From Haliotis asinina (lineage: Eukaryota; Mollusca; Gastropoda; Lepetellida; Haliotidae): a stretch of DNA of 64,000 nucleotides. Made by a program: the position numbers and the translations under genes. Of the stretch, positions 1 to 64,000 are shown in pieces. The stretch covers positions 14,117,969 through 14,181,968 of the forward strand of contig NC_090288.1 in assembly GCF_037392515.1 (NCBI RefSeq), written 5' to 3'. The stretch's first letter is position 1. Each line of letters begins with the position of its first letter. Under the pieces are notes generated by a model, which worked only from the letters and a program-made list of their open reading frames with translations, ran no database searches and was not told the DNA's origin.

Positions 1-1789
1 CGCATCAACGTGTTCACACTCATGTTGTGACAGTTACGCAACTTAAAGAAAGCACCGAACATCTCCGGAAACCAGTCAAGAACGGAAACAATCCCTTCCC
101 GGAATGGCTGTCTAAAAATAATCTATCTGATAAGTCTAATTGAATAGCCCGCAACATTTTCACAGTTCAAAGGACCCATGGAGCGATACTTCTGCGTTAA
201 TGTTCTGAATGGAGAGGTTGACCAGTGTATGTCATGAAAAGGAGACGGACAAAATACTTCAAAGGGATGTCTTCAAGCTCTGCCTGAACTGCTGTCTAGA
301 CCTTGTAGACGAGGCCCGTTTCCTTGTTTAACGTTCTCGGTATGTCCTTGAGGTGAGGAGACAGATCGAACATGTCCCTTGATGTCTTTACTTCGTGAGG
401 TGACAAGATATAATATGTCTTGATCTATCTGTACAACGTGAGTACATTCGTACAATATGCCTTCGTTTGTTTTCATCCCTTGAGGTGCCAAGGTAGAGCA
501 GATCTTCATGTGTTTGTAACCCATAAGATGTCGAAATACAGTTTATCTCACCTCACACATAAATGTCGCTGTCTGATTGGCTGATCTCTCTTCTATTATT
601 TTCAATACACCCCGTACAAACGAGGTGTATTGCCATACACCCCGCTGCCAATAGCAACTCATTCGGCACTTCGTGGTAGTTACTTTTTTTTATCTCGAAT
701 AGCATTAAATGACGCATAGTGCACAGAAATGGAATGGAATGGAATGGAAATCGATGGAAGGGAGATAACTCTAAATCTGTTTTTCTTGTGTCCTCCGCAA
801 AATCTGGCGATGGCTACAAATACATTTTGACAAAACGTTCAAATGTCCGTGTGAATAAGGGGAATTACATCGGGGACTTTACTAAGACTGTACCTATGGG
901 GAAAAAACAGCAAGACGCAAGATTCGAATCGTTTGATTCACACAGGTTAGCTGAAGCGTGCGATCTGATACCCATGCCTCAAACAGTTCAAAATTAACAT
1001 TAAGGGGTTCGGAAAGATATATACGTCTTTCCCTTGTCCCTCGGGGACCATAGGTTGAGGTATGTTTGTTTATGTTCCCTGAGCCAGAAGGGCCCAGTGA
1101 ACAACTTATCAAGTCCTATCTGTGTTCCCCTTGGGGAAGCGAAATATAATATGTCCCCATCTGTCTTTAAACACATGAGACAACAAGAGACAATATGACT
1201 CTATTTGTCTGGATCCTGTAAGATGACAAGACTTAATAATTCCTCAGAAGGTAAAATTCAGCAACGGCTCATGTTGCAGGTGACACGGAATGTGGGTGGA
1301 AACGACCTTTGAGCCCACTGGAAGTGATGTGCATGGAAATGTGTTGGACACATGATATTAGTCTTACGCTGGTATTCTTGAGCTTGTCGTACGACGACAG
1401 ATCGCCACTATAGTCTGTTTGCAGGGAAACTGTACCGATGAGTTTCACTTTGAACAAATATATACATGGCATAAAGTGAAATTAAGATAGTGAATCCTCA
1501 TAATTTTTTCAACTGAGGACAAAAGCTGTTTAATAAACGATCATTGTTTCAAGTCAATTTTTTGTTTGTATTCGCAATCTTAATTTCATTGTATTTGGTT
1601 TACTTTATAGTTTCATTGGCACGTTTTCACTGCAAACATCACTTTACAACTGGGTCCAATCCGACCAATCCGACCAATCCTTGTTTTCCCCTTATTTCGA
1701 GCGAAAGGGTGAGTAGCAAAATATACCATCTTTTCAGTATTTTAGTATGAGATGCCAGAAGGTCGAACCACCAGGCTTTATCCGTACTC

Positions 1790-2010
1790 TGTGCAGCGTG
1801 AATACAATATGCCTTCATTTGGTTTCACCTCGTGAGGTGACAAGGTAGAACAAATCTTCATCTGTCTGTGAGACATGAAATGTCGAAATACGATATGTCC
1901 AATATCTGTACCTCGTGAGGAAGTGAAGCATAATATGTCCCCATCTCTCTTTAAACACATGAGACCAAGACATAGTATGCCCATATCTGCCTACATACCC
2001 CGTAAGGTAG
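1790..2010. repeat. Degenerate ~50-bp minisatellite inside the array unit
   Basis: Successive variants of ATATGTCCCCATCTGTCT followed by CTCGTGAGGTGACAAG recur at about 50-bp spacing. Further blocks of the same repeat lie at 330-530 and 1,120-1,250 in this copy, at 23,870-23,930 and 24,470-24,690 in copy B, and at 33,400-33,560, 34,150-34,210 and 34,740-34,960 in copy C. The best preserved run is in copy D. Confidence 0.75.
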
Positions 2011-2389
2011 CAACAAGTACTATCTGTTCCATGTTTCAGTATGAGATGCCAGAGGATCGAACCACCGTGCTCTATCCGCTTAACGACAGTGAAGTCATTA
2101 TTTTGATCAGAGAGAAAACCGAAGCATGGATTGTAAATTTCAAAATGGAGTGATTGAATATTCCTCAAACCCTTTTTGGCAATATTACATATAAAGCAAT
2201 ATCACCTCATAAACTTTGTTTTCATGCGTGTCTAGATCTGTTGAATGTTTTTCAACTTTATATGTTATTGTTTATACAATTAGGTACTATGCACTCCCGA
2301 CAAACCAAAGCACAAATTATTATCTTTCTATGCATATCATTTGGTTCTTTAGCATGGTCAGGTATATTTTCGTAAATAAGGTATAATTA

Positions 2390-2860
2390 ACTCAGAAAAT
2401 ACCCGGATAGCTACAGAAACACCCAGAAAGTGCTTCATGAACACCCGAATACTGATTTCGTTCTTCATGGACGTTTCAGCTGTTCAATAAACACCTATGT
2501 AGTTCAACTTGAACACCTGTGCAGTGTTTTATTAACACTAACTTGCCAATAATGCCACATGGACACCCCAAACTCTTCCATTACAACACCTTTGTAGTTC
2601 CACTTGAACACGTGGCAGCTCCGTGGTGAAAGCGTTCACACGCTTCAAGCCGAAAGTTCGATTCCCCACATTGGTCAGTGTGTGAAGTCCATGATATGTG
2701 TCCTGATCCGTGATAGTGCTGGAGTATTTCTTTAAACTGGAATAAATAATATCTACTGGAACTTAGTCGTCTTGAACACCCGTGTAGTGTTTTAATTTTA
2801 TGCTTCGTGGATATTCATACTCTGCTTTCAAACAACCCTCAGTGGTGCCACATGAACGCC
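2390..2860 (+). repeat. GAACACC-rich degenerate repeat block with an embedded old SINE
   Basis: Short motifs such as TGAACACC and AACACCTGTG recur every 30-45 bp. Within it, 2,610-2,745 carries a decayed tRNA-like SINE: GTGGTGAAAGCG, then GTTCGATTCCCCAC, then GTGTGAAGTCCA, ending near a run resembling the GATAGTGCTGGAGTATT tail. The same SINE copy sits at 25,590-25,720 and 35,815-35,945. Confidence 0.6.
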
Positions 2861-4657
2861 CAATCTTAGTTCAATCAATTACCTTCTAATCTGAAAAATA
2901 TTGTCTTTTAAATAGTTTGCACTTTTCTTTAATTGCACAAATATTAATTGATTTCTCTAGTTAGAGCAGTTGCCATTAGTAATGATTCACCACAAAAAAC
3001 TAGATTTTATGGAAAAGCAATAAAAATCAGATGGCCCAAATGAATTGCGCCTCACCTTAGCATAACGATCGAGATGGGAAACTATACACTGCTATAGCCA
3101 GGTCCGATATTTCTCAAGTACATCACCAGATGATCAATGATTCGGACAAGCTTGCGTGATACCTCTTCAGCATCTCGTGAGCAATTTGGTGATTACTACA
3201 TTTTTCAATACAAGCGAATGAAAGGAAGACCTCATAACATAGTTGTATTGCACGTACGGAGATTATATCAGTTTTGTAATGATCGTATTTCTGTTTAAAT
3301 CTTTCCGTGACTCGCCAAGTGTCCGACGAGATTCTACGGAAGATGATGTTTTATTGTTCCAGCGCTCTTTGATGGCTAGGTGGAAAGTACGGCTTCTTTC
3401 AGTTCCATCGAAAATGTGTATTATTTTTATTTTTGCGTGATTTATCAGCATCGCATCTTAATAACATCTGACTTCAAGGAACCCTGATCAAAGCCATGAT
3501 TCCCATCTTAGTAGTCTTGGATACTGTGTACAAGGTCAAAACCAAAGAAGAGTCAGTTGACAGCATCGACTTTGGGGGTGTGGTGAGAAAAACAACGGAT
3601 GCCCTTGCTTTGATTTCACACGCCAATACACAACTGAACCTGAGACGCCGAGAATTGCTTCGGCCTGTTCTCCATACACAATACAAGCAGTTGTGTGGAC
3701 CAAATACACCCATGTCCAACCTGTTGTTTGGTGATGACATTGCCGACACCATTAAGACGGTGGCAGCAACACACAAGCTTGGCTCAGAAATCTCTTCCCG
3801 CGGTGGCCGGAATGATCACAGAAAGAGCTTCACGCCACGTCCACGTGATCAAAGATCGGGTCACTACCATCGACCCACAAACTACAACCCCCAGACACGA
3901 AGAAAACGGAAAGTTTTTTTATACCGACCCCCAGCGTTCAAGAACAGGAAGCCACAGGACGGGGAGAGGAGATGTTAGAATCACGGAGTAGCCTAGAGGA
4001 GGTGAGGAACATTTCTGAATGTCCTTTCATTGATCCTAGAGATTTTAAAGGTGGACAGCTTCAGTTTTACTCTGATGAGTGGGAGAAACTAACCTCTGAC
4101 CCTGTTATCTTACGGATTGTGAATGGTTGCCGTATCAGTTTTGATGGCATTCCCTCTCAGACTTGGCAACGAAAAGAGATAAATTTCAATGAATTTGAAA
4201 GGCGCATCATAAATACTGAAATAGGGAAACTGATGTTGCATATTGTAATCGTGCCTTGCAACCATGAGCGTGGGGAATATGTGTCCACAATCTTCACTCG
4301 GAAAAAGAAAAACGGCACTTATAGACTCATTCTGAATTTGAAACATTTGAACAAGCATGTTGAATATGCGCATTTTAAGATGGAAAGTTTAAATTCTGCT
4401 ATTTCCCTTGTCAGACCAGGCTGCTACATGGCATCTATTGACTTAAAGGACGCTTATTATTCGGTGCCGATACATCCTTCACATCAGAAATTTCTTAAAG
4501 GTCACATGCAACGTAAAATACAACTTTGCAGATTCTGGTACCTTTCGGTATGCACTTACCGAAACAAATCATCAAAAATGCCAATTCAACCTATAAAGTT
4601 GAAAAAAACGCGATGAAAAAAAAGCCCGCGAAATCGGAGTTCAAACGTTTCACTAAA

Positions 4658-4679
4658 TTCCCCCCAGCGCTGGGGGGAA
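4658..4679. repeat. Perfect 22-bp palindrome
   Basis: The palindrome is TTCCCCCC, then the centre AGCGCT, then GGGGGGAA. It lies about 160 bp inside the left end of the nested Kolobok-like element. It could be a subterminal protein-binding or cruciform site. No equivalent was seen near the right end. Confidence 0.8.
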
Positions 4680-5063
4680 AACTGGTTTCAACAGCTGTGC
4701 TGCGCTGCGTCCATAACGCATGCGCAGTGAATAGGTTTGCGGAGCTTGAAACAGTATGCATGCCCAGCATCTGAGGTCGTGAGCAGTAGTCTAATCTTGG
4801 TTGTGCACACAAACAAGTAAATAATCTACTCGTTACGTAAAAAAACTTGTTGATTGTGGTAAGCAGTCTCTGTCACAGAGAAAGCTCAGTGTCTGGTTTA
4901 TTCACACCTATATGTCTGCCTGCCTGTCTGCTAAAGACAACATGCAGTACACAGCTTCAATCATTGACCACGTGCAATTTGAACTTAACACCTATCAGAC
5001 TATACGACATAAAGAAAATGAGTTGATTTATGACTCGTGCACCCGAGCCCCGTCTCTGCCACA

Positions 5064-5246
5064 TTATGTAATTAGGCACGTGTGATACACATGACATGTT
5101 TTTATGTCTGTGGGTTGCAAGCAAACTACATTCACTTTTTTTCGGATGACTGGATCTGACGGAAACTGGTGCAAACTCTTGTCAGTTTCAAGTCCTGCTT
5201 TGCACTTGGACGAATGACAGATTCCAGCCACGCAGTAGTTTACCAT
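5064..5246 (-). CDS. THAP-domain fragment (Kolobok-like transposase exon)
   Basis: The peptide begins MVNYCVAGICHSSKC and continues to LHQFPSDPVIRKK. That is the N-terminal half of a THAP zinc finger (C-x4-C followed by the conserved FPxDPxxRKxW region), a DNA-binding domain used by Kolobok and P-type transposases and by host THAP proteins. The residue after RKK is V where W is usual, and a possible donor (AAA|GTGAAT) lies exactly there, so the exon may end at about 5,140 and the remaining open codons may be intronic. The distal C-x2-H half was not found. A second ATG lies four codons upstream at 5,258. It sits inside the TTAA-bounded element and is probably non-functional. Confidence 0.65.
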   Translation of the reverse strand: MVNYCVAGICHSSKCKAGLETDKSLHQFPSDPVIRKKVNVVCLQPTDIKTCHVYHTCLIT

Positions 5247-8200
5247 CTTTACTGACATGATTTTTGATTGGATCGAGCGGAAATTCAGAGAACATGTATT
5301 TTCAAAATCCAGCATCTCTATATACATTCTTTCTGGATAACGACTTCTTTTAGTGTGTATGATTTTGTTTGACAACAGTATATGAATCCATACTGAAACG
5401 ACGCATCAAGTACACAAAAAGAAGTTGTTATCCATAAAGAATCTTACTTTCATGTGACTGACCATACTTCTAAAATGCCCATCAAACAGATCACCTTTCT
5501 GTACACACAATGAACCCTCAGCATATCAGCAAATGAAACAGCCAATCAGGGGCCGTCGTTACACTTGAGTGCACATCCATCCGCTATGACTGGGTTCGGT
5601 CTCCCGAGGGCTTCGTTTCGGGGGAAGTAAGCCCAAGTACAAAATATTGCACTTTTGAATCGCGATTGTACGCTTATAATTTTGTTTATTTGTTTTTTTA
5701 AAAGAAGCAATGTATATTATACGTCATGAATAAGTGATAAATGTGTTTTAATTATGTTTGATTTTTTGGTTGCATGTGACCTTTAAGTTCACTTGGGGTG
5801 GGGCTCTGTACCAGTTTACGTGCCTTCCGAACGGACTAGCGTGTGCACCCAGATACTTTACAAAACTGTTGCGGGTTCCTTTCTCACATCTGCGGGCAAA
5901 AGGACACATGAACGTTGGATTCATTGACGATTCCTTTATAACTGGTGATAATAATCGAGAATGCTCACGATTCGTTATGGAAACCGCTGAACTTTTCACT
6001 CGCCTCGGCTTTGTCATACACCCAGAGAAGTCAGTTCTTGAACCTAGTCAACAAGTGGTTTTTCTGGGTTTCATCATTGATTCTCTTTCTATGAGCGTGT
6101 CATTAACGACAGAGAAAGCTGACAAAATTCAGAAGGCGTGTATTCAGGTGATGCGACAGCCCAGTGTAAGTATGAGGCAATTAGCAGAGGTGATCGGGTA
6201 TTTAGTAGCCAGTCTCCCGAGTGTGAAGCTCGGACCGCTGTTTTACAGACGGTTAGATAACCACAAGTTACGTGTAATAAAACAGACGCGTGGTGACTAT
6301 GACCAGTGTATAACATTAACCGAGGAGGACAAGCGTGACTTAACATGGTGGATTCGGAATATACACACTGCTAGTAAGCCCATATCTGTTGACCCGCCAT
6401 CCGTAACCCTGTCTGCTGATGCTTCAAAGAAAGGCTGGGGAGGGGTACGCGACGGACAGAGCACTGGTGGACACTGGTCACATGACGAAGCAGATAAGCA
6501 CATAAATTATTTGGAACTGTTAGCTGCGTTTTTAACACTCTTTCACTGCTTTCTGTGTTAGTGAAACGAACTGTCACATCCGCTTGCTATTCGACAATAG
6601 TACAGCTGTTGCGTACATTAACCACATGGGTGGGAAGAAATCCCTACTAAACAGTCTAGTCCGTCAAATGTGGGAGTGGTGTATCTCACGGGATATATGG
6701 ATAAGTGCAGCTCACCTCCCTGGGAAGTTCAATGTTTTGGCAGAAAAAGCGTCGCGGCTGATCAAAGACAATACAGAATGGTACCTTACAGCTGATATGT
6801 TTGATGGTGTATGCTACCATTGCGGCACACCAGAAACTGATCTCTTTGCATCGCGTCTGAACAATAGATTACCTAAATATATCTCGTGGAAACCTGACCC
6901 AGACGCGCTAGCAGTTGATGCTTTTTCTATCCCATGCTGGAAACAGTACTTCTATTATGCTTTCCCGCCTTTCAGTGTGATCAACGCTGTCCTGAAGAAA
7001 ACGGAGGAGGACCAAGCCAGAGGTATCCTGATCGCTCCTCTATGGAGCACACAGTCATGGTTTCCCCGACTTCTCAGACTCATCACTCAGACGCCTTTGA
7101 TCCTACCGCCAGCTCGCAGAATTCTTCGCCACACAACGACGGCCAGACTCATCCGCTGACAAAGATGACACTAGCTGCGTTTCTCTTGTCAGGCGATCTC
7201 TCAGAAGGCGAGGAGTTTCGCAGAGGGCTACCCAAATCATCATTCAGTCCTGGAGAACTAACACAAGAAAGCAGTATGACACCTATGTCAACAGGTGGAT
7301 GGTGTTTTGCAGTGAAAGACAGATTGATTCGTTGTGTCCGGATGTAAGTGACGTGCTTGATTTCTTGTGTGAGCTGTATGACCGGCAGCTTGGATATAGT
7401 GCTCTGAACACAGCAAGGTCAGCCCTGTCGTCTGTAGTTGTGTTAGATAGTGGAACCATTGGTAGTCACCCCTTGATAAACAGGTTCATGAAAGGAGTGT
7501 ACAATGCTAGACCTGCATTGCCCAGAAACACTGTCACGTGGGACACTGGAACAGTCCTTAATTATCTTCGCTCAAAGTCATCTGTTCGAAAACTGACCTT
7601 AAAGGACTTAACACTTAAAGCAGTGACTTTGTTAGCAATTTTAACTGGGCAAAGACTGCAAACTGTACATTGCTTGGACATACGAAACATGACACTTTCA
7701 GACAATAGTTGCAAATTTAGAGTAGGTAGTTTGTTGAAACATAGCAAAGTAGGCAGCCATCAACAAGAACTGTGCATTGCAGCATACGCGCCAGACAGAA
7801 GATTGTGTATTGTGACGGTGCTTCGAGAATACCTCGCGAGGACGGCCCCTCTGAGAGGTGTGAACACTCAATTGTTTCTCAGCTATAGTCGGCCTCACAA
7901 GCCCGTTGCCAAAGACACAGTAGCTAGATGGGTTAAACGGGTTTTAGAGCTCAGTGGACTGGATACCACTGTATTCACACCTCACTCCACTCGGGCTGCA
8001 TCAACCCTAGAATTGATTTGATTTGAATACGCCTTTACCTGTGTAAAGCTGTCAACACGAAATAAATGTAAATACGGTGTGGTTATTTGAAACCCTTGAC
8101 TTTAAATATCTCACGTGATCACGTCCTGCGACGTGATTGGTTGAAATATATTTGAAAATTAAACGAAACTTACCGAAGTTGAAGGTTGATTGAGATTATA

Positions 8201-8291
8201 TGAAACCAATCAGTAGCAGGGGGATCACGTGCCCTCAGCCCTGGTTGGTTTTACCCTCCCTCGTATGAGCGGGTTTCAAATAAACCTTTAA

Positions 8292-8370
8292 AAGGGCACT
8301 GATGCGGAGCAATTTTACTTTCGAGCCATCATGTTTATTGCCGTGTTCGGCTGCCGGGCGGGCAGTTCTT
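8292..8370 (+). repeat. 79-bp terminal-like repeat, first copy
   Basis: It begins AAGGGCACTGATGCGGAGC directly after TTAA and matches 15,601-15,679 at 76 of 79 positions. It lies about 150 bp upstream of the cysteine-cluster/P2X7-like gene start, so it could also carry promoter elements of that gene. Confidence 0.9.
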
Positions 8371-8521
8371 GCTCTCTCGACCGTGACAGACACCGGGACT
8401 AGGCAGCTGTCACTTGTCACTCGAGCCGTGGCGACGGGGAAATCCCCTTTCTGTTATCTGAACGCTGATTGGTTCGTTACAACCTTATGTACTCAGACCA
8501 CAAACATGGAGAACAGTCAAC

Positions 8522-10099
8522 ATGGCTAGTTCACAGGACATCACATGCAGCTGCAAAAACACCTGTACTCGTGCGTCGAAGAGAGGATTATGTCCGTGTC
8601 GCACCGCCGGGAAACCATGCACGAGTTTATGCTCCTGTGGCTGGACGGTGCCATGCATCAACAAGCCGACTGCAAGCCTCCGAAGCCGAGGATTGTCCAC
8701 GGTGACCCCAGTGATTTTGCTGATCGCGAAATCTTCATCATGGCACGAGATGTACGTAATATTTGTTAATTATTCCCTCAACAATAGATACAGAGTGTTT
8801 ATACACATACGCAGGTCTTCGTTTATTTCATGTCGAAAAGCATTATATAGGACATAATTAATTTATTGTCCGTTGAAATTCGATGACAACGCTGCCAATA
8901 TCGTATATTTGAAATGTTTTTGAGTTTCTGAATGATAGTTTTACCAAAGAATTCTTGTAACAGGTGATTGCTAAAGTATTCAATTACGTAAGTATATTCT
9001 GTTTGATAGTTTCATATGGAAGGAAGCATGCCATTATTTTATCTAACAAATGTCAATATGATATCAGGATGTGGATGGTGACATCGATCACACCCCTCTT
9101 CTCCTCAACCCCACCCAGAAGAGGAAGATGAAAGCAGCAGCTGGAAGTCGTGTACGAAGAAGGCTTGAGGTGGACCAGGCTCCAGTGGAGGTAATGTTAT
9201 TCATATGAATGCTCAGTTTATGTTCTTTGGTAATTAGTACTATTTATGTGTATTTACTGATAGTTTTCAAGCTGTACAAAACTGTAAACAGTATTGAAGT
9301 AGCACCTCTTTGAATTGCATTTATTAGGATAGGTAAGGATTTATAATTTACATATATTCACAGACTGACAATACAGAGCTGACAAGACAAGAGCTGGGAT
9401 CTGCAGCAAGCTCACCAAAAGGCCCATCGGCACACCACCTGGCAGTCAAGGTACACTGACTTGAATATGAAGTATTGTTCACCCAAAAGATGTGTTAAAA
9501 TGGATGTGAAGTATTGTTGATAAAAAAGACGTGCTAAAATGGTTACTGGAACTCATGCCTGGTTTTTTTTCGCTTGTCTCTAATTTAACATCTCTATTCT
9601 ATTCCAGGAATTTGCTGCGTCTTTAGATGTTTCCGAGCTTAAGACTATAGTAACAGAATTGCTGGTTCGAGATCAGGGGGCGTTTGAAGACTACTGCTTG
9701 GGTTACAGACCGCGTGATCCCCCAAGACAGCCACAGCCTGGCGACCAACCAACATGGTGTAGGTGTGGGAACTGCAGGCCCATGCCATCAGCACAAGAAA
9801 ATAAGTGCTGCTGGCAGACTGGCTCTTCCAAGTGTGCAGTCGATGGCCCAAATGTTTTTACGGTCATCTCACCAGCAGTTCTAGACATTGCCATGGCACA
9901 TTATAATGACTTCTTTGTCCATGACCAAGAAAGGAACAATGCAGCATACAGACACCAGGCATACAGACAATTTACTCTCCAAAGATTTGGCCGACTGGGT
10001 CAGGGAAACCGGCGAGTGGTGCCATCATGTGTTGTCCTAGCAATACGTAGGAGGTACCCAGATCATACAGGTATCTACACAGGTTACAAAGAAATGTAA
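8522..10099 (+). CDS. Cysteine-cluster protein with P2X7-type intracellular (ballast) domain
   Basis: Four exons were read by eye: 8,522-8,751, 9,068-9,190, 9,364-9,450 and 9,608-10,099, all with GT/AG borders, and exons 2-4 join in phase 0. Exon 1 shows a CXC-like cluster (C9, C11, C15, C24, C26, C33, C37, C39, C45). Exon 4 matches the human P2X7 tail: WCRCGNC, a CC pair, YRHQAYRQF..RFG, VPSC, IRRRYP and a terminal GxYTGYK. In P2X7 this domain binds zinc and GDP/GTP; here no channel segments exist, so the protein is presumably soluble and perhaps DNA-binding. The second Cys of the usual PSCC is V. The cluster frame of exon 1 differs by one base from the frame needed to splice into exon 2, so there is a frameshift near 8,650-8,690 or a wrongly read exon. 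AATAAA lies at 10,332. Confidence 0.8.
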
Positions 10100-11546
10100 A
10101 AAAAACAAACAGTTTGGTATATTGTAAAATGTTTTGTGTATAGTTTGTATATATCTGGAATTTGTTTTATATTTTGTATATATTTAATATGCTGTCTTTA
10201 TTTGTTTTATGAATCGGTGTCTGAAAAATTATTTCGTTGAAAGTTATTTGTTTGTTTATCCTTGACTAGCGTGAAAACCGATAATGTTACAACAAGCTGA
10301 TTAGCAAACAACAGACATACAAGTGACTGACAATAAACAGGATGTGACACACCTGTGTGTATTCATGCCACATATACCTCATGAGCAATTACTGACAATG
10401 AAGGTAGTCTCATAAATCTTACACACCTGTGTATATTCATTAAGAATGTTGCATATACCGTGTCACCTTTATGGGTGTAGTGTCAAAACATGGGATGATA
10501 GTAAAAACACAAGACAACACAGTTACATGGGTAGAGATGGATATATTTTCAGTATACATTGCGCAACACATTGACACATTGTCATGTCATACTTAGTCAC
10601 ACCCATATTCATTAGGTAAGTTACACAGACAATATCACCTTTATGGATGTACTCTCAAAACGTGTGTGAAAGTAAATGCTAAGAGTTACATCAGTAATGA
10701 TAATCTTACACCAATGATTTTGTATACATAAATACATTCCACAATAGGAGATAACAAATGATTGTTAGGATCCATATGACAACCATAATTGCAACTGAAA
10801 CTTTGGACAGTAATTCTGATGTAGACTTTGACACAATAGTTGATAATCAATTAATTACACAGAAAAACTTGAAATAGTAGACTTGGATTGGATGAAAGTG
10901 TGAATGGAAAAAAAGACTGATAATACACTATGGAGGCAAAAAATACTTACAAATATACTTTACAAAGATGTCAAGAGAAAAAATATTAAAAACACTACTG
11001 AATATCACAAGTTTTAGATACATGAATTAAATATTGACTGTGAAAGGAAAGGAGCATTTCTTAGGTAGAGATTATGACTTCTTGGTGCTGACAAGATGTA
11101 CACAGTGTAATATGCTGTCTTTTGACAAATTTGAACCAAGATATTTAACAAATGCGCTCATTTATAAATATATTCTTGGCTTTTAAAGGGGAAAAACAAC
11201 AGCCTATCTGCATTTTTATGAAGAAGATTTACACCAAGAGTTAAACCAAACTTCACTAAGATTGGAAAAACTGAGTTGAAAAGATACTACAAATCATGAA
11301 AATTCACCCTCTGGCCAAGCAAAATTTGGTCATCTCTCAACGCTCTCTTTGAACGATAACAGTCTATGAAATCACTGCTTGCTAGTTACATGATGAGCTT
11401 ACAAGTGAGTGCCAATACATTTTCCAAGGGTATATATTTGACCATGTAATTTACTTTACAAGAGACAAAGGCCAACCATTTCCAATGAAATAATACAAGG
11501 TGGTCCCCAGACCTTTTTGTACATATCTATCTGGGTGGAGAACTCT
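10100..11546. other. Spacer between convergent genes, AT-rich
   Basis: No coding signal is seen. It holds the presumed 3' untranslated regions of both genes. Two related segments (about 10,410-10,520 and 10,585-10,690) share ACACCTGTGTATATTCATTA-like and TATCACCTTTATGG-like strings, an old local duplication. Confidence 0.6.
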
Positions 11547-14512
11547 TCATTTCTGGGATCGTGTGACACACTGATTCAATAGTTCTGGCATTGGGGGACA
11601 GGGACTCTTTGCAGTTGTCGATGATATATGCCTGGGATCGTCATCGGCCATTGGTGTTCTTCTTTTCAGACCACCACTCTGCTCATGTTGTCGTTTCTTG
11701 AAGGCCAACATCTGTAGGTCCCATCTGTAGGAATAGTTCTTCTCGACTTTGGCAGTCTTTGGTCTCCAGCGCTGGGTCCTCTTACTGTACACACCAGTGT
11801 ATCTACAATGTAATAATAATAGAAGTAAGGAAATATGTGAGTGATATTGGATAATGTCTAACACATTCCATGGCAAAACCCTGGTGGCTCTCGCTCACTC
11901 ACTGAGGGTGAAATGAAACTGCCCTGCCATATATGACTATTATAAAATATGCTTGTCTGATATGTAGTCAATCGTCGTAGCATGCTTACATTGTTTCCCC
12001 CATCACTAGTTCTCTGATCGGGTCGATGGAGATGGTGGTTGTGATCAATTGCCAATTGTTTCCTTGCACGATAGCCTGTAAACCTGAAGGATAAATATGA
12101 TAAGAGCCTTTTGGACAGGGTCATCAAAAACTGAAATAATTGTTTACATTAAAACATGAAACAAAAGCCTATTCATTTCATGAAAACAAAATACACAGCT
12201 GATGTACTTACTGGTAAGAGTGACGTTTTGGTGAGTACATCAAAATGTGACTGTTGAAGGATTCCAGTGCACCGGTATGTCTGAAACATGAAAACATTTA
12301 CCTAACATTAGGCTACCTTGGAAAGTCCTGAAAAAGGCAGTGATCTCTAAAATGACTGATGACAATGGCATTAAGAATATGTACAGACAGGGATTACTGG
12401 GTGTCAAATTTAGGTATACCTGAATTTGCGGAAGTAATGGAACTTGGCCAGAAACTTTGGGTCTGTGACAATCTGTCGAAGGGTGTCCATTTCAGGACTC
12501 TTTTTGTTTAACCATGGTGGTTTTGTATCCTCTGTCTGGTTGATAGGGGCATGGGAACACTTGCCATCTGTGTGTCCTGCAATGTGCCATTCATGTATGT
12601 TGCACACATGGGACAGGACTCTAATCCAGATTTCCTGGGGACAAAATTGCCATTTTATAGATTAATTTGTTATCTCATGATCCACGACAGATGTATTTTA
12701 AGGACATTTACATATAGCATAAAGCACTACTCTATTGTTATGGTTGGGAACGTAAGACCTGATACCCTTGGGTGGAGAGAAGTAATACCGAGAGCAATGG
12801 TCAACGGCTTACTAACAGAAAGTAAAACATGGGAGCACTTAAATGTGATCAGTCCAGGAAAAGCAGCTATATCTAACATATGGTGACAATCACCCTGTAG
12901 GTTTATATTATAGGGTACATTTGACATATATTTAACAGATTATTACCTTCATTTTGATGGTGTGTCCTTTGCAGACCTGAGCACTCCACCAGAAGTGGTT
13001 CTTGATGGGTGCAATCCATTGTCTCAGCACAGATTTTGGCTTGCAAGACTGAAGTACAAATAAACAAAATGCATAAGCAGGAGACGATCTGTGTGGTCAG
13101 GATTGTATTTGCAATTATTTTTTAAAGGCATTTATAGTGTCTTGGTTTACTAGTAAAACTAATACAATATATGTAGCCCACTGACAGCAATTAGACGCTT
13201 TTCAAGGTTCTTTGCCACATGCCAGATGTCATACTGGTGGTCAATGGCCTGGTATTCTGGGGTGGTTCCTGCGAATTGAAGATATGGGAATGCAAATGCA
13301 AATGCTTTAAATGGTGTCATGGGGTACAAGACAATATTTTTGGTCTATCTTTGTGAAAAGAGATTTCTCATATCTTTTCCTGAATAAACTTCACAACAAA
13401 TATGTCAAATCAAAGTACAGTGTAATAAACAGTCATAAAATGTAAACCTAGAACAATTTTTGAACCTATATCAGATATTGCCATTTGATATACAACCAGC
13501 TGGCTGTGAACAATCATTCAGTAATCTGCATATATCTGAAATAGATTAGCATAATCTTTGTAATACTTACTCATGAGTTTGGTTATCATTGAACTCTGAT
13601 CAGTCACAACTTCAGTGACCTTTACTTTTGAAATAAGGAAGTCAAGTCCAAGCTTAAATGCATCCTTCTCCATTGCCACACTGGAAGTTGACTGGCGAAC
13701 ATCGACTACTTCGAGATGTAATATTGCATCTGTGTCCATATCCGAAAAGGAATAGGTGCAGAACTGGGCAGAATGGCCAGGGGAATCATTCCTCCCATCA
13801 CCAGCAATCCGGACATCCTGTTGCTGTCTAACCTTCTCTGAAAGGAGCTGTGTCTGCATTGATTTCCAAAACATATCCACTGCTGGTGCTGCATACAATC
13901 TTTGGACCTAAAATACATTGTATAAGCATTGCATATTTAAGACGATATTTCAGGAGATGCTCTTTCATAATACATGTATACTAAATAATACAAGTTTATG
14001 TTATGTGAGATCTTCAGAGTTTTGTTGTCAACAAAACATACCTGGTAGAAAGTTGGTTCACTAATACATCCAAGGTTTAGGAACTTGGTTAGAAGGCCTA
14101 TCTTCTTGTATGAGTTGCCACTGAAGAGGATACTAGTTGCCAACTGCAGATTGCCACAAAACATCTGCTTCATTCTTGGTTGAGAGGCCCAGGATCCACA
14201 TGAATGTCCAGAAGTACATTTCCATCTAATCACTAAAGCTGTACCATGGGTCTTGTCTGTGAAGGTCAGTGGTGCATCACAACGTGGCCTTGTACAAGTG
14301 TCACCAGCTTTCTGTTTTACTAAATCCATGATGGGATCCAGGTAACAAATATACTTTCGTGAGGAGATGAGGTCAAGTAGTGGCTCTGAAGTTTCATCCT
14401 CCTCAACATCGTCATCATCGTCGTCATCTGGCAGTGGCAAATTGAGAAGATCTTCTTCAACTGTTGACATCTCGAAGTCATCTCCAAATGTAGCCCCGAA
14501 AATGATAGACAT
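11547..14512 (-). CDS. Multi-exon DDE transposase (Kolobok-like, superfamily uncertain)
   Basis: Eight exons on the minus strand: 14,512-14,042, 13,907-13,571, 13,268-~13,186, 13,048-12,947, 12,634-12,420, 12,280-12,212, 12,083-11,990 and ~11,800-11,547. The start ATG has an in-frame TGA 9 nt upstream. Domains: an acidic N-terminus, a zinc-knuckle-like C..C..CTSGHSCGSW..SQP, then GDGRNDSPG (first Asp, about residue 194), VVTDQSSM (second Asp, about 260), HQYDIWHVAK (the DxxH-type motif), NHFWW, HTGALESFN (likely catalytic Glu), and YRARKQLAIDHNHH. This is a large eukaryotic transposase family seen in fish and invertebrates. Exons join in phase except 7 to 8, where a run of five G next to the exon 7 end gives a one-base mismatch; the family pattern suggests four. 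No THAP domain was found upstream. About 540 residues. Confidence 0.8.
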
Positions 14513-14769
14513 GAGATTTCATTTGCAAGTTTTGGGGGAGAAATTCCTGTCCTTCAGCTAGTAAAATTTAGTCACAGCATGGTCCTTTCGTAATAGTGTG
14601 ATACAATTCAGACACTGAGTCATGGAAAATTGTTGCAGCAAAATATGTTGACACTGGGTCTGGTTCACGGACAGTATGGTATTATAACATGGATAGTGAT
14701 ACTGTGAGACCAGCATAATACCTCTTAGTGTTTGGTTGTTTTTCTAACAAAGATAAAGTCTGTACATAC

Positions 14770-14847
14770 CTTGTATCACTGACATTTGGGTCATAATCTT
14801 CACCAGTTTCATTCTCATCCACAAATTCTCTTTGTCCTTTGCTGAAG
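14770..14847 (-). CDS. Possible 5' exon of the transposase gene
   Basis: It has an acceptor-like TTTCAG on its upstream side and a GTATGT donor, and gives 26 codons in one frame containing the acidic run REFVDENETGEDYDPN. The acidic composition resembles the N-terminus at 14,400-14,512, but the in-frame TGA before the assigned ATG prevents a simple join. Could be untranslated or an alternative first exon. Confidence 0.3.
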
Positions 14848-15596
14848 CTGAAATTAGTGATAAATGTGTAAATTATATGTGAATCATATTACTGTAATAA
14901 CAAATCAGAAAGGTATAATTTTTTATGCACCTGAAATAAAGAGTGCTAGAAAACAATTCATGCATTCATGAGACTAATAAAACACAGCAGAAGTTGTTTA
15001 ACCATTATTATAGTTGTGAAACAGAGGGAAGTATAGTTTCTGCAGTTGTTGCTACTAGTGTTTTTGTAGTCTTCAAATAATAAGTCAATGTAGTGAATTC
15101 ATAAGAACCTTGATTGTGACATTTCACAAGGTGCCTGGTCTGGGACTCCGGGAGAATGGAGCAAACTTGCTGCCAAAGGTGACAAACTCTTACAATAGTC
15201 ACTGGCAATCACACTGGCATCTATAAACATAAATCCAGAGTACACATATGTTTCTATATATACAGCATGTATATGCACAACTATAATCAAATATATCTAT
15301 AATTTGCCACCAGCAGCTGCGATTTCTCCAGTATGACAAGTGTTGACAGTTGAAACAGCAAATTATGGTACATACAGTCTCACCATTAAAAAGTAACAGT
15401 TGCATGAAGGAGGTGGTGGGGAGTATGAGAAGATTTGAGATTTGTGTAATGTGTACAAATGTTACAGCAGTAGACAAATGCCTTCTCAAAAGGGCAAACC
15501 CATGTCACACATGGACAGAACCAAAACCAAAGTAGTAACTACAATGTAACTATAACCACTCAACATGAGGTAAGAACAAAAGTACATGCAAATTAG
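14848..15596. other. Upstream flank of the transposase gene, no gene seen
   Basis: AT-rich unique-looking DNA. No open frame resembling a known domain; the short open frames at 15,000-15,490 lack codon or motif support. If the element is complete, its right terminus should lie here, but no inverted copy of the left end is visible. Confidence 0.5.
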
Positions 15597-15600
15597 TTAA

Positions 15601-15679
15601 AGGGGCACTGATGCGGAGCAATTTTACTTTCGAGCCATCATGTTTATTGCCGTGTTCGGCTGCCGGGAGGTCAGTTCTT
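15601..15679 (+). repeat. 79-bp terminal-like repeat, second copy
   Basis: Directly follows TTAA (15,597-15,600) and has the same length and orientation as the copy at 8,292. Array unit A resumes within about 5 bp of its end (GATATAAACGTTCG). Three mismatches to the first copy. Confidence 0.9.
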
Positions 15680-16283
15680 TCTTGATATAAACGTTCGTCC
15701 ATATGCTCAGTGCCGCCTATTTGTGTTCTAAACCTGGGTTTCAACATGATGCTTTCATGATTCCCCACTTTTTAGAGTGTTTATATCTATTTTCTCTTTC
15801 TGCACTGTTGGAATCCTCTCCATATTTCTCTTTTATCTTCTTTCACTGTCCTCACACTTATCTTGTGCCAACTAAAAGAATTCCGGAGAATCATTTTCGA
15901 ACGTTTCCCGAATTTTGGATCCAAAAACGGAAGTACCAAGGACATCTCTGTAAATAAGAGACTGTAGATAGATCCACGTGACAGTTTATCGCTGGTTTTA
16001 AATCACTGGCCCCGATATCCCGGAAGTGAGCAATGCGCAGTCTCCCAGCGCCAGACAGAGAGTCTTCTTTTGCTCTTTGAAGTTCCTGGTAGAGGATTAA
16101 TGTGGTACAAAAGGACTTGGTTTAGAGACAGTCTTGTGTCAGTTATGTTACGAAGGAAATCTTGGAATATTGGAATTGAATCAAGGACATGCTTCCGCCG
16201 TCGAACCGGACAATTGAACTGAACGACCCTCGTGGGCGCTGACCATCAAATTCAAATGCCTTTAATCACTGACCGGCTTCAAA

Positions 16284-16447
16284 CGAGTGAGTGAATTTAG
16301 GTTTAGGCCGCATTTAGCAATATTCCAGCAATATCAAGGAGGAAGCAGAGGGATGGGACACCAGAAATGGAAATCGATCCCGGATCTTCAGTGTGACGAG
16401 CGAACGCTTGAACCACTAAACTACCGCAACGACCCTGACTTTACAGA
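16284..16447 (-). mobile_element. tRNA-headed SINE, family 1
   Basis: On the minus strand it reads from a tRNA-like head (GTAGTTTAGTGGTTCAAGCG, B-box-like GATCGATTTCCA) to the tail GATATTGCTGGAATATTGC and a GAGTGA-type simple end. Copies occupy the same place, more decayed, at 30,230-30,305 and 44,578-44,700. Confidence 0.8.
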
Positions 16448-17177
16448 ATATTGGAATATTGCTGGAAAAAAAACCCGTTAATATTGAAAATGTGCAAAAA
16501 GTTTCTACTAGTAAATATTAGATCGTTCAGTGTACACATAAATGAAGCCCTGTCTACACTTGAAGAAACGTCCCAGCGCCCGTCACTATTACATCCCCTC
16601 CCGCACACACACAAACACATACGCACACGAACACACGCGCACACGCACACGCACACGCACACACGAACACTCACACCCCATTCCCTATGCCCACAGGCCA
16701 CCGACACACTCACACGTACATTTGACGAAAATATACAATATCGGCTCCCTGACTCTTTGAACACCCAGCTTCTATTTTTCAGTTAACAAACCCACATCCG
16801 CAAACAAGAACGGTAACCATGTATTTCTGATTAGGTCAGTGCCAGTCGAACGCGTTCATCAGTGGCTAGGCATGCTGAGGAAAAAGGTACGATTTCTCAT
16901 AAGTGTTCAATATGTGACCTATATTCATTATAGGGATCAATTTGTGACATCCATTTACGTTATCTCAGTTTGTTATAATCGGTTTTAGACTCTCTCTCTC
17001 TCGGTTTTGTTTTATTTTGCTTCTATTCGTTTGATTCTGGCTTTTTCGTGTTTTTCTTTCTCTCCATTTAATTTTCCTATCTCAGTGTGTTATACATGTA
17101 AACGGTTTAAGACTCTTTCTGCGTTTGAAACCGTATTATTCCATGCTGCCTTCTTACGTGCCCTTTCTAACGCGTTT

Positions 17178-17342
17178 GTGGGGCGTTGGGGTAGCCTAGT
17201 GGTTCAAGCGTTCACTCGTCAGGCCGAAGATTCAGTTTGGATTCCCCACATGGATACAATGTGTGATGACCATTTCTGGTGTCCCCCGCTGTGATATTGC
17301 TGGAATATTGCTAACAGCGGCGTAAAACTAAACTCACTCACA
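17178..17342 (+). mobile_element. tRNA-headed SINE, family 1
   Basis: Complete structure: GGGTAGCCTAGTGGTTCAAG (A box), GGATTCCCCACATGG (B box region), TTTCTGGTGTCCCCCGC, the tail TGATATTGCTGGAATATTGC, GGCGTAAAACTAAACTCACTCAC. Pol III promoter boxes are expected to be internal. The copy at 30,686-30,832 is its equivalent in copy B. Confidence 0.9.
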
Positions 17343-17754
17343 TGTTTGTATTAAATAACGGTGGGGATTAATGACTGGAAATACATTATGAAAGTGTGTA
17401 TGGTGAAATGATAAGTGTGATTGATGGTTTATGTATTATGTACATCTCAGCTTGTCATAACGAGAACCTTACCGTAATATGGACATACCTTGTTGTCACG
17501 TGAACGGTCACATGAGAACATACGTTACAGGATGATGATGGGAGATGTGACGACGTAGGTGATGCTGATGACCCCGTTGTGAAGTTGCATGTGAAGTACA
17601 TTCCCAAAACAAACAGTACCCTATTTTTCTTGCATTGTACCATTATATTTTGGGTTCGTTTCTTCTTTATTTTATTCCATTTGTGGTTGTTTGTTGTTTT
17701 CTTCGTTTGTTTTATTAATTTTGTTTTGATGATGTTTTTTTATTTTATTTATTT

Positions 17755-17885
17755 TACCTTATCTTATTTGTGGTTGTTTGTTGGGTATTTGTTTTTCAAC
17801 TTTTCTTACTGGTTTGTTGTTGTTTTGCTCGGTTTTTATTTTATTTTAATTATATTTGTTTGGTATGGGCTCTTTCGTATTTACC
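17755..17885 (+). repeat. T-rich direct repeat, first copy (second at about 22,390-22,518)
   Basis: TTATCTTATTTGTGGTTG ... GGCTCTTTCGTATT occurs here and again near 22,390-22,518; copy B has it once (31,920-32,043). The two copies in A bracket a 4.5 kb insertion, so this looks like the scar of an unequal exchange or insertion-duplication event. Confidence 0.7.
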
Positions 17886-18060
17886 TGTGATGGGTGTATG
17901 AGATGGCGGCTGTCTTATTTATAGCTGAACATCGACATGTGCGTACACTAACCACACGAAGCACCACCGTCTTCTGACTCACTCCCCATAGGAATCTGGT
18001 CATCACATATTACTAGTGATCATGAAGGATAAATGGTGTAGAGGTCAGGCTACACCGACA

Positions 18061-18655
18061 AGTCATGCTCATTGTAAAGTACGTATTAGTATATTATTCC
18101 ATTATCTGAACACCACATGAGACACACTTGCACACTGGTTGAAGGTGTAAAAGGGGTCAGCAAACTGAAAGCAGGAAAACAAAGACTTTCTGTCCAGCTG
18201 CATTGCACCCACTGTATTCACACATGTTATTCACTTTAAGAAACGTTTTGTGTTACATAAAGGCTTCACACCCAAGGTTTTATTTCACTTCTCGGACTGC
18301 ATCATTTCTTGCGTACGCGTGTGCATTGTTTTGGAAATGCAAAACTTCACATTTCATCCAGCTGGAAATTTCGAAATTCAGATTCATGAAGATAATGATT
18401 TAACAGACGCATTTTCAATCGAAATTGATGATATATTTACATTTATTTCATTTACTGATTAACCAATCCAAATCAAGCATTTCACATAGCCATTTTAGAC
18501 TTTGCTTTTATTATTTTAAAAAATAGAAACGTGGTCTTAATGTTGTGTTTTTGTTGTTATTATTATTCTGTTTTACAGATAAAAATGGTAAAATGCAGCA
18601 GAGAGGGTTCGAGTGACCCTCGCACAGTCAGGCCAGTAAGGCTCATCATCAGCTA
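18061..18655. other. Copy-A-specific insert, left part
   Basis: From about 18,105 to 18,440 this is a diverged copy of 18,890-19,240 (shared CTGAACACCACATG, GGGTCAGC..GCTGAAAGCAG, GTTTTATTTC). The rest is unremarkable, and no gene is seen. Confidence 0.5.
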
Positions 18656-18833
<178 letters not shown>

Positions 18834-18894
18834 TGGAAAACATGGAATAGATGTTACCATTTTTAAAAATGAAGAGTATATTTCTTTCTAAAAC

Positions 18895-19026
18895 CTGAAC
18901 ACCACATGTGAGACATTTGCAGCCTGGATTGGAGGTCGGAAATGGGTCAGCGAGCTGAAAGCAGCAAAAACAAGGTCCCTTCTCTGTGTGTATGCGTTTG
19001 GCACGGCATTTGAGAGGGGTCATGTC
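18895..19026 (-). CDS. Candidate Cys-rich exon of unknown gene
   Basis: On the minus strand, a polypyrimidine/TTTCAG acceptor precedes 132 nt (44 codons, phase 0) ending CAG|GTTTTAG. The peptide includes MTPLKCRAKRIHTEKGPCF and ends GCKCLTCGVQ, with seven cysteines. A diverged copy lies at about 18,105-18,170 and retains the acceptor-like site but less of the peptide. I do not recognise the family. It could be chance or a piece of a decayed repeat gene. Confidence 0.25.
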
Positions 19027-19239
19027 CTGAAAGCAACAAACACTGTATTTCTGTTTTAAATGTATTTGCGTTAGTCCTATATGTTATTCACTACAAGGAC
19101 ATTGTACTTTCCCAAAGTTTTATTTCTCAATTCAAGCAGTGTTGCCGAGGGAGAATGGCAAATGTAGCAGAGATTACGTACACTGATAATACAGGAAATT
19201 TTGAAATTTTACTTCAAGGCGAATTACAATTGAATCTTC

Positions 19240-19865
19240 TTCTTTGACGGACGTTTTGATAAATTATCTCGATGACCTGAAAATCTATCAACGGACGCAC
19301 ACGGATTTAGCATATTGTTGTCCACTGCAAAGAACAGTGGACGACACACTGTTTCATTGGATAGGGTTAATGGAACTCTGTCCGTTTCAAACCAGTCAAC
19401 CAGGACATTCTTCTTCTTTCTGTGCAGGACATAAAAATGCTTTGTGAAAAGTGTTTAGCTGCGAAGACACTGTTTGTGATTACTAATTTCCGGAGGGAGT
19501 ATGAACATGTGTAAAGGTAGGTTGCAAGATGTTACCTTATGTTTATTCTGTAATAGTTTCATGATGAGGTGTTAAATGATTTCCTAGCATGTATAACAGG
19601 AGCTTAGGTCCTCATTTCCCAGCCTTCCCATAAACTCCCATGTGTGACATTTGGTCGCTACATGTTGTGTCGATTGTTTTAGGGCATTATGTATAATTGC
19701 TGCGTTTCTCGTTGCTCAGCCGATCGCATGTGTTTTTTATTTGTTTTTTTTGTTTATTTCCGACTGATATTCACTCCTCAAAAATATTCACATTAGGTAA
19801 TATGTTTATGAAGCAGCAATATATCAGAAATATATACAGCACCAATGCGTCATTTAATGGGTAAT
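19240..19865. other. No gene seen
   Basis: AT-rich sequence without recognised repeats or domains; a short open frame at 19,244-19,447 has no supporting features. Confidence 0.5.
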
Positions 19866-20410
19866 GATAATGTTTCATTTTTTTAATAATACACGTGTGT
19901 AGGGTGGTTGAAGCATGACAAAACAAGTGTGATGACGTATGAGATTGATTCATTCACCAGCACTTGAAACACTTTTTTTTCCTTGGGTGAAGGCACAGAT
20001 ATCAGCACTTTGTGATTCCGTGCTGGTACATATGGGATAAGAGCATTATAGTTTGATGAGAAAAAGTCAAAGACTGAGTAGCAATGAATATTTAATAGAA
20101 TCACTTGGTTAATGTAGATACATAGATTAATAATAACAATAATAGTAATACTGTTTCATTTGTAATACACGTTGCATTTGCATTACATGGTGGTTGAAGC
20201 ACAGAGTTCATATGAAGTTCATCTTGTCATAATGTGATGACTTGAGAGATGGTTCCATTCAATAGCACTTGAAACAGTATTTTTCTTGGGTTTAGACAAT
20301 CCAGATATTCGCACTTTGTGATTCTCTACTGGTTCTCATGGGATAAGCATACATATCGTTAGATGAGGTATTGGAGTAGCAATGAATATTTAATAGAATA
20401 TTATAGTTAA
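19866..20410. repeat. Diverged ~265-bp tandem duplication
   Basis: Two adjacent segments (about 19,866-20,130 and 20,145-20,410) share GTTTCATTT, GGTGGTTGAAGCA, GCACTTGAAACA, GCACTTTGTGATTC, GAGTAGCAATGAATATTTAATAGAAT and AGATTAATAATA-type strings in the same order, with many substitutions and indels between them. Confidence 0.75.
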
Positions 20411-20424
20411 TACATGAGCAAAGA

Positions 20425-20829
20425 TTAATAATACCAATAATTGTAATAATGTTCCATTTGTAATAATGTTCTATTTGTAACAGCTTGATAATAGGTGCGA
20501 ATGTTGATGAAAGTTGTTTTTTTCTGTATCAGCTGATTGGTGCTTCTGAGTCGAGATCTTGTCTTGCACAACACCTGAAATAAAATATTTTTCACAATAT
20601 AGTATAGAATATACCTAGCTGTTGTGCATTGGTTTTCCATAATGTCAAACATTTCATCAAAGAAATCATAACTTTGACAAGGAAGTATTATCAATAGATT
20701 TAATAAGATCAACCAAAAATAATAATGATAATCCAAGATCAAGATCTGTAGATTATTCAAGTAGAAAGCAAACCTCAGGAAAACCTTAATGTTATTATGA
20801 AAGAGAGTGTTCTTCGTTCGTAAGATCAA
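20425..20829 (-). other. Weak gene-like segment on minus strand
   Basis: A short acidic stretch (YDFFDEMFDIMENQC) is followed by a CTAG|GTATAT donor-like site and, about 40 nt later, a TTATTTCAG acceptor-like site. It may be the 3' part of the same unknown gene as 21,364-21,940. The surrounding codons are AT-rich and not convincing. Confidence 0.2.
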
Positions 20830-21363
20830 ATAGAAGACATTTATCAGACAAAATTATTTACTCATCCAAACTTACAGATGATACCCACATACACATGTAT
20901 GTAGTTGTATACAGCTAATTTAGTTATCTGGTATCAGGTGCTTATTCACTTCACTACAATGGATATATTACAAGGTTCTCTACATTCTGCTCTTCCACAT
21001 GTGCCTCACAAAATATGTTTCAGTTAACACTTTAGCTTTGGGTACACTATCTGACAGTTATGGGGCCGAATGAAAAAAAGTAGGTTTGTGCAGAATGTTG
21101 GATAATCCAATGTCTTGCCCTCTGTTTAAAAATGTTTCGGAAATTAAACATTGTCAGATAATTCAGATGTCGGGTTGTTCAGAGTCCACTTTTTAAATGA
21201 TTTATTTATCGTATCTCCTCTAAGACAGTCGGAGCCAGGTCTCTCGTGTGAATTTTGATTTATTCTGAGCATAATAGCATATTGGTTAGACATGTTAATA
21301 ATATTCTCGGCTGTCTATAACCGAAAAATATATGTTCCTTTCATAGCATTAAATATCACTCAC

Positions 21364-21940
21364 CTACGATGATGTCTGGTTCACTGCTTGGTTTGCATCC
21401 TGGGATTGGGTACTCGCTTCCTCGCCTTCCCCTTCCTCTTCTTCCTCATTAGTGCCATCTTCAGTGCAGTTGAAAAACTGGATTTTGTTGAATGTTCTAT
21501 TATTCTGCGATTTGGCCTGTCCTCTGAAGATTAAATGAGTGGATATGTCCCGAGCATCTGTGTATTGGTCATTCAGAAGGATTTCGAAGCATCGGGCATC
21601 ATCCTTCTTCACAGCTTCGAAGAGAACCACCTTCCACAACGTGTTGTCCTTAATTTCCACCTCCTGATGGGAAACAATTCTCATTAACATACGCAGCGAA
21701 AAATTCACTGACTTCGCAGCGATTGGTGTCTTCTGGGATGAGTATCCCATCCTTGTCCACTTTCTTCAGCAGTTCTTCTCTTGTGAAAGTTATAACTAGA
21801 TGTTTAAACTTCTTCCCAGGAATGGACACTTCAGAAACTTGACGTTTCAGTCCTGGCTGTGTCATTTTTTTTAGCTCAGAAATTGAGACTTCCCACGAGT
21901 GGATGGTAGGTGTCTGTTGTCGGCTGTGTGGCAAATGCAT
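21364..21940 (-). CDS. Unrecognised minus-strand coding segment (two overlapping frames)
   Basis: One frame (21,650-21,940) reads KKMTQPGLKRQVSEVS and then FTREELLKKVDKDGILIPED. An overlapping frame (21,364-21,750) reads EVEIKDNTLWKVVLFEAVKK and ends in an acidic tail (EEEEEGEGEE) followed by S/T/Q-rich residues. The second ends at TAG followed directly by GTGAGT, a strong donor, so the stop may not be the real end. Composition is protein-like (charged, amphipathic), unlike nearby AT-rich noise. I do not recognise the family. Confidence 0.4.
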
Positions 21941-22390
21941 GTCCTTACAAGCCTTACATAGTGGTGGAACACATGTCGATGCCCCACATCTTTGTTAATA
22001 CAGATGGATTGAATATAACATCTGTTATATCAGTTGCCAACGCTGACGCAAGTCCTTCATTGTGTTCGCAACACGATATCCTTACCCCACCCACCATTGT
22101 TAAACATGTGGACAAATGAGTTTTCACTTAGAAACATACCCTATCATCCGTGAGCCAGCATGAGAACGATGATGCCCACCTCACAACTATGCCACGCCAA
22201 TGGTGTTGACACATGTGAACCTTATTATGAATTTACTTTGTTCATTGTCATTGTTCTTGTGCCTTACTGACATAATGTTGACACAACTGGATCAAAGACA
22301 ATAGCCACTCAACTCACCACGGACCCCGTGTCCACGTGTTATTGACACAGCTGGTAGCTTTTTCCATTCATTGTTGACATAAAGACAATT
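21941..22390. other. No gene seen
   Basis: Sequence without repeats shared with other copies; GTTGACAC recurs four times loosely between 22,207 and 22,376. Confidence 0.4.
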
Positions 22391-23345
22391 ATCTTATCTT
22401 ATTTGTGGTTGTTTGCTGGGTATTTTTTGCGACTTTTCTTTTTGCGTTGTTGTTTTCTTTGGTTTTTATTTTATTTTATTTTATTTTTATTTGTTTGGCA
22501 TGGGCTCTTTCGTATTACGTTAGTAAATATAGATGAAGCGCGTGCGTAAGGGGAAATAACGTGCATTTGAACGACTGAACAGCATGATTTAAACCAGGTC
22601 GGATGTGCGTGTCGAGTGGTGTGTGAGAGAGAGACAGGGAGGGAGAGAAAGAGATAGAGATGAGGATGGAAGAGAGAGAGAGAGTGAAACAGTTGGGGTG
22701 GGTGTTTGGATGGGTGGGTGGGGGATCGACAGTATCAGAGAGAAAGAGGAGACAAAAACAACGTAAAACAGTGAGACTGGGAATGTACAAAGGAGGAGGA
22801 GACGAGGAAGAAAGTAAGAGAGAAATCAATAGAGAAACAAACAAGTTGACACAGAGAAGGGGAGGAGAAGAGGGAAAGCGAGAGGCAAAGAGGGAGAGAG
22901 GGAGAGAGAGTGCGGGAGAGAGTGAGAGTGAGGGTGAGAGAGAGGGGACAGAGAGGGGGAGAGAGATTGACAGACAGACAGATATAGAAGGTGGTGAGAA
23001 AGAGGAAGACATGGAGGGTGTGGGATTTTACAGGAAAACTGAGAAACGGGATGAAGTAGAGAAGGGATGAAGTAGAGAACGGAGAGAAATGGGAGAAGAC
23101 GGGGCGAGAGTAACAAAGAAGGAAAGAGAGAAAAACTAAGAGAAAGAAACAGTGAAAATGATAGACGGTGAAGGGAACGATGAAAGATGAGAGAGCGAGA
23201 GAGAGAGACAGATACACACACAGAGACAGATCCAATAATGTAAACAATGTAAACAATGAGGGTATATGTGATGAGGAAAAACAACAGATATAGACTTATA
23301 TGGATGCCATTGCTCAAACTCACTCGCTCAATCGCCCGTTCGCTC
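22390..23345. repeat. Array copy A, right end, with GA-rich tract
   Basis: 22,525-22,640 aligns with 32,908-33,020 and 45,436-45,560. From 22,615 to about 23,235 it is a long purine-rich (GAGA, GGGAGA) tract with equivalents at 33,005-33,225 (GATA/GACA) and 45,545-45,985. The many open frames here come from the low-complexity sequence. Confidence 0.8.
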
Positions 23346-26105
23346 TCATCACACGCATCAATCCGTTGACACTCATGTTGTGACAGTTACGCAACTTAAA
23401 GAAAGCGCCGAACGTCTCCGTAAACCAGCTGCAGTCAAGAACGGAAACAATCCCTTCCCGGAGTCGCTGTTTAAAAATAATCTCTCTGATAAGTCTAATT
23501 GAATAGCCCGCAACAATTTCACATGGAGCAAAGGACGTTCTGAGTGGAGACCAGTGTATGTCATGAAAAGGAGACGGACAAAATGATGTTTTGCGAATGA
23601 ATATCAAGAAGGGGAATTACATCGGGGGACTTTACCAAGACTGTACCTATGGGGAAAAACAGCACGACGCAAGATTCGAATCGTTTGATTCACACAGGTT
23701 AGCTGAAGTTTGTGATCCGATACCCATGCTTCAAACAGTTCAAAATTAACATTGAGAGTTTTGGAAAGATGTATACGTTGTTCCCTTGTCCCTCGGGGAC
23801 CATAGGTTGAGGTATGTTTGTTTATGTTCCCTGAGCCAGAAGGGACCAGTGAACAACGTATCAAGTCCTATCTCTGTACCCCTTGAGGGAATATAATATG
23901 TTCCCATCTGTCTTTAAAGTAACACATGAGACAGAAGGTAACATTCAGCAACGGCTCATGTTGCAGGTGACACGGAATGTGGGTGGAAACGACCTTTGCG
24001 CTAATCGGAAGTGATGTGCATGGACATGTGTTGGACACATGATATTCGTCCTGTCTTACGCTGGTATTCTTGAGCTTGCCGTACAACGACAGATCGCCAC
24101 TATAGTCTGTTAGCAGGGAAAATGTACCTATGAGTTTCACTTTGAACAAATATATAAATGGCATAAAGTGAAATTAAGATAGTGAATCCTCATAATTTTT
24201 TCAACTGAGGATAAAAGCTGTTTAATAAACGATCATTGTTTCAAGTCAATTTTTTGTTTGTATTGGCAATCTTAACTTCATTGTATTTGGTTTACTTTAT
24301 AGTTTCACTGCAAACATCACTTTCCAATCCGACTGGGTCCAATCCGACCAATCCTTGTTTTCCCCTTATGTCGAGAGAAAGGCTGAGTAGCAAAATATAC
24401 CATCTTTTCAGTATTTTAGTATGAGATGCCAAAAGTTCGAACCACCAGGCTTTTTCCGCACTCTGTGCAGCGTGAATACAATATGCTTTCATTTGGTTTC
24501 ACCTCGTGAGGTGACAAGGTAGAACAGATCTTCATCTGTCTGTCAGACATGAGGTGTCGAAATACGGTATGTCCAATCTCTGTACCTCGTGAGGAAGTGA
24601 AGCATAATATGTCCCCATCTGTCTACACATGAGACCAAGACATAGTATGCCCCTATCTGTCTACATACCCCGTAAGATGGCAAGATTTAATATATCCTCA
24701 GAAGGCAAAATTCAACAACACGTCAGGTTGTAAGTAAGACGGAATGTGGGTGAAAATGAATTGGAAGTGATGTGCATGCAGGTGTGTTGGGCAGATGGTA
24801 TTACTTACACCGGTATTGTGGTGCTTGCCGCATGATGGATCGCCATTAAGATGGATCGTCCAGAAGGACACATACAACTGAGTCCACTCCGGCCAGTCCT
24901 TGTTTTGCCTTATGTCGAGCGAAAGGCTGAGTAGCAACAAGTACTATCTGTTCAATGTTTTAGTATGAGATGCCAGAGGATCGAAACAGTGTGCTCTAAC
25001 CGCTTTTGAGCGGAGAGAAAACCGAAGCATGGGTTGTAAATTACAAAATGCAGTGAGTGAATATTGGTCGAACCCTTTTTGACAGTATTACGGCAACGTC
25101 AAAATTACAAAATGGAATGACTAAATATTCATCAAACCCTTTTTGGCAATAACACATATAAAACAATATCACCTCAGAGGACACCTGAAAAAAGCATTGT
25201 TTTCATGCGTGTCTGTTGAATGTTTTTCTATTTTTATGCTTTTTTTAAAAATACAATTAGGTACTATGCACTCCCGACAAATCAAATGCACAAATTATTA
25301 TCTTTCTATGCAAATCGTTTGGTTCGTTAGCACGGTCAGGTATATTTTCATAAATAAGGTATAATTAACTCAGAAAATACCCGGATAGCTGCAGAAAAAC
25401 CCAGAAAATGCTTCATGAACACCCGAATACTGATTTCGTTCTTCATGGACGTTCCAGTTGTTAAACAAACACCTATGTAGTTCAACATGAACAGCTGTGC
25501 AGTGTTTTATGATCAATAACATGCCAATAATGCCACATGGACACCCCAAACTCTACCATTACAACACCTTTGTAGTTCCACTTGAACACGTGGTAGCGCT
25601 CCGTGGTGAAAGCGTTTGCACGCTTCAAGCCGAAGGTTCGATTCCCCAGATTTGTCAATGTGTGAATTCCATTATATGTGTCCTGATCCGTGATAGTGCT
25701 GGAGTATTTCTTTAAACTGGAATCAATAATATCTTCTTGAGTGTAAGTAAACTTAGTTTTCTTGAACACCCTGTTTTAATTTTATGTTTTGTGGATATCC
25801 ACGCTCTGCTTTCAAACAACCCTCAGTGGTGCCATATGAACGCCCAATCTTTGCTCAATCAATTACCTTCTAATCTGAAAAAAATGTATTTTAAATAGTT
25901 TGCACTTTTCTTTAATTGCACAAATATTAATTGATTTCTCTAGTTAGAGCAGTTGCCATTAGTAATGATTCAACACAAAAAACTAGATTGGATGGAAAAG
26001 CAATAAAAATCAGATGGCCCAAATGAATTGCGCCTCACCTTAGCATAACGATCGAGATGGGAAACTATACACTGCTATAGTCAGGTCCGATATTTCTCAA
26101 GTACA

Positions 26106-26390
26106 TCACCAGATGATCAATGATTCGGACAAGCTTGCGTGATACCTCTTCAGCATCTCGTGAGCAATTTGGTGATTACTACATTTTTCAATACAAGCGA
26201 ATGAAAGGAAGACCTCATAACATAGTTGTATTGCACGTACGGAGATTATATCAGCTTTGTAATGATCGTATTTCTGTTTAAATCTTTCCGTGACTCGCCA
26301 AATGTCCGACGAGATTCTACGGAAGATGATGTTTTTATTGTTCCAGCGCTCTTTGATGGCTAGGTGGAAAAATACGGCTTTCCGTTCCAT
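26106..26390 (-). other. Conserved 94-codon open frame in the array unit (copy B)
   Basis: The frame reads through a segment that is nearly identical in copies A, B and C; it is intact in B and C (see 36,324-36,608) and shifted in A by one base in a T run. It includes LAIKERWNNKNIIF and CYEVFLSFACIEKC. I do not recognise a family, and high DNA identity alone could keep it open. Treat as hypothetical. Confidence 0.25.
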
Positions 26391-28142
26391 CGAAGATGTG
26401 TATTATTTTCATTTTTACGTGATTTATCAGCACTCGTTGTATCTTAATAACATCTGCCAAAGAGGATTAGCGTTATGGAGAAAATGAACTTTGTCTAGAA
26501 TTCCCGTCTGTTCTGGTATTGTAAGATGTGATCAGAAGCAAGCAGGGTTTTCTTTGGAGATGCGTTTTGGTTTATTTGTCGTGACAGGGATTTGGTTCTT
26601 GAAAAGGGAAAAAAATAAGTTGTCTTAATTAGGTTATTGTAAGTGGGATAATTGTCGCCCGTCTGTCATCATATTCGACTATTGTCATCAATCATTGCAT
26701 TCATCAGAATATTTTATATATTTATGCAACAACATCGTCGGCATCAACATCATCATCATCACCGTCATCATCACCATCATCGAAAATCATCCGTCAGCAG
26801 GCAACAATCATCATTGTCAAGTAATCACCATCGTTGTTTCCATGGAAGATGCCCAAACAATAATGTTTTCAGAAGGAAACAATCCCTAGAAAACTTGTTA
26901 ATACCATTTTGAAAATATTAATAGATGGTTGAAAGTACTCGTGTTTAATTTGCGCTTAGAATGGAATAATTAGTTAAAAACATAATCGACCAGTGCCAGA
27001 AAAAAACGCATGTTCAAAGATACATTCAGTTTATAAACAGCAAAGAATAAGGACATTCCCTGTTTAGCAACAACGATTAGTTGGAACAGAAATGTCGGAA
27101 GTCATTGTCGCCATATTGGAAGGAACACGATTCTCTCGAGGTTTTAAATACTGTTATTGTTTATTACAGTCACCTGAAACTATAATGCTATGATACAGTG
27201 ACGTCACGATCCGTCGGTGGATAAAACGTATTTAATAAGGTTACATTTAATAATTATCGATTACTATTCATGATATACTTTTTTCATTTGCTCCTCTGAA
27301 AAGACAAGACTTTATTGTAAAAGACTGATGTAAATGTGCACCTTTCTTTATAAGCCCTTTCTCAATTTCTCTGTGTGATCAGAATCCCATTAGAATCCCC
27401 CACTCACATCCCCGAGGACCCTCACCCAACAACTTACAGGGTGGTAGATTGTGTACCACTGTGTCAAGACAAGATAACACCGACAAATTACATTTTAGAC
27501 TGACGTCATATTGATGGAATATTGCTGAATATGATAACAAATAAACAATTCCTTGGGAGCCATTAACTGAATTTACGTCAAAATACAATGAAATTGAGTC
27601 ATGTCAATTAACCAATTAAGATATTTATTCTACATGGCGACACTGTAATTGGCATTATAACGAGGGGGAAATGACTTTTTGTTCTAAAAACCATATTGGC
27701 AAATGGCACTATATCCAAAGTGCACTGTAAGCATCATCATTTTTTTAAACAGTTGATTTAGGGGGAATGTTTAACAGACGGAATAATTATTTGTTTCTGA
27801 CAAGTGTTAAATGTTTGAATAACTCAAATAACATTCTGAACAGATCCTTTAGGCTACATTGCAAATAATTGACAGTGGTGGTTTAGTTTTCCAGATATGA
27901 TTTAAAACCAAGGTTTGTAGTGAGAACGTCCGTATACTCCTTTTCACGAGGTTTGACCTCATAAAATAGAAAACCTTGATACAGAGTTACAATGATAAAC
28001 AGTTGATAGGTTATTGTTATTGAGGATAGTTGAAGGTCAAATGATCGAAGGTTTCACGGAAATTATTCTGTCGCATATGTGATAAACGTGTGGCTAGTAT
28101 GTGCCAAGAGTGGACATGTGTGCCAAACAGGCTCCCCAACGA

Positions 28143-28315
28143 GTGACAGTTGTAGAGTTATGGGTGTGTATCAACTGTAGACGTGACGGACGTGTATCAA
28201 CTGTAGACGTGACGGGTGTGTAGCAACTGTAGACGTGTTGGGTGTGTAGCAACTGTAGACGTGACTGATGTGTGACAGTTGTAGATGTGATGAGTGTGTG
28301 ACATTCCTACTCAAG
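28143..28315 (+). repeat. 26-bp minisatellite (copy B)
   Basis: Units of the form GTGTGTAGCAACTGTAGACG plus TGACGG, five to six copies. The same locus in copy C (38,309-38,420) has about four, so the array changed length after duplication. Confidence 0.85.
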
Positions 28316-28537
28316 ATGTGAACTTTCTCCGTTTCTCTTTACACCAGTTACCCGTGTTTGCTCAACAAAGAGTGGTGTTCTCTCAGTCCTGGTGACGCCA
28401 ACCCACACTATCAATCAACAGGTCTGTTCCAGAGCTCAGGTTGACGTTAGGAGGAAGGGTCATGTTGATGTCGCCAGTCACTACCAGGCCTGTGAGGGAA
28501 GTGCAGATTGAACCGGACTCGTACCAAGACATGACAC

Positions 28538-28753
28538 GTGACCAGCGACGAATACACTGATAACGATTTGTTAAGTGGTGACCATGGAGAGAATGGCATA
28601 GATGATCTGCTTCTACACAATTCGAGGCCGCCTGCTTCTGAATTCGTCAAGCACCCGGATGAAAGTTGGGAGCAATTTCATTCGCCGTTTGAGCTCCAAT
28701 TCGAAGATCATGATCTCAGATTAATCAACCCTGTACTGTTTGGCCAAACGTGA
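28538..28753 (+). other. Acidic open frame conserved in copies B and C
   Basis: It reads NDLLSGDHGENGIDDLLLHN, then RPPASEFV, ending FELQFEDHDL and NPVLFGQT. Copy C (38,498-38,707) keeps the same frame without indels but with about nine amino acid changes. Strongly acidic, no recognised domain. It might be an exon of a repeat-borne gene or a frame open by chance. Confidence 0.3.
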
Positions 28754-28799
28754 GAGGGATCTATCGTCTGTTTATCCGGTTTTGTCATAGTCAACTAAT

Positions 28800-29045
28800 C
28801 GCAGACTGTCAAACCCGTGAAGATCCGGGTTACAATTAATCTTCAATAAGAAGCGACACACGATATCGGTGGTCAGGCTACAGTGGTTACTTTGTTGACA
28901 CATGTCTTCGCATCCCACTTGCATAGATCGATGCTCATGCTGTTAATCACTGGATTGTCTGATTCAGCCTCGAGTACTTACAGAGGGCTGCCATATAGCT
29001 TGAATATTGCTGAATGCGATGTGAAATTGAACTCACTTATTGACT
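28800..29045 (+). mobile_element. SINE, family 2
   Basis: Head GTGAAGATCCGGGTTACAAT, middle GATATCGGTGGTCAGGCTAC and ACACATGTCTTCGCATCCCA, GATCGATGCTCATGCTGTTA, CACTGGATTGTCTG, and a tail (TATAGCTTGAATATTGCTGA) akin to that of family 1. The equivalent in copy C is 38,741-38,975. Confidence 0.8.
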
Positions 29046-29510
29046 TTGAAACATGGAATAGCCAAGATACGTGGATACGACATGACTCGCTAGTTCATAA
29101 ATTATACAATGATTTTTAATGTATGAAATCAAGTAAACCACATCGATTGACAGAAATAATGGTCGTTGGAATATAGCTGAAAGCGGCGAAAACCCATTCT
29201 CAGTTACTCCTCCGAATTCAGCTACTGTCAGGTTGAGTAGGGACGTTCGATAGTTTGTCTGCTAGTGATGCTGTCCTACTTGTACCGGTGTATAGTTTTA
29301 TATCGTGTCGAGTTACTAAAATTATGCCATGCTATATAAACCATGTATGGGCTACTATAAGTCTACAAGACTTACTCCAGTTCTACCAAGGCTTACTGTA
29401 AATCTACTATGGGTTTCTAACGATTGAAGATGAATCGACATCCTTGAAAGTGTCAAAATCCTGAATGTCACTCTACGCACATGCGTGGCGCTACAACAAC
29501 ATTCAATGTG

Positions 29511-29640
29511 TTTTGGTGGCGGAATGGTTAAAACGTCCGCCAGTCACTCTGAAGAACCGAGGTCGATTCCCAACATGAGATTGAAGTCCATTTCCTGTGT
29601 CCCTCGCCATGTATTGCTACAATAGACATAAAACTGTTTT
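29511..29640 (+). mobile_element. tRNA-headed SINE, family 1 variant
   Basis: GGTGGCGGAATGGTTAAAACG, GGTCGATTCCCAACATG, TTTCCTGTGTCCCTCGCC and a worn tail. The same insertion is present in copy C at 43,541-43,700, where the LINE lies just upstream. Confidence 0.75.
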
Positions 29641-30685
29641 TGATGCATGCTTTACAGATATTAACGTTCGTGCATAGGTGCTTTGTGGCCTATTTGTGTT
29701 CTAAACCTTGGTTTCAACATGATGCTTTCATGATCCACCACTTTTTAGAGTGCTTATATCTACTTCCTTTTTCTGTATTGTTGGACTGCCCTCCACTTAC
29801 CTTGTGTCAACTAAAAGAATTCCGGAGAGTCATTTTCGAACGTTTCCCGAATTTTGGATCCAAATACGGAAGTACCAAGGGCATCTCTGTAAATAAGAGA
29901 CTGTAAATAGATCCACGTGACAGTTTATCGCTGGTTTTAAACCACTGGCCTCGATGTCCCGGAAGTGAACGGTGGGCAATCTCCCCGCGCCAGACAGAGA
30001 GTCTTCCTTTGCTCTTTGAAGTTCCTGGTAGAGGATTAATGTGGAATATAGGCTATTGGTTTAGAGAAAGTCTTGTGTCAGTTATATTCGAAGGAAATCT
30101 TGGCAGTACTTTACACACTAGAATCGAATCAAGGACATGCTTCCGCCGTCGAACCGGACAATTGGACTGAACGACCCTCGTGGGCTCTGACCATCAAATT
30201 CAAATGCCTTTAATCACTGACTGGCTTCAAATGAGTGAGTGTATTTCGGTGTAGGCTAAACTAACTAAGTCTAACTAAGCTACCACAACGACCGTGACTT
30301 TACAGACATTTTTTTTAAACATAATTTTGACCTTTTGCTGAAAAAACGCTAAAACATGCAAATAGGTTATACTCCTAAATAATAGATCGATCATGTGCAT
30401 ACAAAAGAAGCCCTCTCTAAACTTGAACAAACGTCCCAGCGTCCGTCACTAGTACAACCCCTCCTGCACACACACAAACACATACGCACACGCACGCACG
30501 CACGCACGCACACTCACACCCCATTCCCTATGCTCATAGGCCACAGGCGCACGCACACATGACGAAAATATATAATATCGGCTCCCTGATGTTTTGAAAA
30601 CCCTTGCATTTATTTTTCAGTTGACATTCCCAATTCCTCAAACCAGAACAGTAACTATGTGTGTCTGATTAGGTCAGTGCCAGGC

Positions 30686-30832
30686 GAGCGCATGCTTAAA
30701 GCGTTCACTCGTCAGACCGAAGACCCAGATTGGATTCCCCACATGGAGACAATGTGTGAAGACCATTTCTGGTGTCCACTGCCGTAATATTGCTATTGTG
30801 ATATTGCGTAAACCTAAACTCACTCACAAGTT
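30686..30832 (+). mobile_element. tRNA-headed SINE, family 1
   Basis: Equivalent of 17,178-17,342 but more worn at the head and with the GATATTGC tail partly duplicated. Confidence 0.75.
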
Positions 30833-30898
30833 TGTATTGAAATAATGGTGGGGATTAATGACTTGGAAATAGATTAAGAAAGTGTGTATGGTGAAATT

Positions 30899-31541
30899 TG
30901 TTACGGGTGTGTATTTTCTGTATATTCTGTTATTAAATAAGTAATAATTATTATTTGGTCACAACATTTAGTGTTTTGAATAGTACTTTTGATGGGTGAC
31001 ATTTCGTTTAATAGATGGTCAGCACTTTTATGATTCTGCTTTTCCGGAATGTATCTGCTCTTAGATTTCTATGTGTTCACTTCCGGGACACTTATTCGAG
31101 GCCATTGGATAGTGTTGACGATGTGCCCGAACTTTCGGGAAATGACTGAGTATGTATATAAAAAGGCTGGTTGCCGTGTTGCGGAGGGGACACACATTCA
31201 TTGGAGTTACATCATTGTCAGGAATCATCAACACCTGACCTACATTAACCACTGTCAGACCGATTGCTGTGTTTATATTTTGCATAGTTGATTACCTCTC
31301 GCACTAAGACTTTGGTGAGTTTACTGTATTATATTTTGTCACCCACTGCCTTAGATTTTGTCTCACTTGTATTGAATTTGTAATCAGCATTGTGAAATTG
31401 ACTTGTGACTTTGTATACCTTGCTCTCCTTGCATAATAATACAGAATTTGAATGTTTCAGACTTGTCTTTGTTCTGTTTTGCTGGTTCACAAGGGATTTC
31501 TTACATTGTTTGTCACGGTAATTTATTAACCATAACAAATG
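30899..31541 (+). mobile_element. Candidate solo LTR (Gypsy-like), fossil
   Basis: A ~640-bp insert in copy B is absent from copy A (compare 17,395-17,405, GGTGAAATGATAAG). Its ends are short inverted termini TGTTA...TAACA, and a TATATAAAA box lies at about 31,156, as in an LTR promoter. An AAAT-like flank on each side suggests a short target duplication. No internal retroviral genes are present, so it would be a solo LTR. It is younger than the A/B duplication or was lost from A. Strand is inferred from the TATA box. Confidence 0.5.
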
Positions 31542-32303
31542 ATAAGAGTGATTGACGGTTTATGTGTTATGTACATCTCAGCTTGTCATCATGAGAATCT
31601 TACCGTAATATGGACATATCGCGTTGTCACGTGAACGATGACATGAGAACATAGGTTACAGGATGTATCGGTGATGTGGGGATGTGACGACGTAGGGAAT
31701 AGTGATGGGGGTGATGCTGTTGAAGTGGTTGAACCTTGTTTGATGACCCCTCCGTGACGTTGGAAGTACATTCCCAAAACAAGCAGTACCCTATTTTTCT
31801 TGTATTGTACCATTATATTCTGGGTTCTTTTCTTCTTTGTTTTATTCCATTTTTGGTTGTTTGTTGTTTTCTTCGTTTCTTTTATTAATTTTGTTTTGAT
31901 GATGTTTTATTTTATTTATTTTATCTTATTCGTGGTTGTTTGTTGGGTAGTTTTTTCGACTTTTCTATTTGCTTTGTTGCTGTTTTGTTCGGTTTGTATT
32001 TTATTGTATTGATATTTGTTTCGTATAGGCTCTTTCGTATTTTCCTGGGGTTCTCTCTCTCTCTCCCTCCCTCCCTCCCTCTCTCTCTCTCTCTCTCTGT
32101 ATGTGTGTGTGTGATGGGTGTCTTATTTATAGCTGAATATGGACATGTGCGTACACTAAGCACACGAAGCACCACTGTCTTCTGACTCACTCCCCCAAAG
32201 AATCTGGTCATCACATATTAGTAGTGATCAAGAAGGATAAATGGTGTAGAGGTCAGGCTACACCGACAGGTCATGCTCATTGTCGTAATGTCTCTGGTTG
32301 GTA

Positions 32304-32457
32304 AGGGGCTTCGGAGTAGCCTAGTGGTTAAGGCGTTTCCTCGTCATACCGAAAATATGGGTACAATGAGTGAAGTCCATTTCTGGTGTCCCCGCCGTGA
32401 TATTGCTGGAATATTGCTAAAATCAGAATAAAACCATACTCACTCACTTACTCTGGT
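32304..32457 (+). mobile_element. tRNA-headed SINE, family 1
   Basis: GGAGTAGCCTAGTGGTTAAGGCG, then GGGTACAATGAGTGAAGTCC, TTTCTGGTGTCCCCGCCG, TGATATTGCTGGAATATTGC, ACTCACTCACTTA. The B box region is deleted. Only copy B carries it. Confidence 0.85.
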
Positions 32458-35400
32458 TTTAAAATACTGTGTTTAATGACTTACAGTGTGTAGACTGGAG
32501 ACATTTCTTCTGTCTCTACTTCGAAGACAGCACAGTTTCTCAACTATCGAAATTTTATTCACAAAAGGACAAACAGTTCAAAGTAATTTCTGGAATAATT
32601 TATCTTTAAAATGTTGCCTCGTAAAGTGATCGGTCTGTGCGCCTCTATTTCATGACTTCAAAGAATATACCGTCTAAATTTGACCTGCACAAATACTTTC
32701 TGTATGCCATAAGACAACGTCTGATACAGTGGCAAGATCTACAAAAACGCGTGTTTTACATCAAAGGGAGACTGACATTCATGTAAACTCTCTTCATCAA
32801 TAAAAGGCATGAAATGATTGGTAAAGTGTTTGGGGTTTGTTAGACAAAGACTTCTTTTGATGTCGATGTGTTCAGATACATCTCGGCATATCTGACGTGT
32901 TCGACTTAAATATAGATGAAGCGCGTGTGTAAGGGGAAAGTAGTGCATTTGAACGACTGAAAAGTATCATTTAAACCAGCTCGGATGTGCGTGATGAGTG
33001 GTGTGTGAGAGAGAGACATGGAGGGAGAGAAAGAGATCGAGATGATGATGGGAGGGAGAGAGTGAAGCAGTTGGGGGTGGGTGTTTGGGTGGGTTGGTGG
33101 GGGACGACAGAGTCAGTGTAAATGTAGAGAGGAGGAAGAGACGAGAAATAGATACATAGATAGACAGATAGATATATAGATAGATAGATAGATAGATAGA
33201 TCGACAGACAGACAGACAGATAGACACGTTGACACTCATGTTGTGACAGTTATGCAACTTAAAGAAAGCACCGAACGTCTCCGGAAACCAGTCAAGTGTA
33301 TGTCATGAAAAGGAGACGGACAAAATACTTCAAAGGGACGTCTTCAAGCTCTGCCTGAACTGCTGTCTAGATCATGTAGACGAGGCCCGTTTCCTTGTTT
33401 AACGTTCTCGGTATGTCCTTGAGTTGATAAGATATAATATGTCTTGATCTGTCTGTATAACGTGAGTACAATGTACAATATGCCTTCGTTTGTTTTCATC
33501 CCTTGAGGTGCCAAGGTAGAGCAGATCTTCATGTGTCTGTAACTCATGAGATGTCGAAATACAGTTTATCTCACCTCACACATAAATGTCGTTGTCTGAT
33601 TGATTGAGCTCTCTTCCATTATTTTCAATACATCCCGTGTACAAGTGAGGTTATTGCCATACACCCCGCTGTCAATAGCAACTCATTCGGTTCTTCGTGG
33701 TAGTTACTTTTTTTTTATCTCGAATAACATTAAATGACACATGGTGCACAGAAATTACTGATGTGTTGCGAATGGAAATCGATGGAAGGGAGATAACTCT
33801 ACGTCTGTTTTTCTTATGTCCACCACAAAATCTAGCGATGGCTACGAATAAATTTTGACAAAACGTTCAAATGTCCGTGTGAATATCAAGAAGGGGAATT
33901 ACATCGGGGGACTTTACCAAGACTGTACCTATGGGGAAAAACAGCACGACGCAAGATTCGAATCGTTTGATTCACACAGGTTAGCTGAAGTTTGTGATCC
34001 GATACCCATGCTTCAAACAGTTCAAAATTAACATTGAGAGTTTTGGAAAGATATATACGTTGTTCCCTTGTCCCTCGGGGGCCATAGGTTGAGGTATGTT
34101 TGTTTATGTTCCCTGAGCCAGAAGGGACCAGTGAACAACGTATCAAGTCCTATCTCTGTACCCCTTTAGGAAGCGAAATAATATGTTCCCATCTGTCTTT
34201 AAAGTAACATATGAGAGAGAAAGTAAAATTCAGCAACGGCTCATTTTGCAGGTGACACGGAATGTGGGTGGAAACGACCTTTGAACCCATCGGAAGTGAT
34301 GTGCATGGAAATGTGTTGGTCACATGATATTAGTCCTGTCTTACGCTGGTATTCTTGAGCTTGCCGTACGACAACAGATCGCCACTATAGTCTGTTTGCA
34401 GGGAAAATGTACCGATGAGTTTCACTTTGAACAAATATATAAATGGCATAATGTGAAATTAAGATAGTGAATCCTCATAATTTTTTCAACTGAGGATAAA
34501 AGCTGTTTAATAAACGATCATTGTTTCAAGTCAATTTTTTGTTTGTATTTGCAATCTTAACTTCATTGTATTTGGTTAACTTTATAGTTTCACTGCAAAC
34601 ATCACTTTACAACTGGGTCCAATCCGACCAATCCTTGTTTTCCCCTTATGTCGAGCGAAAGGCTGAGTAGCAAAATATACCATCTTTTCAGTATTTTAGT
34701 GTGAGATGCCAGAAGGTCGAACCACCAGGTTTTATCCGCATTCTGTGCAGCGTGAATACAATATGCCTTCATTTGGTTTCACCTCGTGAGGTGACAAGGT
34801 AGAACAGATCTGTCTGTCAGACATGAGATGTCGACATACGGTATGTCCAATCTCTGTACCTCGTGAGGAAGTGAAGCATAATATGTCCCCATCTGTCTTT
34901 AAACACATGAGACCAAGACATAGTATGCCTAGTCTGTCTACATACCCCGTGAGGTGGCAAGATTTAATATATCCTCAGAAGGCAAAATTCAACAACACGT
35001 CAGGTTGTAAGTAAGACGGAATGTGGGTGAAAATGAAGTGGAAGGGATGTGCATGCAGCTGTGTTGGGCGGATGACATTACTTACACCGGAATTGTGGTG
35101 CTTGCCGCATGATGGATCGCCATAAACATGGATCGTCCAGAAGGACACATACAACTGAATCCACTCCGGCCAGTCCTTGTTTTGCCTTATGTCGAGCGAA
35201 GGGCTGATTAGCAACAAGTACTATCTGTTCAATGTTTTAGTATGAGATGCCAGAGGATCGAACCACCGTGCTCTAACCTCTTAACGACATTATTTTGAAC
35301 AGAGAGAAAACCGAAGCATGGATTGTAAATTACAAAATGGAGTGATTGAATATTCCTCAAACCCTTTTTGGCAATATTACATATAAAGCAATATCACCTC

Positions 35401-36323
35401 AGGGGACACCTGAAAAAAGCATTGTTTTCATGCGAGTCTAGATCTGTTGAATGTTTTTCAATTTTATATGTTATTGTTTATACAATTAGGTACTCCCGAC
35501 AAACCAAAGCACAAATTATTACCTTCCTATGCATATATTTTGGTTCGTTAGCATGGTCAGGTATATTTTCGTAAATAAGGTATAATTAACTCAGAAAATA
35601 CCCGGATATCTGCAGAAACACCCAGAAAGTGCTTCATGAACACCCGGATACTGATTTCGTTCTTCATGGACGTTCCAGTTGTTAAATAAACACCGATGTA
35701 GATCCACATGAACACCTGTGCAGTGTTTTATGATCAATAACATGCCAATAATGCCACATGGACACCCCAAACTCTACCATTACAACACCTTTGTAGTTCT
35801 ACTTGAACACGTGGTAGCTCCGTGGTGAAAGTGTTCACACGCTTCAAGCCGAAAGTTCGATTCCCCACAGTGGTCAATGTGTGAAGTCCATCATATGTGT
35901 CCTGATTCGTGATAGCACTGGAGTATTTCTTTAAACTGGAATAAATAATATCTACTTGAATGTAAGTAAACTTAGTCTTCTTGAACATCCTGTTTTAATT
36001 GTATGCTTCTTGAATATCCACACTCAGCTTTCAAACAACCCTCAGTGGTGCCATATGAACGCCCAATCTTTACTCAATCAATTACCTTCTAATCTGAAAA
36101 AGATCTTTTAAATAGTTTGCACTTTTCTTTAATTGCACAAATATTAATTGATTTCTCTAGTTAGAGCAGTTGCCATTAGTAATGATTCACCACAAAAAAA
36201 CTAGATTGGATGGAAAAGCAATAAAAATCAGATGGCCCAAATGAATTGCGCCTCACCTTAGCATAACGATCGAGATGAGAAACTATACACTGCTATAGCC
36301 AGGTCCGATATTTCTCAAGTACA

Positions 36324-36608
36324 TCACCAGATGATCAATGATTCGGACAAGCTTGCGTGATACCTCTTCAGCATCTCGTGAGCAATTTGGTGATTACTAC
36401 ATTTTTCAATACAAGCGAATGAAAGGAAGACCTCATAACATAGTTGTATTGCACGTACCGAGATTATATCAGCTTTGTAATGATCGTATTTCTGTTTAAA
36501 TCTTTCCGTGACTCGCCAAATGTCCGACGAGATTCTACGGAAGATGATGTTTTTATTGTTCCAGCGCTCTTTGATGGCTAGGTGGAAAATTACGTCTTTC
36601 AGTTCCAT
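36324..36608 (-). other. Conserved 94-codon open frame in the array unit (copy C)
   Basis: Differs from the copy B frame only at a few residues near its start (MELKDVIFH against MERKAVFFH). Same caveats apply: hypothetical and possibly open only because the duplication is recent in this block. Confidence 0.25.
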
Positions 36609-38308
36609 CGAAAATGTGTATTATTTTCATTTTTGCGTGATTTATCAGCACTCGTTGTATCTCAATAACATCTGCCAAAGAGGATTAGCGTGGTGGAGAA
36701 AATCAACTCTGTCGACAATTCACGTCTGTTCTGTTATTGTAAGATATGATCAGAAGCAAACAGGGTTTTCTTTGGAGATGCGTTTGGGTTTTTTTGTCGT
36801 TACTGGGATTCGGTTCTTGAAAAGGGAAAACGATACGTTGTCCTATTTAGGTTATTGTAAGTGGGATAATTGTCGCCCGCCTGTCATCATTGTCGACTAT
36901 TGTTATCAATCATTGTCTTCATCAGAATATTTTATATATTTGTGCAACAACATCGTCGTCGTCAACATCATCATCATCACCGTCATCATCACCATCATCG
37001 AAAATCATCCATCAGCAGACATCAATCATCATTGTCAATCAATCATCATCGTTGTTTCAATGGAAGATGGACAATAATGTTTTCAAGAGCAAACAACCCC
37101 TAGAAAAGCTCGTTAATACCGATTCGAAAACTGTAATGGGTGGTTGAAAGTACTTGTGTTTAACTTGCACTTAGAATGGAATAATTAGTTTAAAAAATAA
37201 TCGACCAGTGCCAGAAAAAATACATTCAGATTATAAACAGCAAAGAATAAGGACATTCCCTATTTAGCAACAAATGATTAGTTGGAACAGAAATGTCGGA
37301 ATTCATTTTTGAAGGAACACGATTATCTCGAGGTTTTAAGCACTGTTTTTGTTTATTACACCTGAAACTATAATGCTGTGATACAGTGACGTCACGATCA
37401 GTGACGCGAGTCGGTGAATAAAACGTATTTAATAAGGCTAAATTTAATAGTTATTGATTACTATTCATGATATACTGTTTTCTCCAAAGAGACAAGACTT
37501 TATTGTAAAAGATAGCTGTAAATGTGCACCTTTCTTTATAAGCCGTTTCTCAATTTCTCTGTGTGATCAGAATCCCATTAGAATCCCCCACTCACATCCC
37601 CGAGGACCCTCACCCAACAACTTACAGGGTGGTAGATTGTGTACCACTGTGTTGAGACAAGATAACGCCGACAAATTACATTTTAGACTCACGTCATATT
37701 GATGGAATATTGCTGAATATGACAACAAATAAGCAGTTCCTTGGTAGCCATTAACTGAATTTACGTCGAAATACAATGAAACTGAGTGATGTGAGTTAAC
37801 CAATTAAGATATTTATTCTACATGGCGGCAGGGAAATGACTTTTTGTTCTAAAAACCATACTGGCAAATAGCATTATATCCAAGGTGCACTGTAAGCATC
37901 ATCCTTTTTTAAACAGTTGATTTAGGGGGAATGTTTAACAGAGGAATAATTATTTGTTTCTGACAGATGTTAAATGTTTGAATAACTCAAATAACATTCT
38001 GAACAGATCCTTTAGGCTACATTGCAAATAACTGACGGTGGTGGTTTAGTTTTCCAGATATATAATTGAAAACCAAGGTTTGTAGTGAGAACGTCCGTTT
38101 ACTCCTTTTCACGAGGTTTGTCCTCCTAACATAGAAAACCTTGATACAGAGTTACAATGATAAACAGTTGATAGGTTATTGTTATTGAGGATAGTTGAAG
38201 GTCAAATGATCGAAGGTTTCACGAAAATTATTCTGTCGTATATGTGATAAACGTGTGACTAGTGTGTGCCAAGAGTGGACATGTGTGCCAAAAAGGCTCT
38301 CCCAACAG

Positions 38309-38420
38309 TGACAATTGTAGAGTTGTAGGGTGTGTATCAACTGTAGACGTGACGGGTGTGTAGCAATTGTAGATGTGACGGGTGTGTGACAGTTGTAGAC
38401 GTGACGAGTGTGTGACAAGG
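38309..38420 (+). repeat. 26-bp minisatellite (copy C)
   Basis: About four units ending GTAGACGTGACG, at the position of the longer copy B array. Confidence 0.8.
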
Positions 38421-38497
38421 ATGGACATATGTATAGAATCTACTCTTTCTTCTCTCTCTCCTTTGCTCCATTCCTCCTCAAGATCGGACACGTGATC

Positions 38498-38707
38498 AGC
38501 GACGAATGTACTGAAAACGATTTGTTAAGTGGTGACCATGGAGAGAATCGCATAGATGATCTGCTTGTACACAATTCGAGGCCGCCTGCTTCTGAATTCG
38601 TCACGCACCCGGATGAAAGTTTGGAGCAATTTCATTCGCCGTTTGAGCTCCAATTCAAAGATCATGATCTCGGATCAATCAACCCTGTACTGTTTGGCCA
38701 AACGTGA
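38498..38707 (+). other. Acidic open frame, copy C
   Basis: Partner of the copy B frame at 28,538. The open frame extends upstream to 38,408, but similarity to copy B begins only at about 38,490. Confidence 0.3.
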
Positions 38708-38740
38708 GAGGGATCTGTTGTCTGCATAGTCAACTAATCG

Positions 38741-38975
38741 CAGACTGTCAAACCCGTGAAGATCCGGGCTACGACTGATCTTCAGTAAGAGGCGACTAAC
38801 GATATCGGTGGTCAGGCTACAGTGGTTACTTTGTTGACACATGTCTTCGCATCCCAATTGCATAGATCGATGTTCATGCTGGATTGTCTGATTCAGCCTC
38901 GAGTACTTACCGAGGGCTGCCATATAGTTTGAATATTGTTGAATGCGGCGTAAAACTAAACTCACTAATTCACTC
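38741..38975 (+). mobile_element. SINE, family 2
   Basis: Copy C equivalent of 28,800-29,045, ending GAATGCGGCGTAAAACTAAAC and CTCACTAATTCACTCAC; better preserved tail than in copy B. Confidence 0.8.
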
Positions 38976-39242
38976 ACACAGACTTTGAAAAATCGAAGGT
39001 TTAGCCAAGATACGTGGATACGACATGACTCGCTAGTTCGTAAATTACACAATGTATGAAATCAAGTAAACCACATCGATTGACAGAAATAAAGGTCGTT
39101 GGAATATTGCTGAAAGCGGCGTAAAACCATACACAGCCACTCCTCCGAATTCAGCTGCCGTCAAGTTAGTAGGGACGTTTAATGGTTGGTCTGCTAGTGC
39201 AGCTGCCTTGCATGGACTGGTGTATAGTATACATCATGCCGA

Positions 39243-42200
39243 TTTTTTTTAATTCATTCAAATCAGTAGACACAAGCACAAATAAATAATGCAACAGAAC
39301 AAGTACACAATAAGTTCATATGGGTAGAAATTATACGTCCTTGAAATATGGCAGCAGTGGTGACCATTTTCGGTCAAATTGCAATATCTTATTATTTTTA
39401 TTGGCAAGAAACTTTTCATTTTTGAAAATGTCACCTAATATTTGTAGAAATGTATCAAGTGATAACTTGGTGCTTTTAAAACTTGACACATGGATGTATT
39501 TTCACCAGCAAGAAGTATAGGGATCATTAAGTCAGTTTAATTTGCGCCCATTAAGACTGTGTATTTTGTCAGGGTAATTTTTTTCTGTTGTTTTATCCTC
39601 AATATATTCTTTCATTTTCAGAACGAATGTTTTCACACATTCACATTCCCAAAAAATATGTATTGTATCAAATTTTCAGACACGAAGTTACAAAATGAGC
39701 AATGTTCATCATCAATTTCATTTTCAGTAATTATATTTTGTGTATATAATGTTATGACTAATTTTTAACTGAAAGTCAATAAATTTAGTATCTGTGTGCA
39801 TCTTCTATATTCTTTGAAAATATGTTTCCAAGGGACTACAGTGTCAGTGAGTTGTTGCCATTTTTCACATGTAGAAGGGAAGTTTCCAGTACTTATAAGC
39901 TTATCATAGAAATATGTGGATCTCTAAAAGTAAACATATCAGTGATGTGCTAAGATAATGATTGTGAACAATCTTTAGATTGTTTCTAATAGTATCTTTT
40001 CATTTTCTTGGTATATTTGAAAGAACTAGGTAGTAATCAAGAACAGTGCCTTTGATTTTGTAAGTTTTCTTAAATTCATTAAATGCCAAAATACCTTGAT
40101 CATTACAAGTCTCTTATAGAGTAAATATCTTTGAGATGCCAAAGTCTTATAATAAAATTACCATTTTGGAATTGATGGTTGAACCAAAGGGGTTCAGATT
40201 AGATTTCATCAATATTTGTAAAATCAGTTTTATGTGTTATAACATATTCCCCATGCTACCAACACATCTTTCCAATAGGGATTCATTATATTCACATAAT
40301 TTTCAATATTGGCTCCAAGCAGAAATATATTATTTATATCCTTGAATGGAAAGGTACTAGGACTAGTATTTGTATTTTGAAGATATTTATTTAATCTTGA
40401 CAGTTTTAATACCTCTACATTAACCATTCTGAATTTATAAAACCATGAATTTATAAAATATATCTTTTAATTTATCACTGAATTCCTTTGCAGGATCTGG
40501 GAATGAAGTCAATGTATGCACCAATGATGAGAGTGCTAAAGTTTTAACAATCGTTATTTTCCCTATTAATGTCAAATTTCTTTTCCTCCAATTCCCTTGA
40601 GTTCTATTAATAATTTCTGGTCTTTTTCTTGTATTAATTACCGACAGGTTATTCAAGTTAGGATTAAGCTTATTCCTAGTATATCAAAATCCCCACTGTG
40701 CCAATCAAGCTTTAGATCCTGATATAACATCATGTTACTACCTGCCATTGAGCCTATCCATATTGTTTCAGTCTTCTCTACGTTTATTCTTAAACCAGAC
40801 ATTCTGTAGAAATTATTGACTGTGTCAACTGCTATGCTTAAGCTATCTTCACATCCATCAAGAAATAATTCAGTATCATCTGCATATTGTCCAATTTTTT
40901 GTTCAGTATTATTCAGTGTAATTCCTTTTATTGCACTGTTGTGACGGATCATTGTTCCTACAATTTCTGCCACTAAAAGGAATATGTAGGGAGAGACCGG
41001 GTCACCTTGTCTGCAACCCCTTTCATTGTGAAAAAATTGAGATAAATGACCCTTTTGTATAACATAAGACGTATTAGATTATTGATTAATATTTTGATCC
41101 ATTTTTCCATATTGGGTCCAAAGCCAAACTTTCCTCTATTGTTAGAATTGTAAATTCTTTAGAGACAGTGTCAAAAGCTTTTTCAAAGACAAAAAGTAAC
41201 AACAGTCCCTTTAAACATTTACCTTGTAATTTTGATTCAAATATCATATAATAGACCAATGTCCTCACTAATACATCTTCCAGGAATAAACTCTGTCTGA
41301 GTTTCATGAATATGTGTATTCAAGGTTTTTTTTATAATTATTGGCTATACATTTGCTGAGTATTTTATACACAGAATTCAGTAGGGAAATTGGGCGCCAG
41401 TTTTTTAACTGTCTAAAACCAATTTAAAGAATTCTATTGGGAAACGATCTATTCCTGGACTTTTGTTAGTTCTCATTGATGTAACAGCTTGTATTATTTC
41501 ATCTATCGTAGTGTCACCCTCAAGAATTTTAGCCTCAACAGTCTTTAGTTTAGGTGTAATAGTATCATTGCATATTTGAATATATTTACCTGCTATTGTA
41601 TCACTTGATGCGTGTAAATTTTCACAAACATTTTCTTTGTTAATTCAAAATAGCCTTACCATCTGATATTACTTTTCCTTTGTCATTAATGACGGTATTC
41701 ATAAGCTTACTGGTATAATTTCTCTTTTCGACATGACAGATATAATTGGTTGGTTTTTCTCCTTCCTCGTACCACTTAATTCTGTTTCTTATTTGTATAC
41801 CTCTTATTTCATCTTCTTTTAATTTTTCAAATTCTAGTTTACATTTGGATAGTTCAGAAAGTTTAGTTTCACATATCGTTTGGAAGTGTTCTCTGATTTC
41901 TTCTTCTATTGCCGAAATTGTTTTGTTTTCTAGATTTTTTTATTTTTCAGTTTTGATGTGTTTTAGGCAAGAAGAGAATGATATTGTTTTCCCCCTTACT
42001 TTCATCAAAAATGTTTCTAAAAACAATGTGTAACTTATATTAAGTTGTAATTTTGAGTCCTCAGTATGACCTAGTTCATCCTCAGTGCAGTTACAGTATT
42101 CTAATTTTGTTTCAAAAAGCCTGTTCTTGTCCATATTTACATATTCCTGATTATATAGTAATGATGTATTTAGTTCTCAGTATCCACTTGCCCGTTCCTA

Positions 42201-43470
42201 ACGAAGTTCTCGGGAAAAGGACATGGTAATTGCCGAATGATCAGATTTTTATCCTGGAAGTATTGAACAGTCACTTGTTATGTTTGTAAATCTTGTGAAA
42301 CTAAAAAGAAATCAGGTCTAGACTGTTGTTTCGGTTTTTTCCCACCATGTCTACTGTTTTACATCGGAATTTCTTTCCCTCTAAATGTCTATCAAATCAT
42401 ACGTTTCTATATTACCTAACAATACCGTTCTTGCTTTTGGATTATTAATATTTTTATAATTTTCTAAGTCAGTGGAGTGATTAAGAACTAAGTTCCAGTC
42501 TCTACATATCACAAGAGATTCATTTTCAAATCCATCGATATTGTGAAATAAGGCATGATAAAATTCAGGTTCATCTTGATTAGGACCGTATATATTAGTC
42601 AGTGTGATTCTTATTCCTTCTATAGTTACATCTGCTATTATATAGTTTCCATTGTTGTCAGTCTTGAATTTGTGGATATTTACTTCCAAATTATTGTTAA
42701 ATAGGATAGTCAGCAACCTCATTCATTTCTCATAGTATATCATCCACTTTGGCTATATGAATATCTTGCAGGCATATACTTGAAAACTTTCTTTTACGCC
42801 AAACTTGGATTATTTCTTTTCGTTTTCTCTTTTCTGCGAGGCCTCTGCAATTGACTGAAGCTATTCTCATCTTATCACCCATATTGATTCATAATAGGTA
42901 TTATATCTCAACTACCTACTAAAAAGGATGTTTTTTTATATATTTTTAGTGAAAACAAGATAACAAAAGACATTTGAAAACATAAAATCTAAAGAAAAAG
43001 TGTTACCACAAGTCAAATCTATCCTATACTAAATAACTGACAATAAACGAGACCACTGTATCAATATGTATAGGTAACACCTGCTAGATCTTCTGTTGAC
43101 AAATACACACAAGAGAGAAATTTACAAGACGTGTCCTAGAACTAGGTCAGATAAGGGAGGCTACTCTAAATTCTGGTCGGTTAAATAACCATATCCGAAG
43201 AACTTCACATGAATACATCTTTCAACACACAAGAATTACTGTCAACATTAAATATATATATTTTGTTCTTATATGAATAAATACAAACATATATGTATGT
43301 ATATCACAAACTCGCGTTTTTGAGACCAACGAGGACGGGCAGTCGAGTGAACAAGTGGCAGACTTGCATGTCTCTCGACAGTTTAGTGCAAGTCTCATGA
43401 TCTGTGACCGACTTACACATCGGGATATAAAACATATGATTCACATCCTCAAAATGCTAATCGTGCATAG
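39243..43470 (-). mobile_element. L1/Tx1-type LINE, degenerate, inserted in copy C
   Basis: Reading on the minus strand: an AP endonuclease region starting MGDKMRIASVNCRGL (near 42,890), with LTNIYGPNQDEPEFY and RDWNLVLNHS (42,420-42,620); then a reverse transcriptase with KSPGIDRFPIEF-like (near 41,440), WRPISLLNSVYKIL (near 41,380), FEKAFDTV (near 41,170), RGCRQGDPVSPYIF (near 41,010) and IGQYADDTELFLDG (near 40,880); then a C-terminal region to about 40,440. The 3' end is a short A run at 39,243-39,251 (T on this strand). The frame is broken by several stops and shifts, so it is dead. The 5' edge is unclear: 42,900-43,470 could be its untranslated leader. No ORF1 was recognised. Confidence 0.85.
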
Positions 43471-43540
43471 ATACAATATTCAGAAAAAAATTAATATAGA
43501 TAGAGATAGGTATATGTAATAAATAAGTGCTACAACATTG

Positions 43541-43700
43541 AATGTGTTTTGGGGAGCGGAATGGTTCAAACGTCCACCCGTCACGCTGAAGAACCGAGGT
43601 CGATTCCCCGCATGAGAATGGGGTCCATTTCCTGCGTCCCTCGCCGTGATATTGCTGGAATATTTCTTCAAGTAACATAAAACTCACTCACTCGGTGTGT
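43541..43700 (+). mobile_element. tRNA-headed SINE, family 1 variant
   Basis: GGAGCGGAATGGTTCAAACG, GGTCGATTCCCCGCATG, TGATATTGCTGGAATATTTC, AACTCACTCACTCG. Orthologous to 29,511-29,640. Confidence 0.85.
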
Positions 43701-44577
43701 TTTTGATGCATGTTTTACAGATATAAACGTCCGTGCATATGCGCCTTGTCGTCTGTCTGTATTCTAAACCTTGGTTTCAACATGATGCTTTCATGATCCC
43801 CTAATTTTTAAAGTGCTTATATCTGCTTCCTTTTTCTGCATTGTTGTAATCCTCTCCTTATTTCTCTCTGATCTTCTTTGACTGCCCTCCACTTATCTTG
43901 TACCAAGTAAAAGAATTCCGGAGAAGCATCTTCTAACGTTTCCAGAATTTGTTATCCAAATACGGAACTATTACAGTGCTTATATCTGTTTCATCTGCAT
44001 TGTTGTAACCCTCTCCTTATTTCTCTCTCATCTTCTTTCACTGCCCTCCACTTATCTTGTACCAACTAAATGAATTCCGGAGAAGCACCTTCTAACGTTT
44101 CCAGAATTTTTTTTCCAACATTACCTCAGTAAATAAGAGACTGTAAATAGATCCATGTGACACTTTATCGCTGGTTTTAAACCACTGGCCCCGATGTCCC
44201 GGAAGTGAGCGGTGCACAATCTCCCCGCGCCAGACAGAGAGTCTTCTTTTGCTCTTTGAAGTTCCTGGTAGAGGATTAATGTGGAATAAAAGGACTTGGT
44301 TTAGAGACAGTTTTGTGTCATTGAAATTACGGAGGAAGTGTCGGCAGTGCTTTACAAACTGAATTAAGGACAAACACGCTTCGACGCGACCAGAGATCTT
44401 CGGTTGTCTTTGTTAATTTTCAAATCCAAGAACAAAATATTAAGAAGTGACCTATTATCTATATATGGTGATGAAAAGGCGAAGAATGTATCACACATTA
44501 ACATATATAATCAAACCTGATAAATGGACTAAACGACTTTCGTGGAATCTGACCTTCAAAATCAGGAGCCGAAATCA

Positions 44578-44700
44578 CTGACTGACTAAGTGAATTTAGG
44601 TTTACGCTGCTTTTAACAATGGGAATCGAACTCGGGTCTTCGGTGTGACGAGTGAACACTTGAACCACTTGGCTACCACAGCGAACCTGACTTTACAAGA
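44578..44700 (-). mobile_element. tRNA-headed SINE, family 1, internally deleted
   Basis: Minus-strand head GTAGCCAAGTGGTTCAAGTG and box GAGTTCGATTCCC, with the GATATTGC tail mostly lost. Confidence 0.7.
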
Positions 44701-46090
44701 AGTTTTTAAAAATCAAAGATAATCCTGAGTTGTCGGGGAAAACGTAAAGAAGACTTATAATGGTCTACTCTAATGTTCTATATCGTACGATGGGCATACA
44801 AAAGAAGCCCCGTTTACACCTGAACAAACGTCCCGGCGCCCGTCTCTAATAAACCACACACACACAAACACACACGCACGAACACGCATGCACACACTGC
44901 CCAATCCCCTACAGGCCACTTGCACACACAGACGCACACACACACTGGACGAAAATATACAATGTCGGCTCCCTGACTCTTTGAACACCCGCCTTTTATT
45001 TTAGTTGACGAACTTTTATTCACAAAAGGACAAACTGTTCAAAGTAACTTCTGGAATAGTTTATCTTTAATATGCTCGTCCCCTTCTTTGCTGCCTCGCA
45101 AAGTGGTCGGCCTGTACGTCTCCATTTCATGACTTCAAAGAATATACCGCCTAAATATGACCTGCACAAATACTTCGTGTATGCCATAAGACAATGTCTT
45201 GATACAGTGGCAAGATCTACTAAAAACGCATGTTTTACATCAAAGGGAGGCTGACAATCATGTAAACTCTCTTCATCCATAAAAGGCATGAAATGATTGG
45301 TAAAGTGTTTGGGGTTTTGTTAGACAAAGACTTCGTTTGATGTCGATCTGTTAGAGTACAGATATATCTCGGCATATCTGACGTGTTCGACTTGAGAACT
45401 TGAGAAGCCCTGTTTAATTGCCTTTTACCTCAGTAAATATGGATGGAGCCATGGTGTTCAGTGTGTTAAGTAAAGGGACATTACGTGCATCTGAAGGACT
45501 GAACAGCATCATTTAAACCAGCTCGGGTGTGCGTGTTGTGTGGTGTGTGAGAGGGAAACAGGGAAGGAGAGAAGAGGGTATAGATGAGGATGGGAGCGAC
45601 TGAGTGAGACAGTGGGGGAGAGACAGAGCCACAGTATCAGAGAGAAAGGGAAGAAGCGAGACACAAACAGCGTAAAACAGATTAGGAATATAGAAAGGAG
45701 GAAGAGATGAGGAAAAAGTAAGAGAGAAAGAGAGAAACAAGGTAACATAGAGAAGGAGAGGAGAAGAGAGAGACGGGGGCGAAGCGAGAGAGAGAGAGTG
45801 GGAGAGGAGAGAAAGAGAGGTATCAGAGAAAGAGTGGAAGAGAGAGGGGATCAGCCTGAAACAGACAGTAGGAATGTAAAGAGGAGGTAGAGACGATAGA
45901 TAGATAGATAGATAGATAGAGAGGGAGATAGGGGAGAGGAGGAGGGGAGAGAGAGAGAGAGAGAGATGGAGGAGAGGGGAGAAAGAGATCCAATAATGTA
46001 AACAATGTAAACAATGAGGATATGTGTGGTAAGGAAGAAAAACAGATATAGACTTATATGGATGCCATTGCTCAAACTCACTTACTCACT

Positions 46091-47240
46091 CACTCTCTCT
46101 CTCATCACACGGATTAACACGTGGACTGTCACACTGTGACCGTTACGCAACCTAAAGAAAGCACCGAACGTCTCCGAGAACCAGTTAAGAACAGAAACAA
46201 TCATTTCCCGGAGTCTCTGTCTAAAAATAATCCCCCTGATAAGCCTAATTGAATAGCCCGCAACAATTTCACAGTTCAAAGGACCCATGGAGCGATACTT
46301 CTGCGTTAATGTTCTGAGTGAAGAGGTTGACCAGTGTATGTCATGAAACGGAGACGGACAAAATGCTTCAAAGGGACGTCTCCAAGCTCTGCCTCGACCA
46401 CAGTCTAGACCGAGTAGACGAAGCTCCTTTCCTTGTTTAACACTCTCTGTATCCCCTTGAGGTGACAAGATAGATCGAACAAGTCTCTGTATGTCTTTTC
46501 TTCGTGAGGTGACAAGATACAATATGTCGCCATCTATCTGTACAACGTGAGTACAATATGCCTTCATTTGTCTTTACCTCGTGAGGTGACAATATGTCGT
46601 CATTTATCTGTACAGCGTAGGTGGGTAAGGTAAAGCATGGCTTCATTTGTCTTTACCTCGAGAGGTGACAAGGTAGAACAGATCTTCAGCTGTCTGTAGC
46701 CCATGAAATGTCGAAATACATTATGTCATATCTCTTTACTCCATGAGACAGCAAGATACAGTATGTCACCATCTGTCTGTATCCTGTAAGATGGTAAGAC
46801 AATATGTCCTTCGAAGGCAAACTTTAGCAACGCCTCATGTCGTAAGTAAGTCGAAATGTGGGTGGAAATGACCTGTAATGCCATCTGAAGCGATGTGCAT
46901 GCAGATGTGTTGGGCAGATTATATTACTTACGCAAGTATTGTGGTGCTTGCCGCATGATGGATCGCCATTAGCATGGATCTTCCAGAAGGACACATGCAA
47001 CTGAGTCCAATCCAGCCAGTCCTTGTATTTTTCCTTTATGTCGAGCGAAGGGCTGAGTAGCAACAAGTACCGTCTTTTCAGCGTTTTGGTATGAGATACC
47101 AGAGGATCGAACTACCGGTCTCTATCCGCTTTTGAACGGAGAGAAAACCGAAGCAAATTACAAAATGGAGTGAGTGAATATTCGTTAAACCCTTTTCGGT
47201 AGTGTTACAGCAATATCACCTCTGAGAACACCAGAAAAAA
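46091..47240. repeat. Array copy D, partial and more diverged
   Basis: 46,130-46,440 matches 20-340 of copy A; 46,800-47,235 matches 24,690-25,170 of copy B. The middle of the unit is missing. Similarity ends at an A run at 47,237-47,247 next to a tRNA-like repeat, marking the right edge of the array. Confidence 0.8.
46440..46800. repeat. Best preserved run of the ~50-bp minisatellite (copy D)
   Basis: Six to seven consecutive units containing CAATATGTC, CATCTGTCTGTA and CGTGAGGTGACAAG variants. This is the clearest sign that the scattered blocks in copies A-C derive from one tandem minisatellite. Confidence 0.8.
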
Positions 47241-47254
47241 AAAAACATCGCATA

Positions 47255-47335
47255 TTGTGGGGAATCGAACCCGAGCCTTAGCCGATGGACGCGTTATCCA
47301 CAAAGCTACCCTCGAATGCTACGCTGTTTACTATG
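47255..47335 (-). mobile_element. tRNA-derived SINE head
   Basis: Minus strand reads GGTAGCTTTGTGGATAACGC (A box), GGCTAAGGCTCGGGTTCGAT and TCCCC (B box), ending in a T run at 47,247-47,237. The pattern of both Pol III boxes resembles a tRNA, but the cloverleaf is not clean and no acceptor stem is apparent. Confidence 0.55.
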
Positions 47336-47344
47336 GGTATATGT

Positions 47345-47520
47345 TAGTCGGGTGGTTTGATGTTCAGCGGTGATATGACGCTGGTCTGTAGTTAATGGAG
47401 TCTGGACCAGACCATCCAGTGATCAACAGCATGATTACCAATTTACGCAGTTGGGATACGATGACATGTATCAACCAAGTAAGCGACCCAGACCACCCGA
47501 TCGTTATTCGACTATCACAA
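47345..47520 (-). mobile_element. SINE, family 2
   Basis: Minus strand: GGTGGTCTGGGTCGCTTACT, TTGGTTGATACATGTCATCG, TATCCCAACTGCGTAAATTG, ATCACTGGATGGTCTGGTCC. The tail is truncated. Confidence 0.75.
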
Positions 47521-48295
47521 CAAGCATGGGATACCGAAGACCAATTCTAACCAGGGTCTGGGTTGGAATTATGTAAATAGGCTTAGAAATTCTCATGGCG
47601 TCTATTTATCAAAACGGAACCAATTTCCCATCACCAAACGTCCTGACATTGCATGGTACATATTACTGCCTCAAATGGTACAGTTTCCGTCAATCGATAC
47701 AATCATCAGTGGACTGTATCAAATCGATATGATCCAATTGTTGAATACACTGCCAGTTCCACCATGTTTAACGCTGTGGTTGGAAATTCTCATTACTGAG
47801 AACCATGGCCTTTTGGTACGCTGTTGGCGAGATTTCAACAAATCCCACTAAAGCCGAATTTATAAGGAATATTTCCTCATTTAGTTTATTGGTAAAATGC
47901 TTGGCATGGGACAGATTGGAAGAACTCTGTAACATGGTTAAGGGGATTGATATTTCTATTTGGTTGACTTAGTTTCGCTGATTGGATGTTTCTAAATCTT
48001 GTTTATTTCGATGAAATTGTTATCAAAATTGGATTGGGCGAGAGACAAGGAACGAAGATGAGAAATGCAGCTAACAGTGTCTGTACTGAAAAGGAATGAT
48101 GGAATCGTTCAAGGTTTTGATATTAGATATTATAAAATAAATTTTAACAATGATAACGTTTCGTTATCTTATCTCAAGGGCTAATCATTCAATATATTTC
48201 AGTCTTGAAGCACATATAAATTCAGTTTTCCTATCAACTGACGTAAAAGCTGAGGCGGCCGTCTCGAAGTTCTACTGTTCAAGCATGTTCCTCTT
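47521..48295. other. No gene seen
   Basis: Sequence without recognised repeats. Short open frames lack support. Confidence 0.5.
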
Positions 48296-48299
48296 GAAT

Positions 48300-48470
48300 T
48301 CGGGGCGGTTGGGTAGACTAGTGGTTAAAGCGTTTGCTTGTCATGGCGATGACAGAGGTTCGATTCGGCACATGGGTACAATGGGTGAAGCCAGTTTCTG
48401 GTATCCCCCTCTCTGATATTGCTGGAATATTGCAGCGGCGTAAAACCATACTACTCAGTCACTCCTCCGA
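48300..48470 (+). mobile_element. tRNA-headed SINE, family 1
   Basis: GGGTAGACTAGTGGTTAAAGCG, GAGGTTCGATTCGGCACATG, GGGTACAATGGGTGAAGCC, TGATATTGCTGGAATATTGC, GGCGTAAAACC. A second tail fragment (48,637-48,705) follows a GT microsatellite. Confidence 0.9.
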
Positions 48471-48539
48471 AGTCAACTGCTGTCAAGTTGAGTGGTGGCT
48501 CTCCTAGTGATGCTGCCCTGCATGTACCGGTGTGTAGTG

Positions 48540-48592
48540 TGGTAGTGTGTGTGTGTGCGTGTGTGCGTGTGTGCGTGTGTGCGTGTGTACAA
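48540..48592 (+). repeat. (GT)n/(GTGTGC)n microsatellite
   Basis: Alternating GTGTGTGC units between two SINE pieces; the nearby open frames are compositional. Confidence 0.9.
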
Positions 48593-48709
48593 TTCTAATT
48601 GGCTTACTTCAGTTTTACCAGAACTTTGGTTTTCCGGTATCCTCCGTGATATGGCTGGAACATTGCCACAAGCGGCGCATAATCATACTCACTCACTCAC
48701 TCAAAATAT

Positions 48710-49880
48710 CCCACGAACTCTACCACAACGTCTCTTCTAAGCCTACAGTATTCTACTATGCTAGCAGAGCATGTTCAGCTTGTACCACATCCTCCAAATA
48801 CGCAACAGCATGTTTAAAATATATCGTTTCCTCCAATTCTACCACAGCATCCAGAAGTTCTAAAGCATGTTCCATGTCTATATACCACGAACTGCAAAAT
48901 GTCCACCATTTTTCAAACATTCCTTTTGATGTACTTCATTTCATTCGTAATATCTTCCCAATCAACTGCATCATAAATTTTTACACATAATGTCGGATCC
49001 ATGTTGCGAATATTCCTCCCCTGGGCGCTATGAAGTTTTTGTTTCTTTGTGGCGCCAAGGAAATGTTACATATCTATTACCAGTCTCATCAGTTGACTGT
49101 TTGAAACTCATATTTCAATTTGATACACAGTTTTTGTGTTTGAACAGACTGGCGTCCATGCATACAAAGTACCTGTGTGCGTGACACGCGCCAGACACCA
49201 TGGCAACAGCGGTCCAAAACGCCGTGCGCTCTAAGTCTCCCTTTGCAATGGCACTTGAGAATTGATGCCTTTCATATTTCCTATACACCATTTTTTCGTC
49301 TCTGCAGCAACCCTGACATCTGAAATCAATAACATTAGATTGCATGTTGTTTGATATAACATAACACGTATCCCGTTACAAACTCTATTTCCCAGAGCGG
49401 TGTCAATTATGAACAGACGCTTTCCTATTCCGTTCTTGAGCAAACGAACAAAGTAAAAAAATAATATCCCTGACAGAAACCAGAAGCCAGGAAAATCATT
49501 TATTTGGCGAGAATAATAACACTGTGAATAATTCATCCTTATGTCTTGGGTTGCATATTTCGATCAATTTCCCTGTCACGTGAAAACCCATACAAAATAT
49601 GTGCGTTCATTGTCAGACTGTTCGGAAACAGTCGGACGTGCGCTCTACCGCTGCACATCAAACCAGCGCGTGGACCATCGCAGCGCTTCATTGATCAGTG
49701 GCGGTTTTATGTCAACGCTAGTCGTCACCAAGATAATTCTAGATTCAGGAATCGTGAACTACGATGTCAGGCCGGACAGATCCACGATTCGCCCTCGCTA
49801 TCTCCCAGAACGGAGAACTCTATCAGTAGTTGATAGACAGATGTTCATCCGACTTCCCGAAGAATTGAACCAATAGCCGA
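48710..49880. other. Region upstream of the secreted-protein gene; no confident gene
   Basis: CCAC/ACCACA-rich near 48,720-48,900. Two overlapping open frames at 49,541-49,876 lack recognised domains and lie within 150 bp of the exon below, so they may be promoter or 5' untranslated DNA. Confidence 0.4.
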
Positions 49881-49992
49881 GCGGGACACATCCAGTATTG
49901 ACTAGCGCGCAGAGGTCAGAGTTCACGGCGTGTTGCAGACGATTAACTCGGCTGTGGAATAGAGTGAAGTGCAGTAACGTTTCCTAGGTCGT

Positions 49993-50001
49993 ATGGACTG
50001 A
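49993..50001 (+). promoter_or_regulatory. Minimal upstream open frame (ATG GAC TGA)
   Basis: A two-codon frame 14 nt before the main ATG, if transcribed in the same leader. Short upstream frames commonly dampen translation of the main frame; function here is inferred only. Confidence 0.4.
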
Positions 50002-50015
50002 CAGACACGTGCACC

Positions 50016-50091
50016 ATGGACGCATTTCTGACATTTGGAGTTTCTCTTGTGTTCATATTCTTATCGCTTCGGACAACTGCCCAGTCATCAG
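50016..50091 (+). CDS. First coding exon of a secreted or membrane protein gene (signal peptide)
   Basis: The ATG sits in a near-ideal context (CACCATGG). It encodes MDAFLTFGVSLVFIFLSLRT followed by TAQSS: a short n-region, a 15-residue hydrophobic core and a small-residue cleavage site around TTAQ/SS, which is a textbook signal peptide for the secretory pathway. The exon ends CAG|GTAGGT, a strong splice donor, in phase 1. The mature protein is unknown because the next exon is either far downstream or outside the window. The following 13.9 kb would be the first intron, plausible for a molluscan gene. Confidence 0.65.
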
Positions 50092-51255
50092 GTAGGTGAC
50101 CCTCTTTCTTCGCACACCCATCGTGCGTTCCTTTCGGAAATTGGAGAGGAAACTGAAGCGCCGTGTTAATCGCTAAAAGTTACTGATAGAAAACTGAGTG
50201 ACAGTTAACACAGCTATATTACGACTTTTCTTAAGACTAGTTTCTATCACTGTCGGGCGATCACAGAAGAGACAATGGAAAGCTAAGTGGTTAAAGCGTA
50301 CGCTGTTCACGCCGTTCACTCGGACGCGATCGCTGCCTTCGTAGATCATCTTTTTCTGGTGTTCTGGAGTTTGATAAGGGACGGTTCATAGAATATGGCC
50401 GGGAGGGGTGATAGAGGGGTATTAATTTTGTACGAAGAAATGAAAACATATACTTAAACAAACATTAAGGGAAATAGGGGGTCATTTGCATTATACATAT
50501 TGAAATGAACATGATTCTCCATAAACCCAACACCACGCTCCTCTCTCACACACCTTGGCCATAGGTCGTGAATGGTCTCTAGTGCTGTTATATTCTTCAC
50601 CGTGGGGTAAATCCTTATTCAGTGTCACCAGATTTACATGCTTGCTTACTTCGTCCTTCGATAATTATGTATTTGTGAAAACTTGATATTTACTACTGTT
50701 CAATTGCAACTATTCATTCAAAAACAGTATGTGTAAGGTGTGAAAAATACACTCAAGCAGTTACCTAAATTATTTAGATTGATGACGCCCCGTGATACAG
50801 TATAGATTGATTTAGACGCTAAAGGATAGACATAGTGTTTGTCCTATAATCAGAGAAATTCAAGTCATTCAGAATCCACTTTGTGAGTCTTTATTGTCTC
50901 CAATTGTATGGCGGAGATCAATCAATCAGCCTTTGACTACCCTGATTACAGGCAATGTCTCAATCAGTTTCCCAAATATCACTAATTACAACGCCTGAAG
51001 GTAGATTTGACCTCCAGACCACGAATCATGGCGTTCTGAAAATGTCCACGTATTTCTCAAACATTCAAATAGGGCTTAATTATTTGTAATGGTAGACAAG
51101 TAGCACCGCTCCATCAATTTTCATGGTGTGTGCAGGAAAGGTCTAACAGCCACGGGTTGGTCAGATTTGAGATATGGCTGACCGAGTGTCTTCATACCCC
51201 AAGGGCGCTCAGCCACAGGTGTTCGGGCCTCATTCGATTATTTGCCGACTGTGAT
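50092..51255. other. Presumed intron 1, left part
   Basis: No coding signal. At 50,265-50,385 a decayed family-1 SINE is visible (AAGTGGTTAAAGCG, TTTTTCTGGTGTTC). Confidence 0.45.
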
Positions 51256-51260
51256 ATATA

Positions 51261-52200
51261 CTCCTCACAAAAAGTTAAGCAACGCAAATGTTAAGTCTTA
51301 TTACATTTTCATTTATTGAAATTGCAAACCATGGAATCATGCAATAGAAGATGAAACACGTGTACACACGGTTAAACAAAATGAAATGAAAAATGGTATT
51401 GAGCAATCATGGATGTACAAATGATCAAAAAGCATGCACTCGTGAATCAGTCGTGCAAAACGTGCTGCACTGATGGAGTAAAATGTTAACATTAATCGTC
51501 AAATCAGTGAAGTCAGTGAAGTCAGTGTTCAGTAACGTGTATCACCATCCTGAGCACGAAGACAAGCTTCGACAGGTCTTTGCATTGACCAAACGAGCCA
51601 TTAAAGTTACTGCTGTGGAATGTTCTGCGTTTTTCTCTATAATGCCTATTCAAGTTCATCCAGAGTATGGGGATGAACATCTTGACCCTAAACACGACTT
51701 CCAGTAATGTTCCACGCATGTTCAGTGGAATTACGATCAGCTAACCTTGCAGGGCAGTCCTTATCTGTGATGTGTTGAGCTGAACAACATAATTAACAAC
51801 TCTTTCTCAGGCATTATCATCCATAGACGGGCATTATGATCCACAGACAGGCATTATCATCCATAGACAGGCATTATCATCCATAAATAGGCATTATCAT
51901 CCATAGACAGGCATTATCATCCATAGACGGGCATTATCATCCATAGACGGGCATTATCATCCATAGACAGGCATTATCATCCATAGACAGGCATTATCAT
52001 CCATAGACAGGCATTATCATCCATAGACAGGCATTATCATCCATAGACAGGCATTATCATCCATGAAAATGAGGTTAGGACCCGCTTGTTGTATCGGGCA
52101 GATTGTAGGCAGATTTGCACCGATCGGGTGCACGTGTGAAATGTGGAGCGCATTCATACCACACTGTTTGTATGTTGTTTCTTGTGACAGTTGGTTTCGG
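51261..52200 (-). mobile_element. Dead Tc1/mariner-type DNA transposon
   Basis: On the minus strand the C-terminal half of a transposase is readable in one frame: QQAGPNLIFMDDNA (about 52,057-52,098), then after a minisatellite ADRNSTEHAWN, DVHPHTLDELE, and MQRPVEACLRAQDGDTRY with a stop near 51,533. These match the Tc1/mariner DDN, NPIEHxWD and terminal motifs. Several in-frame stops show it is a pseudogene. The right-hand terminal sequence CTCCTCACAAAAAGTTAAGC at 51,261 next to TA is typical of the group's inverted ends; the opposite end was not found. Confidence 0.75.
51810..52063 (+). repeat. 20-bp minisatellite derived from a transposase motif
   Basis: About 12.7 units of GGCATTATCATCCATAGACA, nearly perfect apart from units 1, 2, 5, 7 and 8. 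The reverse complement CTATGGATGATAATGCC encodes MDDNA, the transposase motif holding a catalytic Asp, and the original single copy is still visible at the array's right edge (52,050-52,070). It is not a CRISPR array: the units are head to tail with no spacers. Confidence 0.95.
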
Positions 52201-52249
52201 GTGATGTTATCAATCTTAGCAAATAAATCAATTTGACGATCACAGTCAT

Positions 52250-52460
52250 TTGATAGGGTTGGGTGGTGGTGACTGGATGGTGGGTAAGGTTAAGTGGTGG
52301 TGACTGAACTGCGGTGACTGTGGAAGGTGGGTAAGGCGAGGTGGTAGTGCCTGTGGGTGGTAGAGGTGATTGGGTGGTGTTGGGTAAGGTGTGGTGGTGG
52401 GTAGCAGTGGGTAGCTGTGGCTAGGTGCGTGTGACTTGTGGTGGTGCTGAGTGTGGATGG
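52250..52460 (+). repeat. G-rich GGTGGT tract
   Basis: Repeated GGGTGGTGGTGACTG, GGTGGGTAAGG and similar. Many GG/GGG runs in close series could fold as G-quadruplexes on this strand. A C-rich stretch (52,525-52,580) follows. Confidence 0.75.
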
Positions 52461-52580
52461 CAAGACAGGATAAGGTGTTGGGAGGATTGAGTTATATCCT
52501 CCAAATGAATCCTATTTTGTTGACCCCTCCCTTCTCGTTACCGTTTATTTCACCCCACCCCCCACCCCAACCTCCACGAA

Positions 52581-54700
52581 TCCCTCACCTCAATGGTGTT
52601 CTAATGAATAACATACTTGATTGTATACTGTCATATCTCCTCTCCCGATCCTTACCCCGAACCTATTTCCGTATAGATGTGATATTCCAGTCACCCCCTC
52701 TCACTGTTATTTTTTCATGTCCCGGCCCTTCCCTCACAATATTAAACAAGCATCTTGTGAGATTTGTTTGCTTTGCAAGTTGTTTCCATGTCATTCCATG
52801 TGCAACCAAACATATTATACTCGATTGCCTTGCTCTAGAACACAATACACCATTGATATCGCGCCTACATGGTACAAAACAATTCCAATGAAATATCTCC
52901 TATCACCTTAGATTTACCTGTGTTGCGATGCGGCTTCGCTATATCAGTAATGCTGCACTGCCTCCACACAGAGCCCAGTCCCCTCGAGGTTCATGCTTGA
53001 AGTATTGAAAACTCTCAAATGACATCTGAAACCGAATCCCTGTTTGAAACATGAATATTTTACTACAGTCGGAAGATGAGGATGGCGATGAAGGGGAGCT
53101 GTCTCACCGATGGAGGTTGCATATCAATCACGAACCAGTGATCTCAGAGTCAGAATCAGTCGCCGCTGGCTTTCATATTTCATCCTGTTTCAGTCAGTAA
53201 AATTTGCTCTTAAGGATTCATATACCCGATGCATTTTGATTATCCCGTGAGTGATCTCGCCGTTCAATAATGATATTTACCAGAGGATGGCAATATAGTA
53301 ACAGGATAATGAAGTATGCGACCTCAGTAAGACACTTAGTATTTATCGGTATCTGCGGCTAACACTATTGTAAATCAAATGTTCGTCAAATTACTCTTGG
53401 AATAAATCCAATTACTTTCGGGTCGGGACTGAAAATATTTTTACTTACTATTATTACTATTATTAGTTACTAGTATCGGTCTGGAGGATATATGTGTTGT
53501 TGTGGAGGCTAGAGACGATTTTGAGTGGAATTCTGCAGAATTCTGCAGAGAGCCATTTTGCAGTATTCACGTTTGATTGTAGTCATTTAAAACCTACTTA
53601 ATTTGTCTGCTGACACCAATTGCAAGGAACAGATAACTCCAGCAGTGTCAGATTTCTCTTTTGTCTTATCACTCTTATGTTCACCAGCGACACTAATTAT
53701 AACGTCTGAACGTAGGCTCTGACACAGTGTCTTCTTCAATGCATTTTGTAGTTGTACAACTGAAATATAACTTGGTATGTTCTTATAGAAAGTCAGGGTT
53801 TTCCGACTGGGGTGATTAAATGTCAGCCGTCACACGATTTCTAGCCTTACATTTGACTTTTAAAGTCTCAATCACTTAAAAAAAATATATAATTGTTTCT
53901 GAATATGGTTACAATTGTTGGAACTGCTATAAATACTCAGCGATGGTGGTTATCTAAGAATACAGATTGTTTTTTCATAAAGCTACAGATATAATTCAGA
54001 CCCGACTAAACAAGCAAGTCACGAAAAATACAGCCATGCAAATGGTTCATGGTAATAATGCAGAGAAACGCTATAGGCTAATTCCTCTCGCAATGAATAT
54101 GCCGTCCCTGTCGTCGCCGTTAGTATAGTTATTGTACGTGTTGATGTATTAATAATGTGTCAACGTCATCGTCGTATACTGCATTCCCCTGCGACATCGG
54201 CAGAACAACAGATCCCGACATAGAAGTCCGACAGAACACTACTGTCAGAGACTAATCGAGCTTCCCGTCATATGCGCAAGGCGCATTTCCTCGCCCGGGC
54301 AATCATTCCCTTCAATAATCATGTCTCTCAGGGCGGTGAATATCTTGATTGACTTATTAATTATCTCTGACAAGTCTTTCTGTAGATGCGTTCAGACACG
54401 AACGAACATTGAACTCTACGGAGGCTGTTTTTTATCCATAATTGATACGGTTAATTGGCAATCTGAATAGGAAATGTATGTAGCTCTACAAAACCCGGTG
54501 TAAATATGTCACAACGGATGAAAGTGATTTGTTGATAAGATTTACTAGGAAGGTCATTGCTGGTATTCATTTTGATCTGAATGTACGTTGACGAGCAAAC
54601 GGACAAAAATTGGTAGATAGAACTAGGTATGTACTCTTGTTAGTGAACTTTATGGAGTCGTCATGCAAAAACATCGCTCAGTATTCATTGTGTTCGTCAG
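52581..54700. other. Presumed intron, no gene seen
   Basis: Unremarkable sequence. A direct repeat GAATTCTGCA occurs twice at 53,530-53,548. Open frames at 52,451-52,911 are in C-rich DNA and lack features. Confidence 0.5.
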
Positions 54701-54701
54701 A

Positions 54702-54882
54702 ACGTGAGTGAGTTCAGTTTTACGCCGCTTTTATCTATATTCAAGCAATACAGAAAGGGGTTTCACACATGTTACCCATGTGGGAATCCAACCCAGGTCA
54801 ACACAATGTTTTGTGTCTCCACCGGGATTCGAATCCGTGAAAGGCCTGCATGCTAACCGCTACACCACTGTGCTCCACAATG
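54702..54882 (-). mobile_element. tRNA-headed SINE, family 1, with different head
   Basis: Minus strand: GAGCACAGTGGTGTAGCGGT, CGGATTCGAATCCCGGTGG, then GGGTTGGATTCCCACATGGG, ending AAAGCGGCGTAAAACTGAAC and TCACTCAC. It seems to carry a second, better tRNA-like head in front of the usual body. Confidence 0.8.
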
Positions 54883-55189
54883 AAACACCAGTTGCTATTA
54901 ACCATTAACAGTAGGCCATTGCACACCATGACAATCTAGGACAACGGTCGCTGGTACAAATCCATTAGACTCTTAACGATATCCCGACGGAGAAATATCC
55001 CATAATGCTGTATTCTGTATGTGTAGTTCCGGTACTCGCGTGTAATCCTGCTGACTAACAGCACGATCGGTCCAATCAGCTCTTGCTCTTCAAGCTCCAT
55101 GTCACACAGATAAAACGCTAATCCCAACGTTCTCCTGTGCCGATCAAAGAGACAATAGCATGCAAGGTCAGTAGGACTTTTAATGAAAT

Positions 55190-55660
55190 ATTGATGTGAT
55201 TATGAGAGTGAGTGAGTGGTTGAGTGAACAGGATGACGACTGAATGAGTGAGCGACCGAGGTAGTGAATGACCGAGGCCTGTGCATCCAAGGCATCAGTT
55301 TTATTAACATTGTGCTGACTGCACTTTATACAGTGATTGATTGAGTGAGTGGGTGAGTGAGTGAGTGAATGAGAGAAACCAATGCATGCGTCATTCAAAC
55401 GTTTCATCAAATCGTGCTGAATGCACTAATTATACAAGTGAGTGAGCGAATGAGAGTAAATCAAACGTATGCTCACAGAGTCATCCAGACATGTATGAGT
55501 GACTTTGTGAGTGAGTCGCTGAATGGCACCTGAGGACAAAGTGACATCCCCACGTGAACTGGGTGAGTGAATGAGGCCAAAAATTGCAATGTCGTTAAGC
55601 CTTCTAATTTTGTTGCTTAAAAGTGATTAAGTGAATGAGTGAGACCGTTGCATGCTTGCA
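55190..55660 (+). repeat. GTGA/GAGTGAATG-type degenerate simple repeat
   Basis: Runs such as GTGAGTGAGTGGTTGAGTG, GAGTGAGTGGGTGAGTGAGT and GAATGAGTGAG recur over about 470 bp separated by unique stretches. Possibly grown from the ACTCACTC tails of minus-strand SINEs. Confidence 0.7.
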
Positions 55661-56680
55661 AAGTACCAAAGACATCTTAGTCTTACAAGTGAGTGATTAT
55701 TTTCCCTCTTTGGTAATATTTTAGCAGGACTGTAGAGGTGCATCCCGGTCCTAATCGTCTTTTTCCACAAAACAATCCGGGCATCGACTGTGTTTGTTTG
55801 AAAATCAACAAAGACGGACATGCTTCTCAAGACAATAAAGTGGCCATAATGTTTTATTCAAACCCATCAGTTTATCCTGGCATGGCAAGGGCGCACATCC
55901 TATCTCAGCCATTACGTCCTCTGGGTATTTCATGCTCTAGAGGATAGGGAAATCAATCTTAGGACACTGAATTGAAAGTTTTTTTAATATTGCTCAGAAA
56001 TTTCGGAGACGCAAGAAATTTGCATGTCAGACAGAAATATTATACCAGCTTTTTATATATCTATGCTCTTGGGTGAAAGGTGATTGTTTTCGTTATATTT
56101 TACAATGTCACTGAAAGGTCTATGTCATAACATCCTTATGGAAAATGAAATTTGTTCGATATATGCACATTTCCTGAAGGGTTACCATGGATACCGCTAA
56201 GGGACGCAATTGAAGTGTTTTTAGAACAAACCAATATGCAATACATGTATAGTAAAATCCGTCCGTAATGTATTCATTTACGACGATTTACGACGGGTTC
56301 CGATTTTAGTTTCACGGATATTACGATTCATGGTTTGTCAGAAGAGGTACCATAAAATGTTCCTTGGTTTCACCAAAAGAATATTATCTTTGTACTCATG
56401 GGTTTCATCAAAGAAGAATCATAAAAATGCTTTTGGGTTTCACGAAAGAAGCAACTCCTATACCTTTGGCATGCACCTGAGTAGCACCCTTGGTGGACGT
56501 CCTGTACAGCTCCCGGCTTTGTTCCAGCATCAGTCTGACACGCAGTGGTATAAAAGAAATTATTATGAATCAAGGATAGAATCGACTCACACAATGTTCA
56601 TTGTCAACACAGCAGCGTCTTGTTTTTCATTGATGGTTCACACACGACTCTGCCTGTCGTAAAATCCGTCTAACGGGATC
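55661..56680. other. No gene seen
   Basis: A short local repeat, GGTTTCA(C/T)..AAAGAA followed by AT-rich sequence, occurs about three times between 56,365 and 56,455. Nothing else stands out. Confidence 0.4.
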
Positions 56681-56682
56681 GC

Positions 56683-56815
56683 GTGGTCAGGTTCGCTGAC
56701 TTGTTTGTCACATGTCATCGGTTCCCAGTTGCGGAGAGCGATGTTCATGCCGTTGACCACTGGACATAGCTGGAATATTGCTGAGTGCGGCGTAAAACTA
56801 GACTCACTCACCCAT
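56683..56815 (+). mobile_element. SINE, family 2
   Basis: GCGTGGTCAGGTTCGCTGAC, TTGTTTGTCACATGTCATCG, GTTGCGGAGAGCGATGTTC, then a fused tail ATAGCTGGAATATTGCTGAG, GCGGCGTAAAAC, ACTCACTCACC. Confidence 0.85.
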
Positions 56816-56857
56816 TGATGGTTCGTTTTGAACTGACAAACTCTCAAAGGTCCCGAT

Positions 56858-56945
56858 GGGGCTGTGGGGTAGCCCAGTGGTTAAAAGGTCCGGGTTCCAT
56901 TCCCACAATGGTACAAAGTGGCGTAAAACATAACTCACTCATCCA
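56858..56945 (+). mobile_element. tRNA-headed SINE, family 1, internally deleted
   Basis: GGGTAGCCCAGTGGTTAAAAGG, GGGTTCCATTCCCACAATGG, then directly GTGGCGTAAAACATAACTCAC; the middle is missing. Confidence 0.8.
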
Positions 56946-57385
56946 TGGCAGGTGGATATCAGAAGGTCATCGTGGTATGATACGTGTATATACTCACTCC
57001 CTTTGTGCTGGCTACACAAATACGACTGTATTGTGTCATAGTCAGTGCGTCTCCACTCCCTCGTTGTACTTGAAAGAACAGGTCCTTAGTGTGGTTCTGG
57101 CAGAGTTTGGTCACGCTATGGTAGAATTGCTCCTTGTGTACTCATGTGACGCGCCTCTTGATGAACTCCTCGCGCGCCTCTTGAAAAGACTTCTGTGCAT
57201 TACTTGATGAAGCCCTGCCCGTTTTACACTGTATTGGACGTTAAAACTAACATTTTTGACCGTGATCAAACTGTCCGTGACGCAAAAAGAACATGGCTTA
57301 TTAGTATTTTTACAATAAGACCTATTTATTAATAGCAGTCTCTGATTAGTCATTTATAGTTTAGATGAGGGACTGTACATCTAAC

Positions 57386-57620
57386 CATGCACCCGTGAAG
57401 ATATGAGTTAAAATTGGTCGGAATTTGTTTCAGAGCATATACTAGGTAACATTCTGCTTTTGCACTGACTTTAGATATTCAGCAACACATGCTAGCAAGA
57501 AGCGACACATGGGATCGGTAGGACACGCTCGCTGACTTGGTTTATGCATATTATCGCCAATTGTTGATGCTCATGACATCAATCACTGGGCTTTGTGTGT
57601 CTAACTTGCAGACAGCCGTT
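57386..57620 (+). mobile_element. SINE, family 2, worn
   Basis: CCCGTGAAGATATGAGTTAA, GCGACACATGGGATCGGTAG, ACGCTCGCTGACTTGG, TTGATGCTCATGACATCAAT, CACTGGG. The tail is degraded. Confidence 0.65.
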
Positions 57621-58018
57621 ATCAAGCAGGAACAGAAGTGCGGCATTAAATTACAGGCAACAACTACTATAAGTTTGCATGTGCTATGGCTCATTGTTTT
57701 TCTGTGACTTTCTCCGACTGTGTTCCACATCAATACTACAAGGTATCTAAATAGATACATTCAGTCAAAAAGGAAGTGGCATATCATACCGGAAGCTCGA
57801 CAAATCATCTTAATCAGAAAAGCTAAATATGAACTGATGTACAAATTGTCAATGCAGAGTGGACAAGAGTAAAGATGAACTCCATCTTCAAACCCTTTCT
57901 AACATTGACAACATTTCATAACAACGCATCGACCAAAGCACAGATTTATTTCTTTTACTCAACATCGCGTAATTCGCATTCCTCTCCCAAAACTGTGTTC
58001 ATTCTCGCCTTACAGAAT

Positions 58019-58155
58019 ATGATGTTTGGTTGATGACCGTGACGTCGAAACAAAGTCGCACCAATACAACGTTTACTTACACTCGTTTAACTTTCCAGCA
58101 AATGTAGTTAAAGTCACTAGAGAAACCGTATCGACCTGGCTGCTGGATTCTGACG
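58019..58155 (+). repeat. Duplicated block with CRE-like TGACGTC, first copy
   Basis: GGTTGATGACCGTGACGTCG, AAACAAAGTCGCACCAATAC, AACGTTTACTTACACTCGTT and GTATCGACCTGGCTGCTGGA recur at 60,780-60,912 at roughly 90% identity. TGACGTC is the core of a CREB-type site. Confidence 0.85.
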
Positions 58156-60495
58156 ATCGTTGTCGTCTTTGTGCACGCGTTTAGTTTTATCCAGATTCGA
58201 TTATCTTACTCATTCACGATGCTTTGAATACAATCACAGTCTCAAAGCTTTGTTAAAGGTAACTGATCAAATATTTTCCCTCAATAAACTAATACGACAT
58301 GGCACGGCGTGATGAAGCTTAGCCCGGGTCCAGTAGCCTTAGTAGGTTCAGTAGCTCTCCTCATCTCAACGTTTCCGGTCTAAATCTGTGATGGCGTTTC
58401 TACTCAAACTAGCTTAATAGATAATTGTAAGTTCCCTTAACGAGCTATCGGCCTGAATGGCAGTGCATGCGGGTAAGGTATTCCTAGGCTTTGGCTTGGG
58501 TAGCATTGTCATTACTGACAGAAACCTACAGACCCTTGTTTTATCCAATGACTAATCAATGCCAATGCCCTTCGCTCGGGGTAATATAGACGGTGTTTGT
58601 CTTTATGGCTTTCATGCATCAGGGTTTAGTAGACGGTCTAGACAAAAGAGCTGTTTAACCAGAATACGGACCGTAGGTATGCCAACAGCAATTCCGTATA
58701 ATTAGGTCTTTTGTGGGATGGCGTTCGAAAAGAGTATCCGAAAAATTGCACTTTCTTGTTTGATTATTGATTTCGATATCGACGGTTCTGAGCTGTTGGG
58801 TCTATATCGACGGTTCTGAGCTGTTGGGTCTATATGTATCTAAGCAACGAAAGATATCAGGGTCACGATTCACAAAGCGTTCGTGACGTTACGACCTGTC
58901 GTAAGTCTATAGTTTGTCATGGGCTTACGAATGTCGTAGCTCTTTTTGTGGATCGGGACTGTTCTCTGTTCTCTTTAGGCTTTAGACACGGGTGACTCCG
59001 CAGTGTGTAGCAACGCATGGATAGTTACGGCCCTTAGAGAGCTACGTCCCAATGATCTTTAGGTCGAATCTCAGATTCGGCGCGGTTCTTTGCAAAATAA
59101 CTTGATTGGAGAAATTCAGTAATGAGGTATACATATTAGAGATCCTCAAATTTATCACGTAAACATGAATAACGAAATGATAGATAAATCGAAATGGATA
59201 AGTCGAACTGTTTCAGGTCACGGCCATTTCTAATAGAAATGCGTGTAATGAACTTCGGTTGTAACGCATTAAACATTAGTGATCTTTGATTTCGATACAT
59301 CCGTTGTTCACAGCATGTTCGAGTGTGGCGCGTGCTCCTGTATAATAAATCTAAGTTGTTAACTTATCACAAGATGAATACGGTCTCAGGGCTCCAGATA
59401 AGGGCCGTTTCAGCGTATGTACGGATAAAAAATATGCAAGAAACGGTAGGAAATACTTGACAAAACGTAGCAGATCCGCACCACAGCAATGGTGTACGAT
59501 CTCAAAATCGTTTACAGAGTCTGGCGTATTTCAAGCACTGTCCCATATTTTATTTACGTTATGGCGACACATTGTGGTTTCCCTTGTCGTGTTTTGGGAA
59601 TCGTACCGCAGCGAATTATCGCGGTTGAATTTCATTGGTCAAAACTGCACACGGTCAAAACTGTAAACATAGCGGCACAGAAACAAATGACAAGTTTCTT
59701 TCAGAAACTAGACTGCCTCGACGTCTTATAAACGGTCAAGTAATCAAATTGCTGTACGAATAACGAACAAACTTCTACTCGTTCCTCGTGTCGTAGTCAC
59801 ATTCCATTAAATCTTATTTAATTTCCTAAATGTACTCTAAAGTTTTTCCATTACTCTCGTATTGAAAAAAATAAGGAGTGACTACTCCTGATGTTGAAAA
59901 ATTATCCCGTGCCCTGCTGGTTTGATGTTACCCCTCTGAGGCCAAGTGTTTGAAGTCTTACTAGCCGCTGTGTATATCGAATACCAGCATAAAAAGTCGA
60001 ACTGAGATTGGAATTCTAAACGTTTGTATGTCATGTTATTGCCAGGTGTATGTTTTGTGCGTCACGAACATCTGTTCTTCTTTGACATTACCGGACGTTG
60101 TCTCGTTGTAATGAGAGTAGACTGTCATTATGAAACGTCTGTTGTCATGACAACGGGGCATATAGTTTGCAACTGTAAACCGCTGCAACAGGGTACATGA
60201 AAGTTATCAAATGTCGATTAATTTATATCATGTAGTATGCATGTAAATGAGATCGCGGTTGTTGATGGAAAATACGCTACCTGTCGAGCGGACTTTACCA
60301 CCTTCTTGAAACGTATGACCATGGTTCATAATCGCAGGGAAACTGAGATTGCACGAGTTGTGAAATGGTGTTTGTTGTGGGCTTTAAGGTTGTTTCAGTT
60401 AAAAAAAAAACCATGGTGAAAGCAATGCTTAGAGTTGGCTTACAGAGATAACATGCTCAAACATAGTATGATGACACCCATCCCTCTAAACAGTT
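58156..60495. other. No gene seen
   Basis: At 58,777-58,832 a 28-bp unit (TATCGACGGTTCTGAGCTGT plus 8 bases) is perfectly doubled. Open frames at 59,457-59,731 and 60,237-60,419 lack support. Confidence 0.45.
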
Positions 60496-60645
60496 AGGGT
60501 AACAACAAGTACCTTGTTTAACTGTGGGATTGAACAGATTTTTTCCGATCCGCAAGACGGTATACACTGACTTGGTTATCGGATCTCAGTTGCGTAGATC
60601 GATGCTCATGCTGTTGATCACGGGATTGTCTGGTCTACTCGATAC
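60496..60645 (+). mobile_element. SINE, family 2, worn
   Basis: TTTTCCGATCCGCAAGACGG, CACTGACTTGGTTATCG, GTTGCGTAGATCGATGCTCA, TGCTGTTGATCACGGGATTG, TCTGGTC. Like the first copy of the CRE-like block, the second copy is preceded by a family-2 SINE. Confidence 0.7.
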
Positions 60646-60779
60646 GTTCCTTCTCTAACAGCAACAGCAATTGGCGACAACGAACACCACATATCTACAT
60701 CCCATTTATGCGACATCACGTAATTCTGTCCAAATATATATCTTCCCCGCCCTCATTGGTCGCATAACGACATATTATG

Positions 60780-60912
60780 TACGGTTGATGACCGTGACGT
60801 CGAAACAACGTCGCACCAATGCAACGTTTACTTACACTCGTTAAACTTCAGCAAATGTTGTAAAAGTCCCTTTTCAGTAGAGAAAGTATATCGACCTGTC
60901 TCCTGGATTCCA
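60780..60912 (+). repeat. Duplicated block with CRE-like TGACGTC, second copy
   Basis: Second copy of 58,019-58,155, spaced 2.76 kb away, with a short extra stretch (CCCTTTTCAG) in the middle. Confidence 0.85.
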
Positions 60913-62340
60913 ACCCGCGATCTTTGTAGGCTTGGTTCATGTGTACACGCTGTATAGAATCCTATTTCCCATCACTTTAATTGATAAACTTGCCTGCAAT
61001 AGTCTCAGAAATTGATTATACTCATCCTAAAGTGGCCGTCATGTATCTCCACGGCTCATTATTGAAACGTTTCAGCGGCTTGGAGCTATCCGGGTATTAC
61101 TAATTCACGTCGTTCCACGCCGTCCTCGACGATGGAAGTCTACATCGTCACCAACGACTACAACGAGACGCTCATAGACCCAGACAGATTAAGTCCGTTG
61201 GAAAGAACATTAAAGAGAGAAATGGGTTATCTAATTCTCTGTTGACCAGATGAATATGGTCTGTGTTGGTTCGACGGATTTTAGGAGTAGGGGTTCTATT
61301 AATCTGTGCTGATTGCAGAAGTTAGGTGGATATAAGTGCGCTGATTTCATACGCAATATGGCACTAACCATCTCTACAGAATGCCAGATAACTGCTGTCA
61401 TTGTCGTCGCTTCTATGAATATCGTCTGGAATTGAGAGAATTAAATGATACTTTTACGCATTGCTTAAACTTTCTGTAGAACACATCCTTTGAGTGAATG
61501 CTAGCTGAACTCTTTTCTCATTTTTGATGTAAAATCTTTCTAAACGGGGTCTGGTAGAAAGCTGTTGATAGATTGCTTTTATGTAAATCTAGACTGAATA
61601 AACAATCTAAGGACGGTCCATTCAAATTTAAAGTTTTTTTATGAAGAGTCAATTTTTCTCGAGAACTACGCTGTTTTCCTGATAGCAAGGATCCTTAAAA
61701 ACAAACTTTCATATCACTTTAAAGTGTCTGAGTTGCACAAAATCTTACTTGTTATACATTTCAGAATACTTGAGGCTTTTACCGGTGTATATATAAGTGG
61801 TATATATACTAAGAAATAACAATGTGGGTTTAGAGTATCATATGAATCATTAATAGAACGCAAGTGAAAATAGAAAGTACTACTTTTAAAGAGCGTGTTG
61901 CGAAATGGTGGAAATAGGTGGGCAATCGGTAAAACATTCGTTCTTCCCAATGCATCCTGCAGTGACCATGTCTTGTTCAATACTGACCATGTCTTGTTCA
62001 ATACTGACCATGTCTTGTTCAGTACTGACCTCATAAAGTTTTTCTGGTGTAGAAAAGGACTATCATGTATATGTTCGTGTAACGTATTCAAACCACGTAG
62101 AGTTCAGTGAGTGTGTAAATTCATGTGTTCAGTAAGACTTCAAACTTTCAGTACATTTCTCAAAACATTTGATCAGTTTCTGTACCTGACCATATGTTCG
62201 GTCATCTTAACTGGCTCGCGTTCAGAATTCAAGGACGTGTTTCGGGACCTGTTAGATTTTCGTGTGTTTGTTCTTTAACGCCGCAGCGAAATGATGGCGG
62301 TCAAATCGGATCACATAGGACCAGGCATAACTGACATCAT
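60913..62340. other. No gene seen; one 21-bp triplicate
   Basis: Three head-to-tail units of TGACCATGTCTTGTTCAATAC lie at 61,963-62,025; 21 bp keeps frame, so the surrounding open frame shows DHVLFNT three times, but nothing else suggests coding. Confidence 0.5.
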
Positions 62341-62344
62341 TCAC

Positions 62345-62480
62345 ATTTACCACTGATTTGAGATCTGATGATATCCATCAACCAAGTCAGCAAGCCTGTC
62401 CATCCAATCCCGTCTGTCACCCCTGCGACAAGCAGGTCTTGCTGAAGACCTAGTTTAATCGGAATCCCCAGCGAACCCGC
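62345..62480 (-). mobile_element. SINE, family 2, head part
   Basis: Minus strand: TTAAACTAGGTCTTCAGCAA, GACCTGCTTGTCGCAGGGG, ACGGGATTGGATGGACAGGC, TTGCTGACTTGGTTGATGG. This copy keeps the head best. Confidence 0.75.
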
Positions 62481-63345
62481 ATTTCGGACATGAAACAGTT
62501 AAGGCCAAAGTGTAAGTGTATTGATCACTTTAGGCCATGTGTTGATTACAGGAAAAATCCTGGGCCATGTGCTGATGTCATAAAAACATTTAGACGATAT
62601 TTTAAACACAGGGGCTTGCAACGCTAAAAACTGCCACCAAGGTTTATATGTCACTGACGGGGTCTCAGCACTGTATGAAAAGAATTTTTGTACTTCCGGT
62701 CACGAGTTCAGTGAAAAAAAGATAACTCGTGTCAAACCACGCTTTCAGTATGTGACCCTAAGTTGTGTCCAGTACACGAAAGACATACGCCAGCCATTCA
62801 GTAAACACATGAAACTGCTCAGAATAATTGTTGATTGTTTCTTAAATATATAGTTAACATTTGACTTATCTGTATAACTGGTGTTCGTCTCAAATATTCA
62901 ATTCGTTAACACTTAAGCAATTTACATTCTCGATTAGACGGGTATTACGAAGAAAATTCATCACTTTAATATGGGAAATACCACCCTCGTTCCGTCAGTC
63001 GGCATTTGCCTCGCCTAAATCAAATACCATTTAACGGGACGAAGTTGATATTTTTCATATAAAAACACACACTCGAGATGAATCCTATTTTCATGTGCAT
63101 ATTACTGTTTCCCCATTTTTTCCATTACCGTTTGAACTATAAAATCAATAACCTCATAAGCATATTTTTCACAGAAAAACAGACATAAGAAACCGTGCGA
63201 AAATTAGCCATAAGCTTGAACTATAGTTTCCTGAGCATTCAGATTTTTGTGTGTGGTCTGTATACTACTGATTTCAATCACTCCACGTAACCGAAATATA
63301 CCAAATGCACGTTTAAATTTAATTTAGTTAATTTATGTGAATTCT
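62481..63345. other. No gene seen
   Basis: AT-rich, no recognised repeats; a phrase near TGGGCCATGTGCTGAT is loosely repeated around 62,530-62,570. Confidence 0.4.
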
Positions 63346-63352
63346 TTTTCAG

Positions 63353-63510
63353 TTGCACTAATTCCAGCCCCGTTAGATCAGTTCCAAATCAAATATATGG
63401 ATCCCAGACCTTGTATACGAATGTTAGTTTACTTACAATACATGAATTCTCGTCGTTATTCAACAGCCAGCTGCAACCTCTGTCGAGAAAGCCGTCATAA
63501 GTTCGACTAA
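63353..63510 (+). CDS. Candidate downstream exon of the signal-peptide gene
   Basis: A TTCTTTTTCAG acceptor is followed by a frame that, in the phase required by the exon ending at 50,091, stays open for 51 codons to TAA (ALIPAPLDQFQIKYMDPRPC near its start, three Cys). If joined it would make a secreted peptide of about 77 residues. An open run of this length is not rare by chance, and the intervening 13 kb intron makes this speculative. Confidence 0.2.
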
Positions 63511-64000
63511 GGCTGACCCAGATTAGCGTCCATTAAATATTGATATCTCCCGGCACATATAAAATCATACACTTGCCAATAACCGAGGTAATGGTGTTTC
63601 GTACTCAAACACATGTGAAAGTATCGCGTCGCGAGTGGCATTATCCGTTAATTCGTCCTTATTTCATTACAGGCGTCATCATTGCTGAATGTGTTTGCTT
63701 ATAAACATCGCTTACGGACTGTGTGGAGGCATGCATAATAGATAGCCTCTCCCCTGACCTAATGTTCTGTTATTGCAGAGCTTCATCTTGGCCATTGTCT
63801 AGATCTATGTCTTCTCTCAGCCAATCGATACAGTCTTTGTTGCATCAATTCCTCACGAGCACAGGCCATCTGAAACCGCTTCGATGCTTCAACACTGCCT
63901 GACCACAGTTGTGGTTGTGGGTGGCTTGTTCAGAGGCTTATCCAGCAAATGTGATTCTACGGACATCTTAAAGCATGCAGAGGCTGTTTCGCTCCAAACG
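63511..64000. other. No gene seen
   Basis: Unremarkable sequence to the window edge. Confidence 0.4.

Follow-up and report, generated by a model that had tools for sequence, protein, structure and literature searches.

Are two convergent genes that lie side by side in an abalone genomic array partners within a single mobile element, or neighbours by chance? The question is posed by positions 8288-15679 of a 64,000-nucleotide stretch of Haliotis asinina DNA (the window), where a minus-strand DDE transposase gene converges with a plus-strand KolX-type gene ending in a P2X7 "ballast" domain (Table 1). We conclude with high confidence that this unit is a defunct, damaged copy of a cut-and-paste DNA transposon of the Kolobok superfamily that carries KolX and spans about 8.7 kb when complete. 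Its multi-exon transposase gene is read from the right end of the element, and KolX is the convergent accessory gene. We refer to the family of the window element, which includes the copies L006 (at C16) and L017 (at C13), as family 1, and to a second, THAP-type Kolobok family in the same genome as family 2. The partnership between a DDE transposase and KolX is already published: in the part of the article available to us, Kojima and Bao (2022; PMC9587614) describe, for Kolobok elements of the Kol0 lineage, a KolX with the ballast fold, and the system is not the unusual one proposed in the original prediction. What may be new is the form of this known pair, i.e., a THAP-less transposase with a KolX that bears an N-terminal, CXC-like cluster of nine cysteines.

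Table 1. Features of the Kolobok element in the window (positions are those of the window).
Feature	Position	Strand	Remarks
TTAA, left edge of the element	8288..8291	.	Homologous left end of L006 also begins at TTAA
Left terminus	8292..8370	+	Terminal inverted repeat is the first ~20 bp, AAGGGCACTGATGCGGAGCA
KolX exon 1, nine-cysteine CXC-like cluster (CSCKNTC...CPC...C...CSC...C.NK)	8522..8751	+	Exon end inferred; later part frame-shifted relative to H. rubra P0005
KolX exon 2	9068..9190	+	AG/GT borders, phase 0; matches H. rubra P0005/P0003
KolX exon 3	9364..9450	+	AG/GT borders, phase 0
KolX exon 4, P2X7-type ballast domain (P2RX7_C)	9608..10099	+	PF20478, E 1.1e-25
Stretch between the two 3' ends	10324..11032	.	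Kept wholly or partly in copies at C13, C16 (to 10588), C8 and C6 (two copies)
Kolobok-type DDE transposase, exons 3-12	11547..15220	-	Relatives keep the DDE and DxWH residues and the zinc-finger Cys
Transposase exons 3-7	15220-15109, 14847-14770, 14481-14042, 13907-13571, 13268-13186	-	
Transposase exons 8-12	13048-12947, 12634-12420, 12280-12212, 12083-11990, 11802-11547	-	
Exon with catalytic D1 (GDGRNDSPG) and D2 (VVTDQSS)	13571..13907	-	D in 80/83 and 81/83 other rows
Exon with catalytic E (HTGALESFN)	12212..12280	-	E in 64/83 other rows, 12 more gapped there
Internal TTAA of the element, here joined to a second left end	15597..15600	.	From comparison with L017
Second left end, from another member of the family; remainder missing	15601..15679	+	80/83 identical to 8288-8370, TTAA counted

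The gene models, spliced by eye from the genomic sequence alone, agree with the prediction of two convergent genes with introns: AG/GT borders flank exons of the plus-strand gene, and about ten exons make up the transposase. Exons 1 and 2 of the latter are absent in the window copy and present in L017 and L006; compared with L017, the window copy also differs in one splice acceptor and has indels in a late exon. In a model joined from the window copy and L017, Pfam recovers only the Mutator-like profile PF20700 (43.5 bits, for a cut-off of 26.5), which upholds the assignment to DDE-type transposases. The conserved residues follow the order D, D, DIWH, E, which places the C/DxxH motif after the second D and before the E (DIWH columns conserved in 76/83 and 73/83 rows). 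Between DxxH and the E lies a zinc finger, in which the cysteine of GKCSH is kept in 73 of 83 rows (the remaining 10 are gapped) and can be read from the alignment as the putative third ligand. A THAP domain is present in the family-2 transposase and lacking in that of family 1, whose start is of the GRPR...GxxFxRF type. In a tree of 77 of the 84 rows, built without the Repbase reference, 17 THAP-type rows, including those of frogs, lie on one side of a branch supported at 99/98 and family 1 lies on the other, its placement there being weakly supported (69/45).

The plus-strand gene does combine a cysteine cluster with a P2X7 intracellular domain, as had been proposed. Its ballast domain matches mouse P2X7 (9e3q, E 4e-16), and the fold model of a KolX relative, P0023, has 14 PDB matches at E<=0.001, every one of them P2X7. 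Of the expectation that this domain binds zinc and nucleotides, the sequence agrees only with the part on zinc: all seven zinc cysteines are kept, but of the five residues reported to form the GDP site of rat P2X7 only three are. With the C-terminal ballast of vertebrate P2X7 and with Nanor, as described in the available text (PMC7016195), KolX shares the seven cysteines and the equivalents of R546, H547 and R578; the KolX model differs in having no channel, and in having V and D in place of R574 and K583. GDP binding of the P2X7 type was rejected on these two differences. The N-terminal cluster aligns with nearly the whole Tesmin/TSO1 CXC profile (PF03638) in two of three sequences, at 9.0 and 10.9 bits (E 0.6-2.3) for a cut-off of 23.5 bits that none of the three reached; the third sequence had no match. 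No significant match to the cluster was found in Pfam or PDB, and its modelled structure has low confidence. A dedicated search returned two proteins, both from H. rubra, and no relatives beyond Haliotis (P0023 came from a different search).

The edges of the element are consistent with Kolobok. The TTAA and 79-bp repeat predicted at the left are present, and the same left-end sequence recurs in direct orientation at 15597-15679. This 83-bp repeat excepted, the unit has no other match of at least 80 bases in the window, in agreement with the original statement that it is absent from the other array copies; 30 bases of the repeat occur only twice in the window, for none expected by chance. The array resumes at 15684 (equivalent to 29657 and 43720). 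No clean unoccupied counterpart of the left insertion was found: a DIRS-like element forms its left flank, and the copies of the array differ across the whole of 3470-15684. Family-1 inverted repeats read AGGGGCACTGATGCG(G/C)AG and adjoin TTAA, and the left terminus in the window finds its counterpart in AGGGGCACTGATGCGCAG, the right end of L017, and in the termini of a nonautonomous family (L066-L069). The termini are AG...CT in L017, L006 and family 2, and the window left end reads AA, all within the pattern 5'-RR...YY-3'. TTAA is found at both left ends in the window, at the left of L006 and at the right of L017; the exceptions are TTGC at the right of L006 and ATAA before two left ends at C6, which are duplicates of one insertion. 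None of the family-1 copies among the loci fetched has both ends intact at TTAA. The complete arrangement was seen in family 2, where comparison of the edges found TTAA and inverted ends on both sides of two copies, at C1 and C4, in unrelated flanks (TTAA, AGGAGAATACGA...TCGTATTCTCCT, TTAA).

The right boundary had been placed at 15600, and this position was ruled out by L017, which matches 9596-15600 at 95.5-97.6% and continues for 1.42 kb to a real right inverted repeat and TTAA (CCTGCGCATCAGTGCCCCT followed by TTAA). The second repeat is instead a left end at an internal TTAA. L017 retains the unoccupied form of this site (CAAATTAG-TTAA-CAATGG), and since the same site is occupied in the window, we read the structure as a nested insertion. 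Most likely, another copy of the family inserted at the internal TTAA of the host element, which would have produced the 83-bp direct repeat, and a later deletion would have removed the rest of the inserted copy together with the right 1.42 kb of its host. A direct repeat could also arise with no second copy, by aberrant repair or by tandem duplication inside a single copy, and this could explain why the two left ends in the window resemble each other (80/83) more than either resembles that at C16 (77/83 and 78/83); with the right-hand part of the event missing, a second TTAA or right inverted repeat is not visible. We consider this origin possible but unlikely, because the junction falls exactly at the internal TTAA and base 1 of the terminus, as a Kolobok insertion predicts. 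A further reading takes the repeats for the long terminal direct repeats of KolobokP and the unit for complete. KolobokP belongs to the same superfamily, has paired direct repeats and, according to the sections of PMC9587614 available, is found in Vetigastropoda and reported from abalones, and the window unit is indeed flanked by direct repeats, superficially alike. Yet those repeats measure about 450 or 660 bp and have their own inverted repeats, and the window repeat measures 83 bp and lacks an inverted end; in L017 the position equivalent to 15600 is free of any repeat, and a right terminal inverted repeat closes both L017 and L006. Moreover, no His-Me nuclease was among the Pfam matches of the predicted proteins, which include KolX instead, and the second CCHC finger of the KolobokP lineage was not visible by eye. 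We thus rejected KolobokP, which is scarcely credible here.

A different doubt concerns the pairing itself: the P2X7-type gene might be a host gene lying beside an unrelated transposon, or captured by it. We searched the H. asinina genome for P2RX7_C and scored the Kolobok transposase nearby. For all seven matches, Kolobok transposase sequence lies no more than 5 kb away and in convergent orientation, for a chance expectation of about 5e-4 per locus under random placement. Together with the family-2 edges, this supports the proposed two-gene TTAA transposon, in which the ballast-domain gene is carried along regularly, and led us to reject chance neighbourhood. Seen from the transposases, P2RX7_C is near 5 of about 22 loci; at C8:66.82M, the transposase is accompanied by some of the sequence between the two genes, and no KolX match was found in the 9 kb fetched (about 6.3 kb of it beyond the transposase). 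The host-gene reading can draw on three loci (L019, L020 and L021) with degenerate KolX pieces and no detectable transposase in the fetched stretches. It is nevertheless very improbable, given that the linkage extends across two families with unrelated termini and that published Kol0 elements carry the same pair (PMC9587614, as far as available). An abundant repeat at 5000-5480 also seemed to travel with Kolobok loci, but this link is weak because the repeat has 2895 first-look candidates. Family-2 copies are 96-99.8% identical in the compared stretches, and a nonautonomous family shares the family-1 right end (1170 first-look candidates, 40 scored), with all four fetched copies ending at TTAA in different flanks. 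These sequence comparisons suggest recent activity.

Among the closest known systems is Kol0 (Kolobok-1_XT type), for which the accessible account (PMC9587614) gives a DDE transposase, a second protein that has seven zinc cysteines and the fold of the P2X7 ballast, a TTAA target and 5'-RR termini; the element shares all of these. It departs from Kol0 in the THAP-less family-1 transposase, with its distinct start and its position outside the THAP-type branch, and in the nine-cysteine cluster of KolX. It shares TTAA duplications, AG termini and a DDE transposase of the superfamily with the XKol elements of Xenopus, whose transposases mostly carry THAP (C2CH in 31/38 and 24/24, in the portion of PMC6004289 available), as does family 2 but not family 1. 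The 5'-AG termini are given as a difference between Kolobok and piggyBac in the available text of PMC9587614. We rejected piggyBac on these termini and on the Pfam result.

Kolobok transposases insert the element at TTAA, which is duplicated, and cutting at inverted repeats is a general property of DDE transposases. The family-1 transposase would thus cut at the inverted repeats and insert the element at TTAA. We infer that KolX could serve the transposition complex as an accessory subunit built on zinc, helping the transposase on DNA. In family 1, its N-terminal cluster might be the part that contacts DNA, since the DNA-binding THAP domain of the family-2 transposase has no equivalent in that of family 1. 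As the family-1 transposase is both THAP-less and outside the THAP-type branch, KolX has partners of two separate transposase types, and DNA binding may have moved between transposase and KolX. The broader proposal, which we hold to be rather improbable as a whole, is that Kolobok transposases of at least two branches have had KolX as a regular partner since ancient times, with DNA recognised by the THAP transposase or, where THAP is lacking, by the CXC-like zinc module of KolX.

The published account of KolX, in its available part, states no function. The association of KolX, within a single genome, with two dissimilar types of transposase, together with the possible swap of a zinc module, offers a testable idea of its role, and the suggested recent activity of these families could be assayed. 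In P2X7, a receptor involved in inflammation and immunity, the KolX domain came to form the cytoplasmic tail; if the broader proposal is true, this tail would go back to one of the two halves of a divided machinery for DNA recognition.

The window copy of family 1, a Kolobok DNA transposon family, carries two convergent genes: a transposase and KolX, an accessory gene ending in a P2X7-type ballast domain (P2RX7_C, PF20478). The last KolX exon matches this Pfam family (E 1.1e-25) and the joined gene model matches mouse P2X7 (E 4e-16). In the transposase, the aspartates, DIWH and glutamate of Kolobok-type DDE enzymes follow one another in order, and their alignment columns are conserved across the 83 other rows; a model joined from the window copy and L017 (the family-1 copy on contig C13) gives a Mutator-like Pfam match of 43.5 bits (cut-off 26.5). 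Except for an 83-bp repeat, the unit has no match of at least 80 bases in the rest of the window.

This direct repeat (8288-8370 and 15597-15679, identity 80/83) marks two left ends; the genome (1.14 Gb) holds three more, one on C16 and two on C6, the latter being copies of one insertion. Window 9596-15600 is 95.5-97.6% identical to L017, with 98.0% over 4110 aligned bases in the right part. L017 runs 1.42 kb beyond the equivalent of 15600 to CCTGCGCATCAGTGCCCCT followed by TTAA, where the left end recurs in inverted form; L006, the copy on C16, shares this right part. Because both copies extend past 15600 to this right inverted end, the complete family-1 unit is a TIR element of about 8.7 kb, a length summed over two copies rather than read from an assembled sequence. 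The window copy is missing the right 1.42 kb and with it transposase exons 1-2. At the junction it reads CAAATTAG-TTAA-AGGGGCACTG, against CAAATTAG-TTAA-CAATGG in L017, so the second left end starts exactly at an internal TTAA of the element (15597); past 15600 come its 79 bases, a 4-base filler and the array from 15684. The simplest reading is that a second copy inserted at the internal TTAA, with a deletion afterwards. Judged from sequence, the window copy and L017 are both dead as read: in the window, transposase exon 14481-14042 is preceded by a splice acceptor unlike the one in L017, indels relative to L017 occur in exon 12083-11990, and the reading frame of KolX exon 1 is shifted relative to the H. 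rubra KolX protein P0005; L017 lacks the left end and has its own 10-base deletion within a transposase exon.

The original prediction of a two-gene TTAA-flanked transposon pairing a P2X7-type domain gene with a DDE transposase, made for 8292..15600, is borne out in complete form by two copies of a second, THAP-type Kolobok family (family 2), on C1 and C4. Their flanks are unrelated, the compared stretches of family-2 copies are 96-99.8% identical, and in both the C1 and C4 copies the transposase is convergent with a KolX-type gene (PF20478, 31.5 and 30.3 bits against a cut-off of 23.5). The C1 copy has, near its right end, an exon that encodes a THAP domain (E 7.1e-16).

Features of the window and related loci
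Feature	Location	Strand	Description
Left edge of window unit	window 8288		TTAA, then terminus AAGGGCACTGATGCGGAGCA
KolX	window, exons about 8522-8751, 9068-9190, 9364-9450, 9608-10099	+	right of left terminus
Transposase gene	window 15220-11547	-	ten exons; convergent with KolX
DIRS-like element	window 3472-8287		RVT_1 3849-4613 and 5752-6558; Phage_integrase 7101-8018
Repeated array units	window 1-3470, 23354-29783, 33420-39228, 43532-47240		around the element; matches about 75-94%
Family-2 copies	C1:44738594-44746499; C4:55839213-55847858		TTAA, AGGAGAATACGA ... TCGTATTCTCCT, TTAA at both
Linked P2RX7_C loci	C9 (window); C13:23.29M; C16:1.79M; C1:44.74M; C4:55.84M; C13:0.62M; C3:77.2M
Nonautonomous copies L066-L069	C3:302400; C1:23865550; C9:2126280; C2:91162580		large, recent family, >700 bp, with family-1 right terminus and TTAA

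The two genes also travel together elsewhere. A genome-wide P2RX7_C search gave seven matches, a lower bound from 19 scored candidates, and all seven lie within 5 kb of convergent Kolobok transposase sequence (at C16:1.79M, exons 1-2 only). Chance would place about 5e-4 of P2RX7_C loci this close, treating the 56 transposase rows as independent loci. A further KolX exon region, at C8:24.96M (99.1%), is absent from the family search matches. Against this linkage, the fetched 9 kb at C8:66.82M contains the family-1 transposase together with some of the intergenic stretch but no KolX match; it reaches about 6.3 kb beyond the transposase, and homology ends just short of the expected KolX start. 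Three KolX remnants (L019-L021) have no transposase within the stretches fetched; two short DNA stretches of L020 match the right part of L006, and about 22 kb from L019, on the matching strand, lies a right end with 83% identity to the one in L017. Of about 22 transposase loci, the flanks of a minority of which were fetched, 5 have a KolX, so many Kolobok families of this genome are without a detectable one.

The partnership itself is not a discovery of this work, because Kojima & Bao 2022 and Rump et al. 2020 precede it. The former (PMC9587614) describe Kol0 Kolobok families, named from vertebrates, annelids, cnidarians and sponges, that encode a DDE transposase and KolX, give KolX the P2X7 cytoplasmic ballast fold, and derive P2X7 from a fusion with KolX; the latter (PMC7016195) report ballast-domain proteins in many animals, molluscs among them. 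By title, we found no paper on abalone KolX elements or the cysteine cluster described below, subscription papers and Repbase Reports lying outside this scope.

The seven zinc cysteines are present in window KolX, and at each position 35-37 of the 36-39 relatives that cover it have the cysteine too. For rat P2X7, five GDP-binding residues have been reported (PMC7016195); the equivalents of R546, H547 and R578 are kept, and the other two are V, usual at that position in KolX (32/39), and D. In a model of P0023, a KolX relative (34% identical overall), the ballast part is confident, with pLDDT block means of 78-94 across residues 161-260, and P2X7 accounts for all 14 PDB matches at E<=0.001; the N-terminal cysteine cluster is not resolved.

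This cluster has nine cysteines in family-1 KolX, all kept in P0005 and P0023. It occurs in three of 39 KolX hits, P0005, P0008 and P0023, the first two being isoforms from a single H. rubra gene that, as annotated, has no ballast match; many of the remaining hits are short, perhaps because the predictions are incomplete. Its pattern is unmatched in all frames of family 2, and its sole scoring Pfam family, tesmin/TSO1 CXC (9.0 and 10.9 bits), falls far under the cut-off. The family-1 transposase starts with GRPRITESANKRR...RICLGVHFDRF, without THAP, as do, similarly, five relatives chosen by motif or by eye (oysters, freshwater mussel, amphioxus, fish). In a transposase tree of 77 of 84 rows (seven short rows left out, unrooted), a 99/98 branch separates 17 THAP-type rows, family 2 among them, from family 1 and the other GxxFxRW-type rows; the joining point of family 1 on the non-THAP side is weak (69/45). 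The pairing of a transposase without THAP with a cysteine cluster on KolX is suggestive only, because few KolX show the cluster, many hits are short and the CXC score is so low.

The Kolobok copy directly adjoins, on its left, a DIRS-like tyrosine-recombinase retroelement; an insert about 1.1 kb long splits the RT of this retroelement. Window 5000-5480 is a very abundant young repeat (2895 first-look genome candidates; among the 40 scored, several are identical along 481 bp) with, by eye, a THAP-like start on the minus strand and no Pfam hit; at locus L044 it lies beside a Kolobok-type transposase match. On C13, a transposase relative (61-71% identical) occurs in three copies about 235 kb apart (9.57M, 9.81M, 10.04M), parts of them within long open frames (500-1129 codons); it may have been domesticated or copied by segmental duplication.

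A nonautonomous family shares the final 123-140 bp of the family-1 right end as its own terminus; 40 of its 1170 first-look candidates were scored, most over the right end alone. All four fetched copies end in ...GCATCAGTGCCCCT followed by TTAA with differing right flanks, and three are 99% alike over 700 bp. Because the terminus is common to both, the family-1 transposase probably moved these copies.
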